A model generated the notes under the pieces. It saw nothing but the letters and a program-made list of their open reading frames with translations. It was not told the origin of the DNA and made no database searches. Shown piece by piece: positions 1 to 44,964 of a stretch of 44,964 nucleotides of DNA. The translations under genes were made by a program, and so were the position numbers. This DNA is from Treponema sp. (GTDB lineage Bacteria > Spirochaetota > Spirochaetia > Treponematales > Breznakiellaceae): the NCBI GenBank assembly GCA_009787775.1, contig WQSQ01000010.1:1-44964 (forward strand), given 5' to 3'. Every line of letters begins with the position of its first letter. The stretch's first letter is position 1.

Positions 1-330
1 ATGGGCGTTTCATGGGGAGCGCTCGCAGGCTCGTTCCTCGCGCCGTTCCTTTACGGCCTTTACTGGAAACGCACAAGCAAAGCGTCTGTCTGGTGCTGCT
101 TTATTTTCAGCACTTCCGTGATGATACTCAACGTCTTGTTCAGAAGTTCATTTCCCGCGATTTTACAGTCACCGATTAACGCAGGCGCTTTCTGCATGCT
201 CTCAGGACTCATTATCGTACCGCTTGTAAGTTCCTTTACAAAAGCGCCCGAGAAAGCAAAAGTTGATAATTGCTTCGCCTGTTACGATGATACTGTCACT
301 GTAAAGGTGAAAAATGATCTTGGAGAGTAA
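1..330 (+). CDS. Sodium:solute symporter, C-terminal part (cut by window edge)
   Basis: This is the C-terminal end of an inner-membrane transporter, probably of the sodium:solute symporter (SSS/PutP-like) family, which couples substrate uptake to sodium entry. The visible 109 residues hold three hydrophobic helices, a short 'YGLYWKR' loop after the first helix that is typical of SSS proteins, and a polar cytoplasmic tail with 'CFACYDD'. The gene surely starts upstream of base 1, so the ATG at base 1 is only an internal methionine. The last 240 bases (96-335) are repeated at 1052-1291 downstream of a toxin-antitoxin pair. The substrate cannot be read from this fragment. The family call is by sequence feel, without a search. 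Confidence 0.65.
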   Translation: MGVSWGALAGSFLAPFLYGLYWKRTSKASVWCCFIFSTSVMILNVLFRSSFPAILQSPINAGAFCMLSGLIIVPLVSSFTKAPEKAKVDNCFACYDDTVTVKVKNDLGE

Positions 331-335
331 GTGAG
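96..335 (+). repeat. Direct repeat copy 1: 3' end of symporter gene
   Basis: Bases 96-335 match 1052-1291 over 240 aligned positions with no gaps. I count nine substitutions, about 96% identity. Both copies run from inside the third-last helix region to just past the stop codon and end at the same 'gtgag'. Seven of the nine changes are synonymous. Confidence 0.95.
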
Positions 336-352
336 AAATAAATAAAAATGCA

Positions 353-402
353 GGACTTGTGAGACAACTGACATCGAAGGTTCGCAGTTGTCGAACAAGT
401 CC
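353..402. repeat. Dispersed palindromic repeat (GGACTTGT...ACAAGTCC), copy 1
   Basis: Arms at 353-369 (GGACTTGTGAGACAACT) and 386-402 (AGTTGTCGAACAAGTCC) pair except for two bases, with a 16-base loop. The same two arms recur exactly at 19029-19045 and 19051-19067 with a different loop. No T-run follows, so it is better read as a REP-like extragenic palindrome than as a simple terminator. Confidence 0.8.
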
Positions 403-453
403 ATTCTTCATTTCTGACTTGATTATTACCGCTTTTCATGTGATATTCACATT

Positions 454-669
454 ATGACCATAACACAGACCGTTGAAGTTCCAGCCGAAGGCAAACGTAC
501 TATAGAAATTCCTCGTGAAGTTCCAGCAGGAAAGGTGGTACTAACATTTACCCCGTTAGCTGAATCAAACATAATTGAATATTCAAATGTCTCAAACGAA
601 GAAGTTATGGCTGTAGGCGAAGAAATTTTAAACAAACATCTTACTGCATTTAAGGCATTGGCAAATTGA
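454..669 (+). CDS. Putative antitoxin partner of Doc-type toxin
   Basis: A 71-residue acidic protein that overlaps the start of the Doc-like toxin gene by four bases, the usual antitoxin-toxin arrangement with translational coupling. The N-terminal third has a beta-rich 'VEVPAEGKRTIEIPREVPAG' stretch like small antitoxins found in spirochaetes and other gut bacteria. The C-terminal half is helical and would be the part that covers the toxin. It is not a recognisable Phd protein, so calling it an antitoxin rests mainly on position and size. No clear Shine-Dalgarno sequence precedes the ATG. It lies inside the segment that separates the two copies of the symporter 3' end. Confidence 0.6.
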   Translation: MTITQTVEVPAEGKRTIEIPREVPAGKVVLTFTPLAESNIIEYSNVSNEEVMAVGEEILNKHLTAFKALAN

Positions 670-1046
670 TCTGTATACGCCTTACCATTGAAGATATAAT
701 ATCTTTACATAGTAAACTTATTTCCAAGAGTGGCGGTATTGACGGAATACGGGATTCAAATTTACTCGACCTCTCGGTTAATTCACCATATCATACCTTT
801 GGCGGGCAACATTTGTACCCAACAATTCATGCAATGGCGGCGCATCTTGCTTTTTCTCTAATAAAAAACCATCCTTTTCTTGATGGAAATAAACGAATCG
901 GTATATTAGCTATGATGGTTTTTCTTAAGATGAACGGATTTCCTGTCACTTGTACCGATAACGAACTTGAAAAGCTCGGTTGGGGACTTGCAGATGGCTA
1001 TATTACTGAAGCAGATTTACTTGTCTGGATTAATGCTCATTGCTAG
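666..1046 (+). CDS. doc: Doc-type toxin (Fic/Doc fold, type II TA)
   Basis: A 126-residue toxin of the Doc branch of the Fic fold. The signature 'HPFLDGNKRIG' fits the Doc motif HxFx(D/N)GNKR, and the N-terminal 'DSNLLDLSVNSPYHTFGG' region is also typical. Known Doc proteins are kinases that phosphorylate elongation factor EF-Tu and stop translation until the antitoxin neutralises them. The motif has the catalytic His and the phosphate-binding GNKR, so the protein looks intact. The likely start is TTG at 666, inside the ATTGA overlap with the antitoxin stop, which would couple translation. Full length compares well with P1 Doc (126 residues). Confidence 0.88.
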   Translation: MICIRLTIEDIISLHSKLISKSGGIDGIRDSNLLDLSVNSPYHTFGGQHLYPTIHAMAAHLAFSLIKNHPFLDGNKRIGILAMMVFLKMNGFPVTCTDNELEKLGWGLADGYITEADLLVWINAHC

Positions 1047-1051
1047 AAAAC

Positions 1052-1291
1052 CTGCTTTATTTTCAGCACTTCCGTGATGATACTTAACGTCTTGTTCAGA
1101 AGCTCATTTCCTGCGATTTTACAGTCGCCGATTAACGCCGGTGCTTTCTGTATGCTCTCAGGACTCATTATCGTACCGCTTGTAAGTTCCTTTACAAAAG
1201 CGCCCGAGAAAGCAAAAGTTGATCATTGCTTCGCCTGTTACGAAGATACTGTCACTGTAAAGGTGAAAAATGATCTTGGAGAGTAAGTGAG
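1052..1291 (+). pseudogene. Second copy of symporter 3' end (gene fragment)
   Basis: This 240-base stretch repeats the last 235 coding bases and the stop region of the symporter at 96-335. It codes the same peptide except for Asn to His and Asp to Glu changes. It has no promoter, no start region and no N-terminal two-thirds, so it cannot make a transporter. An ATG at 1074 opens a 70-codon frame but that is only an internal methionine of the symporter. It starts five bases after the stop of the doc gene. It is either a scar of the insertion that brought the toxin-antitoxin pair or the tail of a lost paralogue. Confidence 0.85.
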
Positions 1292-1401
1292 GAAAACGGT
1301 ATCAGGCATTATTTAATAATTTAAAATAGTGTTTGATACCGGCTTGTTTCGTTGTTTAAAGAAATGAAGGAAGAATCGAAGGGCCGGAAGAAATAATCAG
1401 A

Positions 1402-1418
1402 GAATACAGAAAGTAAAT
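1402..1418 (+). repeat. 17-bp direct repeat, left of HigBA
   Basis: GAATACAGAAAGTAAAT occurs exactly at 1402-1418 and 2226-2242. The two copies bracket the HigBA-like toxin-antitoxin genes. In both copies the sequence reads as the end of a protein, EYRK followed by a stop. Confidence 0.8.
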
Positions 1419-1430
1419 GTTAATCCGTAT

Positions 1431-1727
1431 CTATTGCTTAATAAGCGTTATTCGATAACCAAGGACATTGGCAATTTTCGCAAATGTACTTATTCTTGGA
1501 TCCGTCTCGCCGGAAAGAATACGGTAAAGGCTCGCGCGATCAACATCTGCGTCACTGGCCGTTTTAAGCATACCTCTTGCGCGCGCGGCTGTTTCAAGCG
1601 CGTGAATTAAATACTTTGGGTCGGTATCATTTTTTGCTTCTTCAATTGACGCTTCGATAAAACCGTCAATTTCTTCTTCTGTTTTAAGTTCTGTTGCTAT
1701 ATCAACAGGATAAATTTTAACAGCCAT
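1431..1727 (-). CDS. HigA-like antitoxin, HTH family (type II TA)
   Basis: A 98-residue antitoxin of the small helix-turn-helix family that pairs with RelE/HigB-like toxins (COG3636-type, 'addiction module antidote'). The N-terminal half is acidic and would bind the toxin. The C-terminal half carries an XRE-like helix-turn-helix with 'VDRASLYRILSGETDPRISTFAKIANVLG', given here as residues from about 61 to 90 of the protein. It is translated just after the toxin, with a three-base gap, so the order is toxin first, as in higBA. It should bind the palindrome at 2027-2056 and repress both genes. Confidence 0.85.
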   Translation of the reverse strand: MAVKIYPVDIATELKTEEEIDGFIEASIEEAKNDTDPKYLIHALETAARARGMLKTASDADVDRASLYRILSGETDPRISTFAKIANVLGYRITLIKQ

Positions 1728-1730
1728 TTT

Positions 1731-2024
1731 CTAAACCTCCTCTGCAAGTTCAATTGCTTTTTTAATATCTGATGATTGTGAACGTTTATTACCGCCGCAA
1801 AGGAGAAAGATTATTCTTTTTTCTCTAATAACATAATAAAGCCGGTAACCAGGGCCGTAATGAATTCGCATAGCTCTTACATCTCCGCTCTCTGTCTTCC
1901 AATCACCAAAATTGCCGGAAACAGCGCGATCAATTCTTGCTTGTATCTTTAGTTTTAACTTAACATTCAGCAAACCTTCACGCCAGTTTTTAAAACCTTC
2001 AGTTTGAAAAACTTCATATTCCAT
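1731..2024 (-). CDS. HigB/RelE-family toxin (phage Gp49-like)
   Basis: A 97-residue toxin of the RelE/ParE superfamily, subgroup annotated as 'addiction module killer protein' or Gp49-like HigB. Typical features are the central 'RIHYGPGYRLYYV' strand pair with conserved Arg and Tyr residues, the 'LLCGGNKRSQ' strand, and a C-terminal helix rich in Lys and Glu ending near 'DIKKAIELA'. Known relatives are ribosome-dependent mRNA endonucleases. It is the first gene of the pair. No Shine-Dalgarno sequence is visible; a promoter-like TTGACT-17-TACAGT ends seven bases before the ATG, so the message may begin at the start codon. Length and motifs suggest an intact toxin. Confidence 0.87.
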   Translation of the reverse strand: MEYEVFQTEGFKNWREGLLNVKLKLKIQARIDRAVSGNFGDWKTESGDVRAMRIHYGPGYRLYYVIREKRIIFLLCGGNKRSQSSDIKKAIELAEEV

Positions 2025-2026
2025 AT

Positions 2027-2059
2027 ACTTACTGTAGGTTATTACCTACAGTAAGTCAA
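2027..2059 (-). promoter_or_regulatory. Palindromic operator and promoter of higBA
   Basis: A perfect inverted repeat with 13-base arms, ACTTACTGTAGGT at 2027-2039 and its complement at 2044-2056, has a four-base centre. On the minus strand TTGACT (2054-2059) and TACAGT (2031-2036) are 17 bases apart and lie across the palindrome, so a bound repressor would block RNA polymerase. The toxin ATG follows the -10 box by six bases. This arrangement fits autoregulation by the HigA-like protein; binding itself is inferred. Confidence 0.75.
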
Positions 2060-2240
2060 GAGGTATATTACCAGCGTCGGCCATGAAGCAAGGCAAAGAT
2101 TAAAGGAACGGAGGTATTTGATATGGAACAAACCATTAGCACATATTATACAATCACCGCCGAATGATTTCCGCGAAAGAGCCAGACACAATGAAGCCGC
2201 TGCTCTGCGGTAAAAAGAAATTAAGGAATACAGAAAGTAA
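2055..2240 (+). pseudogene. Remnant of an unidentified gene 3' end
   Basis: After an in-frame stop at 2052-2054 a frame without any start codon runs to an internal TAA at 2211-2213 and then on to a second stop at 2238-2240. Its charged text includes 'GHEARQRLKERRYLIW' and ends in 'KEIKEYRK'. The end resembles the peptide encoded just left of the HigBA genes (ending EEIIREYRK). It looks like the decayed C-terminus of a gene that was split or copied when the toxin-antitoxin pair arrived. I do not recognise the family. Confidence 0.3.
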
Positions 2241-2242
2241 AT
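2226..2242 (+). repeat. 17-bp direct repeat, right of HigBA
   Basis: Exact second copy of the 17-mer found at 1402-1418, on the far side of the HigBA genes. The 420 bases from here to the BspA-like gene hold no gene; they contain the palindrome array at 2391-2549. Confidence 0.8.
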
Positions 2243-2390
2243 CACGTTTCATTGAACAAAGATTGAAGAAACAGCTTCATTTTTTATATCTGAATCCAGG
2301 TCAGTCTCCCGTAACAGTTCAATTTTAGGGTATTTTCCTGCGCTGTTCATTGTTATTCTGATACAAAGTTCCTGCCCTGACCTATATACC

Positions 2391-2549
2391 ACTTTAGTCC
2401 ATAGTGAAACTATACTTTAGTCTATAGTAATATGTCACTATAGACTGTAGTTAATGTTCACTATAGGCTAAAGTGAACTATCACTATAGTCTATAGTTGA
2501 ATATCACTTTAGGCTATAGTGACAGCTTACTATAGGCTGAGCGATGAAC
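2391..2549. repeat. Array of seven 23-bp-spaced imperfect palindromes
   Basis: Seven units of the 15-base dyad ACTATAGnCTATAGT begin at 2391, 2414, 2437, 2460, 2483, 2506 and 2529, every one exactly 23 bases after the last. Most extend to TCACTATAGnCTATAGTGA. The eight-base gaps between units vary in sequence. The last unit keeps only its left arm and runs into GCTGAGCGATGAAC. The same architecture with three units is found at 31226-31292. The array sits between the end of the BspA-like gene and the HigBA module. Function is unknown; a multi-site operator or a mobile repeat are both possible. Confidence 0.9.
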
Positions 2550-2661
2550 CTAGTCCAAGGCTGAATAAGACGTCTGTTAACGCTTAAACTGCTCGTTGTA
2601 TCAGCCAAGCCTTGACGCGAGTTCCATAAAGGCGTGCAGACAGGTTCCTTTGTCTTAAATG

Positions 2662-5490
2662 CTACTGTTTCGTCCAAACAGTACCGCCAGCAGCTCGTTT
2701 ATAAGTTCCTACCCCACCCGAAAGGTATTTAACCCGTAAATCACCGTCGAAAGAATAAATTGAACTAAAATTACCGGAAGCAATAGTACCCAGGAAAGTT
2801 ACACTTGTAAGGCTGCTGCAGTACTGGAACGCGTAATTGCCGATAGAAGTAACGCTGTTGGGGATTGTTATGCTTGTAAGGCCAGTGCAGTGTCGGAACG
2901 CCTCATAGCCGATAGAAGTAACGCTATTGGGGATTGTTATGCTTGTAAGGCCGCTGCAGCCCTCGAACGCACCATAGCCGATAGAATTAACGCTGTTGGG
3001 GGTTGTAAAGCTTCCGCTTAACGCTCCAGGTGCCTGAATAAGCGTAGTTTTTGTTTTATTGTATAATATCCCATCTTGGCTTGAATAATTCGGATTGGCA
3101 GCATCTACATTAATGCTTGTAAGTCCACTGCATCTAATGAACGCCTCAGAGCCGATAGAAGTAACGCCAGAGCCTATTGTTACGCTTGTAAGGCCGCTGC
3201 AGTTTTGGAATGCTAACCTGTCGATAAAAGTAACGCCTGCAGGGATTGTAAGGCTGCCTGTAAGACCTGAGCAGAGGGAGAACGCAAAATCGCCGATGCT
3301 TTGTAACTGACTGCCTGCAGCGAATACAAGACTTGTAAGATTGCCGCATTTTTGGAACGCAGCACTACCGATAGATGTAACGCCTGCGGGGATTGTAAAC
3401 GCGCCTGTAAGGCCGGTGCAATTATCAAACGCAGCATCGCCGATGCTTTGCAGCTGGCTTCCGGCAGCGAATGTTACACTTGTAAGGCCGGTTAAGTAAC
3501 CGAACGCACCCCAGCCGATAGAAGTAACGCTATTGGGGATTGTTATGCTTGTAAGGCTGGTGCAGCCAGAGAACGCGCTATTGCCGATAATAGTAACGCT
3601 ATTGCCGATTGTAACGCTTGTAAGGCCACTGCAGCCGTAGAACGCGCCCGCACCGATAGAAGTAACGCTGTTGGGGATTGTTACATTACCGCTAGCGGTT
3701 GGCCATGCAATAATCTCAGTTTTTGTTTTATTATACAATATGTTGTTCTGGGCTGAATAATTTGGATTATTTGTGTCTACTATGAAGTTTATAAGGCTGG
3801 TGCAGCCAGAGAACGCACCACCGCCGATAGTAATAACGCTGTCGGGGATGGTTATGCTTGTAAGGCTGCTGCAGTACTGGAACGCGTAATTGCCGATAGA
3901 AGTAACGCTATTTGGGATTGTTATGCTTGTAAGACCGGTGCAGCCAGAAAACGCCCGATTACCGATAGAAGTAACGCTATTGGGGATTGTTATGCTTGTA
4001 AGGCCGGTGCAGCCATAGAACGCCTCACCGCCGATAGAAGTAACGCTATTGGGGATTGTTATGCTTGTAAGGCCTCTGCAGTTATTGAACGCGCCATCGC
4101 CGATAGAAGTAACACTATTGGGGATTGTTATACTTGTAAGGCCGCTGCAAACGTAGAACGCGTAATTGCCGATAGAAGTAACGCTGTTTGGGATGGTTAC
4201 GCTTGTAAGGCTGCTGCAGTACTGGAACGCGTAATTGCCGATAGAAGTAACGCTGTCGGGGATTGTAATGCTTGTAAGGCCGCTGCAGGCGTAGAACGCA
4301 GAACTGCCGATAGAAGTGACTGGTCTACTGTTATATGTTGATGGGATTACCACCGCGCCTGTACTTACTGTGCCCTTTTTAACCTCATAAGCTGTGCTAT
4401 TATTTATCAGAGTGAATGCAAGGCCGGGGGTGGTTGTTTGTATATTGCCGGTTGCTGAGCAGATTTGGCAAATTTCTGTACTTGTTTCAACTCCGTTATT
4501 GGCAGGCGCAGCGTATGCAGTTATAACCCACTGGAAATTGTGCTCCAGAGCCGCAATCGCGCGTGTTGCGCTATGATCACAGCCTGTACGGGTGCAAGCG
4601 TCTGTTTCTATACCTGCCGCAGTACAGGTTGGCGCAGTTGTTACTGTCCAGCCTCCCATTATATGCCCAAGGGCGTTTACCGGATTTATATGTTCCTGCG
4701 CACTGCACCATGAACAGACTTGAGTTGTATAGCCTGCTGTTGTACAGGCAGGAGCTGTCACTTCTCCTGTTATCCAGTTGTGCACATTTTCATCGAGTTC
4801 AAAAAAGGAGCCTGTTTCTTCTATGTCACATAAATCACATTTTCTTTTTCCCGAGCCGTGTACTGTGCAGGTAGAGGGTGTTCCTTCAAGCTGTATCCAT
4901 TCGTGAGCGTCCGCGTCTATCGCGATAACCTCTGTTTTATTTAAACCGCAAGTTTTACAGGTTAATGTCCTGGAGCCTTCTGATACGCAGGTGGCGTGCA
5001 ATGTAACCGCAAGAAATTCCCAGCTGTGCGTGTGAGCTGTTTCGCCTGGATTGCCGCTTGCATCAGGCACTATAGAAGAAGAAAATGTTTCTGTAACATT
5101 TTTTTCGTCATATGTCCATGTAATGCTGCCGTTGAAGCTTGAAATACTTGTACCCGATACATTTACGATAAAGGTATTACTCTTGTCGGATTCAAGCTGG
5201 AAAACAGAATTAACAAAGGAGAGAACTTCTCCCTTGCTTACCTTTCCGTCGCTTATTGTAAGCGTGTAATAGTCTCCGCCTGTTATGGAAAAGGTCGCGC
5301 GTTTAATATTGGTGTTTTCCGTTATTAAAAGAGAATACGTTTTGCCGTCTGAAACAGCACTGAAAGGCTGCGTACGCGCTGCAGGTGTTACGTTTGCAGG
5401 CCCGCCGCCCGGGTCGCCGCAGGAAGCGAAAATAAAGGCGGCTGTTAAAATAATGGCGGTTATTCCAAATAGTTTTCCTGTCTTTTTCAT
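2662..5490 (-). CDS. BspA-family leucine-rich-repeat surface lipoprotein
   Basis: A 942-residue predicted lipoprotein. The signal peptide ends in the lipobox IFASC, so Cys23 or so would be lipidated. A domain of about 130 residues follows. Next, from about residue 150 to 350, come about five Cys/His-rich modules of the 'HxHxW...C...C..C' type with paired CxxC motifs, likely zinc-ribbon-like. The rest is 19 leucine-rich repeats of the LRR_5 type with the core 'SIGxxAFxxCxxLTSxTIP', broken twice by inserts containing '[17 protein letters not shown]'. Known BspA-like proteins bind fibronectin, fibrinogen or other host surfaces and help adhesion. AAAGGAG lies in front of the ATG. Near-identical neighbouring repeats suggest that repeat number can change by recombination. 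Confidence 0.92.
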
Positions 5491-5558
5491 AATACACTCC
5501 TTTTAATTCCGGTTTTAATGAAAACACTAATTAGAAACTTATGCTATACGGTAATTTA

Positions 5559-5598
5559 TGTCAATAGGATTTAATTAGCCTATTGGTAATTGTTGACA
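5559..5598. promoter_or_regulatory. Divergent promoter/operator between BspA gene and XRE gene
   Basis: An inverted repeat CAATAGG (5562-5568) / CCTATTG (5579-5585) lies between two opposed TTGACA boxes: one on the minus strand at 5559-5564 facing the BspA-like gene, one on the plus strand at 5593-5598 facing the XRE gene. The -10 boxes are not clear. The palindrome is well placed for the XRE protein to control both genes; this is inference. Confidence 0.5.
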
Positions 5599-5625
5599 AT
5601 ACTTTTACACTATTAGCATATAAAA

Positions 5626-5976
5626 ATGACATTAAGGCAAATATTTGTCCGGAATCTGAAAGAATTCCGAAAAAAAGAAGGTTTCTCGCAAATGAAACTG
5701 GCTGAATTTTGCAACACTGCTTCCAGCTACATCGGACAGATTGAAATAGGGCTAAAATTCCCTTCCATTGATATGATAGAAAAAATGGCGGATATACTCA
5801 GAATAGAGCCGTACCATTTCTTTAAGGAATATAAAGACAGCATATCAGATTCTGAAACTGATAATTTATTTCCTCGGCTGCCCAATTCCATGAAAACGCA
5901 GATTATGATTCAAATAGAAACCCAGATTGGCCAGTCAACCGGCGAAATATTAAGCAGTATCCTGAGTAAGTATTAA
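5626..5976 (+). CDS. XRE-family transcriptional regulator
   Basis: A 116-residue protein with an N-terminal helix-turn-helix of the Cro/C1 (XRE) type, roughly residues 5 to 62: 'NLKEFRKKEGFSQMKLAEF' leads into 'SYIGQIEIGLKFPSIDMIEKMA', with the typical recognition helix and the following 'P(S/T)...IADIL' pattern. The C-terminal 50 residues are polar and may dimerise. It is transcribed away from the BspA-like gene, and a palindrome lies between them, so it may control itself and the lipoprotein. No Shine-Dalgarno sequence is visible before the ATG. It stands alone, with 144 gene-free bases after it. Confidence 0.85.
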   Translation: MTLRQIFVRNLKEFRKKEGFSQMKLAEFCNTASSYIGQIEIGLKFPSIDMIEKMADILRIEPYHFFKEYKDSISDSETDNLFPRLPNSMKTQIMIQIETQIGQSTGEILSSILSKY

Positions 5977-6120
5977 ATTCCCCGTTATTAACAGAACGTG
6001 TTTTTTATTAATGGCCGCCTGGCATGGAGCCTTTGCTCATTCAGGAAGGGATGGTCAAATATATTAACAGCAGATATTGAATAATTAAGGCGCCTGTATT
6101 CCTCTTCCCGTTCCGGTTAG

Positions 6121-7845
6121 TTAATTTCTCCCCAGTAAAGATGCGTACTCAATCTCATAGCGGCGGAGCTGCGGATGATCCGGCGCGATGGCGAGAGCCT
6201 GTCTTAAATAGTAAACCGCGCGGCGTTCTTCCCGCCTGTTGTGATAAATCTCGAACATGGCGATAATCGCATCCAGGTTTCTTGGGTCTTCGAAAAGGCT
6301 CGACCTTAAATCGCTTAAAGCGTCTTCGGAGTCCGCCTGCAGGCGGCTCCGAAGATAAAAGAAACGGCTCTTAAGCTGTGCGTTTGTTATTGAGTTAAGC
6401 CGGCTTTCGATAAGGCGGGAAGCTTCGGTTCTCTGTCCGTTGTCAATCAAGGCGGAGATATAGATAACGGTATAATCATTATTGGAAGTATCCCTGTCAT
6501 AAAGCTCGCGCGCGTAGGCAAGAGCCCGCGCGTTGTTTCCAAGGCCGCGCTCGATATGATAGCCGTCAGTTAAATCCTCGGCGTTTCTGCGGACAGCCAG
6601 AACGCTGTTTAAATATCTTTGAGCCTCCTGCCAGCTTTCGCGCCGCACTGCGTCCCTAAGGCTCAGGTTCATCACTTCGATTAAGGAACCTGAAACCTGC
6701 CGCAGTCTTTCAAGAAGCTCCCTGCCTTCAGCGTGATCCCCTTCGCGCTGGGAGTCCATTAAAAGAGTCACGGCGAAAATCAACGCCTGCGTGTCGTTCG
6801 GGCTGGTGCGCAGAATGGAGCGGAGATAATTTAGGGCGGAGTCGCGGTTTCGGCTTCCGTCAAACTGTATCTGGGCGCGCATATACAGATAATCCCTGTT
6901 ATTTGAATTAATTGACGCGTAATTATCGAGGGACGCATTTGCCTGTGAATAATTTCCCTGATCTATCAGGATATGCGCCCTCATCAACAGGAACTCGCCG
7001 TCCCTCGGCTCAGCGCGCAGTATTTCTTCTACCGCGGGCAGCGCGCGCGGCCAGTCATGATTGGTGTAGTAACAAAGGGCAAGCTCCCTTCTTATCTCTT
7101 TGCTGTCTGGATACATTACCGCCAGATTTGAAAGGATTGAAACAGCGGCGGCAGGATTTCCCGTCAGCCTGTTCACGCGCGCAATGCCTATTTGAGCGGG
7201 ATATAACTCCCCTGAAATACTGTATGCCCTGCTGTATGCCGTAATTGCTTCGCTGTAACGGCCCGCATACTCATGAATAATACCCGTAAAATAGGGAGGA
7301 AGAACGGAAGCGTTTTGTAATTGTTCCGCTCTTTCCAAATCCCGTACCGCGATCGGCCATATATCGCTGTCATGATTATTAACAGCGAGAAAGGGAAGAA
7401 CAAGCTCAAGAAAGTCATTTGAATCGGAAGGCGGCCGCATATAAGCGCCCCTTTCAGCTTCCCTTATAATGCGCGCGTAGTTTGATGTCTGCGGCATATC
7501 CACAACAGGAAGCCTTGAAAGCGAATCGGGATAAACGCGCCTTATGAGGGTTGTATTTACACCTGACATTAAACGTCCGAAATCTGAAGCGTTTAAGTCC
7601 CTTGAGCGGATTAATTCAATTGCATGAAGCATCGATGATAAAATACCTGTTTCTGTCAGGCTGCGGATTTCATCGGCAAGGCCGCCTGTACTTGAAGAAA
7701 CGGGAGAAGTCTCCGGCACCTGTACTGACGGAGTCCCGGAAGTTTCATTGTTTCCGCCCGCAAACGCGGACGCAGGATTGCACAAAATAAATAAAAAGAG
7801 AAACAATACATGTAAAAAAGACCGATTCTCAGCATTTATTATCAC
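6121..7845 (-). CDS. Secreted TPR-repeat protein
   Basis: A 574-residue protein with an N-terminal signal peptide (hydrophobic core 'FLHVLFLFLFILC', cleavage near 'ASAFAGG') and many tetratricopeptide repeats from about residue 170 to the end, seen as 'AYSRAYSISGELYPAQIGIA', 'ALPAVEEILRAEPRDGEF' and 'AVYYLRQALAIAPDHPQL'. It is likely a periplasmic scaffold for envelope protein complexes. The start appears to be GTG at 7845. It is divergent from the TPR lipoprotein gene at 7931, with 85 bases between, so the two may share a control region. The exact partner is unknown. Confidence 0.85.
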   Translation of the reverse strand: MIINAENRSFLHVLFLFLFILCNPASAFAGGNNETSGTPSVQVPETSPVSSSTGGLADEIRSLTETGILSSMLHAIELIRSRDLNASDFGRLMSGVNTTLIRRVYPDSLSRLPVVDMPQTSNYARIIREAERGAYMRPPSDSNDFLELVLPFLAVNNHDSDIWPIAVRDLERAEQLQNASVLPPYFTGIIHEYAGRYSEAITAYSRAYSISGELYPAQIGIARVNRLTGNPAAAVSILSNLAVMYPDSKEIRRELALCYYTNHDWPRALPAVEEILRAEPRDGEFLLMRAHILIDQGNYSQANASLDNYASINSNNRDYLYMRAQIQFDGSRNRDSALNYLRSILRTSPNDTQALIFAVTLLMDSQREGDHAEGRELLERLRQVSGSLIEVMNLSLRDAVRRESWQEAQRYLNSVLAVRRNAEDLTDGYHIERGLGNNARALAYARELYDRDTSNNDYTVIYISALIDNGQRTEASRLIESRLNSITNAQLKSRFFYLRSRLQADSEDALSDLRSSLFEDPRNLDAIIAMFEIYHNRREERRAVYYLRQALAIAPDHPQLRRYEIEYASLLGRN

Positions 7846-7930
7846 TTTCTACTATCCACTGTATATAATTATCGGGAGAAAAGTGCGGTCTCCTGTACAA
7901 AATCATAGCATAATGATAGTATGATTAACA

Positions 7931-9022
7931 ATGGATAAAGGTAAAAAATATAATTTTATATGTTATTGCGCAATAATTTTAACAATTATCTTAATAAATA
8001 TATCCTGCGAAGCTGTATCTGATTTAATAAACGGATATTCCGATGTCGATCGGTATTACATTACGGGTTCAAAGGAAGACAGGGAGAATTTTTTTGAACT
8101 GTTTAGCCTTCTTAAAAAAGAAAAACCAGGAAGCGAAGCCGAATTTGTCGCAGCAAGGGAGATTGCAGCCAATTACGCCCAGTTAAAAGATTATGACAGA
8201 CTAATCAATTTTTTAAGCGCAAGAACTATAAACAATCCGGGCGATCCGTATAACGGATATTACTTTCTTATGATTGCCTATGCGTACATCCAGCAGGGTT
8301 CGGAACTGATAGCCGCCTTTTACTTTGATATAATTCTGAAGAATTATCCCGATTTAATTATAAATAACGAATCCATACATTTAATATGCCTGCGCCATCT
8401 GATAAATTTAAACGATAATGCGGAACAGCAGGTTTGGTATTACAGGGAACTTATATCAAGGTTTCCGGAAAAAATAGATTTGAGCGAAGCATATTTTATG
8501 CTCGGGCAGGCGTGCGAAAACATCGGAGACTGGAACGGCGCTATACAGGCCTATAACAATTACCTGCCCTATTCAGGAACAATAATACAGGGCTTTCCTA
8601 ACGCGGACAGATACGCAAAACAGCAGGTTGATTTCTCAAGGTCCCAAAAAGACTGGACATTTGAAAGCCTGCCCGCACTAAAAAACGCAATCCAGGCTGC
8701 TCTGGACGCAGGCAACGCGCAGACCCTTTCAAGGTATCAGGCTAAGGTAAATTTCTTTGCCCGCTCATGGGAGCAGATCGAAACTGACGAAATAGGAATG
8801 ACCCGTTTTAATCTTGTACAGTTTATGTACGGTAACAGAATCAGGTATGCCGCCGAATTGGATGAATCGTCAAACACTATTGAAGCTTTTTTAAGAACGA
8901 CAGGATGGTCGCAGCCGCTCTCTACATGGTATTTTTACTTCAGAAAAATATATTTTCCGCAGGAACCGGAGATTCATGGTCATTGGGAATGGGCAGGGAT
9001 ATATTACGGGGAAAAGTTTTAA
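7931..9022 (+). CDS. TPR-containing lipoprotein
   Basis: A 363-residue predicted lipoprotein: the signal segment 'FICYCAIILTIILINISC' ends with a usable lipobox (NISC) before 'EAVSDLING'. The rest carries several TPR-like helical pairs, for example 'YFMLGQACENIGDWNGAIQAYNNY', here residues about 185 to 208. A conserved Trp/Tyr-rich C-terminus ('STWYFYFRKIYF') is unusual for plain TPR proteins. It is the first gene of a run with the lytic transglycosylase (7-base gap) and a secreted protein. The link suggests a role in peptidoglycan turnover or outer-membrane assembly, perhaps handling the transglycosylase. Confidence 0.8.
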   Translation: MDKGKKYNFICYCAIILTIILINISCEAVSDLINGYSDVDRYYITGSKEDRENFFELFSLLKKEKPGSEAEFVAAREIAANYAQLKDYDRLINFLSARTINNPGDPYNGYYFLMIAYAYIQQGSELIAAFYFDIILKNYPDLIINNESIHLICLRHLINLNDNAEQQVWYYRELISRFPEKIDLSEAYFMLGQACENIGDWNGAIQAYNNYLPYSGTIIQGFPNADRYAKQQVDFSRSQKDWTFESLPALKNAIQAALDAGNAQTLSRYQAKVNFFARSWEQIETDEIGMTRFNLVQFMYGNRIRYAAELDESSNTIEAFLRTTGWSQPLSTWYFYFRKIYFPQEPEIHGHWEWAGIYYGEKF

Positions 9023-9028
9023 TAATAC

Positions 9029-10552
9029 ATGAATTACAGTAAATATAAAAAATATCCATGCTTTAATGTTTTTCTTTTTAATGCTGATTATTTAAATATA
9101 CTGATATTATTCTCCGTATTGTCCCTGAGCGGAATAAATTTTTTACATGCGCAGAATGATATAAACCGGCCGTTACGTATAATGCCGCCGGTTACGCCGT
9201 ATTCTGCATACTCCGTTACTCACACTGACAGTCCTTCATCTCCTGTTGATGATTCCATTCCCGACTCTGATCCAATAACACTTAACTCCGAATCTGTTTT
9301 AATCTCCCAAATCTCAGTCTTAAACTCTCAGGTTGATCCGCTGCCTGATTCTAATCCCGTATTATTCGTTCCGCACAGCTCATCAGCCAATCATTCTGAT
9401 TACCGGCGTGCGGCAAATTCGCTGATTACAGAAAGAGCGCTTGAGCAAACATTGACGCGGCAGTTTATAGACTACTATCTAACTCCAAACGGTACCGCGA
9501 CATTAAACGCGATGATGGAGAGAGGAAATATTTACCTGCCTTTTATCAGAGAAGAAGTCGCAAGGCGGGGGCTTCCGCCTGAGCTTGTTTATCTTCCAAT
9601 TATTGAATCCGGTTTTGTGATAACAGCAGTCAGCCGTTCGGGTGCGGTGGGATTATGGCAGTTTATGCTGAACAGTATTTCTCCCTATAACATGAAGGTG
9701 ACAGACCTTCTGGATGAAAGACGCGATTTTATCAAGTCAACAAGAGGCGCACTCCAGAAACTTGAAGATGAATATAACAGGCTGGGCGATTGGGAACTTA
9801 CGCTTGCGGCTTATAACGCCGGTTTGGCGGCGGTAACCCGTACAGTTCAATCCAGCGGAATTAATGACTACTGGGAACTTTCAAGAAGGAATCTGCTTAA
9901 ATCTGAAACAATCAACTTTGTACCGCGCCTGATAGCGGTATCTTATATTTTATCGCAGCCAAGGAGATTCGCGATAAATGTCTGGCAGGAAAAATTTGAA
10001 TGGACCGCCGTTCCGCTTGAACGACAGGTTTCAGTTGATATAATCTCCGAAGAAACTGGCATAAGCAGGGAATTATTACGGCGGCTTAACGCGGAACTGA
10101 CTCACGGAATTACCCCGGCCGGAACCGGACATCTTTTAAAAGTTCCCTCCTCTCATCTTGAAATTGTTAATAATACCCTTAAACGGGAAGATTTACAGTT
10201 GATCCGCTTTTATTACCATGTTGTACGCTCAGGCGACACGCTTTGGGGTATGTCAAGGTATTACGGAACATCACTGAACATGATTGAACAGCACAATCCG
10301 GGAATATCGAACCGTTATCTTAAAATCGGAGAAACAGTGATTATTCCTGCGTTTAACGAAGTTTCACCGCCAGTGCAGCCTGCTGCAAACACGAGTTTTG
10401 ACGGAACCCATGCGGTACAACAGGGCGAATCTTTCTGGTCAATAAGCAGATTATACAACGTAGATCCGCAGGTTTTAGCGGAAACAAACGGAATGCGATT
10501 AGATCAAATTCTGCATATAGGAAGAGTCCTAAGAGTGCCGATAATTGAGTAG
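9029..10552 (+). CDS. Lytic murein transglycosylase with two LysM domains (MltD-like)
   Basis: A 507-residue secreted enzyme that cleaves the glycan strands of peptidoglycan to 1,6-anhydro ends. A signal peptide ends near 'NFLHAQ'. A Ser/Pro/Asp-rich linker fills residues 45 to 125. The SLT catalytic domain follows, with Glu193 in 'YLPIIESGF', the 'SGAVGLWQFM' motif at 204-213 and 'LTLAAYNAG' further on, all typical of family 1D (MltD). Two LysM peptidoglycan-binding domains lie at about 396-440 and 461-507. Length and domain order match MltD. It lies in a tight run between the TPR lipoprotein and an unknown secreted protein. Confidence 0.93.
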   Translation: MNYSKYKKYPCFNVFLFNADYLNILILFSVLSLSGINFLHAQNDINRPLRIMPPVTPYSAYSVTHTDSPSSPVDDSIPDSDPITLNSESVLISQISVLNSQVDPLPDSNPVLFVPHSSSANHSDYRRAANSLITERALEQTLTRQFIDYYLTPNGTATLNAMMERGNIYLPFIREEVARRGLPPELVYLPIIESGFVITAVSRSGAVGLWQFMLNSISPYNMKVTDLLDERRDFIKSTRGALQKLEDEYNRLGDWELTLAAYNAGLAAVTRTVQSSGINDYWELSRRNLLKSETINFVPRLIAVSYILSQPRRFAINVWQEKFEWTAVPLERQVSVDIISEETGISRELLRRLNAELTHGITPAGTGHLLKVPSSHLEIVNNTLKREDLQLIRFYYHVVRSGDTLWGMSRYYGTSLNMIEQHNPGISNRYLKIGETVIIPAFNEVSPPVQPAANTSFDGTHAVQQGESFWSISRLYNVDPQVLAETNGMRLDQILHIGRVLRVPIIE

Positions 10553-10578
10553 GTGTTATAAAAAGTGCGGAGTATGAA

Positions 10579-11466
10579 GTGACCGGCAATATAAAAAAAA
10601 TAAAACTTTTAATTTTAATATTTTGCTTTACAATCCCGGGAATATATGCCCAGTCAAACACCGGTATTACAGGCACAATAAACTGGGAAACAATGTATTT
10701 AAATGTTGAAATAACGCTGGATTTGGTATCGGCGGGTATAAGGCTTCCGGCGGGGAGAACCCAGGGGGAATCGCTTTTAAACGCTGATTATCTTGGACTT
10801 ATAACGCCTGGCATTCTTGGATTACAGGCGGATTCCTCTTCCACTATCGCTGACCTTATTGACAGAAGGGAGTTTAGTCTTCTTGAAGCTGAATCAATTG
10901 CGCTTGGCGCGAATAAAACAGCGCCCGCTCTTTCTTCCGATATGCGAAAAATGTTTTCTTCTTATTCAATTTCACTTGCAAATATCAGCTCTGCTTTCCA
11001 TAGCAGCAGCCGTTCGTCCGCTGTTACCAGATTATTGAATCCTGTTTCCACAGCGCGTTACACCGGAATAGTAATTATCGCAGCAGACAGCCTGCCTGTT
11101 CACGGAATGAGGGGAACCGCTAAGGCTGTGCCTTGCCTGTTTCCGAAAATTTGGGACAGCGAAATGAACCTTATCTATGAAAAAAATATGCTGCACTCGC
11201 GCGATACGGCAATGGTGCGTTACTCTACAATGCAGAATATTTTCCAGAACAATCCTTCAGGACTTTCAAGAGAACTGCAGGATGTTGTGGGAGAGCGGCC
11301 TCTCAGAATCTTTGCGTGCGGCGTATATGGAATAAATCCCACAGACCTTATCATAGACAGAAGCGATGCGCTTTTAATTCTATCATCGGAAGAAAACCAG
11401 CGTCTTTTATCGCAGGGCCGTGTTGCGGTAATTCTGGATGAATCTGTACTGAAACATAATTATTAA
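10579..11466 (+). CDS. Secreted protein of unknown function
   Basis: A 295-residue protein with a clear signal peptide ('LLILIFCFTIPGIYAQ'). Mature text starts with 'GITGTINWETMYLNVEITLDL'-like beta strands (split here for length) and ends with a region 'ADSLPVHGMRGTAKAVPCLF' to 'RVAVILDESVLKHNY' that looks like a small alpha/beta domain. I do not recognise the family; a distant link to LPP20/FlgT-type envelope proteins is possible but weak. The start is GTG at 10579, the first possible start in frame after the stop of the upstream gene. It closes the envelope gene run and converges with the GH94 gene with only six bases between stops. Confidence 0.7.
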   Translation: MTGNIKKIKLLILIFCFTIPGIYAQSNTGITGTINWETMYLNVEITLDLVSAGIRLPAGRTQGESLLNADYLGLITPGILGLQADSSSTIADLIDRREFSLLEAESIALGANKTAPALSSDMRKMFSSYSISLANISSAFHSSSRSSAVTRLLNPVSTARYTGIVIIAADSLPVHGMRGTAKAVPCLFPKIWDSEMNLIYEKNMLHSRDTAMVRYSTMQNIFQNNPSGLSRELQDVVGERPLRIFACGVYGINPTDLIIDRSDALLILSSEENQRLLSQGRVAVILDESVLKHNY

Positions 11467-11472
11467 CTTGCC

Positions 11473-13830
11473 TCATAACGGTAATTTTACCGATAAATGG
11501 TAATCTTTTCCGCCTTCAATATCAGCTAAAATATTTGCGGCAAGGGTTTTTCCTTCGCATAACACTGTAACATCTTTTGCTTCAGAATCGCGCTTTATAT
11601 CAGCGTGAATCACCGCACCGCGAAAATACCGGGTAACTGCTGCCTGTTTCCAATGAGACGGGAAATTCGGGTGAACCGTCAGGCCTTCTTTTGTACCGCG
11701 AAGACCGAACAAACCGTCGATAAGACTTCGATAATACCATGACACCGCTCCTGTGTTAAACAGATGGCTGGAACGTCCTGCCGAATCCGGGAATTGATTG
11801 TAAGCTCCGCGGTAATAATTGGGAATATACACCGGCATTTGTCCGCGCTTTAAGATATCTTCTTTATCTTCACCAGGAAGCATTTTCCGTAAAAGTCTGA
11901 AAGCGCTGTCGTATTCCCCGCAGGTATAAAGAGCGTATATATAAAACATTGCTGCGTGATTATATACAGAGCCGTTCTCAACCGCGCCGGGCTGCTTTTG
12001 AGTCAGGCGTCCAATGTCTTCCCTCATAGCAGTGTACGGCGGAGTGAGTATTTCAACTCCAAAAGGCGTCTCAAGATATTTCTCAACAGATTCCGTCATT
12101 TTTTTTCTTTTATTTTCATCGGCGGCGCCGCATAAAACCGCCCAGCTTTGCGCGTTCAGGAAAATTTTACCTTCTTTATCCGAGCTTACTCCAAACAGAG
12201 CGCCGTCGTCCGTAATCCCGCGCGCGTACCAGCCGCCGTCCCATAACCACTTGTTTATAACGGCGTTCATTTCATCTGATTTCGAAAGATAGTTATCTGA
12301 AACTTCCTGTCTTCCGCATTCGCGGCAAATTCCGGCCCAGATGCGCAGCGCAAAAGAGGAAGCCATGGTCAGCCAGCCTGAAACACCCTTGCCTTTATAG
12401 CCCACCATGTTCATCGGATCGCACCAGTCGCCCTGACGGATATAGTTTAAACCTCTGTCATCCCGGTCATTTACAAGCCAATCCATCGCAAGATCGATAT
12501 GCTGAAAAACAGCCGCTGTTTTTTTACCGCTTTTAAACCGGACAACTTCATCAAGCAGCGCATAATCTCCCGTTTCATCAAGATACGCGCTTAATGCAAT
12601 CGGCAGCCATACGCAATGGTCGCTATGCGGTATCTGGTTTATATATTTCAATTCAGCCTGCGGGAATAATAAAATACCGTCCGGCATTTCGCCGTTTTCA
12701 TGCTGCTGATCCAAAGCGAACAATATCATGTTACGCGACATTTGCGGCATTACATAGCACATGCCCATTGTGTCCTGGATATAGTTACGCGTCTGCGGAT
12801 CTGTGCACATCCTGTTTGTTATGCCGTGGTAATAAACCTGACGGGGCAGCCAGTTATTTATAAAGTTATCAAAGTCTGCATCGGGAGAGGAAATCTGCAG
12901 CACTCCCTTACCCTGATTAATATAAGACGCGTAATCATTTTCAGCGCTGTCAAAATTGTTTCTGTAGCGTTCTGTAAGCGACAGAATCTCCTTTTCATCT
13001 TTTGCAGGACCGAAAATAAAGCGGAACTCATGTTCCTGCGTGCTTTCTATTTCTATCCGGTATTGCATAACAACAGCGAGTAATTCATACTGGCTGGCTG
13101 TGCAGGATAAATGATCAATGGCAATTGCTGAAGGAGAAGAAAGCCCTCCTTCTCCTTCAAATCTTTCAAGGCTTGTTTCCCACGCGGCGGGAGGATCCTG
13201 CGCCCAAAGGAAGGTCCTATCCTTATATTCTTTAATTTTTGGGTAATCTTCGGATTTCTGATAAGGCGTTACAGAAGAACATATTATCGCATTCAGCTTT
13301 TCATTATAAGCGCTGCTTTGGTTCATCCATGACATATAACCAACCGTAAAATACGGGTAAAGGCTCAGTTTGCGTTTTTTATTTGAATTGTTTTTAATTT
13401 TTATCCGCCATAATTCCAAAGAATCATGCTTTGGAAGACACAGGCTCATAGTAACTTCAATGGCGCTGCATTCTGTGCGCCAGAGTATTTTGTGTTTCCA
13501 TACCTGAAACGCGAAACGATCAGGTTTACGGCGGACAGGTTCATGAGGAGCGGAGAATAAAAAAGTGGTATCTTCTTCATCTTTTACAAATACAAAACGT
13601 CCGGGATGATGAGAATAATAAGGTTTTTCAGGAAGCATAAAATGTTTTGCTTCCATATTCGGCGCGTATGAATACTTTGCGGGCTCAGGCTGCATGAAGT
13701 ACGATGTCGCATAACCGCGGCAGGTAGCGTGAATCATCATCGTTTCATTCCACAAAAAGCCGCCAGCCTTTGGCATACTGACAGGGTCTGTCAGCTCATA
13801 ATAATCACCGTCACCGCCTGAATGCATCAT
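11473..13830 (-). CDS. GH94 glycoside phosphorylase (possibly cellobionate phosphorylase)
   Basis: A 785-residue cytoplasmic enzyme of glycoside hydrolase family 94, which splits beta-linked disaccharides with phosphate to give a sugar 1-phosphate and the free second unit. The N-terminal beta-sandwich has 'YAPNMEAKHFMLPEKPYY' and 'HHPGRFVFVKDEE'. The (alpha/alpha)6 barrel has 'RQVYYHGITNRMCTDPQTR', 'HSDHCVWLPIALSAYL' and 'YIRQGDWCDPMNMVG', where the Asp in the GDWCDP block is the expected general acid. There is no signal peptide. Length fits cellobiose, cellobionate or chitobiose phosphorylases (about 780-820). Being last gene of an operon with a gluconate-dehydrogenase-like SDR makes an aldobionic acid such as cellobionate a plausible substrate; this is inference. 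A GGAGG lies ahead of the ATG pair. Confidence 0.88.
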   Translation of the reverse strand: MMHSGGDGDYYELTDPVSMPKAGGFLWNETMMIHATCRGYATSYFMQPEPAKYSYAPNMEAKHFMLPEKPYYSHHPGRFVFVKDEEDTTFLFSAPHEPVRRKPDRFAFQVWKHKILWRTECSAIEVTMSLCLPKHDSLELWRIKIKNNSNKKRKLSLYPYFTVGYMSWMNQSSAYNEKLNAIICSSVTPYQKSEDYPKIKEYKDRTFLWAQDPPAAWETSLERFEGEGGLSSPSAIAIDHLSCTASQYELLAVVMQYRIEIESTQEHEFRFIFGPAKDEKEILSLTERYRNNFDSAENDYASYINQGKGVLQISSPDADFDNFINNWLPRQVYYHGITNRMCTDPQTRNYIQDTMGMCYVMPQMSRNMILFALDQQHENGEMPDGILLFPQAELKYINQIPHSDHCVWLPIALSAYLDETGDYALLDEVVRFKSGKKTAAVFQHIDLAMDWLVNDRDDRGLNYIRQGDWCDPMNMVGYKGKGVSGWLTMASSFALRIWAGICRECGRQEVSDNYLSKSDEMNAVINKWLWDGGWYARGITDDGALFGVSSDKEGKIFLNAQSWAVLCGAADENKRKKMTESVEKYLETPFGVEILTPPYTAMREDIGRLTQKQPGAVENGSVYNHAAMFYIYALYTCGEYDSAFRLLRKMLPGEDKEDILKRGQMPVYIPNYYRGAYNQFPDSAGRSSHLFNTGAVSWYYRSLIDGLFGLRGTKEGLTVHPNFPSHWKQAAVTRYFRGAVIHADIKRDSEAKDVTVLCEGKTLAANILADIEGGKDYHLSVKLPL

Positions 13831-13857
13831 ATTCCAGTTTCCTCCATGAAAAAAAAA

Positions 13858-14706
13858 TTAACCTTTTATTCCGGTTGTCGCGATACCTTCGACAAAATAT
13901 TTTTGACAGAAGAAAAACAAAATGATAACAGGCAAAACCGCCACAGAAGACATAGCCATTACAATTTTCCAGGGAATAACAGTTTCGGCATCCAGGGTTA
14001 AGCGCAGCGCAAGGGAAACAGGAAATTTTTTTATGCTGTTGATGTAGATCAACGGATTAAAATAATCGTTATATGTCCATAAAAACTGGAACAATCCCGC
14101 CGAGAACAGAGCAGGCTTAAGAAGCGGCAGTAGAATACTTATAAGAGTCCTGAAAGAATTGCATCCGTCAATGCGGGCCGATTCGTCCAGTTCCTTTGGG
14201 ATCCCCCGTATAAATTGAACAAGCATATAGGTAAAGAACGGATAGCAGGCAAAAGCGGACATCATGTAAAACGGACCGTAGCTGTCAAGAACGCGTAAAT
14301 CACGAAAAATAGAATAACGGGGAATGAGCATAATGGAGTTTGGCAGCATAAGCGTTGAAAGCAAAATAATAAATAAAACCTTTTTCCCCCTGAACTCAAA
14401 ACGTGCGAACCCGTATGCTACAAGTGCGCTGGATATAACAGTAAATAACGCAGTAGGTATTACAAGCAGAAAAGAATTTGCAAAGAACCTTGTAAAAGTA
14501 TTACCGCTAACGCCTCTCCAGCCGTCACGGTATGCGTCAAAGCTGAATTTCTCCGGTAATAAAACAATTCCGGTAAATATTTCCCTGTTTTCCTTAAAAC
14601 TGGCGAAAAACATCCACAACAGGGGATAACAAAGAAACGCCGCTAAGATTGTCAAGGCGGTAATTGAAATTGCATCCGGTATTTTTGATTTATTTAATAC
14701 TGACAT
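13858..14706 (-). CDS. Sugar ABC transporter permease (MalG type)
   Basis: A 282-residue inner-membrane permease of the carbohydrate uptake family CUT1 with six predicted helices. The cytoplasmic EAA loop reads 'ELDESARIDGCNSFRTLIS', where the conserved 'DGA' Gly contacts the ATPase, and the C-terminal 'FVEGIATTGIKG' is typical of MalG-like subunits. It pairs with the permease encoded just upstream (20-base gap). A GGAGG ribosome binding site precedes the ATG. No ATP-binding subunit is encoded in the operon, so a shared MsmK/UgpC-type ATPase elsewhere in the genome is expected. Confidence 0.93.
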   Translation of the reverse strand: MSVLNKSKIPDAISITALTILAAFLCYPLLWMFFASFKENREIFTGIVLLPEKFSFDAYRDGWRGVSGNTFTRFFANSFLLVIPTALFTVISSALVAYGFARFEFRGKKVLFIILLSTLMLPNSIMLIPRYSIFRDLRVLDSYGPFYMMSAFACYPFFTYMLVQFIRGIPKELDESARIDGCNSFRTLISILLPLLKPALFSAGLFQFLWTYNDYFNPLIYINSIKKFPVSLALRLTLDAETVIPWKIVMAMSSVAVLPVIILFFFCQKYFVEGIATTGIKG

Positions 14707-14726
14707 GGCAGTTTACCTCCATCCTT

Positions 14727-15623
14727 TCAGCTTTCATCGCTGTAGAAAACCCAATATTTCTGGCTGATAAACAATAATGCGGTAAAAACTGCTATTATCG
14801 AAAAGATAATCCACGATGTCGCGCTTGCGTATCCCATTCTCCAGAATTGAAATCCGTCATTGTAAAGTTTAAGGCTAAGCAAATAAGTGGACTTAAGGGG
14901 CGTGCCGCGCCCCTGAGTTATAATGAATATAGATGTAAAATTCTGGATTGCGTTTAACGTCTGCATGATAATACAGAAGAAAAGAACAGGCGATATGTAA
15001 GGTAAAGTAATTTTGAAAAAACTATGCGCCCTTCCCGCGCCGTCAATAAGCGCGGCTTCATAAAGATGAGAAGGCACCTGCTTTAACGCGGCCAGAAATA
15101 AAACCATCGAAGATCCGAACTGCCATACTTCAAGTAAACTAAATGTCGGAAGAGCCAATTTCGTGCTGCCCCAAAATGTAACTGTCGAAATACCAATGGA
15201 ATTTAAAAAAGCATTAACCATCCCGTAATCCATAAACATAATCTGCCAAAGAACCGCAACCGCTACGCTTCCGCCGAATAAGGAAGGCAGATAGAAAGCT
15301 GTACGCAATATGCCGATTCCTCTTCTGGAACGGTTCAGCAAGACAGCTATAAAAAGAGACATAATGAGTTTTAAAGGCACTGTGTATATTACATAAAGAA
15401 GGGTCGCCCTTAATGAAATGAAAAATTCAGGATCTATTGTAAAAAGTCTTTTAAAGTTATTAAAACCGACAAAAGAAGGTTCTCTTAAAGGATTATAATC
15501 ACAAAGAGCATAATAAAAAGAAATAATAAACGGATATAACTGTAATACCAAAATACCGATTATCCAAGGCAATAAATAAAGGTAAGCTGCATTATTATAC
15601 TTGGTTAGGCTTCTTCCTTTCAT
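14727..15623 (-). CDS. Sugar ABC transporter permease (MalF type)
   Basis: A 298-residue CUT1 permease with six predicted helices. Typical text includes the N-terminal 'YLYLLPWIIGILVLQLYPFI', the 'GFNNFKRLF' segment and the EAA loop 'YEAALIDGAGRAHSFFKITL'. It forms the membrane pore with the MalG-type subunit. GGAGC sits seven bases before the ATG. The gap to the upstream binding-protein gene is 114 bases and contains a stem-loop, the usual site where expression of the membrane subunits is lowered relative to the binding protein. Confidence 0.93.
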   Translation of the reverse strand: MKGRSLTKYNNAAYLYLLPWIIGILVLQLYPFIISFYYALCDYNPLREPSFVGFNNFKRLFTIDPEFFISLRATLLYVIYTVPLKLIMSLFIAVLLNRSRRGIGILRTAFYLPSLFGGSVAVAVLWQIMFMDYGMVNAFLNSIGISTVTFWGSTKLALPTFSLLEVWQFGSSMVLFLAALKQVPSHLYEAALIDGAGRAHSFFKITLPYISPVLFFCIIMQTLNAIQNFTSIFIITQGRGTPLKSTYLLSLKLYNDGFQFWRMGYASATSWIIFSIIAVFTALLFISQKYWVFYSDES

Positions 15624-15681
15624 AATAGCTCCATACAGGATTTTTTAAAAGCGCTGAATTCCTAGTTTCAAAAATGAAGGT

Positions 15682-15710
15682 CTGCAGGCAGATAATATAC
15701 CTGCCTACAG
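15682..15710 (-). promoter_or_regulatory. Stem-loop between binding protein and permease genes
   Basis: Arms CTGCAGGCAG (15682-15691) and CTGCCTACAG (15701-15710) pair with one G-U in a nine-base loop. There is no T-run in the minus direction. Such hairpins after a binding-protein gene usually protect the upstream mRNA from 3' exonucleases. Confidence 0.65.
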
Positions 15711-15737
15711 AAAATCTACAGTCCGTGCTATATAGAA

Positions 15738-17021
15738 TTACTGACGGGAAAGGAAATCATTAATCTGGGCGACTACCTCTCTTGCAGCTACCTGAGGCGT
15801 CTTTGTGCCAAAGGAAACTGCCTCATAGGCTGCCAATAAAATGGCAGTAACTTCTGCGCCTGTGGTGAATCCTGCGTCATCTTTGCCATTATACGTCATA
15901 CTTACTTCCATAGCCTGTGCTACAAGCGGATTTACAAACCCCGCATTTGCTATAATCTGTTGGGCAAAGGCTGTCGGCGGTGTGGAGCGGACGTCTTTTA
16001 AGAGTATGGCGGCTTGTTCTGAATTAAAGAAGAAATTCAGGAAGGTGGCCGCTTCTTCAGGATACCTTGTACCGGAATAAATTCCCATATACTGCGGAGT
16101 ATTATTAAACCAGCCATCGTCGCGCTTGTTGGGTAAAAGAGGTAAACGTCCTGCTATATATTGGACACTGGGATTGGCTGATTGAAGTACCGCCGCATTG
16201 GAGCCGTAACCGACAGAGGCGACATATTTTCCCGCGATCCAGTTGGGATCATTCTGATCCTGATCTCCGAAAGAAGCCTTGTAGGCTGCGGGGGCTGCGG
16301 TTCCGGTTTTATACAGCCTGTCAATGAAATCAAATAATTGCGTAAATTGAGCTTCGGTCATGTTAAGCCTCTTGTTCGCGTCATCAATGATCGGCATACC
16401 TGCAATCTGACGGGCATAAGCGCGGACAAAGAAAGGCATTCCATGTACTTGATTCACTGATAAAAGATAACAAGTCGGATCCGCCGCACGTACCTGCTGA
16501 CCCCATGTAATAAGCTGTTCCCAGTCGTACTGTCTGGTAAAGTCAATTCCTAATCTGTCGGCAAGAGTCTTATTGACAATCACCGCGGTTCCTGCCATAC
16601 CTGTCGGAATTGCGTACTGTTGTCTTGTTCCGAACTGTCCGTTTGCTACAAGAAAACTTGGACTAAATTTTTCAAAGCTGATTGAATTAAGCCTTGACAG
16701 GTTATAAAGAACCCCCAGTCTTTGGTATTCGGGTCCCGCTCCTGTTTCTATCTGAAAGATATCCGGAGCGGTTCTTGACGCGAATTCTGTCGTTTTCTTT
16801 TCATTGTAACCTGCCTGAGCGCCATATTCGGGTTCAATTCTGATGTTCGGGTATTGCCTGTGGAACGCGTCAATTACAGCTAACGTAGCTTCATGGCGAG
16901 CATCGGTGCCCCACCATGAAAACCGTAATGTAACAACATTGTCACTGGCTCCGGTTGCCCATAATGAGGCAGTCATCACGATACACAACACGAAGAACAT
17001 CACCATTTTAAGTTTCTTCAT
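15738..17021 (-). CDS. Sugar ABC transporter substrate-binding protein
   Basis: A 427-residue extracellular solute-binding protein, family 1, that captures a carbohydrate in the periplasm and delivers it to the two permeases. The signal peptide core 'MVMFFVLCIVMTASLWATG' is followed by the family opening 'VTLRFSWWGTDARHEAT' and the 'FHRQYPNIRIEPEYG' stretch. A later 'ATFLNFFFNSEQAAILL' block is also typical. Many aromatic residues suggest sugar stacking. GGAGGAG precedes the ATG. It is the gene right after the GarR-like reductase, so the transported compound is most likely what the operon degrades. Confidence 0.93.
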   Translation of the reverse strand: MKKLKMVMFFVLCIVMTASLWATGASDNVVTLRFSWWGTDARHEATLAVIDAFHRQYPNIRIEPEYGAQAGYNEKKTTEFASRTAPDIFQIETGAGPEYQRLGVLYNLSRLNSISFEKFSPSFLVANGQFGTRQQYAIPTGMAGTAVIVNKTLADRLGIDFTRQYDWEQLITWGQQVRAADPTCYLLSVNQVHGMPFFVRAYARQIAGMPIIDDANKRLNMTEAQFTQLFDFIDRLYKTGTAAPAAYKASFGDQDQNDPNWIAGKYVASVGYGSNAAVLQSANPSVQYIAGRLPLLPNKRDDGWFNNTPQYMGIYSGTRYPEEAATFLNFFFNSEQAAILLKDVRSTPPTAFAQQIIANAGFVNPLVAQAMEVSMTYNGKDDAGFTTGAEVTAILLAAYEAVSFGTKTPQVAAREVVAQINDFLSRQ

Positions 17022-17059
17022 TTTTCACTCCTCCAGAAAAAATAATTTATTAAAAAACC

Positions 17060-17956
17060 CTAACGGGTCTTTTTGCCGATTTCTTCGCCGGAAATTTTCG
17101 CGTAATATTTCGCGAGTGCGCTGTGATCGCAGCTTCCATCTCCGTCAGCGCGCAGCGACTGGAACATCTCCATTACAGTTGATGTAAGCGGTAAAGGAGA
17201 GGCGGCGGCGTGTCCTGTGTCAAGAGCGTTCGCCAGGTCCTTAATGTGAAGATCGATACGGAAGCCCGGTTTAAAATCGCCGGAAATCATCATCGGCGCT
17301 TTCGCGTTCATCACGGTAGAACCCGCAAGACCGCCCTTTATTGCCTGGAAAACCAGCTCCGGATCCACGCCCGCTTTTTTTGCCAATGTCAGCGCTTCCG
17401 CCAGAGCGGCGATATTGCAGGCAACGATTATCTGATTGGCGAGCTTCGTCGTGTTTCCCGCGCCTATCCCGCCGCAATAAACGGCCGAAGCTCCCATTTT
17501 TAAAAGAATGTCGTCTTTTACGCTTTCAAACAGGGCTCTGTCGCCTCCTGCCATGATGGAAAGAGTACCGTCAATTGCCTTTGGCTCTCCTCCTGAAACG
17601 GGGGCGTCAAGCATCTTTATGCCCGCTTTTTCGCATTCGCAGGCGATTTCCCTTGAAACGCCCGGAGCGATGGAAGACATGTCAATCAAAACGGCTCCTT
17701 TCTTCGCGCCTTCCAGAACGCCGTTTTCACCTAACACAACTGTTTTAACATGGGGAGAATTTGGAAGCATGGTGATAATGTGTTCGCAGGAACTTGCCGC
17801 TTCTTTCGGCGAGGAGGCCGCCTCGGCGCCGGCCGCGACAGCATCCTTTACAGCCTCTTTCACAATGTCAAACACAACAAGCTGATGTCCCGCCTTTATA
17901 AGATTTTTCGCCATGGGCTTTCCCATAATGCCAAGGCCGATGAATCCGATTTTCAT
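17060..17956 (-). CDS. GarR-like beta-hydroxyacid dehydrogenase (tartronate semialdehyde reductase family)
   Basis: A 298-residue NAD(P)-dependent reductase of the 3-hydroxyisobutyrate dehydrogenase family. The Rossmann motif is 'GFIGLGIMGKPMAKNL' at residues 4-19. The substrate-site block 'DAPVSGGEPKAIDGTLSIM' is almost that of enteric GarR. The catalytic Lys is in 'GNTTKLANQI' and the C-terminal domain has 'LHIKDLANALD'. GarR reduces tartronate semialdehyde to glycerate. Here no glycerate kinase or carboligase accompanies it, so it may act on another short semialdehyde acid made by the transketolase. GAGAGG lies six bases before the ATG. It is the gene after transketolase subunit C (14-base gap). 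Confidence 0.88.
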   Translation of the reverse strand: MKIGFIGLGIMGKPMAKNLIKAGHQLVVFDIVKEAVKDAVAAGAEAASSPKEAASSCEHIITMLPNSPHVKTVVLGENGVLEGAKKGAVLIDMSSIAPGVSREIACECEKAGIKMLDAPVSGGEPKAIDGTLSIMAGGDRALFESVKDDILLKMGASAVYCGGIGAGNTTKLANQIIVACNIAALAEALTLAKKAGVDPELVFQAIKGGLAGSTVMNAKAPMMISGDFKPGFRIDLHIKDLANALDTGHAAASPLPLTSTVMEMFQSLRADGDGSCDHSALAKYYAKISGEEIGKKTR

Positions 17957-17970
17957 ATAAACCTCTCAAT

Positions 17971-18909
17971 TTAATTTAATAACGCGACCGCTTTATCCGC
18001 TATCGCGCCGGCGGTCAGTCCGTAATGTTCAAGAAGATCGCCAAGACTGTGCGCGCTCTGGCCGAACCTGTCCCTGATGGCTACATAGTCCATCGGCACG
18101 GCGCTTTTTCTGAGAGCCATTGCGGCATGAGATGCAAGACCCCCAATATAGCTGTGGTCTTCCGCCGTTACAATCGCCTTTACGCGTTTTGACAGCTCAA
18201 GCAAACCTTCCGTGTCAAAAGGTTTCATGGTGCCCGCGTTTATCACGGCCGCCTTAATCCCTTTTTCCTCCAGGATGTCGGACGCGTTCATCGCCGCCTC
18301 AACCATTATACCGTGGGCAATGATCGCGCACACCGCATCATCGCGGTCTTTTAACGCGCGCAGCTTTCCGGGAATGAAATCGCCTTTTGTATACGCGGGC
18401 ACATCGGCGCGCGTTACGCGAATATAAACCGGACCTTCAATGGCCGCGGCGGCGCGTACGGACTTGCGTACTTCATCCGCGTCCGCGGGGGTAAAAACCG
18501 TCATGTTTGGAATGGCGCTCATAATCGCGATGTCTTCAACAGCCTGGTGCGTGCTGCCGTCTCCAAAGTCGGAAAGACCGGATGATGATCCGCATATTTT
18601 TACATTCAATTTGCCGATCGCGACAGTCTGGCGTATTTGATCATAGGCGCGCCCTGACGCGAAAACGGCGAATGATGAGCAAAAAGCGATTTTCCCGGAT
18701 GCGGCAAGCCCCGCCGCCGTCGATATCATGTTCGCCTCGGCAATACCCATTTCAAAATACCGATCCGGATGCGCCGCCTGAAACAGGGAGGACATGGTTG
18801 ATTTGCCAAGATCGGCTTCCAGCGCCACAACATTGGGGTTTTCGGCGCCAAGAGCCGTAATTGCCTCACCGTATGCCAGTCTTTGACTGTATTTTTCCAT
18901 AATAGCCAT
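17971..18909 (-). CDS. Transketolase, C-terminal subunit
   Basis: A 312-residue pyrimidine-binding plus C-terminal part of a split transketolase. The cofactor-activating glutamate is in 'FEMGIAEANMISTAAGLA', and 'VTAEDHSYIGGLASHAAMAL' belongs to the C-terminal domain. 'SSGLSDFGDGSTHQAVED' carries the active-site His region. With the N-terminal subunit it would form a thiamin-diphosphate enzyme that moves two-carbon ketol units. Split forms are common in archaea and in specialised catabolic operons, for instance for apiose and sulfoquinovose. The start could be ATG at 18909 or 18900. It is unusual that a 159-base hairpin-rich gap separates it from its partner gene. Confidence 0.93.
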   Translation of the reverse strand: MAIMEKYSQRLAYGEAITALGAENPNVVALEADLGKSTMSSLFQAAHPDRYFEMGIAEANMISTAAGLAASGKIAFCSSFAVFASGRAYDQIRQTVAIGKLNVKICGSSSGLSDFGDGSTHQAVEDIAIMSAIPNMTVFTPADADEVRKSVRAAAAIEGPVYIRVTRADVPAYTKGDFIPGKLRALKDRDDAVCAIIAHGIMVEAAMNASDILEEKGIKAAVINAGTMKPFDTEGLLELSKRVKAIVTAEDHSYIGGLASHAAMALRKSAVPMDYVAIRDRFGQSAHSLGDLLEHYGLTAGAIADKAVALLN

Positions 18910-18933
18910 TACCTCTAATAAAATAAATATTAG

Positions 18934-19067
18934 AGTTGTTCGATAACTTCAGTTTATCGAACAACTACCTTATAAAAATGGCATTTTGTAGGGCGCGAAC
19001 CAAAGGTTCGATAGCCCGAAAAATGCAAGGACTTGTGAGACAACTTACCGAGTTGTCGAACAAGTCC
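18934..19067. repeat. Three-hairpin element between the transketolase subunit genes
   Basis: Three successive hairpins fill the gap: a perfect 13-bp stem (18934-18946 with 18954-18966), a longer bulged stem at 18981-19026 whose tip is CGAACC/GGTTCG, and the dispersed palindrome GGACTTGT...ACAAGTCC at 19029-19067, of which a copy is at 353-402. The last arm ends two bases from the stop codon of the transketolase N subunit. No strong T-run is present, so read-through with mRNA processing or partial termination is likely. Confidence 0.8.
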
Positions 19068-19068
19068 A

Positions 19069-19905
19069 TTATAACAACCTGGCAATTTCCCTATCCAGTT
19101 GAAAAAGAGCCATATCGTATTGTTCTTTTGTCAGCGCTCCGTTGTGAAATGCGGCCTGATTCTCCGCAAAAGCGATGCCTTTGCCTTTTACGGTATTTGC
19201 GATAATTACAGCGGGCTTGCCGTTAATACCGGCGGCCTCATCATAGGCTGACATGATGGCGTCAACATCATGGCCGTCAATTTCAATTACATGCCACCCG
19301 AAACCGGCCCATTTTTCAGCCAGCGGATTTGTGTCAAAACGATCCTTGATAAAACCGGTTGCCTGCATCGCGTTGCGGTCAACAATGCCAATCAGATTGT
19401 CCAGTTTAAAATTGACGGCGGCCATAACGGCTTCCCATATCTGCCCTTCAGCCATTTCTCCGTCTCCCATCACGCAGTAAACCCTGCCATCACGTTTGTC
19501 CAGTTTCATCGCCAATGCCATGCCCGCGGCGATGCTCAACCCCTGCCCAAGACTTCCGGTGCCAGCTTCAATGCCGGGAGTCCTCAGCCGGTCGGGATGC
19601 CCCTGCAGCATTGAACCGAGTTCTTTTACTTTCCATAATTCTTCACGCTCGAAATAGCCGACTTCAGCCATCGCGGCATATTGAGCGATTGCCGCGTGGC
19701 CTTTACTGTAAATGAATTTGTCACGATCTTCCCACTTTGGATTATCAGAACGGAAACGCAGATATCCGCCATAAAGGGCCGCGACGAGTTCCGCGCTTGA
19801 ACAGGAACCTCCAAGGTGCCCTACCTGTCCGCCGCAGCCAATCATTTGAACAATGTTACGGCGAATTTTACAGGCAAGCATTTTTATACCGTTTGATTTA
19901 TTCAT
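19069..19905 (-). CDS. Transketolase, N-terminal subunit
   Basis: A 278-residue thiamin-diphosphate-binding half of a split transketolase. The ThDP/Mg motif starts at 'GDGEMAEGQIWEAVMAA' and ends with the Asn of 'IGIVDRN'. 'SKGHAAIAQYAAM' and 'GSLGQGLSIAAGMALAMK' hold the phosphate and substrate-channel His and Gly residues. The chosen start is ATG at 19905 because GGAGG lies six bases ahead; an ATG eight codons further up has no such site. Its start overlaps the stop of the GntR gene by eight bases. Length is normal for this subunit. In the operon it probably cleaves a keto-sugar acid or sugar made by the SDR. Confidence 0.93.
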   Translation of the reverse strand: MNKSNGIKMLACKIRRNIVQMIGCGGQVGHLGGSCSSAELVAALYGGYLRFRSDNPKWEDRDKFIYSKGHAAIAQYAAMAEVGYFEREELWKVKELGSMLQGHPDRLRTPGIEAGTGSLGQGLSIAAGMALAMKLDKRDGRVYCVMGDGEMAEGQIWEAVMAAVNFKLDNLIGIVDRNAMQATGFIKDRFDTNPLAEKWAGFGWHVIEIDGHDVDAIMSAYDEAAGINGKPAVIIANTVKGKGIAFAENQAAFHNGALTKEQYDMALFQLDREIARLL

Positions 19906-20647
19906 ATAACGCCTCCACTGGATGTTCACCCATACGCGTTATCATATCAGCGTAAGTATCATCAATATGCCTTGTCATTAAAAGGCGGCATCCTTCTGTA
20001 TCCTTGGAAATGATTTTATCAATAATCAGCCGGTGATAATAAAGACCCTGTGAGTGTCCGCGCTTTTCGACAATGTTTCTCATCGCTGTCCGCAATAAAT
20101 CTTCGATCAGGTTGTAACATTCAACAATCAATGAATTACGGCTGATGACGGCAAGCTCATAATGAAAACAGTAGTCCGCCTCTGAATACTCCTCCAGACT
20201 GCCTTTATTCAGTTCCATCTCGGTAAAAGTCATTTCAAGCTTTTCGATATCATCCGCATCGGCTTTTTTTGCCGCAAGCTCCGCGGTATAGCTCTCTATC
20301 GCCTTTCTAAACTCCAGCACCGAGAGCATATTATCGTCATTTAAATACGCGATGGGTACCAGACTTGAGATGGACTGCCTGTGAGACAAAGTGCATATAT
20401 ATGTCCCTTCGCCTGGCTGTGTCTGCGCAAGGCCAAGCGCTACCAGACGATGAATGCCCTGCCGGATGGTAATGCGGCTGACTCCAAAAAGAGAGGCCAG
20501 ATTGTTCTCGGAGGGCAGGCGCGTACCAGACACCCAATTCCCCGACAGTATCAGGCTTTTCATCTGATCAAAAACCTGATCGCTCACATTCAGGCGGCGA
20601 ATCGGTTTTATGCTCACAGAATTCAATACTTGGTGTCGTACGGCCAA
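19898..20647 (-). CDS. GntR-family regulator, FCD (FadR) subfamily
   Basis: A 249-residue regulator. The winged helix-turn-helix is near the N-terminus: 'QMKSLILSGNWVSGTRLPSE', then 'LASLFGVSRITIRQGIHRL' and the wing 'GEGTYIC'. The FCD ligand-binding helical domain covers the C-terminal two-thirds ('VLEFRKAIESYTAELAAK', 'FHYELAVISRNSLIVECY'), with Asp/His residues that usually hold a metal and an organic-acid effector. A TTG at 20647 is chosen as start because GGGAGG lies six bases ahead; an ATG at 20668 lacks a good site. The start lies inside the SDR gene. FCD regulators typically respond to sugar acids, which fits the operon. Confidence 0.87.
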   Translation of the reverse strand: MAVRHQVLNSVSIKPIRRLNVSDQVFDQMKSLILSGNWVSGTRLPSENNLASLFGVSRITIRQGIHRLVALGLAQTQPGEGTYICTLSHRQSISSLVPIAYLNDDNMLSVLEFRKAIESYTAELAAKKADADDIEKLEMTFTEMELNKGSLEEYSEADYCFHYELAVISRNSLIVECYNLIEDLLRTAMRNIVEKRGHSQGLYYHRLIIDKIISKDTEGCRLLMTRHIDDTYADMITRMGEHPVEALYE

Positions 20648-21438
20648 GGTGCGCCTCCCGCCAAACATCCGCCGTCTACATGAAACATGGAGCCGGTAAT
20701 ATACGAAGACGAATCGGATGCCAGCATAACCGCGATACCCAGCAATTCATCAGGATTGCCGGGACGCTTCATCGCTATGCGTTCTCGAAGATATTTGCTG
20801 CGTTCGGGGTGTTCCCATGTTACTGTTGTAAGGCTGGTAAGAATATGACCCGGCGCAAGCGCGTTGGCGCGGATTCCGTACTGCGCCCATTCAATAGCCA
20901 TGCTTCGGGTCAAGGCGGCCACTGCGCTCTTGCTTGCGCCGTATACGCTGCACCCTCCAAGCATTCCAACCGAGTTATGCGATGCGATATTGATGATATT
21001 CCCTTTCTTTTGCTTTATCATATGCTTTGCGGTCTCCTGGGAAATAAAATACAGACCCTTTAGATTGATATTCATAATCCTGTCATAAGTTGATTCCTCT
21101 ACATCCAGAAAACCTTCCCTTACATTAATTCCTGCGCAGTTAACAAGCACGTCAATGCGTCCATAATCTTCCATTACGGCATCAACGCATTTTTTAATAC
21201 TGTCCATTTCGATCAGGTCCAATTGATAACAGCCTGCCTTGCCGCCATTTTCTTTTATTCCTTCGGCTATGGCATTCAACCTGGATAGATCAAGATCGCC
21301 CAACGCCATCACGGCGCCCGTGCCGGCAAAACCTTCCGCAAGCACTTTACCTATGCCGCCCGCGGCTCCGGTAAGTAATATTGTTTTGTTTTCAAGAGAA
21401 AACAGTTTTTCCAGATTTTGATTAATGGATAAAGGCAT
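20623..21438 (-). CDS. SDR dehydrogenase, gluconate 5-dehydrogenase/KduD-like
   Basis: A 271-residue classical short-chain dehydrogenase. The cofactor motif is 'TGAAGGIGKVLAEGFA' (about residues 23-38), 'VNCAGI' is at about 101, the catalytic Ser is in 'INIASHNS' and Tyr/Lys in 'SVYGASKSAV'. The text 'APGHILTSLT' and 'DGGCLAGGAPWPY' is close to gluconate 5-dehydrogenase and KduD-like enzymes that interconvert a hydroxyl and a keto group on sugar acids. It is the first gene of the operon, with AAAAGGAG before the ATG and a consensus promoter about 100 bases upstream. Direction of reaction and exact substrate are not known. Confidence 0.88.
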   Translation of the reverse strand: MPLSINQNLEKLFSLENKTILLTGAAGGIGKVLAEGFAGTGAVMALGDLDLSRLNAIAEGIKENGGKAGCYQLDLIEMDSIKKCVDAVMEDYGRIDVLVNCAGINVREGFLDVEESTYDRIMNINLKGLYFISQETAKHMIKQKKGNIINIASHNSVGMLGGCSVYGASKSAVAALTRSMAIEWAQYGIRANALAPGHILTSLTTVTWEHPERSKYLRERIAMKRPGNPDELLGIAVMLASDSSSYITGSMFHVDGGCLAGGAPWPYDTKY

Positions 21439-21484
21439 TAAAGCTCCTTTTAAGCCGACAATTTTCAGTATGAAAATCCGCCAA

Positions 21485-21518
21485 TCAGCGAAAAATCGCT
21501 GAGTACCTGTCTACCTGT
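21485..21518 (-). promoter_or_regulatory. Leader hairpin and direct repeat upstream of the sugar operon
   Basis: In the leader of the SDR gene a perfect hairpin (TCAGCGA/TCGCTGA, 21485-21502) is followed, nearer the promoter, by a tandem eight-base repeat (GTACCTGT at 21503-21510, CTACCTGT at 21511-21518). The repeat could be an operator half-site pair for the GntR protein. This is inferred from position only. Confidence 0.45.
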
Positions 21519-21541
21519 AATACATCATAGAAGCGGTTTTT

Positions 21542-21571
21542 ATTATAAAATGGGTTAATTTCATTTGTCAA
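21542..21571 (-). promoter_or_regulatory. Sigma-70-type promoter of the sugar operon
   Basis: On the minus strand TTGACA (21566-21571) and TATAAT (21542-21547) are both full consensus, 18 bases apart. Transcription would start near 21535, giving a leader of about 95 bases before the SDR gene. It is the strongest promoter match in the window. Confidence 0.85.
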
Positions 21572-21577
21572 ATAAAA

Positions 21578-22516
21578 TTATGATTTTTTAATTAATAGCT
21601 TTCCCATGACAACGGCGATTGTCTGTTGAAAAATAATAGTTAAAAGCGAAGGAAAAACTGCTGCTTCGGGAAAAAATGTAACGGCTATCGTCATTACAAC
21701 ACTGTTATTCCTAAGCCCGCCTGCCAGAATAAGCGACGTTCCTTTTTCAACACTGCATTTTCCTATAACGCCGTTTAATTTAGCAATCAAAAAGCCTGTA
21801 ATCGTCAATGTTATACACAAAGCTGCTGTTATCCAGGAAACAGGATCGGTTAAACTTATTGCAGAGGCAACCGCCGAGGTATTGGCCGCGATTACAAGAA
21901 AAAGGCAAATTTTCGCAAACGGCTCTACAGCGGGGCATATAAATTCCGGGATTTTTCCCTTGCTGAACTCATTTATAGCTACAGCGATGATTGTAGGAAC
22001 AACAACCATAAGAAAAAGAGAGAAAACTATTCCGCTCATATCCATCAAAACTTTCGCGCCGATAAAGACCGAAAGAGTAACCGGAACTACAAGAGGAGCA
22101 AGCATAGTATCAAGCAGGATCAATGTAAGGGCAAGCGCTTTATCTCCTTTAAAAATTGAAACCCAGATAAACCCGGAAACGGCTGTGGGGCCCGCGAACA
22201 TAAGCACAAACCCTGTGATAATATCAGGATTGGAAATTATAAGCGAGGAAGACAATAACGCCGCAAACGGCATTATAATATGGCTTGTAACAAAGAAAAG
22301 TAAAATTGGAAGGGGATTTTTTACAGCGGCTCCCAATTCGGAAGCTGTAAGTTTTAAAGCGCCTGAAAAAGTCATAACAGCGAAAAGAACAATTACAAAA
22401 GGACGCAGGTTAATAAACACGCCGGAAAAAAATAAACCAAGCGCTACTGCGAGAGGCGTTGTTACAGGAATAAAGCGGTTTAACTGAAAATTAAGTTTAT
22501 ATAAAATCGAAGACAC
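21578..22516 (-). CDS. Bile acid:sodium symporter (BASS) family transporter
   Basis: A 312-residue membrane protein with about nine or ten predicted helices of the BASS/SBF family. Family text includes 'VMTFSGALKLTASELG' in the third helix region, 'LMFAGPTAVSGFIWVSIFKGD' (split motif, crossing helix) and 'GGLRNNSVVMTIAVTFFPEA' near the C-terminus, where the family has a GxxN...N pattern. Members take up organic anions such as bile acids, pyruvate, pantoate or keto acids with sodium. The start is GTG at 22516 with GGAG five bases ahead; it overlaps the stop of the OmpA-domain gene by one base, so the two are translated together. Substrate is not evident. Confidence 0.82.
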   Translation of the reverse strand: MSSILYKLNFQLNRFIPVTTPLAVALGLFFSGVFINLRPFVIVLFAVMTFSGALKLTASELGAAVKNPLPILLFFVTSHIIMPFAALLSSSLIISNPDIITGFVLMFAGPTAVSGFIWVSIFKGDKALALTLILLDTMLAPLVVPVTLSVFIGAKVLMDMSGIVFSLFLMVVVPTIIAVAINEFSKGKIPEFICPAVEPFAKICLFLVIAANTSAVASAISLTDPVSWITAALCITLTITGFLIAKLNGVIGKCSVEKGTSLILAGGLRNNSVVMTIAVTFFPEAAVFPSLLTIIFQQTIAVVMGKLLIKKS

Positions 22517-23754
22517 TAATTCTCCAGTATAGTAATTTCCACTCTTCGATTCCTTTGCATACCTTCTTCCGTACTGTTATCTGCTATCGGTCTGTCGGCG
22601 CCGTATCCGCGGGTAACAATACGATCCGGCGTACGGACATTTTTGGAAAGAAGATAATCCGCTACAGCTCTTGCCCGATCCTGCGAAAGTTTCATAAGGT
22701 AATCCCTTGAACCGAGAGGAGCGGCATGCCCGCTTACAAGAATATCCCTGTCAGGATAACGCAAAAGTATTTCTGCAATTATATCAAGTTTAGTCTGCTC
22801 TCCAGGAAGCATAATATTTGTGTCTGCATAAAATTGAATATTTTCAAGGCTTAAGGAAATACCCTCGTCTACAGCTGTAATGAAAACATTGGGAATATCT
22901 AGCTTTATGATTTCTTCTAAAATGTCAGTAATTAACTGTTCTTTGTTCATTTGTTCTGATTCAATAATCTCCGCCTGCGCTGTTCCCCTAAACTCATATC
23001 TTGTTCCGTCGGACATTGTAAAAATAATACGGAAATTTTCTTCATAAGCTGCTTCCTTGCCAATTCCGCGATCCCAGAAAACAAGCTGACTGAATGTCCC
23101 GGATATTCTTACAGGATATAATCTTCCCCTTACAGGAGACGGGCGGGATTCTATATTATAATTTACAGAAAACGCAGGATAAGAAACTTCCTTCCACTTG
23201 CGTTCTCCAAGATATTCATAAAACGCGTTAAAAGAGATTTCATACGGTTCCATTATTCCAAAAGCGTCGCGAAAATCATGTACCTCATGGCCAGGAGCGT
23301 ACCACTTATCTCCGACAGCCAGTTCCCTGCCGGGAAATGTCGGAACATTACGCACAACAGGCATGTAAAACCGGGAATCTATCGTCAGGTTTCCAAGTTT
23401 GTCGCGCATAAACTCAGATTCGTACTCCCTGCTCCATTCGAACCCGGTTAGAGCGGTCTGCGCTCCAAGAAAATAATCATAAACCAAACGCTCTGATGTC
23501 TGAAAAACAGCGTTGTGCTGCCCTATCCCGTCTTTAACATCCTTTACATCTACGGCAATGCGGTTAAGTATTTCAGCGCGATGGCTTAAAATACCATTAA
23601 CATAGACAGCTTCATCAACAACAGACAAAATTCTGTACCGCTCGCCTGGAAAATATTTATATTCAAATACTTCACCTTCCGCTTTTAGCGGAAAAATTAT
23701 TAAAAATATTAAAATAAAAAAAGCCATAATACTTGAATATCTTTTATTTATCAT
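22516..23754 (-). CDS. OmpA-domain envelope protein
   Basis: A secreted protein of about 412 residues. The signal peptide is 'MINKRYSSIMAFFILIFLII' followed by 'FPLKAEG'; ATG 23754 gives a normal positively charged n-region, while ATG 23772 would add six odd residues. The N-terminal 270 residues are beta-rich and unfamiliar. The C-terminal 120 residues form an OmpA-type peptidoglycan-binding domain: 'NIQFYADTNIMLPGEQTKLD', 'ILVSGHAAPLGSRDYLMKLS', 'DRARAVADYL' and 'NRRVEITI', with the Asp and Arg that grip diaminopimelate. It probably links the outer membrane to the cell wall. Confidence 0.88.
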   Translation of the reverse strand: MINKRYSSIMAFFILIFLIIFPLKAEGEVFEYKYFPGERYRILSVVDEAVYVNGILSHRAEILNRIAVDVKDVKDGIGQHNAVFQTSERLVYDYFLGAQTALTGFEWSREYESEFMRDKLGNLTIDSRFYMPVVRNVPTFPGRELAVGDKWYAPGHEVHDFRDAFGIMEPYEISFNAFYEYLGERKWKEVSYPAFSVNYNIESRPSPVRGRLYPVRISGTFSQLVFWDRGIGKEAAYEENFRIIFTMSDGTRYEFRGTAQAEIIESEQMNKEQLITDILEEIIKLDIPNVFITAVDEGISLSLENIQFYADTNIMLPGEQTKLDIIAEILLRYPDRDILVSGHAAPLGSRDYLMKLSQDRARAVADYLLSKNVRTPDRIVTRGYGADRPIADNSTEEGMQRNRRVEITILEN

Positions 23755-23808
23755 AATATAAATATAGCACATTTTTTATGAAAAGTAATCTATCACACAT
23801 CTTCGTAT

Positions 23809-24642
23809 TTAGATACTAAATAACTTTTCTGCGTTTTTACCAAAAATCAATTGTTTCTCATTTTCAGTCAAATTACTTTTTTCAAGGCACGTAAAATAAC
23901 GTAAAGGAGAGAGGATTGGAAAATCACTTCCGAAAAGAATTCTTTTAGAAATACCAAGAGCATTTATCATATTGTAAATTCGATAATCGTAAAGAAAAGG
24001 AGCTCCCGATATATCGTAATATACATTGCTGAAACCATTCTTTATTTCTTTCATTGTTTCATAAAAGAAAAGACCGCCTCCGAAATGGGCAAGAATAATT
24101 TTTAAATCAGGGTGATTAGTTACAAATGTTTCCATCTGCTTCAATGTAATGTTTGTCTTTCCTGGATAATAATGACCGACCTCCTCATTTGAATGGAGTA
24201 AAAGAGGAATATCGAGCTCTTTACATGCACAGGTTATAGTATCTGTTTCTTTTTTGTTTTCCGGATTAAACTCCTGTCCCTGGGGAAACAACTCCCCTAC
24301 TCCTTTAAGGCCCTCATTGTAACAGCGATATATCTCATTCCCTGATTCCTTTCCAGGAGGAACAACAGCAAAACCAATCAGTCTTTGCGGAAACTCATTT
24401 ATCTTTTCAATTACATAATTATTCACATAACGGCAAAGGCCTATATCGCGGAAAGCAAATCCGAAAACAACAGCTTTGTTAAAATTATTTTTATCAAGCA
24501 TTTCAATAACATTTTCTGCGGTGGCAAATTTGTTAACCTTGCTTCGGGAAATCAATGAAAAGTAAGGTTCTTTTTGCGCATATTTTTCCCAATTCGCTGC
24601 AATATCGGGAGGAGTTATATGCACATGACAGTCTATTCTCAT
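23809..24642 (-). CDS. Amidohydrolase family 2 metal-dependent hydrolase
   Basis: A 277-residue TIM-barrel enzyme of the amidohydrolase_2 (PF04909-type) family, related to decarboxylases and lactonases. The metal ligands are visible: 'DCHVH' at residues 4-8, His in 'DIPLLLHSNEE', His in 'KIILAHFGGG' and Asp in 'ILFGSDFPI'. It has no signal peptide and acts in the cytoplasm. The ATG overlaps the stop of the ECF S-component gene (ATGA), so the enzyme is made with the transporter and likely processes what the transporter imports. The substrate is unknown. Confidence 0.85.
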   Translation of the reverse strand: MRIDCHVHITPPDIAANWEKYAQKEPYFSLISRSKVNKFATAENVIEMLDKNNFNKAVVFGFAFRDIGLCRYVNNYVIEKINEFPQRLIGFAVVPPGKESGNEIYRCYNEGLKGVGELFPQGQEFNPENKKETDTITCACKELDIPLLLHSNEEVGHYYPGKTNITLKQMETFVTNHPDLKIILAHFGGGLFFYETMKEIKNGFSNVYYDISGAPFLYDYRIYNMINALGISKRILFGSDFPILSPLRYFTCLEKSNLTENEKQLIFGKNAEKLFSI

Positions 24643-25418
24643 ATCTTAACATCTGTATTCATGTTTACTTCAGACGTATCATCCTCTTCTGGAGGGCCGA
24701 CGAGAATACCTGTTTTTTCAAGACCTTTAAGAAGAGGAACGCCCACAAGCGCTGTACTGAACGCGAAAACTGCCCGTTCAATTGGAGCCGTTATTGTCAA
24801 TAATACCCAGATGTCTTTTGGAACCTTAAACAAAACAAGAGAGAAAAAGTTTCCGACAGCAGCTCCTCCGACAAGACCGCCGAATGAACATAAAAAGACA
24901 GCAGGAAATGCCAGTATCCGTTTTTTACTTGCGAACATTCTGCCTGCGAAAACAATTCCTGCAATCATAATAATAAAACCAAGGCCGTAAAAAACAAGCG
25001 GGAAGCGGATAATACTTCTTCCGGTTTCCTGGGTAAACCAGAGAATTGTCCCGATGATATATACAATTAATCCGCCGTTAAAAATAAAGTTGCCTTTGCC
25101 GCTAACAGTGACAACCGGCCATCTTCCCCATGCAATGCAGCCGGACGTAAATGCTGTTGTCATTCCGATTATAAAGGAAAAAGGTCCCATCATAGGTTTT
25201 ACAGGCGCGATAAAGAATCCAATAAAACCGCCTGCTGCGGAACAAAGGGCGCCGCTTAACGGTCCAAAAAAAATACCGGCAAGGGGATTTAAAACATTGG
25301 CAAGGGTAAAATTGGCGCCTGTTCCAAGTATCGGGAATACCGGCAGCAAATATCCCGCCGCTATAACAGCTGCCCATACAGCGATAATTGCCGGATGAAC
25401 AGGTCTTTTTTTACTCAT
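24639..25418 (-). CDS. ECF transporter substrate-binding (S) component
   Basis: A 259-residue very hydrophobic protein with about six or seven helices. 'GTGANFTLANVLNPLAGIFF' and 'GPLSGALCSAAGGFIGFF' resemble the first helices of S components, which bind one vitamin or metabolite and dock on the shared T/ATPase module. It is longer than most S components (about 180-200) because of an insert around residues 100-160 and a polar tail. It overlaps the ATPase gene by eight bases. The dedicated T and A genes beside it make this a group I ECF system. The ligand cannot be read; the partner amidohydrolase is the only hint. Confidence 0.8.
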   Translation of the reverse strand: MSKKRPVHPAIIAVWAAVIAAGYLLPVFPILGTGANFTLANVLNPLAGIFFGPLSGALCSAAGGFIGFFIAPVKPMMGPFSFIIGMTTAFTSGCIAWGRWPVVTVSGKGNFIFNGGLIVYIIGTILWFTQETGRSIIRFPLVFYGLGFIIMIAGIVFAGRMFASKKRILAFPAVFLCSFGGLVGGAAVGNFFSLVLFKVPKDIWVLLTITAPIERAVFAFSTALVGVPLLKGLEKTGILVGPPEEDDTSEVNMNTDVKI

Positions 25419-26892
25419 AAATATAATCTCTTTCCATCTTTACCAATCTGTGCGCAAAATTATCTGCAAGATATATATTATGTGTAACAAAAACGATTGT
25501 AAAGCCTTTTGAATGAAGCTCCCGGGCTATATTCATTATTTTTAAACTGCCGCGGTAATCGTTTCCGGCATCAACTTCATCCAGAATGATAATCCTGCAG
25601 CCCATTGCAAGAACGCTTGCGATAATTGTCATTATCCGATCCGGTCTTGATAACGCATGAGGAAAAGCTGTTTCATCATGCAGACCCACGATGTTAAGTG
25701 CATCTTTAACACGCTGAGATATTTCTTTTTTTGAAAGGCGAAGGTTTTTTAACGCAAAAGCGGTTTCATTATAAACAGAATCTGTAAAGAGCTGCGTATC
25801 AGGATTTTGCATGACAAAACCCACTTCTTTTGATATATCGGCAACTGTTAATTCCTTTGTATTCCTGCCGCGAATATATATATCTCCGCCTGAGGGTTTT
25901 AAAAGCCCTGTAATGTTTTTTAAGAGTGTTGTTTTTCCGCAGCCGTTTTTTCCCATAACGGCGATAAAATCATTTTCGTATATTGTTAAGTTGATATTAT
26001 TTATATTTATATTGCTTCTTTCATATCTATAACTAAAATTTGAAACTTGAATCATTGGTTTTTTTAATAACGAATCTGTACGAAATAGTAATCCGGCATC
26101 TCCCTGATGTTCGCATTGGGTTGTGTGATTTATTTTAATTCTCTCAGTAATTTTAACCGGCATTATTCCGTTTTCTTCCAGTAAATCACTGTCAGAAAAT
26201 ATTTTATCTGCGGTATCAATAGCTGATACACGGCCGTTATTCAAAAGACAAACCCTATCCGCATAATGTGCCATTTTTCTGCTGTCACCGCAAACAATAA
26301 TAATTGTCATCTGATATTTTAATCTTATATCATCTAAAACAGTTATAACTTCCTGCGCTCCGTCAGGATCAAGGCGGCACAGAGGATCATCCAGAACAAG
26401 TATTTTCCCTTTCATGGCAAGAGCTGCCGCAATGGACAAGCGCTGCTTTTCGCCGCCTGAAAGCGTTGAAGGAACTCTTTCTTTATATCCTTTAAGGCCG
26501 ACAGCGCAAAGAGCGAATGTTATCCTCTCCTCAATTTCATCAGGCGGGAGAAGCAGGTTTTCAGAACCGAACGCGGCTTCATGGCGGACTGATGATGTAA
26601 AGAGCTGAGCGTCAGGATCATCAAGTACAATACCCGCTTTTAATGCCAGCTGGGGTATAGTACTCTCAACAGTGTTTAAACCATCCACCGTAACAGTGCC
26701 AGACAGCCTGCCGCCGCAGTGGTGAGGAATCAGGCCGTTAATCAGTTTGCATAAAGTTGTTTTGCCTGCGCCGTTTTCTCCCATAACAGCGAAGAATTCG
26801 CCCTTTTTAACAGAAAAAGTAATATTTTCAAGCGCATATTTATTATTATTCGGATATATATAAAAAACATTTTTAAATTCAACAATACTCAT
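25411..26892 (-). CDS. Fused two-domain ECF transporter ATPase (EcfA-EcfA')
   Basis: A 493-residue fusion of two ABC ATPase domains that powers the ECF transporter. Domain 1: Walker A 'GENGAGKTT' (38-46), signature 'LSGGEKQ' (144-150), Walker B 'ILVLDD' (164-169). Domain 2: Walker A 'GKNGCGKTT' (314-322), Walker B and catalytic Glu 'ILDE' (436-439), H-loop His471. The decay is one-sided: domain 1 has Asp for the Q-loop Gln (91), Asp for the catalytic Glu (169) and Gly for the H-loop His (202), while domain 2 has a broken signature 'LSRPD' (414-418). Since each ATP site pairs Walker motifs of one domain with the signature of the other, one site should be dead and one normal. Confidence 0.93.
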   Translation of the reverse strand: MSIVEFKNVFYIYPNNNKYALENITFSVKKGEFFAVMGENGAGKTTLCKLINGLIPHHCGGRLSGTVTVDGLNTVESTIPQLALKAGIVLDDPDAQLFTSSVRHEAAFGSENLLLPPDEIEERITFALCAVGLKGYKERVPSTLSGGEKQRLSIAAALAMKGKILVLDDPLCRLDPDGAQEVITVLDDIRLKYQMTIIIVCGDSRKMAHYADRVCLLNNGRVSAIDTADKIFSDSDLLEENGIMPVKITERIKINHTTQCEHQGDAGLLFRTDSLLKKPMIQVSNFSYRYERSNININNINLTIYENDFIAVMGKNGCGKTTLLKNITGLLKPSGGDIYIRGRNTKELTVADISKEVGFVMQNPDTQLFTDSVYNETAFALKNLRLSKKEISQRVKDALNIVGLHDETAFPHALSRPDRIMTIIASVLAMGCRIIILDEVDAGNDYRGSLKIMNIARELHSKGFTIVFVTHNIYLADNFAHRLVKMERDYIYE

Positions 26893-26935
26893 ACTTCACG
26901 GTTCCTTACCGCACTGCCGATTACAGATCTTTCCC

Positions 26936-27685
26936 CTATAAATTATAATTTATCAGGATTATACATATAAAAAAAACAACGCTGCCTGCAATAAAGAAGT
27001 AATCTATTTTCCGCATTTCAGGTTTATCTATCCATGTTCTTTTTTCATATATACCAAAAGCCCGGCTGTCCATTGCAACCGAAGAATCCCGGGCTTTTCT
27101 CATTGCACCTAATATCAGGGGGATCAATATCCCTGCAGCTGCCTTTAACCCTGTCTTGCGCATACCGCGCAACCTCTGAGCGTTCATTATAACAACAGCT
27201 TCATACTTGAACAAATAGACAAAATTAAATGCCACAGTAAAAATAAAAGCAATTCGGTAATTAACACCCATCGAACAAAGCCCTGACGCTATTCCATGAA
27301 GAGGCGTTGTACCGGTAAAAACAGGCAAAAAAACCATTAGGGCTGCCAGACGGCAGGCAATAATAACACCAAGCATAAGTCCTTCCCATTTGAGAGAACC
27401 AATCCCTCCCAAGACCGGAATAAAATACGGAAACAAGGGCTTTATTATGTATGATTCGCCGGGAGCAAAAAGCATTTGTACAGCAATTATAAATGCCGCT
27501 AACAATGTAAGATTTTTAATATATCCAATAACGCTGCCTGTGACACCTGAAACAAGCCGAATAACAATACAGGAAATCATTAAACAGACAGCTGCCGCAA
27601 GTTTGTCAACAAATAAAATTAATAATGTGAGGAGCAATGAAAAAAATAATTTTGTTCTTGCATCCAGCATTGAAAAAAGAAACAT
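26936..27685 (-). CDS. ecfT: ECF transporter transmembrane component (EcfT)
   Basis: A 249-residue energy-coupling membrane protein. Two coupling-helix motifs are visible: 'MNAQRLRGMRK' and 'VAMDSRAFG', equivalent to the two Ala-Arg-Gly style motifs that contact the ATPases. The N-terminal 'MLDARTKLFFSLLLT' is also typical ('LDPRTKL'). ATG at 27685 is chosen since AAGG lies six bases ahead; an upstream TTG at 27715 lacks a site. It is the first gene of the operon EcfT, fused ATPase, S component, amidohydrolase. Confidence 0.9.
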   Translation of the reverse strand: MFLFSMLDARTKLFFSLLLTLLILFVDKLAAAVCLMISCIVIRLVSGVTGSVIGYIKNLTLLAAFIIAVQMLFAPGESYIIKPLFPYFIPVLGGIGSLKWEGLMLGVIIACRLAALMVFLPVFTGTTPLHGIASGLCSMGVNYRIAFIFTVAFNFVYLFKYEAVVIMNAQRLRGMRKTGLKAAAGILIPLILGAMRKARDSSVAMDSRAFGIYEKRTWIDKPEMRKIDYFFIAGSVVFFICIILINYNL

Positions 27686-27787
27686 CAAATACCTTAAAAA
27701 AATAATAGATACCAAACTATATACAAAATGATAATAATATACTATACTGAATAAAGTGAGACAAATCAGTCAAAAAGGAGATAGTGA

Positions 27788-28195
27788 ATGACAGATGCAA
27801 AGACACGCCTTGCAAACAGGGAAAGGCAGAGAAAGTACAGGGAAGCTCACAGGGAAGAAATTAATGATCAGCGAAAGGAACGGTACAATGATCGCATAGC
27901 GAAGGGGAAATGCCCCAGATGCGGAGGTAAGGTAAAAAAGGGTTACACCCTTTGCACCGAATGCTGCGAATATCAAGCTAACTTGAATCGAAAGTACGCC
28001 AAGCAGAAGAAAAAAACCGCAACAGCCAAAAAAACAACGGCAAAGGCCGCAACTTCCAAAGCTGCTGGTAAAAAAGTTGCAGCTAAAAAACCCGCCGCCA
28101 AGAAAACAACCTCTAAAACAACCTCTAAAACAACCGCCAAGACAAAACCCAAAGCCAAAACAAAACCCAAAGCTAAGGCTAAAGCCAAAAAGTAA
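27788..28195 (+). CDS. Zinc-ribbon protein with lysine-rich histone H1-like tail
   Basis: A 135-residue very basic protein in two halves. Residues 1-62 have a charged helix ('RERQRKYREAHREEIND') and a four-cysteine zinc ribbon, 'CPRCGG' and 'CTECCEY', 12 residues apart, as seen before HNH or recombination endonuclease domains but without one here. Residues 70-135 are almost only Lys, Ala, Thr, Pro and Ser in 'KKTTAKAA', 'KKPAAKK' and 'KPKAK' repeats, like the tail of histone H1 and of bacterial histone-like proteins. It probably binds nucleic acid. AAAGGAGA lies seven bases before the ATG and a strong terminator follows, so it is a well-expressed single gene. Confidence 0.85.
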   Translation: MTDAKTRLANRERQRKYREAHREEINDQRKERYNDRIAKGKCPRCGGKVKKGYTLCTECCEYQANLNRKYAKQKKKTATAKKTTAKAATSKAAGKKVAAKKPAAKKTTSKTTSKTTAKTKPKAKTKPKAKAKAKK

Positions 28196-28223
28196 CTGTC
28201 GAAGATTTCAGAAAATCGCCATT

Positions 28224-28251
28224 AAAACCGTGCTTTCTCGCACGGTTTTTT
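28224..28251 (+). terminator. Rho-independent terminator of the histone-like gene
   Basis: Stem AAAACCGTGC (28224-28233) and GCACGGTTTT (28240-28249) around a six-base loop, continuing into a T-run. It is 29 bases after the stop codon. Confidence 0.93.
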
Positions 28252-28291
28252 CATATATTTTAAATTTAGGGCAGTTTTTTAAGCAAAGGCT

Positions 28292-29563
28292 TCATTCAAT
28301 ATCATGAATAAAGGGAAGTTCATTCTGCGGCTCTGATGATTTTTGAGTAACCAGCCGGTTGATGATAGCCGCATTGTCAAGAAGGCTGGATACAGACTGA
28401 TTTTGATGAAGTCTGGAAATTACATGCGCGAAAAGACGGGTAATGTTAACATTTACATACCATTCCCTTTTTATCACCTCTTCATGAAAAACGGCATTGG
28501 TTCCGATAATGCGGTAGAAAAGCCCTTCTTTGTAAGCTTCATCAAAATGCGAGATGGCATTACCCGAAAAAAGGGGAAGGCTTATTGCGCAGATAATCCT
28601 TCTCGCTCCGTTTTCCTTAAGGAGCCTCATTCCTTTTATCAATGTACTGCCTGTCCCGAGCATATCATCAGCCATAAAGACGGTTTTATCCTTCACCTCT
28701 CCCAAAAGACGTATTTGTGAAATATTGGATTGGGTTGCATCCCTGATAACCCTGGAATAATCCCTTTCCTTATACAGAAGTGTCAGCGGTTTTTTAAGCA
28801 AAGACGCGTAGAATTTATTCCTGTCTACAGCTCCTGTATCAGGCGAGACAACGACAAAATCATCGTTTAAAATTCCGTCCATCTTGGTTAATATTTGAAT
28901 TATTTGATAACTTGCGTGAAGGTTTTCAAGCCGTATATTGTTAAAAGCATTAATAATATCCCTTGAATGTATATCCAGGGTAATTATGTGATTTACACCG
29001 AGGCTTTCAAATATTTTTCCGATACGGCTTGCTGAAAGCCCTTCCCTGCCCTTCGCCTTATGCTGGCGCGAATACGGATAACACGGAATAACAAGAACTA
29101 TTCTCTCCGCTCCGGCCTGTCTTGCTGCGTCAACAGTGACAAAAATTGTCATTAAATGATCATTAGTTGAAAGATTATTAATAATCCCGCCAGAAAATTT
29201 CACAGGATACCTGTTTTCAACATCCTGAAAGATATAGACATCTTTTCCGCGGATTGACTCCTCAATCTCCGATTTTATTTCCCCGTTGGGAAACTGGGTA
29301 AATTTTACAGGAACCTTAAAAGAGCCGCTGAATATATCATTTCCGCTTTGATAAACCGATCCTCTTGTAACAACTTTATTGATTAATTCGATCTGAAGGG
29401 CAGCCTGTTCCGCACTGATATTATATTTTCTGGATATGTCTTCAACATTGTGCTTGCGGTTCAGACGGTACCTATGACGAAGATGGCTTATAACTTCATC
29501 AGCGAAAACTTCCCCGCCCGGACAGGCAATAACAGCTAAATTCACTGGGTTGAAGTATTTCAT
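28292..29563 (-). CDS. Ribose-phosphate pyrophosphokinase homologue with insertion
   Basis: A 423-residue homologue of PRPP synthetase, which makes 5-phosphoribosyl diphosphate from ribose 5-phosphate and ATP. Visible motifs are 'FPNGEIKSEIEESIRGKDV', the flexible-loop 'PCYPYSRQHKAKGREGLSAS', 'ITLDIHSRD', 'VVVSPDTGAVDRNKFY' and the PRPP-binding loop 'DDMLGTGSTL'. It is about 100 residues longer than the usual 315: about 55 extra residues sit between the first strand ('CPGGEVFADEV') and the 'FPNGE' motif, and the C-terminus is extended. ATG at 29563 is preferred over a TTG at 29584. A 12-base poly-T (minus strand) lies upstream. It may be the main Prs or a specialised paralogue. Confidence 0.88.
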   Translation of the reverse strand: MKYFNPVNLAVIACPGGEVFADEVISHLRHRYRLNRKHNVEDISRKYNISAEQAALQIELINKVVTRGSVYQSGNDIFSGSFKVPVKFTQFPNGEIKSEIEESIRGKDVYIFQDVENRYPVKFSGGIINNLSTNDHLMTIFVTVDAARQAGAERIVLVIPCYPYSRQHKAKGREGLSASRIGKIFESLGVNHIITLDIHSRDIINAFNNIRLENLHASYQIIQILTKMDGILNDDFVVVSPDTGAVDRNKFYASLLKKPLTLLYKERDYSRVIRDATQSNISQIRLLGEVKDKTVFMADDMLGTGSTLIKGMRLLKENGARRIICAISLPLFSGNAISHFDEAYKEGLFYRIIGTNAVFHEEVIKREWYVNVNITRLFAHVISRLHQNQSVSSLLDNAAIINRLVTQKSSEPQNELPFIHDIE

Positions 29564-29640
29564 GGTCTTAATGTTTAATAGCAAATAAAAAAAAAAAAAT
29601 CAATACATTCCTGAACAGAACTGTCCGGATTTCACATTTC

Positions 29641-31128
29641 TTACTGTTCCACCCAGGCCCTGCTTCTTTCTACAGCTTTATGCCAGTCTTTAATCAGTTT
29701 ACCGCGTTTCTCATCTATCATCTGCGGATTAAATATGACATCACGCCGCCAGTATTTTTTCATCTCTTCCGTATCTTTCCAAAAGCCAACGGTAATACCT
29801 GCAAGACAGGCGGCGCCGAGAGCAGTTGTCTCTCTTACTACAGGGCGCACAATGTCTGCGCCGCAAATATCAGACTGAAACTGCATGAGAAAGCAATCCC
29901 TGCTCGCTCCCCCGTCAACCTTGAGTTCTTTCATCGAAACGCCAAGGTCGTTTTCCATCGCACGCAGAAGATCCATTACCTGATAAGCGATGGATTCCTG
30001 AGCCGCCCTTACAATGTGCGCGCGTTTTGTACCGCGCGTAATCCCCATGATACAGCCGCGGGCATACATATCCCAATAGGGAGCGCCAAGGCCTGTAAAA
30101 GCCGGAACAATGTAAACGCCTCCGGTGTCGTGAACTTTAAGCGCGTAATACTCGCTGTCGGCGCTGTCTGTGATAATGCGCATTTCATCGCGCAGCCACT
30201 GGATTACGGCGCCTCCTGTAAAGACAGAACCTTCAAGCGCGTAACTGACATTATTATCAAACCCTGCGGCGATTGTTGTTAATAGACCGTTCCCGCTTGA
30301 GGCCGCTTTCTCTCCGGTATTCATCAGCAGAAAGCAGCCGGTGCCGTAGGTGCATTTCGCGTCCCCTTTATCAAAACAACACTGGCCGAAGAGAGCCGCC
30401 TGCTGATCTCCTGCGTTACCCGCAATTGGAATCTCTATGCCGTTATATATAGCGCGCGCAAAATGAGCGCCTGAGGGCATAACCTGCGGAAGCATCGCGC
30501 GGGGAATATCAAGCGCGTTAAGGAGCCTTTCGTCCCAGTCAAGTTTATGAATGTCAAAGATCATTGTGCGGCTTGCGTTTGTATAATCGGTAACATGCGC
30601 CTTTGCGCCTGAAAGATTCCATATAAGCCATGTGTCAACAGTACCGAAAAGTATCTCGCCGTTATTTGCCCTCCTGCGCGTTCCTTCAACATTGTCCAAT
30701 ATCCATTTGATTTTTGTTCCCGAGAAATACGCGTCAGGCACTAATCCTGTCGTCTTTTTGATATAATCTCCAAGCCCGTCTTTATTAAGCGAATCGATAA
30801 TGGAAGAAGTCCTTCTGCACTGCCAGACTATCGCGTTATAAACCGGCTGCCCTGTATTCTTGTCCCAGAGAATAGTTGTCTCACGCTGGTTTGTTATTCC
30901 GACAGCCGTAATATCCCGCGCGTCAACATTCGATTTAACGATTAGATCGTTCATAACAGTATATTGCGAAGACAGTATTTCCATCGGGTCATGCTCAACC
31001 CAGCCTTCTTTAGGATATATTTGCCTGAATTCCTTGTGTTCTTCACCGACAATATTTTGCTCTCTGTCAAAAAGCATGGCCCTGGAACTTGTAGTTCCCT
31101 GATCCAGAGAAAGAATATATTTACTCAT
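29641..31128 (-). CDS. glpK: Glycerol kinase
   Basis: A 495-residue cytoplasmic kinase that converts glycerol to glycerol 3-phosphate. The FGGY-family motifs are clear: '[16 protein letters not shown]' at residues 5-20, '[17 protein letters not shown]' with the glycerol-binding Arg-Glu, '[14 protein letters not shown]', '[14 protein letters not shown]' with the catalytic Asp, and '[17 protein letters not shown]'. Length matches E. coli GlpK (about 500). AAAGGAG precedes the ATG. No glycerol facilitator or dehydrogenase gene is next to it. The three-unit palindrome array lies about 100-160 bases upstream and could affect its expression. Confidence 0.96.
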
Positions 31129-31225
31129 TTAATTACTCCTTGAATAAAGAGGCATAATGAATGGATTATAACATGAATAGCTTACTGCCATGCGGCAAAA
31201 ATGCTTTTATATTGTTTGGTATTCA

Positions 31226-31292
31226 ACTATAGACTATAGTGACGTTACACTACAGCCTGTAGTGATATCTAACTATAGACTGCGTGATGAAC
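31226..31292. repeat. Array of three 23-bp-spaced palindromes (second copy of family)
   Basis: Units start at 31226, 31249 and 31272, exactly 23 bases apart, with consensus ACTATAGnCTATAGT. The second unit, ACTACAGcCTGTAGT, changes both arms in step so that the dyad stays perfect. The third unit loses its right arm and ends in GATGAAC, as the last unit of the array at 2391-2549 does. It is located between glpK and the end of the isomerase operon, 98 bases upstream of the glpK start. Confidence 0.9.
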
Positions 31293-31330
31293 TGATTCTA
31301 TGGCAGAGAAAGAAACCAATATACGGTATA

Positions 31331-32296
31331 TCACGCCCACCACATACCGCCCGGCTTTTCTTCAATAATCACCTGTTTTAAGAACGACACGGCTTTTTCA
31401 AGCCCTTCGCTGACGCTCATAAGGCTGTCTTCGTGTTCTATGCTTATGGAGCGGTCATAGCCTGCGGCGGCAAGCGCGGAAATTATTTCTTTCCATTCAA
31501 GGTAATCATGGCCGTAACCGACGGTGCGGAATACCCAGCTTCTTTCTAATACATTGCCGTAATGGCCTGTGTCCAGCACTCCGTTAACATGTATATTTGC
31601 CATGTCAAGTTTTGTATCCTTCGCGTGAAAGTGATAAATCGCGCCTTTCAGGGCTTTGACAGCTTCGGATGGTTTTATTTGCTGCCAGAACAAATGGCTC
31701 GGGTCAAAGTTAGCGCCGATTGCTTCTCCTACGGCATTGCGCAATTTTAACAACGAAGAAGGATTGTAAACGCAGAACCCAGGATGCATTTCAAGCGCTA
31801 TCCGGGTTACGCCGTAATTCGCGGCTTCCTTTACCGCGGACTGCCAGTAGGGAATCAGCACCTCATTCCACTGGTATTCAAGGATTTTCTGAAAATCATC
31901 GGGCCATGAACAGGTTACCCAGTTTGAATACTTCGCTCCTGGGTGATCGCCGGGGCAGCCTGAAAAAGAGACAACGGTGTCAACGCCGAGTTTTTGGGCG
32001 ACTTTACATGTATTGATAAAATCATTATGGGCTTTTTCGGCGATTTCTTTCTGAGGATGCACATGGTTGTAATGGGTGCTTAACGCGCTGATCTCAAGGT
32101 TGTATCTTTTTAACATTTCCATGTAGGCGGCAGCCGCGCCTGAGTCCGCAAGAAATTCTGCAGGGTTTAAGTGTCTGGTTCCGGGGTATCCGCCCGTTCC
32201 GATTTCCACTGTCTGTACTTTCAGCGATGATAAATAACGGAAAGCTTCGTCCGCCGGCCTTGCGCCGAGCAATACTGTCATTACACCTAACTTCAT
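31331..32296 (-). CDS. Sugar phosphate isomerase/epimerase-type TIM barrel (AP_endonuc_2)
   Basis: A 321-residue xylose-isomerase-like TIM-barrel protein. Likely metal ligands are Glu in 'IALEMHPGF', Asp-His in 'GANFDPSHLFWQQ', His in 'IYHFHAKDTK' and Glu in 'SISIEHED'. Such enzymes isomerise, epimerise, dehydrate or cleave keto-sugars. It is the last gene of a three-gene operon with a second, smaller isomerase and a Gfo/Idh/MocA dehydrogenase, and starts directly after the previous stop (TAAATG) with TGGAGCG as ribosome site. A role in breakdown of 3-keto sugars or inositols is plausible. There is no signal peptide. Confidence 0.85.
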   Translation of the reverse strand: MKLGVMTVLLGARPADEAFRYLSSLKVQTVEIGTGGYPGTRHLNPAEFLADSGAAAAYMEMLKRYNLEISALSTHYNHVHPQKEIAEKAHNDFINTCKVAQKLGVDTVVSFSGCPGDHPGAKYSNWVTCSWPDDFQKILEYQWNEVLIPYWQSAVKEAANYGVTRIALEMHPGFCVYNPSSLLKLRNAVGEAIGANFDPSHLFWQQIKPSEAVKALKGAIYHFHAKDTKLDMANIHVNGVLDTGHYGNVLERSWVFRTVGYGHDYLEWKEIISALAAAGYDRSISIEHEDSLMSVSEGLEKAVSFLKQVIIEEKPGGMWWA

Positions 32297-33037
32297 TTAA
32301 CGCTCCAGTTTCATTATATAGTCAATGCCGTTTTTTACGCTGACCATGGAAGAGACTTCATATTCTTCCTGTTCAAGAATAAACTGTTCAACGCCGAGCG
32401 CCTTCGCTTTTATGATTACTTCCCTGTAATCAATTATTCCCTTATCAATATCGACGCAGTGTTTATCCTTGTCTATCTGCTTTACATGAACAAGTTTTAA
32501 CCTGCCTTTATGTTTTTCCATGTAGGCAAACGGCTCGACTCCGGCGTGGCATACCCAGAATAAATCGAGTTCCATCACAGCTTCAGGCGGAAGATTGGCA
32601 AACAGGGAATCCAGAAGATAATCGCCGCAGCATTTATGAAACTCATGAGCGTGATTATGATAACCGAACTTTAGTCCCGCCTTATTTATTTTTTCCGCGG
32701 CAGGCGTTAAGGTTTGCGCGAGTTTTACGGCATCGTCTTTTGTTTTAATTTCTGAATACGGGCAGATTAAATACTCTGTTCCCAAAACCTTGTGATACGC
32801 TATTTCCTCATCAAGGTTATTAATAAGGCGATCAATGCCGATATGCGCTCCTACAGACATAAGGTTATTGGCTGCAAGTGCATTCTTCATTTCATCCGCG
32901 GTTAATCCGCCGTAACCTGCGAACTCAACGCCCGTGTATCCCATTTCAGCCAACCTTTTTAATGTGCCTGTAAAGCTGCCTGATGTTTCGTCACGTACAG
33001 AATACAGCTGTATTGAAAATTTATCGAGTAAACTCAT
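32297..33037 (-). CDS. Sugar phosphate isomerase/epimerase-type TIM barrel (small)
   Basis: A 246-residue member of the AP_endonuc_2/xylose-isomerase-like superfamily: 'MGYTGVEFAGYGGLTADEM' near residue 30, 'KFGYHNHAHEF' with metal-binding His, 'VMELDLFWVCHAGVEPF' with Glu and Asp, 'LKLVHVKQIDKD' and a final 'QFILEQEEYE'. This pattern is common in putative inosose dehydratases and 3-keto-sugar hydratases or lyases. GGAGCG precedes the ATG. It lies between the oxidoreductase (15-base gap) and the larger isomerase, so the three probably act on one pathway. Confidence 0.85.
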   Translation of the reverse strand: MSLLDKFSIQLYSVRDETSGSFTGTLKRLAEMGYTGVEFAGYGGLTADEMKNALAANNLMSVGAHIGIDRLINNLDEEIAYHKVLGTEYLICPYSEIKTKDDAVKLAQTLTPAAEKINKAGLKFGYHNHAHEFHKCCGDYLLDSLFANLPPEAVMELDLFWVCHAGVEPFAYMEKHKGRLKLVHVKQIDKDKHCVDIDKGIIDYREVIIKAKALGVEQFILEQEEYEVSSMVSVKNGIDYIMKLER

Positions 33038-33052
33038 TTAAGCGCTCCTGAA

Positions 33053-34132
33053 TTAAAAGAAAATCTGTTTGCCGCTTTTTGCGGATTCGTAGATGCCTTC
33101 AAGAATTTGGGTAACAACCAACGCCTGTTCCGGTTTAACGCGAAGTTCAGCGCCGTTTAAAACCGCGTCGTACCAGTTCTTGCACTCAATATCCCTGGGT
33201 TCCATGGAAGAGCCAGAATAGTACTGAACGCCGCCTACGCCAAGATCGGGTTTTGTTAATGTTAATTTGCCAAGGTCGGATGAATTGATTCTAAGACCGT
33301 CTTTCATGTCCGCTCCCGCTTTGGTGCCGCAGAGCGTACAAATACCTTCGCCTACGTCAAGTGAGTTAAGCGCCCAGCTCGCTTCCAGAATAATGGTCGC
33401 GCCGTTTTCCATTGTGATAAAACCGAACGCGGAATCTTCTACCGTAAATTCCTTTGGATCCCATGGGCCCCATATATTACCGCTGTCGGGATTGTTTCCC
33501 AGTTTCTTGTAAACGCTGCCTGTGACAGATTTGGGTTTATAGTTATCCATCATCCATAAAGTCATATCAAGAGCATGAGTACCTATGTCGATAAGAGGGC
33601 CTCCGCCCTGCTCTTTTTCCTTAAGGAACACGCCCCATGTAGGAACACCTCTTCGCCTTATCGCGTGAGCTTTCGCGAAATAAATATCCCCAAGGTCTCC
33701 GCGCTCGCATGCTTTCTTTAAATACATGGGAACGGGCATACACCGGTACTGATAACCTATGCTTAGGAGTTTTCCTGTCTTCTTCGCGGTATCTACCATT
33801 TTCTTCGCGTCTTCATAACTTGTAGCCATGGGCTTTTCGCACATTACATGCTTACCTGCTTCAAGCGAATCTACCGTAATGGGACTATGAGAACGGTTCG
33901 GAGTTAATATGTGAACAACATCGATTGAACCGTCTTTAATAAGCTCCTTGTAATCAGAATATATTTTAGCATCGCCCAGGTTAAATTTCTTTGCTGAATC
34001 TTCCGCCTTCTGCGGTATAATGTCACAAAGAGCCGTAATTTCCGCTTCCTTAATCTGCTGAATAGCCGGCAAATGCTTTTGCTGCGCAATTCCGCCGCAG
34101 CCGATTATGCCTACTTTTAATTTCTTGCCCAT
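33053..34132 (-). CDS. Gfo/Idh/MocA-family NAD(P)-dependent oxidoreductase
   Basis: A 359-residue sugar dehydrogenase. The Rossmann motif is 'VGIIGCGGIAQQKHLPAI' near the N-terminus, followed by 'DVVHILTPNRSHSPI' and the signature 'EAGKHVMCEKPMATSYEDA' with the Lys of EKP. 'GGGPLIDIGTHALDMTLWMM' holds the catalytic Asp and His. ATG at 34132 is chosen because AGGAG lies eight bases ahead; the longer frame from 34207 has a non-matching 25-residue lead. Members oxidise a sugar or inositol hydroxyl to a ketone. First gene of the operon with two isomerase-like enzymes. Confidence 0.92.
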   Translation of the reverse strand: MGKKLKVGIIGCGGIAQQKHLPAIQQIKEAEITALCDIIPQKAEDSAKKFNLGDAKIYSDYKELIKDGSIDVVHILTPNRSHSPITVDSLEAGKHVMCEKPMATSYEDAKKMVDTAKKTGKLLSIGYQYRCMPVPMYLKKACERGDLGDIYFAKAHAIRRRGVPTWGVFLKEKEQGGGPLIDIGTHALDMTLWMMDNYKPKSVTGSVYKKLGNNPDSGNIWGPWDPKEFTVEDSAFGFITMENGATIILEASWALNSLDVGEGICTLCGTKAGADMKDGLRINSSDLGKLTLTKPDLGVGGVQYYSGSSMEPRDIECKNWYDAVLNGAELRVKPEQALVVTQILEGIYESAKSGKQIFF

Positions 34133-34207
34133 GGTTGTTTCTCCTGTTAAATTGATCAAAGCAATTGTACCATACAAAAAGCAGTAATTCAAATAAATTT
34201 GAATCAA

Positions 34208-34519
34208 CAGTATAACGGCTGCACTCAGTATTGGGTTTATATATACGCAGGATTATTTCTTTTTAATTATAATTTTATTTATTTCCATACTTGAAAAAGC
34301 AATAAGTTTATACCAATTTGTTGCTATATGGTTTCTGACAATATCATGTCTTTTTTTATATGTTTTATAATGTTTTAAAATACCTAAATATGAATTAGCT
34401 GAAGTTTTATAAAAGCCTCAACTAACAAAAAAAAATTTAACCGCTTACGGCGGTATTTTTACTCTTTAAGGGGGAATTTCCCCTTAAAATCCCCCTTAAA
34501 TGGTTAAAGGGTTAAATAG
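34208..34519. other. Gene-free AT-rich interval with hairpins
   Basis: 312 bases without a gene. The first 220 bases are very AT-rich and show nothing that I recognise. The last 90 hold a terminator for the lipoprotein gene and a G/C-tract region where TTTAAGGGGG (34465-34474) can pair with either of two CCCCTTAAA stretches (34480-34488 or 34491-34500), plus three short GTTAAA repeats next to the stop codon. Confidence 0.7.
34426..34454 (-). terminator. Rho-independent terminator after the lipoprotein gene
   Basis: In the minus direction the stem ACCGC/GCGGT (34450-34454 with 34440-34444, five-base loop) runs into TAAATTTTTTTTTG. It lies about 70 bases past the stop of the gene at 34520. Confidence 0.85.
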
Positions 34520-35311
34520 TTAAAAAGCCCGGACGGCACGGACATCGCTGGCGCTATTCTTGCCGCCGTCGCTGCAGTGACTGCCATCGTCGAAATGCTG
34601 ACCCCACGCGCTACCGTTATTGTACTGCGACGAAGACCAGAACCATCCTGACGAAATATCTAAAAGATTCCGAGCTTTATACATTTCATATAATTCGTCT
34701 TTGCCAGGAAGGAACCAATCCGATTTTCCGCCGCCATTATAATTCTTACATGCTAATGCGGCAGGAGCATTTGCATCTATAGCAAGTATTGCAGTTGTGT
34801 TTGCTCTGCCGGTTCCTATTGCTGTTCCTGTACCTGTTATATTTGTACTGGTATGACCTGATGACGACGCCCATGCCAAACTTCCTTGATTCTCTGAAGC
34901 GGCTTCAAGATACTGCCACCCGTCAGATACGCTTCCTTTATCATAGAATATTATACCACCGCCAGGGCCGGTACTACCTAAATGACCCAGATTAGTTACA
35001 GGAGTGCTGGTAACACTGCCTGAATTATCTGAACGCATTACTGTTACCGTTATAATAGAATCCCTATCTGCCAACTGCAATGTATACGAATTAGTATCCG
35101 CGACAGCTGTTGAGCCGTCTCTTAACCACTGGTATGTAATAATTCCGCTGCCGCCAAGTAAAGAAATATTTGCCGTTAATGTGCTTCCTATGTTTGGAAC
35201 ACCTTCTATGACTACCGTTCCTCTCAGGCGCGGCGGTCCGCAGGCGATAACTGTATTCATGATTACCGCCGTAAAGACAATAATTTTTAATACCTTAATT
35301 GTGTTTTTAAT
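34520..35311 (-). CDS. Lipoprotein with Ig-like and DUF1566/Lcl-type domain, probable ATT start
   Basis: A predicted lipoprotein of 263 residues if it starts at an ATT at 35311. From there it reads MKNTIKVLKIIVFTAV then IMNTVIAC, a normal lipoprotein signal with lipobox VIAC, and GGAG lies seven bases ahead. The first ATG (35260) would leave only six residues before the Cys. An in-frame stop lies just above, with no ATG, GTG or TTG between. The mature part has an Ig-like module of about 80 residues ('YQWLRDGSTAVADTNSYTLQ') and a C-terminal domain with 'SDWFLPGKDELYEMY', 'GWFWSSSQYNNGSAWG' and 'VRAVRAF', as in DUF1566/Lcl surface proteins. Function is likely surface binding. Confidence 0.78.
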   Translation of the reverse strand: MKNTIKVLKIIVFTAVIMNTVIACGPPRLRGTVVIEGVPNIGSTLTANISLLGGSGIITYQWLRDGSTAVADTNSYTLQLADRDSIITVTVMRSDNSGSVTSTPVTNLGHLGSTGPGGGIIFYDKGSVSDGWQYLEAASENQGSLAWASSSGHTSTNITGTGTAIGTGRANTTAILAIDANAPAALACKNYNGGGKSDWFLPGKDELYEMYKARNLLDISSGWFWSSSQYNNGSAWGQHFDDGSHCSDGGKNSASDVRAVRAF

Positions 35312-35474
35312 TTTACGTCTCCTTTAATTTGTTGTTTATACTTCCCCTACGGTATTAACGTATCGAAGTTACTACAGTCATTGTGGAATTTTACCATTTT
35401 CTTGTTTGATTTTTCATTACATTAAATTAAAATATTTATTAATTGCGAGGGAACAGGGTTCCTGAAACAGTCAG

Positions 35475-36266
35475 TTATTTTCTGGCTACGGCTATCAGTT
35501 TCGCGGCATGTTGATCGTAGGGAGTTTCGTCCCAGTCGCCGTAAATCTCGATATTGCTGAAACCTGCTTCCAGAAGGAGCGACCTTAACTCGCTGGCTGA
35601 ATAGAGACGCTGAACAAAAGTTTTTTCCGTTCTTTTCTCGTCTCTAAGAAGAATCCATCGGTTTTTCAGGAAAGTCCATGAGTCAAGCGGCTCGTATTCT
35701 GTCAGAATGGTATAACCGGCGCGTTCAAACCATTCCGCTTCAACGAAATCACGGACAGCGATTTCCTTGCCGAGTGTTTCAATTATAAACGAGCCGCCCT
35801 TTTTTAAGGATTCGTAAGCATTGCAAAGAACTTTTAAGTCATCTTTCTGATCTGAGAAATAACCAAAAGATATATAGAGATTGACAGCTGTGTCGAAATA
35901 CAGCGGGCGCACAAATTCCCGTGCGTCAGCCTTAATATATTCGATATTGAGTTTTTCGTATTCGCAGTCTTCTTTCGCGGCTGCCAAATAACTCTCTGTG
36001 ATGTCTACACCGGTTACGGAAAAACCCATGCGTGCAAATTCATTGCTCATCCTGCCGATTCCGCAGCACAAGTCCAGAATTTTGGGAGGAGCAGAAAGAG
36101 GTTCGTGCCACGCTTCGCCCGGCGTCTCTCCGTATAGATTAAAACGGGAAAGGCGGGTAACAGCATCAGCGACTTCAGCTATCTCCGCCCAATGCGCGTC
36201 ATCAAACATGATCGGAGAAAAACGTTCCCAGAACTCTGTATCTTTAAACCAGTCAGAAGTAATCAT
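35475..36266 (-). CDS. SAM-dependent class I methyltransferase
   Basis: A 263-residue cytoplasmic methyltransferase. Motif I is 'ILDLCCGIGRMSNEFARMG' near residue 65, followed by the acidic 'VTGVDITESYLAAA' (motif II), 'YIKADAREF' (motif III) and 'FDTAVNLYISFGYF' (motif IV). These bind S-adenosylmethionine. The C-terminal beta-strands ('LRSLLLEAGFSNIEIYGDW') are typical of the small-molecule methyltransferase group. The target is not clear from sequence or neighbours. It stands alone; 80 bases separate it from the small gene upstream. Confidence 0.88.
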   Translation of the reverse strand: MITSDWFKDTEFWERFSPIMFDDAHWAEIAEVADAVTRLSRFNLYGETPGEAWHEPLSAPPKILDLCCGIGRMSNEFARMGFSVTGVDITESYLAAAKEDCEYEKLNIEYIKADAREFVRPLYFDTAVNLYISFGYFSDQKDDLKVLCNAYESLKKGGSFIIETLGKEIAVRDFVEAEWFERAGYTILTEYEPLDSWTFLKNRWILLRDEKRTEKTFVQRLYSASELRSLLLEAGFSNIEIYGDWDETPYDQHAAKLIAVARK

Positions 36267-36346
36267 CTTATTAGTGAGCCAGCCAGAAAGAACAAGGGAC
36301 CGCTGAAAACAAGAGCATTATGCGGTCAAATTTCTGTTTTTCCGGC

Positions 36347-36598
36347 TTAGGCGACAGAGATTTCTGCGATCGGATTCAGATAACCGGTATTTACGCAGAT
36401 GTTAAAAAGATGCCTTGCGATTGTTTCTTCTGTAGTTTTAACGTATCCGTTTCTGTCGCGTGTAAAACGAACAAGATATTCGTTTTCCGTCTCTTGCAGA
36501 ATATCAACATATTCTGTATTGCCAGGTAAACATTTAATATTATAACGTTTCATAGTCCAATCATCGGAAAAAATTGCCGTTTGCTTGAGATTTTTCAT
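36347..36598 (-). CDS. Small conserved-looking protein of unknown function
   Basis: An 83-residue soluble protein: 'MKNLKQTAIFSDDWTMKRYN' then a beta-rich middle ('YLVRFTRDRNGYVKTT') and 'IARHLFNICVNTGYLNPI'. I do not recognise it. It has normal amino-acid usage, no shadow partner on the other strand, and starts back to back with the adenylyl cyclase gene (21 bases between the starts), which supports a real gene. Confidence 0.6.
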   Translation of the reverse strand: MKNLKQTAIFSDDWTMKRYNIKCLPGNTEYVDILQETENEYLVRFTRDRNGYVKTTEETIARHLFNICVNTGYLNPIAEISVA

Positions 36599-36619
36599 TT
36601 ATACCGATAATAATTTATA

Positions 36620-38296
36620 ATGAAAATAAGACTTAAAATGTTTCTTGTAGTCCTGCCCTTAATAATTGTTCCGCTTTTCCTGGGACAAACAGCCTCATAT
36701 TTTCATGCAGTAAACGGTGTTACGCGCCTTGCCCGCCAGCTTTTGGGATTCAAGCTCTCAGAACTGGAAAAATACGCGGATAACCAATGGGCGCTTCTTA
36801 TCGATAATAATTTCGCCGGAAGTCCCGACATGATCGAAGCCGCGAAAAAAGCGATAGAGCTTTACAGCAGAAGCATTGTTTTAAGCGATTCAGAAATTAT
36901 ACTGGCGGTAAGCAAAACAGATAACAGTATCGGCATGTCAACTTCCAGCCTGCATCTGCTTCAGGGCGAAGAAAACCGTCTTATGGATATTCTGCTTGAA
37001 GAAAATAAGGGGCTTCACAGCGCCGTTATGGGAGGAGAGAAAAGGATTTTTCAGTCTTTTTATTTTATTCCTTTCGACTGGTATATCCTAATCAGCGAAA
37101 AAGAAGATGTTTTTTACAAAGACGCTGACTCTATAACCGTACAGACAATTATAATAATTTGCGCCTCATCGCTGATTGCCGCGTTTCTGCTTTTATTGGC
37201 AGCAAACAGCCTGACAAGCCCAATGAGGAAAATTGTCCTCGCCATGGAAAAAATAATTAAAACAGCCGATCTTTCATCCAGAGTTGATGTTGAGTACAAA
37301 GACGAAACCGGCCTTTTGGCGCAGTCTTTTAATAAAATGACGGAAGAACTTGACAGCGCTTACTCCCAGATAAAACATTATGCTTTTGATGCGGTCATCG
37401 CCGGAAAAAAGGAAGAACGCATAAGACAGATTTTTCAGAAATATGTTCCAAACGATGTAATAGAGCGTTTCTTCGCATCCCCTGAAAAAATGCTTGTCGG
37501 CGATAACCGCTGTCTTTCAATTCTTTTTTCCGACATAAGATCCTTTACAACAATTTCCGAAGGAATGGCGCCTGACGACCTTGTTAATTCACTTAACCGT
37601 TATTTTACAGGTCAGGTGGATATTATATATAACAGAAACGGCATTGTAGACAAATATATCGGAGACGCAATCATGGCATTCTGGGGAGCCCCGGAAAAAC
37701 ATGATGATGACGCATTACAGTCAGTTCTCTCCGGACTTGAAATGATCGACGCTGTTAATAAGTTCAATGATAACCAGCGTAAACTCGGAAAATGTGAATT
37801 CCATATCGGTATCGGACTTAATTACGGAGAGGTTACAGTCGGCAATATAGGAAGCGAGCGGAAAATGGATTACACTGTAATAGGAGACGCTGTAAATCTT
37901 GCGTCCCGCATGGAAGGACTAACCAAAACTTATCATTCCGAGATTTTAATTTCTGAAAGTTTGTTCGAAGAACTGCGGAAAAGAGCGGCGGAATACGGGC
38001 TTCACTACAGGCTTTTGGATACTGTAGCGGTTAAGGGCAAAACAAAAGGGGTGCGTATTTTTACCGTTAAAAAGACGCTGACACCAGACGAACAAAGAGC
38101 GTGGCCCCTGCATAATCAGGGAATGAAACTTTACTACCGCCGATCATTTACTGAAGCCGCTGTAAAGTTTAAGGAAGCGCTGAGTATACTGCCGGGTGAT
38201 TTTAACGCACGCAGCCTTTACAGCAGGTGCGCAGAATACGCCTCTAATCCTCCGCCTGAAAACTGGAACGGAGTTGAGGTAATGAAAACAAAATGA
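36620..38296 (+). CDS. Membrane adenylyl cyclase with HAMP domain
   Basis: A 558-residue class III nucleotide cyclase that makes cyclic AMP. An N-terminal helix (about 5-24) and a second one (173-196) enclose an extracytoplasmic sensor domain. A HAMP linker (197-250) follows, then the cyclase domain (about 296-475) with metal ligands Asp305 ('LFSDIRSFT') and Asp349 ('YIGDAIMAFWG'). Lys345 in 'VDKYIGD' and the Asp in 'MDYTVIGDAVNLASRMEG' are the usual adenine-selecting and catalytic positions, so ATP is the expected substrate. The last 80 residues form a TPR-like helical segment. The next gene begins 20 bases later and is probably co-transcribed. Confidence 0.92.
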   Translation: MKIRLKMFLVVLPLIIVPLFLGQTASYFHAVNGVTRLARQLLGFKLSELEKYADNQWALLIDNNFAGSPDMIEAAKKAIELYSRSIVLSDSEIILAVSKTDNSIGMSTSSLHLLQGEENRLMDILLEENKGLHSAVMGGEKRIFQSFYFIPFDWYILISEKEDVFYKDADSITVQTIIIICASSLIAAFLLLLAANSLTSPMRKIVLAMEKIIKTADLSSRVDVEYKDETGLLAQSFNKMTEELDSAYSQIKHYAFDAVIAGKKEERIRQIFQKYVPNDVIERFFASPEKMLVGDNRCLSILFSDIRSFTTISEGMAPDDLVNSLNRYFTGQVDIIYNRNGIVDKYIGDAIMAFWGAPEKHDDDALQSVLSGLEMIDAVNKFNDNQRKLGKCEFHIGIGLNYGEVTVGNIGSERKMDYTVIGDAVNLASRMEGLTKTYHSEILISESLFEELRKRAAEYGLHYRLLDTVAVKGKTKGVRIFTVKKTLTPDEQRAWPLHNQGMKLYYRRSFTEAAVKFKEALSILPGDFNARSLYSRCAEYASNPPPENWNGVEVMKTK

Positions 38297-38315
38297 TAAT
38301 GCAGGAAACGTTTTT

Positions 38316-39911
38316 ATGAACAATAAAGATATAGTATTTGATGAAAAGTCGGGTATTTCCAGGGAAGAACAGCAGGAGATACTTGCACATATTAACGGAA
38401 TTACCGAAAAAAACCGTACAGCGCTTTCACAATCTCCGTTTGTTCCGCAGAATGAAAAAGAAGATAAAAGAGGAAATGTAAAAGCCAAAAAAAGCGGCGC
38501 TTTCTTTCCGTTATCTGTAAACATTACCGCCTTGATTGTTTTAGCCGCAGGCGCGTTTCTTTTAGTTCATTTTAACGGAAGAATTGACGAACAGGCCAGG
38601 ACAGGAGGCGCTGTTTACAATCTGACAGAGAAAGCCCTTATCGAAGAAATTAGAAAGGATATGACGGAAAAATTGGCTGCAAAGGAGCGGGAAATATCAA
38701 TAATTATTTCCCGCCTTGAAGAAGTAGATACGCAGCTTTTTTTAATGCAATTTGACAGTCAGAATATGTCTTTGGAACAATTGAACGCACAGGAATCTCT
38801 TCTTGGATTGCAGAAAACATACCGCGACGATTTATCTATTTTACAGGATGAACGCTCAAAAATCCTTGAAGAATACCGGTTAAGGGAAGCTGTTCTCCGC
38901 GCTCAGCTCATTGAAAGAATAGAAGAATTTTCCGCTTCCCGGCAAAGGACTGAAAGCGAACTTGATTCTGCTGCAGGCAGACTGGAATCTCTTACAAGTG
39001 AACAGAACAGTATTGCGGCAATAGATGCCCAGTTTGCCGGAGGTTTCACTTTAATCGGCGCATTAATTCAGAACAGGCAATACAGCACTGCTTCACATAC
39101 ATTGGAAAATTTACGGTATTTAAACAATAATAATGCGGTAACATTATCGCCTTCATATCAAACCAGAAAGGAACTATATAATCAGCTAATCGGCTCAATG
39201 AATATTTTAATTGACGAAATGCAGAGATTCCAGGGCACCGATGACACAGGGCTTGAATTAATCGAAAAGAATGCGCATTTGGAAGAAACAGTTTCGCAAA
39301 TGCAGAAAATCATTGACGCGCTCAATGAAGGAAGCGGCGGCCAGGCGCTCCTTTTTGCTGAAATGGAAGAAACAGTTTCTTCGTTACGCGAAACCGTTTC
39401 AACGCTTGAAACAAATGCCGCGGAAAGAAGCAGGCGGATTACAGCTCTTGAAACAAACGCAGCGGAAAAAGACAGGACAATAGGAACGCTTCAGACAAAC
39501 AATACGGAAAAAGACAGGACAATATCAACTCTTGAGACAAATATTACCGAAAGAAACAGAACAATATCATCACTTGAAACAAATATCGCGGAAAGGAACA
39601 GAACAATAACAGCGCTTGAATCCAATGCAACAGAGAGAGACAGGAGAATTACAGCTCTAGAAACAAATAACGCGGAAAAAGACAGGACAATAGGAACGCT
39701 TCAGGCAAACAATACGGAAAAAGACAGGACAATATCAACTCTTGAAACAAATGCCGCGGAAAGAAACAGAACAATTACAGCGCTTGAAACAGAGAGAACT
39801 GCGCTAAATCAGACTGTTACAAGTCTTACAACTGCGAATACAGCTCAGGAAAGGGAAATTGCGAATCTCAGAAATCAGATTGATATAATACGCCAGCTGT
39901 TAATGGAATAG
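38316..39911 (+). CDS. Membrane-anchored coiled-coil protein with 14-residue repeats
   Basis: A 531-residue protein with a cytoplasmic-like basic N-terminus, one transmembrane helix at about 67-86 ('LSVNITALIVLAAGAFLLVH'), and a long coiled coil to the end. From about residue 365 to 500 it consists of tandem 14-residue units with the pattern TxLETNxxERxRTI, two heptads each, about nine well-kept units, then degenerate ones. The matching 42-bp DNA repeats are nearly identical. AGGAAA precedes the ATG. It follows the adenylyl cyclase gene and may be a scaffold or filament-like partner for it. No enzymatic domain is seen. Confidence 0.85.
   Translation: MNNKDIVFDEKSGISREEQQEILAHINGITEKNRTALSQSPFVPQNEKEDKRGNVKAKKSGAFFPLSVNITALIVLAAGAFLLVHFNGRIDEQARTGGAVYNLTEKALIEEIRKDMTEKLAAKEREISIIISRLEEVDTQLFLMQFDSQNMSLEQLNAQESLLGLQKTYRDDLSILQDERSKILEEYRLREAVLRAQLIERIEEFSASRQRTESELDSAAGRLESLTSEQNSIAAIDAQFAGGFTLIGALIQNRQYSTASHTLENLRYLNNNNAVTLSPSYQTRKELYNQLIGSMNILIDEMQRFQGTDDTGLELIEKNAHLEETVSQMQKIIDALNEGSGGQALLFAEMEETVSSLRETVSTLETNAAERSRRITALETNAAEKDRTIGTLQTNNTEKDRTISTLETNITERNRTISSLETNIAERNRTITALESNATERDRRITALETNNAEKDRTIGTLQANNTEKDRTISTLETNAAERNRTITALETERTALNQTVTSLTTANTAQEREIANLRNQIDIIRQLLME
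39375..39800 (+). repeat. 42-bp tandem repeats inside the coiled-coil gene
   Basis: About nine 42-base units with core text such as CTTGAAACAAATGCCGCGGAAAG-like variants (shown in part) keep the reading frame and encode two heptads each. Two blocks share the same unit order (ALETN, GTLQ, STLET types recur), which points to duplication of groups of units as well as single ones. Confidence 0.85.
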
Positions 39912-39913
39912 TT

Positions 39914-40921
39914 TTAATCTCCTATTGCCTCTCTTAAAAGTTCGCGGTTTAACATTGAAAGAATCAGCACTGTGCCTGACGGCAGTTTATACGGAACTGT
40001 AAATTCTCCGCCGGTGTAGTTCACTGTTATGAGCCGCCGCATTTCTCCCGACGGAAACAATGCTTCAAGGCGTACCGCCAGAGGATAGGGATTCCTCGGA
40101 ATTGTATAACTGAACACCCCGAAGACTTCGTTATCCGCAAGCCTTTCAGGCATTGTAACCGTCAGCTGAACAAGAGTGTTAACCGGAATTACACTGCTCT
40201 CATCAAACGACTGCGAAACAACTGTCTCTCCCCTTTCGCCGTCGTTTCTTTCCCTTGCGGCAAACTGAAAATTAATTCCTGTTGAAGATATAAGTTCAAG
40301 CGCTGCAGAAACTGTAAGGCCGGTAAACTGCGGCACTGTTATTGTCTGATTATCGCGTCCCCTGCTTACGACAAATTCCAAAGACAGCGGCCCTGAGATT
40401 TCCGCTCCAGGTTCAGGCTTTTGCGCAAGAATGGTTCCCGCCCTTTCCGGCGAGAATTCGTACATCATTGGCTCTTTTATTGTAAGCAGCGGAAGCCCCC
40501 CTGCTGCAGTCTGCAATGTCATTAAATCCATGCGCACTTCGTCAATGTTGCGGCTGACAAAATTTTCAATCCTGTTTACAACAACGCCCTGACTGACAAC
40601 AAGACGTATCCGCCGTCCTGCTTTTACAATCGATCCCGGAAGAGGATCCTGTTCAAGAATAAGTCCCTTGTCTCTTGATGTTTGTGTATAACGAAGCTGT
40701 ATTCGGGGGTATAATTCCTTAACCTGAAGTTCAAGCAAAGCCGCAGTAAGTTCTTTGCCAGTTACATCAGGAACCATAGTCTGTTCTTCGCCGCGCACAG
40801 CGATAAAGAAAACCGAAACGGCAACTATACCGGCAAGAACAATTAACCCTATTACTGATAAAATAAACAGCCTCAGATGATTTGCTATATAGCCTTCTAT
40901 TGAACTTAAATTAAACTCCAT
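39914..40921 (-). CDS. PASTA-domain membrane protein
   Basis: A 335-residue protein with a short cytoplasmic N-terminus, one transmembrane helix at about 20-44 ('LFILSVIGLIVLAGIVAVSV') and three PASTA domains, seen as 'VPDVTGKELTAALLELQ', 'LPLLTIKEPMMYEFSPERA'-like and 'VPQFTGLTVSAALELISSTG'. PASTA domains bind peptidoglycan or muropeptides. There is no kinase or penicillin-binding domain. A beta-rich 70-residue tail ends the protein. ATG 40921 is chosen for its GAGG site; a TTG at 40939 is less likely. It follows fmt by 66 bases in the def-fmt run. Confidence 0.88.
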   Translation of the reverse strand: MEFNLSSIEGYIANHLRLFILSVIGLIVLAGIVAVSVFFIAVRGEEQTMVPDVTGKELTAALLELQVKELYPRIQLRYTQTSRDKGLILEQDPLPGSIVKAGRRIRLVVSQGVVVNRIENFVSRNIDEVRMDLMTLQTAAGGLPLLTIKEPMMYEFSPERAGTILAQKPEPGAEISGPLSLEFVVSRGRDNQTITVPQFTGLTVSAALELISSTGINFQFAARERNDGERGETVVSQSFDESSVIPVNTLVQLTVTMPERLADNEVFGVFSYTIPRNPYPLAVRLEALFPSGEMRRLITVNYTGGEFTVPYKLPSGTVLILSMLNRELLREAIGD

Positions 40922-40987
40922 AATCGCCTCGTATATCAATCCTGACCGTTATCCGGCAAAGCGGTCAGGTAAATTGTGAGCCTGTAA

Positions 40988-41956
40988 TCACTGGCCTAGC
41001 ACTGTCGTACAATGATCATACCCGGCAAAATCCCTCGCTCCGTTTAGGAAGTCACGCCAATGGAGCGCTTTTTTTGACTGGTACTGAAGCTCTGTTACAG
41101 AGAGAATCCCGTCTCCTGTTTGTATCAGTATACCATTATTTTTATCTGTTCCCAAGACCTGGCCGTACTGCGCGCCTTTACTGTGATCTCCCTTGTATAC
41201 ATCCGCCTTTAATATTATTAGTTCCCGCCCGTTGTGAATAGTCCTGCATAAAGGCCAAATATCAAAAGCGCGTATTTTAGCCTCAATTTGGAATGCAGAG
41301 CGGCTCCAGTCGATGATTCCGTCGTCTTTTTTAATTAAGGAACAGTAACTTGCAAGATTATGGTTCTGTTTAACAGGCTTTACAGTACCGTCTGCGATTT
41401 TTTTCAATACATCAGGCAGCATATCAGCGGCTGTTACAGCAATAATGCTGCTCAGAGAAACTGATGTCTCTTTGCCTGTAAGCTCAAGCTCCATGGAAGA
41501 AAGAATATCTCCGCTGTCCATTTGTACCGCAAGCTTTTGAATTGATATTCCTGTAACAGTATCGCGGTTTAAAATTGCAGCCTGTACCGGAGAAGGGCCT
41601 CTGTATTTGGGAAGAAGGCTTGGATGGATATTTATGCCGCCAAGCGGAAATATCGCCAAGAACTTGGGACCGAAAATTCGTCCGTAGGCAAAAGAAACAA
41701 GAAGATCAGGCTTAAGGGAAGAAATATATTCCCTTGCGCAAGCGTCAAGTTTTAACGGTTTAATTACAGGAAAGGGTGAAACATTCTGCAGTCCAAGCGC
41801 AGCTTCTCCAACCTCTGTCGGCTGCGGCGTACCATGCCTGCCTTTTGCAGTATCGGCGTTTGTAAGCACGCCTGCTATCTCAATTCCTTCTGTATTACAA
41901 AGTTTAACAAGTGAAGGAACGGCTATCCCGGGACTGCCTGCAAACAGAACTTTCAT
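40988..41956 (-). CDS. fmt: Methionyl-tRNA formyltransferase
   Basis: A 322-residue enzyme that formylates initiator methionyl-tRNA using 10-formyl-tetrahydrofolate. The N-terminal 'KVLFAGSPGIAVPSLVKL' and the loop 'NADTAKGRHGTPQPTEV' are typical. Catalytic residues sit in 'GGINIHPSLLPKYRGPSPVQ' (Asn, His) and 'AVQMDSGDIL' (Asp). The C-terminal OB-like tRNA-binding domain starts near residue 205 ('IRAFDIWPLCRTIHNGREL'). It is the gene after def (14-base gap), the common bacterial order. Confidence 0.96.
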   Translation of the reverse strand: MKVLFAGSPGIAVPSLVKLCNTEGIEIAGVLTNADTAKGRHGTPQPTEVGEAALGLQNVSPFPVIKPLKLDACAREYISSLKPDLLVSFAYGRIFGPKFLAIFPLGGINIHPSLLPKYRGPSPVQAAILNRDTVTGISIQKLAVQMDSGDILSSMELELTGKETSVSLSSIIAVTAADMLPDVLKKIADGTVKPVKQNHNLASYCSLIKKDDGIIDWSRSAFQIEAKIRAFDIWPLCRTIHNGRELIILKADVYKGDHSKGAQYGQVLGTDKNNGILIQTGDGILSVTELQYQSKKALHWRDFLNGARDFAGYDHCTTVLGQ

Positions 41957-41970
41957 ATTGCTGCGCCGCT

Positions 41971-42480
41971 TTAACTGCGAACACGCTTTCCTGAAGCATC
42001 TTTCTGCATTTTTTCAAATTTAGCGACAAGCTTCTCCCGTTTTTTTTCCGGCACATAATCCAGAAAAATCACTCCGTTAAGATGATCGTATTCATGCTGG
42101 ATAACGCGCGCAAGAAGCCCGCTCGCCTCCAGCGTAAAAGGACGCCCCTTTTCATTCCATGCCTGTACTTTAACAGTTTCAGAACGCACCACATCCGCGT
42201 AAATACCCGGAACCGAAAGGCAGCCTTCTTCAAATTTAACAGTGTCAACAGACGTTTCAAGTATTGACGGATTGATAAAAACGCGCCCTCCGTCACCTTC
42301 GACATGTGTAACAAATATACGTTTTAAAAACCCAATCTGGGGCCCCGCTACCCCTATCCCCCTGTCCCGCTTTAATATTTCAAGCATTTGTTTGGCGGTA
42401 TTCTCAACTTCTTCATCAAATGACTTAATCTTTTCCGCTTTTTTCCGCAAAAGCTCATCGCCAAGGGTGATAATTTTCAT
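41971..42480 (-). CDS. def: Peptide deformylase
   Basis: A 169-residue metalloenzyme that removes the N-formyl group from new proteins. All three motifs are present: 'GIGVAGPQIG' (motif 1, with Gly-Pro in place of the usual Leu-Ala-Ala), 'EEGCLSVPG' (motif 2, metal Cys) and 'QHEYDHLNG' (motif 3, HExxH). Length is normal. It is first in the run def, fmt, PASTA protein. The motif 1 variant is mild and activity is expected. Confidence 0.96.
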   Translation of the reverse strand: MKIITLGDELLRKKAEKIKSFDEEVENTAKQMLEILKRDRGIGVAGPQIGFLKRIFVTHVEGDGGRVFINPSILETSVDTVKFEEGCLSVPGIYADVVRSETVKVQAWNEKGRPFTLEASGLLARVIQHEYDHLNGVIFLDYVPEKKREKLVAKFEKMQKDASGKRVRS

Positions 42481-42620
42481 GAAGACAGTTTATAAAAAAT
42501 ATAGTTTTGATTCAACTGTAAATGAATTGTGACTGTTCCAAAACATACTTAAATTGTCAATAAGTAACTCCCTAATAGAAAGCTCTGGCGGCGCAATAAT
42601 GCCAGGGCCTAGCGGACATG

Positions 42621-42758
42621 CGCGTCAAGCATTGGTGTAGGATCGCGTCAAGCATTGGTGGACATACGCGTCAAGCATTGGTGGACATACGCGTCAAGCA
42701 TTGGTGGACATACGCGTCAAGCATTGGTGGACATGCGCGTCAAAGCTTGTGGCGGTGT
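42621..42758. repeat. Six-unit 23-bp tandem repeat
   Basis: The unit CGCGTCAAGCATTGGTGGACATA starts, with spacing of exactly 23, at 42621, 42644, 42667, 42690, 42713 and 42736. Units 3 to 5 are identical; the first ones and the last one diverge, the last reading CGCGTCAAAGCTTGT. There are no spacers, so it is a plain minisatellite. Confidence 0.93.
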
Positions 42759-42761
42759 CCG

Positions 42762-42893
42762 AAAAGTATGAAATACTTGCTCGGACACCCTCTTTATTGT
42801 AGTTTTTTCGTACTATTTCGCAGAAATAGGAGAAAAAACGAGGGCTATTCAAGAAGTAACCCGAACTTTAGTTCGAAACTTCTTGGACAGCCC
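42762..42893. repeat. Left copy of long inverted repeat around caspase/SUMF1 gene
   Basis: 132 bases that match the reverse complement of 44847-44964 almost base for base, apart from about 15 extra bases (CGAACTTTAGTTCG region) in the last hairpin. It folds as three hairpins: one at 42754-42788 (GGTGTCCG/CGGACACC), one with GTTTTTTC/GAAAAAAC arms around CTATTTC/GAAATAG, and one with GGGCT..CAAGAAGT / ACTTCTTG..AGCCC arms. Read on the minus strand the last hairpin is followed by TCGTTTTTTC, so it can end transcription that runs toward def. Confidence 0.92.
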
Positions 42894-42970
42894 AGCCTTC
42901 GATGCAACTATGCGGATGTTCATACAAGCGATGCTAAAAATTGATTTCTGTGTAATTACAGTCTTAATAA

Positions 42971-42999
42971 TTGATAAATTGTCAAAATTATGTTATAAT
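42971..42999 (+). promoter_or_regulatory. Sigma-70-type promoter of the caspase/SUMF1 gene
   Basis: TTGATA (42971-42976) and TATAAT (42994-42999) are 17 bases apart. Transcription would start near 43006, leaving a leader of about 148 bases before the ATG at 43154. Confidence 0.75.
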
Positions 43000-43153
43000 T
43001 GTTATGTTGTTTTATGATGGATTAAAAAATACTCTTTTATTATTATTTGCGCTGCACTTATTGCATAGAAATGTTAACCGGAAATTATAAATTTTTATAA
43101 GAGGTTTGGCTTATTGCCAGATATTGATCGTCGCGCAAAATAAGGAGATACAT

Positions 43154-44734
43154 ATGAATAAAACACTATTATTTGTCTTAATTTTAACAATCGGATATGT
43201 GCTCTTTGCGCAGCAGAATGTTTCCGCTCCGCAGAAATACGCTTTGGTAATAGGAAACTCCAATTATTCCGGTATCTCTACTCTAACAAATCCTGTAAAT
43301 GACGCCAATGACATGGAAACAGCTTTAAAGGATTTGGGATTTACAGTAGATAAGGTTTTAAACGGAAATCTTGAACAAATTGAAAACGCTGTGTTAAACC
43401 TAAAGCGAAGACTCAGCGGTTCACGGAATACTTACGGCTTTTTCTTTTACGCTGGTCACGGAGTGCAGTCCAACGGGGAGAATTATTTAATTCCAGTAAC
43501 AGCCGATAATATACGCTCTGAAAATCAATTACGCGATAGAGCGGTTTCACTTCAATTTGTACTTGATACCATGAGTGAAGCCGGAAATGAGTTAAACATG
43601 ATTGTACTTGACGCATGCCGCGACAATCCATTCGGCTGGGCGCGAAGCGGAAGCCGAGGACTTACAGTAGTAAGCCGCGCTCCCGGCGGAAGTATAGTAA
43701 TGTACGCGACAGGAGCCAATTCGACAGCAGCGGACGGTACAGGCCGTAACGGTTTATTCACAAGTCATTTATTAACAAATCTAAAAACACCGGGATTAAG
43801 CGTATATGAAGTATTTGACAGAACAATGGGCAGTGTTACAAACGCAACTAACGGTATACAGCACCCTGAACTTTCATTAAGGTTCGCGGGCGCGAATTCC
43901 GCCTATCTTGGTTCGAGAGCTTCGCCTTCGCCAAGTCCGACACCACAACCTAATCCTTCGCCGTCTCCAAACCCAAGTGCGATTCCCGCCAACATGGTGA
44001 GAATAAACGGCGGAACCTTCCAGATGGGAAGCGCTTCCGGAGGCGAAAGTGACGAAAGACCTGTCAGGCAGGTAACTGTCAGCAGCTTTTATATGAGTAT
44101 ATACGAAGTTACGCAGAAAGAATGGTTTGAAATTATGGGAACAACGGTTCGCCAACAGCGTGATATGGGGTATAGAGCATGGTCTTTGCACGGCGAAGGA
44201 GATAATTATCCAATGTATTATGTAAACTGGTATGAAGCTATAGAGTACTGTAACAAGAGGAGCCTTAAAGAAGGATTAACGCCTGTTTACGGCGGCTCCG
44301 GTAATAACATAACATGCAGCTGGAACGCAAACGGTTACCGCCTGCCGACAGAAGCAGAATGGGAGTACGCTGCCAAGGGAGGAGGCAGAGACCCCTTAAT
44401 CTATACATATTCCGGGAGCAATAACGCGAGCACCGTAGCGTGGTATACAGACAACAGCGGAAACAGTACACATCCTGCAGGAACTAAAACACCCAACTCA
44501 CTTGGTCTATACGATATGAGCGGGAACGTAGGGGAATGGTGCTGGGACTGGCGCGGATCATACCCCCAAGGCGCGCAGACCGATCCGCGCGGCGCTTCTT
44601 CTGGTACCAACCGCGTGATTCGCGGCGGGGGTTTTGGCCATTCAGAAGATGTCATCCGTTCGGCAAGGCGGCTCGGCACTTATCCGGAGGTCTGGGATGG
44701 TAGAACCGGCTTTCGTGTTGTGCGCTCCCAGTAG
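43154..44734 (+). CDS. Secreted caspase-like protease fused to SUMF1/FGE-like domain
   Basis: A 526-residue exported protein. The signal peptide is 'MNKTLLFVLILTIGYVLFAQ'. ATG 43154 has AAGGAG seven bases ahead; a TTG at 43106 does not. A caspase-like (C14) domain covers about 28-255 with 'YALVIGNSNY', His102 in 'FFYAGHG' and Cys155 in 'VLDACRDNP', the full catalytic pair. A Pro/Ser linker follows. The C-terminal 230 residues are a formylglycine-generating-enzyme-like domain: 'MVRINGGTFQMGS', 'VTQKEWFEIMG', 'YRLPTEAEWEYAAKGG', 'LYDMSGNVGEWCWDW' and 'VIRGGGFG...GFRVV'. The two active-site cysteines of true FGE are missing near the end, so this is probably a C-type-lectin-fold binding domain. 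Its gene stands between inverted repeats. Confidence 0.93.
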   Translation: MNKTLLFVLILTIGYVLFAQQNVSAPQKYALVIGNSNYSGISTLTNPVNDANDMETALKDLGFTVDKVLNGNLEQIENAVLNLKRRLSGSRNTYGFFFYAGHGVQSNGENYLIPVTADNIRSENQLRDRAVSLQFVLDTMSEAGNELNMIVLDACRDNPFGWARSGSRGLTVVSRAPGGSIVMYATGANSTAADGTGRNGLFTSHLLTNLKTPGLSVYEVFDRTMGSVTNATNGIQHPELSLRFAGANSAYLGSRASPSPSPTPQPNPSPSPNPSAIPANMVRINGGTFQMGSASGGESDERPVRQVTVSSFYMSIYEVTQKEWFEIMGTTVRQQRDMGYRAWSLHGEGDNYPMYYVNWYEAIEYCNKRSLKEGLTPVYGGSGNNITCSWNANGYRLPTEAEWEYAAKGGGRDPLIYTYSGSNNASTVAWYTDNSGNSTHPAGTKTPNSLGLYDMSGNVGEWCWDWRGSYPQGAQTDPRGASSGTNRVIRGGGFGHSEDVIRSARRLGTYPEVWDGRTGFRVVRSQ

Positions 44735-44846
44735 TACAGTATACGCTTAAGTGTCAGAGACCACATTTTCATAGCGTTGTCAGGTAGCAAAAGTACGCTA
44801 CAGGCAGCGGAGTACACACATATGGTGACAGGCACGAAGAATACCG

Positions 44847-44893
44847 GGGCTGTCCAAGAAGTTGGTTACTTCTTGAACAGCCCTCGTTTTTTC
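44847..44893 (+). terminator. Terminator after the caspase/SUMF1 gene
   Basis: Arms GGGCTGTCCAAGAAGT (44847-44862) and ACTTCTTGAACAGCCC (44868-44883) pair over 16 bases with one G-U, then TCGTTTTTTC follows. It is part of the inverted repeat and about 110 bases after the stop codon. Confidence 0.88.
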
Positions 44894-44964
44894 TCCTATT
44901 TCTGCGAAATAGTACGAAAAAACTACAATTAAAGAAGGTGTCCGAACAAGTATTTCATACTTTT
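44847..44964. repeat. Right copy of long inverted repeat (cut by window end)
   Basis: 118 visible bases are the inverted counterpart of 42762-42893 and continue beyond the window. The copies differ at few positions and in the length of one hairpin tip. Confidence 0.92.

Follow-up and report, generated by a model that had tools for sequence, protein, structure and literature searches.

Gene content and organization of the operon

The window, a stretch of 44,964 nucleotides of a Treponema sp. genome that is 71% complete, contains nine full-length and intact open reading frames between positions 11473 and 21438, all on the minus strand, the SDR gene being first and the GH94 gene last in transcription order. 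Listed in the direction of transcription, with the intervening gap at the end, the features are:

21571-21542, minus strand: sigma-70 consensus promoter TTGACA-N18-TATAAT (pattern only), 12/12 positions matching
20623-21438, minus strand: SDR dehydrogenase (SDR1), KduD- or gluconate 5-dehydrogenase-like, from profile and PDB matches and homologues
19898-20668, minus strand: GntR-family regulator with FCD domain, from a domain match
19069-19929, minus strand: TktN, thiamine-diphosphate-binding half of a split S-class transketolase (PF00456; 6yak, 269 bits)
17971-18909, minus strand: TktC, pyrimidine-binding and C-terminal half of the split S-class transketolase (PF02779, PF02780), with Ser109 at the position of E. 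coli His461
17060-17956, minus strand: GarR-type 2-hydroxy-3-oxopropionate (tartronate semialdehyde) reductase, from equivalog profiles and E. coli identity
15738-17021, minus strand: sugar-type solute-binding protein of an ABC transporter, from a domain match
14727-15623, minus strand: ABC transporter permease A, from domain or profile matches
13858-14706, minus strand: ABC transporter permease B, from domain or profile matches
11473-13830, minus strand: GH94 cellobionic acid phosphorylase (by sequence), from Pfam, the 4zle match and site residues
18910-19068, minus strand: gap of 159 bases between TktN and TktC with a repeated hairpin at 18934-18966; outside the operon core

The nine-gene set is operon-like because the intergenic gaps range only from -46 to 159 bases (in transcription order -46, -32, 159, 14, 38, 114, 20, and 27). 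A scan of 11.5 kb gave 35 promoter-like sites, of which this promoter ranked best; shuffled sequences contained a mean of 19.9. A previous sequence-only reading had placed GH94, SDR, split transketolase, and GarR-like genes in one operon on one strand behind a consensus promoter, without a kinase or aldolase; all four functions were recognized by sequence, strand and promoter were as described, and neither a kinase nor an aldolase was found among the nine genes. The title of that reading left out the regulator and the ABC transporter genes, which also belong to the operon. An ABC transporter ATPase gene is absent from the nine annotated genes. GntR-type genes adjoin many loci of the transketolase-GarR module described below.

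The GH94 protein contains the catalytic and supersandwich domains of its family (PF17167, 225 bits; PF06165, 81 bits) and matched the phosphorylase SdCBAP (4zle) with 1053 bits over residues 6-784, whereas every other PDB match reached at most 221 bits. This fits the earlier assignment as an aldobionic-acid phosphorylase. The stretches around SdCBAP R609, K613, and Q347 are conserved, with GRLTQK at 607-612 aligning with SdCBAP GRVTQK; R609 and K613 are the carboxylate-binding residues. Q347 is described as a substrate-site residue (PMC5309861), and in a review table (PMC8950772), 4ZLE is entered as a cellobionic acid phosphorylase whose acceptor is D-gluconate. With this full-length match and the conserved acceptor-site stretches, there is a strong case from sequence that the window's GH94 is a cellobionic acid phosphorylase. 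CBAP-like GH94 proteins (E up to 1e-100) occurred in only 3 of 195 genomes of the family, and all three carry the transketolase-GarR module.

For the SDR, the earlier reading had proposed oxidation of gluconate at C5. The enzyme is gluconate-5-dehydrogenase-like in that its two best PDB matches are both named gluconate dehydrogenases and that it is 36% identical to IdnO of the E. coli L-idonate system idnDOTRK, but it stayed below the curated cut-offs, scoring 208.6 bits with gluconate 5-dehydrogenase PRK08085 (cut-off 408) and 212.5 bits with KduD PRK06935 (cut-off 369). It is possible that it works like gluconate 5-dehydrogenase. A 61% homologue lies in the same kind of operon at locus L191; in genome G293, of another family in the same phylum, a 61% homologue occurs in the order TktN-TktC-GarR-SDR.

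All nine genes recur in genome G166 (locus L034) with 72-87% identity, so the grouping is more than chance. In G175 (L033), the genes from the SDR onward are likewise present until the contig ends within the solute-binding protein gene, and the GH94 gene is found on another contig (93% identity). The sequence-only reading had named a neighborhood that is not kept in relatives as a refutation; as these genes stay together, that objection fails.

A transketolase clade linked to GarR

TktN and TktC are the two halves of one transketolase, a gene arrangement also known from AptAB, the catabolic apulose 4-phosphate transketolase. Ser109 of TktC replaces the phosphate-binding His461 (E. coli TktA numbering, used throughout), which is the criterion for canonical pentose-phosphate transketolases, and the phosphate-site residues R358, S385, and R520 are retained. 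In one set of loci, all 33 that encode both TktC and GarR have Ser at position 461. We compared 41 S-class loci with 74 other transketolase loci, and since Ser461 and the GDG motif were the rule by which loci were sorted into the S-class, these two are circular as evidence in this comparison. Besides H461S, the S-class shows P27L (39/41), I189A (40/41), D190T (39/41), and G262N, L466D, G467F/Y, and E468G (41/41 each), and these seven positions sit beside active-site residues. H26, H66, H100, H261, R358, S385, E411, D469, H473, and R520, among them the catalytic His and Glu residues, are kept in all 41 loci. In a tree from a quick search without bootstrap, the S-class was one clade (28/28 rows, SH-aLRT 100), as were, in a second tree, the 33 S rows (support 100) that remain when L204, which has a His-type motif, is not counted among them. 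The window's type-A transketolase forms a long branch separate from type B, a point that counts against the route proposed below.

Neighbor counts from tblastn showed GarR adjoining 44 of 55 S-class loci (41 of 52 distinct ones, as three contigs were counted twice) in comparison to 0 of 98 other transketolase loci. The S-class module was found in several Spirochaetota families, in one Clostridia assembly, and in Propionivibrio, where the stretch examined was without GarR.

It has been reported that the E. coli TktA variant R358I/H461S/R520Q has 55.3% enhanced activity on 5-ketogluconate, which is converted to tartaric semialdehyde (PMC12016104). The donor and the bond proposed here are the same, and H461S is natural in the S-class; in contrast to the variant, a laboratory enzyme that belongs to no natural pathway, the natural clade keeps R358 and R520. 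H461S alone is weak evidence, as the variant also carries the R358 and R520 exchanges and as H461 is lost elsewhere: a second split transketolase clade, which is widespread in the family, has Asp461/Asn469 (TDPGVTAAFNGGTH, 17/20 stretches). Position 461 hence also varies for other reasons, and the H461S change by itself does not prove that the donor is a keto acid.

It could be argued that TktN/TktC works as an ordinary pentose-phosphate transketolase whose place in a sugar operon is accidental, with the SDR and GarR catalyzing unrelated steps. The retained phosphate-site residues would agree with this, arabinofuranosidase or GH43 genes occur close to some of the S-class loci, a setting in which a pentose-phosphate transketolase would be of use, and the only other PF00456 match in the incomplete window genome is weak and located in a 676-residue frame. 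However, G166, G175, and G174, which belong to the same genus and have the module, possess a separate transketolase of another clade (L072, L159, and L160), the S-class changes are clade-wide, and the GarR linkage is confined to S-class loci, so that we consider this explanation unlikely.

A catabolic transketolase for an unphosphorylated anionic ketose has a precedent in the sulfo-transketolase pathway (SqvD, SqwGH, SqwI, SqwF), in which a ketol is moved to glyceraldehyde 3-phosphate, with one variant reducing the leftover aldehyde (PMC11659671). The system proposed here is alike in both respects, but it differs in having a carboxylate instead of a sulfonate, a donor that is formed through oxidation by an SDR and not by an isomerase, a GarR-type reductase, and a GH94 feed; the two are compared here at the level of pathway descriptions. 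One could go further and regard the S-class enzyme as SqwGH itself or a close relative, with the module serving sulfosugars, and the phosphate-site changes would suit any non-phosphate anion. Yet the operon encodes a cellobionic acid phosphorylase and a GarR of the tartronate semialdehyde reductase type, and the SQ isomerase SqvD, the SqwI isomerase, and a sulfoquinovosidase are not among its nine genes, which makes a sulfoquinovose pathway very improbable.

The chain length of the cleaved sugar acid

The earlier reading had proposed that the GarR-like enzyme reduces a C4 semialdehyde, which is one of two candidate chemistries. The window's GarR exceeded the cut-offs of both NCBI 2-hydroxy-3-oxopropionate reductase equivalogs (PRK11559, 471.8 against 397; TIGR01505, 424.1 against 340.75), it shares 67% identity with E. 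coli GarR, and 138 of the 149 columns that are >90% conserved in module GarRs match the E. coli enzyme. At three distinct loci of relatives (L040, L057, and L191), a glycerate kinase is encoded inside the cluster. Among the 38 module genomes, which were defined by TktN scores and all show the S-class motif, 30 contain the glycerate kinase GarK or the unrelated GckA, in comparison to 79 of 157 other genomes (Fisher p 0.001, uncorrected for kinship and completeness). GarK alone is no marker of the module (19/38 versus 60/157, p 0.13), and the association is clear only together with GckA. Ten chosen module genomes have exactly one of the two kinases each, and in eight of the 38 neither was seen, seven of these being <90% complete. 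The in-cluster and module-enriched glycerate kinase suggests a C3 product, which fits better than a C4 product because GarR is closest to the C3 enzyme tartronate semialdehyde reductase and because L040, L057, and L191 contain the kinase.

A divergent transaldolase (84 bits against an NCBI cut-off of 367) adjoins the module at five distinct loci, and a 59% relative adjoins the S-class transketolase of G146. Starting from a C6 acid, it could lead to this C3 product as well. Together with the C3-type GarR and the glycerate kinases in the clusters of relatives, it points to a C5 acid being converted to tartronate semialdehyde and glycerate, and in several relatives this conversion looks likelier than that of a C6 to a C4 acid. 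A transaldolase by which gluconate could still be led to a C3 product was rejected for the type-A genomes: G000, G175, and G174 gave no match, and the match in G166 was a weak fragment.

A route that is one carbon shorter would have the S-class transketolase cleave a 4-keto-pentonate (e.g., 4-keto-D-arabinonate) to tartronate semialdehyde, which GarR and a glycerate kinase would convert via glycerate, with the window's GH94 representing a different or added branch. The GarR similarity, the glycerate kinase distribution, and the divergent transaldolase favor this route, but the acid expected from the window's phosphorylase is gluconate, which has six carbons, the SDR is similar to hexonate 5-dehydrogenases, neither GarK nor GckA was seen in some module genomes, and GarK alone is not enriched. 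As an account of the whole system, we regard it as possible but doubtful. For the window, the phosphorylase still favors gluconate as the released acid.

A search for a four-carbon acid kinase (PF07005) gave no match in the genomes G000, G166, G175, and G174, so a C4 acid would be excreted or put to other use. In the same four type-A genomes, no gluconokinase scored above the cut-off in a profile search, the FGGY kinases reaching at most 170 bits against a cut-off of 649. The adjoining FGGY kinase at 29641-31128 was rejected as a gluconokinase, as it passes the glycerol kinase cut-off. To our knowledge, all described uses of the gluconate half of cellobionate go via kinases. An E. coli study expects it to enter the Entner-Doudoroff or pentose phosphate routes (PMC4403981), which differs from the situation here, where no gluconokinase was recognized. 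Parts of the system resemble E. coli garPLRK for galactarate and glucarate, including a GarK at L040 with 48% identity, and idnDOTRK, with an MDR at L057 that is 31% identical to IdnD. Unlike in these systems, there is no GarL-type aldolase in the operon and no gluconokinase was found; a transketolase stands in place of aldolase or kinase.

A proposed transketolase route for keto sugar acids

The S-class changes, the GarR linkage, the H461S precedent, and the lack of a gluconokinase over cut-off together give good sequence support for a transketolase route dedicated to an unphosphorylated keto sugar acid, which is fed here by cellobionate, and we consider this the probable function of the operon. 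Cellobionate would be imported by the ABC transporter, and GH94, the step with strong support, would cleave it phosphorolytically to glucose 1-phosphate and gluconate. The SDR would then oxidize gluconate beside the CH2OH end to 5-ketogluconate, which would carry the D-threo arrangement at C3/C4 required of transketolase donors. From this donor, as clade, residues, and linkage suggest, TktN/TktC would pass the two-carbon ketol to a sugar phosphate acceptor, for example glyceraldehyde 3-phosphate, yielding xylulose 5-phosphate and a carboxylated semialdehyde. The GarR-type enzyme would finally reduce the semialdehyde and thereby give back the NAD(P)H that the SDR step had generated. Within this dedicated route, we lean slightly toward conversion of a C6 acid to the C4 tartaric semialdehyde and then threonate in the window, and the conversion of a C5 acid to tartronate semialdehyde and then glycerate has a chance a little short of even.

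A broader and more tentative scheme, which we would not rate as likely, is that sugar acids enter without a kinase, keto-aldonates being opened through the transfer of either a ketol or a dihydroxyacetone unit. The S-class transketolase would cut 4-keto-pentonates and the divergent transaldolase 5-keto-hexonates, both to tartronate semialdehyde, which a shared GarR and glycerate kinase would process via glycerate, and the window would be a branch with an added cellobionic acid phosphorylase.

In the mainly non-subscription literature searched, we found no description of this operon or of a natural bacterial keto-aldonate transketolase pathway. For grape, transketolase cleavage of 5-ketogluconate has been proposed in tartrate synthesis (PMC11066805), and our finding could bear on whether this cleavage exists as a dedicated reaction. 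If the dedicated route is true, it would provide a natural counterpart of the TktA engineered for tartrate production (PMC12016104). Clear residues and a clear linkage define the S-class clade, which makes it directly testable. With a natural transketolase acting on a keto sugar acid that carries no phosphate, the pentose phosphate network would gain a new point of entry. Lytic polysaccharide monooxygenases, wherever they are active, yield oxidized cellulose fragments such as cellobionate, and the cell probably feeds on such a fragment by means of a specialized transketolase that cuts a sugar acid without prior phosphorylation.

Operon layout and its recurrence in the genus

The operon lies on the minus strand of the window (11473-21438) in a genome represented by a 2.04 Mb assembly that is 71% complete, and it comprises nine genes in the order SDR (a KduD/gluconate 5-dehydrogenase-like dehydrogenase), GntR regulator, TktN and TktC (the two halves of a split transketolase), GarR, solute-binding protein, two permeases, and GH94. 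The intergenic gaps are short, save for one of 114 bases ahead of the permeases and one of 159 bases that separates TktN from TktC, and a sigma-70 pattern with a 12/12 match, identified as a pattern only, is found at 21571-21542. The operon described in the sequence-only reading was confirmed, and all nine genes are present again in the genus-mate G166 (locus L034). In a second genus-mate, G175, the genes recur until the contig ends within the solute-binding protein, and GH94 (93%) is located on a separate contig. The third, G174, has retained the SDR, TktN (its match containing one in-frame stop), TktC, and the ABC genes; no GntR regulator was seen at this locus, no GarR was found between TktC and the solute-binding protein, and the genome gave no GH94 match at E 1e-100.

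The TktN-TktC gap (18910-19068) contains a 33-base hairpin, of which the genome has one identical copy and one copy with 3 mismatches elsewhere, and a 61-base piece at the other end of the gap has a 79% copy at window positions 344-403. The corresponding gap measures about 6-23 bases in the sister loci L033-L035, and the operon has probably acquired a small dispersed repeat at this point. Elsewhere in the window, another possible sugar operon (29641-34207) has, all on the same strand, a glycerol kinase followed by two TIM-barrel genes resembling isomerases or epimerases and an oxidoreductase of the Gfo/Idh/MocA type, a fusion joins a caspase domain to a formylglycine-generating-enzyme-like domain (43106-44734), and a BspA-type leucine-rich repeat protein has 942 residues (2662-5490).

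A transketolase clade with Ser461 and its linkage to GarR

TktN and TktC together span a complete split transketolase. With E. coli TktA as the reference for residue numbering, H26, H66, H100, H261, E411, H473, and D469, as well as the phosphate-site residues R358, S385, and R520, are retained in 41/41 loci with the motif of a class, here termed S-class, in which His461 is replaced by Ser (n=41). In comparison with 74 loci without the motif, class-wide changes beside residues that we take to line the active site are P27L (39/41), I189A (40/41), and D190T (39/41), and the further changes G262N, L466D, G467F/Y, and E468G each occur in 41/41. Because Ser461 and GDG decided the assignment to these sets of 41 and 74 loci, the evidence is circular for the sorting positions but not for the remaining ones, and in a check free of motif sorting, Ser461 was present in all 33 loci holding both TktC and GarR.

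The S-class formed one clade with a support of 100 (28 rows; quick search, SH-aLRT only), and it did so again, with 33 rows and the same support, when the tree was enlarged by 13 S-class rows from further families of the same phylum (L204, which is of the His type, left out). Within the S-class, type A, comprising the window and its three genus-mates, is a long-branched group apart from all others (type B), and this bears on any conclusion about the window that is drawn from type B loci. The S-class pair is also present in Propionivibrio soli (L076; the stretch examined has no GarR) and in two Clostridia assemblies, without GarR in L078 and with GarR in L132.

We searched 155 sequences, of which the 153 with a TktC match were classed by motif alone, and counted GarR at 50% identity or more. 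GarR was matched in 44/55 S-class loci (41/52 distinct ones, as the contigs L039/L073, L040/L075, and L043/L074 were counted twice) versus 0/98 other transketolase loci, 20 of which are short stretches with little flank; as the S-class is one clade, the 44 linkages are not independent events. The SDR2-type dehydrogenase, which is the usual dehydrogenase of the module (S-class transketolase with neighbors such as GarR) outside the window's genus, was found in 34/55 versus 0/98 loci. GarR was not matched in 11 S-class loci; at least two of these, L038 and L054, stop at a contig edge near TktC, and L035 and L060 seem truly to be without it. The neighborhood, whose retention in relatives had been in question, is kept far past the genus. 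The window transketolase is a member of a separate clade that is widely distributed and linked to a reductase of the GarR type.

Several other features of these loci may be recorded. A second split transketolase, widespread in the family, has an unusual motif of its own, of the type TDPGVTAAFNGGTH (Asp461, Asn469; L072, L159-L166, L168-L170, L173-L178), which was also found in a Petrotoga record (L139). An Asp/Glu racemase-family protein (PF01177) adjoins the S-class transketolase in L076 (9274-9936), L132 (9285-9953), and, by similarity, L064, and a TIM-barrel epimerase-like protein is present in L191, L132, L052, L064, and L039/L073; both could possibly adjust the stereochemistry of a keto acid. 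GH43 in L192 and arabinofuranosidase genes in L203, near the S-class transketolase, with similar-looking genes judged by eye in L195 and L200, are hints of pentose-containing polymers. In L050 (genome G139, no GH94), a window-type ABC transporter (72-77%) adjoins an aldehyde dehydrogenase and the S-class module.

Gluconate and the possible donor of the transketolase

The best solved relative of the GH94 enzyme is the cellobionic acid phosphorylase of Saccharophagus degradans (SdCBAP, 4zle; 1053 bits over residues 6-784), all remaining PDB matches reaching at most 221 bits. Sequence is conserved in the regions that contain SdCBAP Q347, R609, and K613, the last two presumably being carboxylate-binding. 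Because of this closeness, glucose 1-phosphate and gluconate are the likely products. An equally close GH94 (E up to 1e-100) was found in 3/195 family genomes, all three of which have the module. No gluconokinase model scored over its cut-off in the window's own genome (G000), G166, G175, or G174, whose FGGY kinases reached at most 170 bits versus a cut-off of 649. The SDR falls under the NCBI cut-offs for both gluconate 5-dehydrogenase and KduD, and its activity is therefore putative.

Transketolase donors need the D-threo configuration, which, by textbook stereochemistry, 5-keto-D-gluconate, 4-keto-D-arabinonate, and D-fructuronate provide equally. The engineered E. coli TktA variant R358I/H461S/R520Q had 55.3% enhanced activity on 5-ketogluconate, according to the part of PMC12016104 that cites Wang et al. 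2022, and PMC11066805 gives a proposal that tartrate synthesis in grape involves the splitting of 5-ketogluconate by a transketolase. As H461S is part of this mutant, and in view of the grape proposal, the natural Ser461 is suggestive of a keto-acid donor, but it is not proof, because 17/20 further transketolase stretches of the window's family have Asp at position 461 and Asn at 469.

A four-carbon or three-carbon product

The sequence-only reading led from 5-ketogluconate to a C4 semialdehyde that GarR would reduce. GarR from the window shares 67% identity with its E. coli namesake, 138/149 columns conserved to >90% among module GarRs agree with the E. coli protein, and the NCBI cut-offs for 2-hydroxy-3-oxopropionate reductase are passed, all of which counts against a C4 semialdehyde as its substrate. 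A GarK-type glycerate kinase lies inside the cluster in L040, L057, and L191. GarK or the unrelated glycerate kinase GckA was found in 30/38 module genomes (drawn from TktN scores; S-class motif seen in 38/38) versus 79/157 others (Fisher p 0.001, ignoring relatedness and completeness), GarK taken alone showing no enrichment in module genomes (p 0.13). Each of ten selected module genomes has one kinase of the pair but not the other, and 8/38 have neither. GarK and GckA seem to replace each other, only G031 and G115 of the 195 family genomes being listed with both.

A divergent transaldolase adjoins the S-class transketolase in five distinct loci (L038, L039/L073, L192, L195, and L198), together with GarR and a KduD-like SDR in L192, L195, and L198; the L192 protein (11108-12133) scored 84 bits versus a cut-off of 367. 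Transaldolase action on a 5-keto-hexonate would yield tartronate semialdehyde, as would transketolase action on a 4-keto-pentonate, so that one GarR could serve both. Bar one weak fragment match in G166, this transaldolase is absent from the four type A genomes, in which no four-carbon acid kinase (PF07005) was found either. For the window, the phosphorylase points to gluconate and through it to a C4 product, which is one of two possibilities, beside C3.

Among described systems, the sulfo-transketolase pathway comes closest in its logic. As outlined in PMC11659671, SqwGH there transfers the ketol group of sulfofructose to glyceraldehyde 3-phosphate, and the pathway ends with reduction or oxidation of a sulfonated aldehyde. 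The likeness is one of logic and implies no membership; the isomerases and sulfoquinovosidase of that pathway are absent from the window operon. The sequence data give good support to the proposed route, in which a dedicated transketolase would act on a sugar acid.
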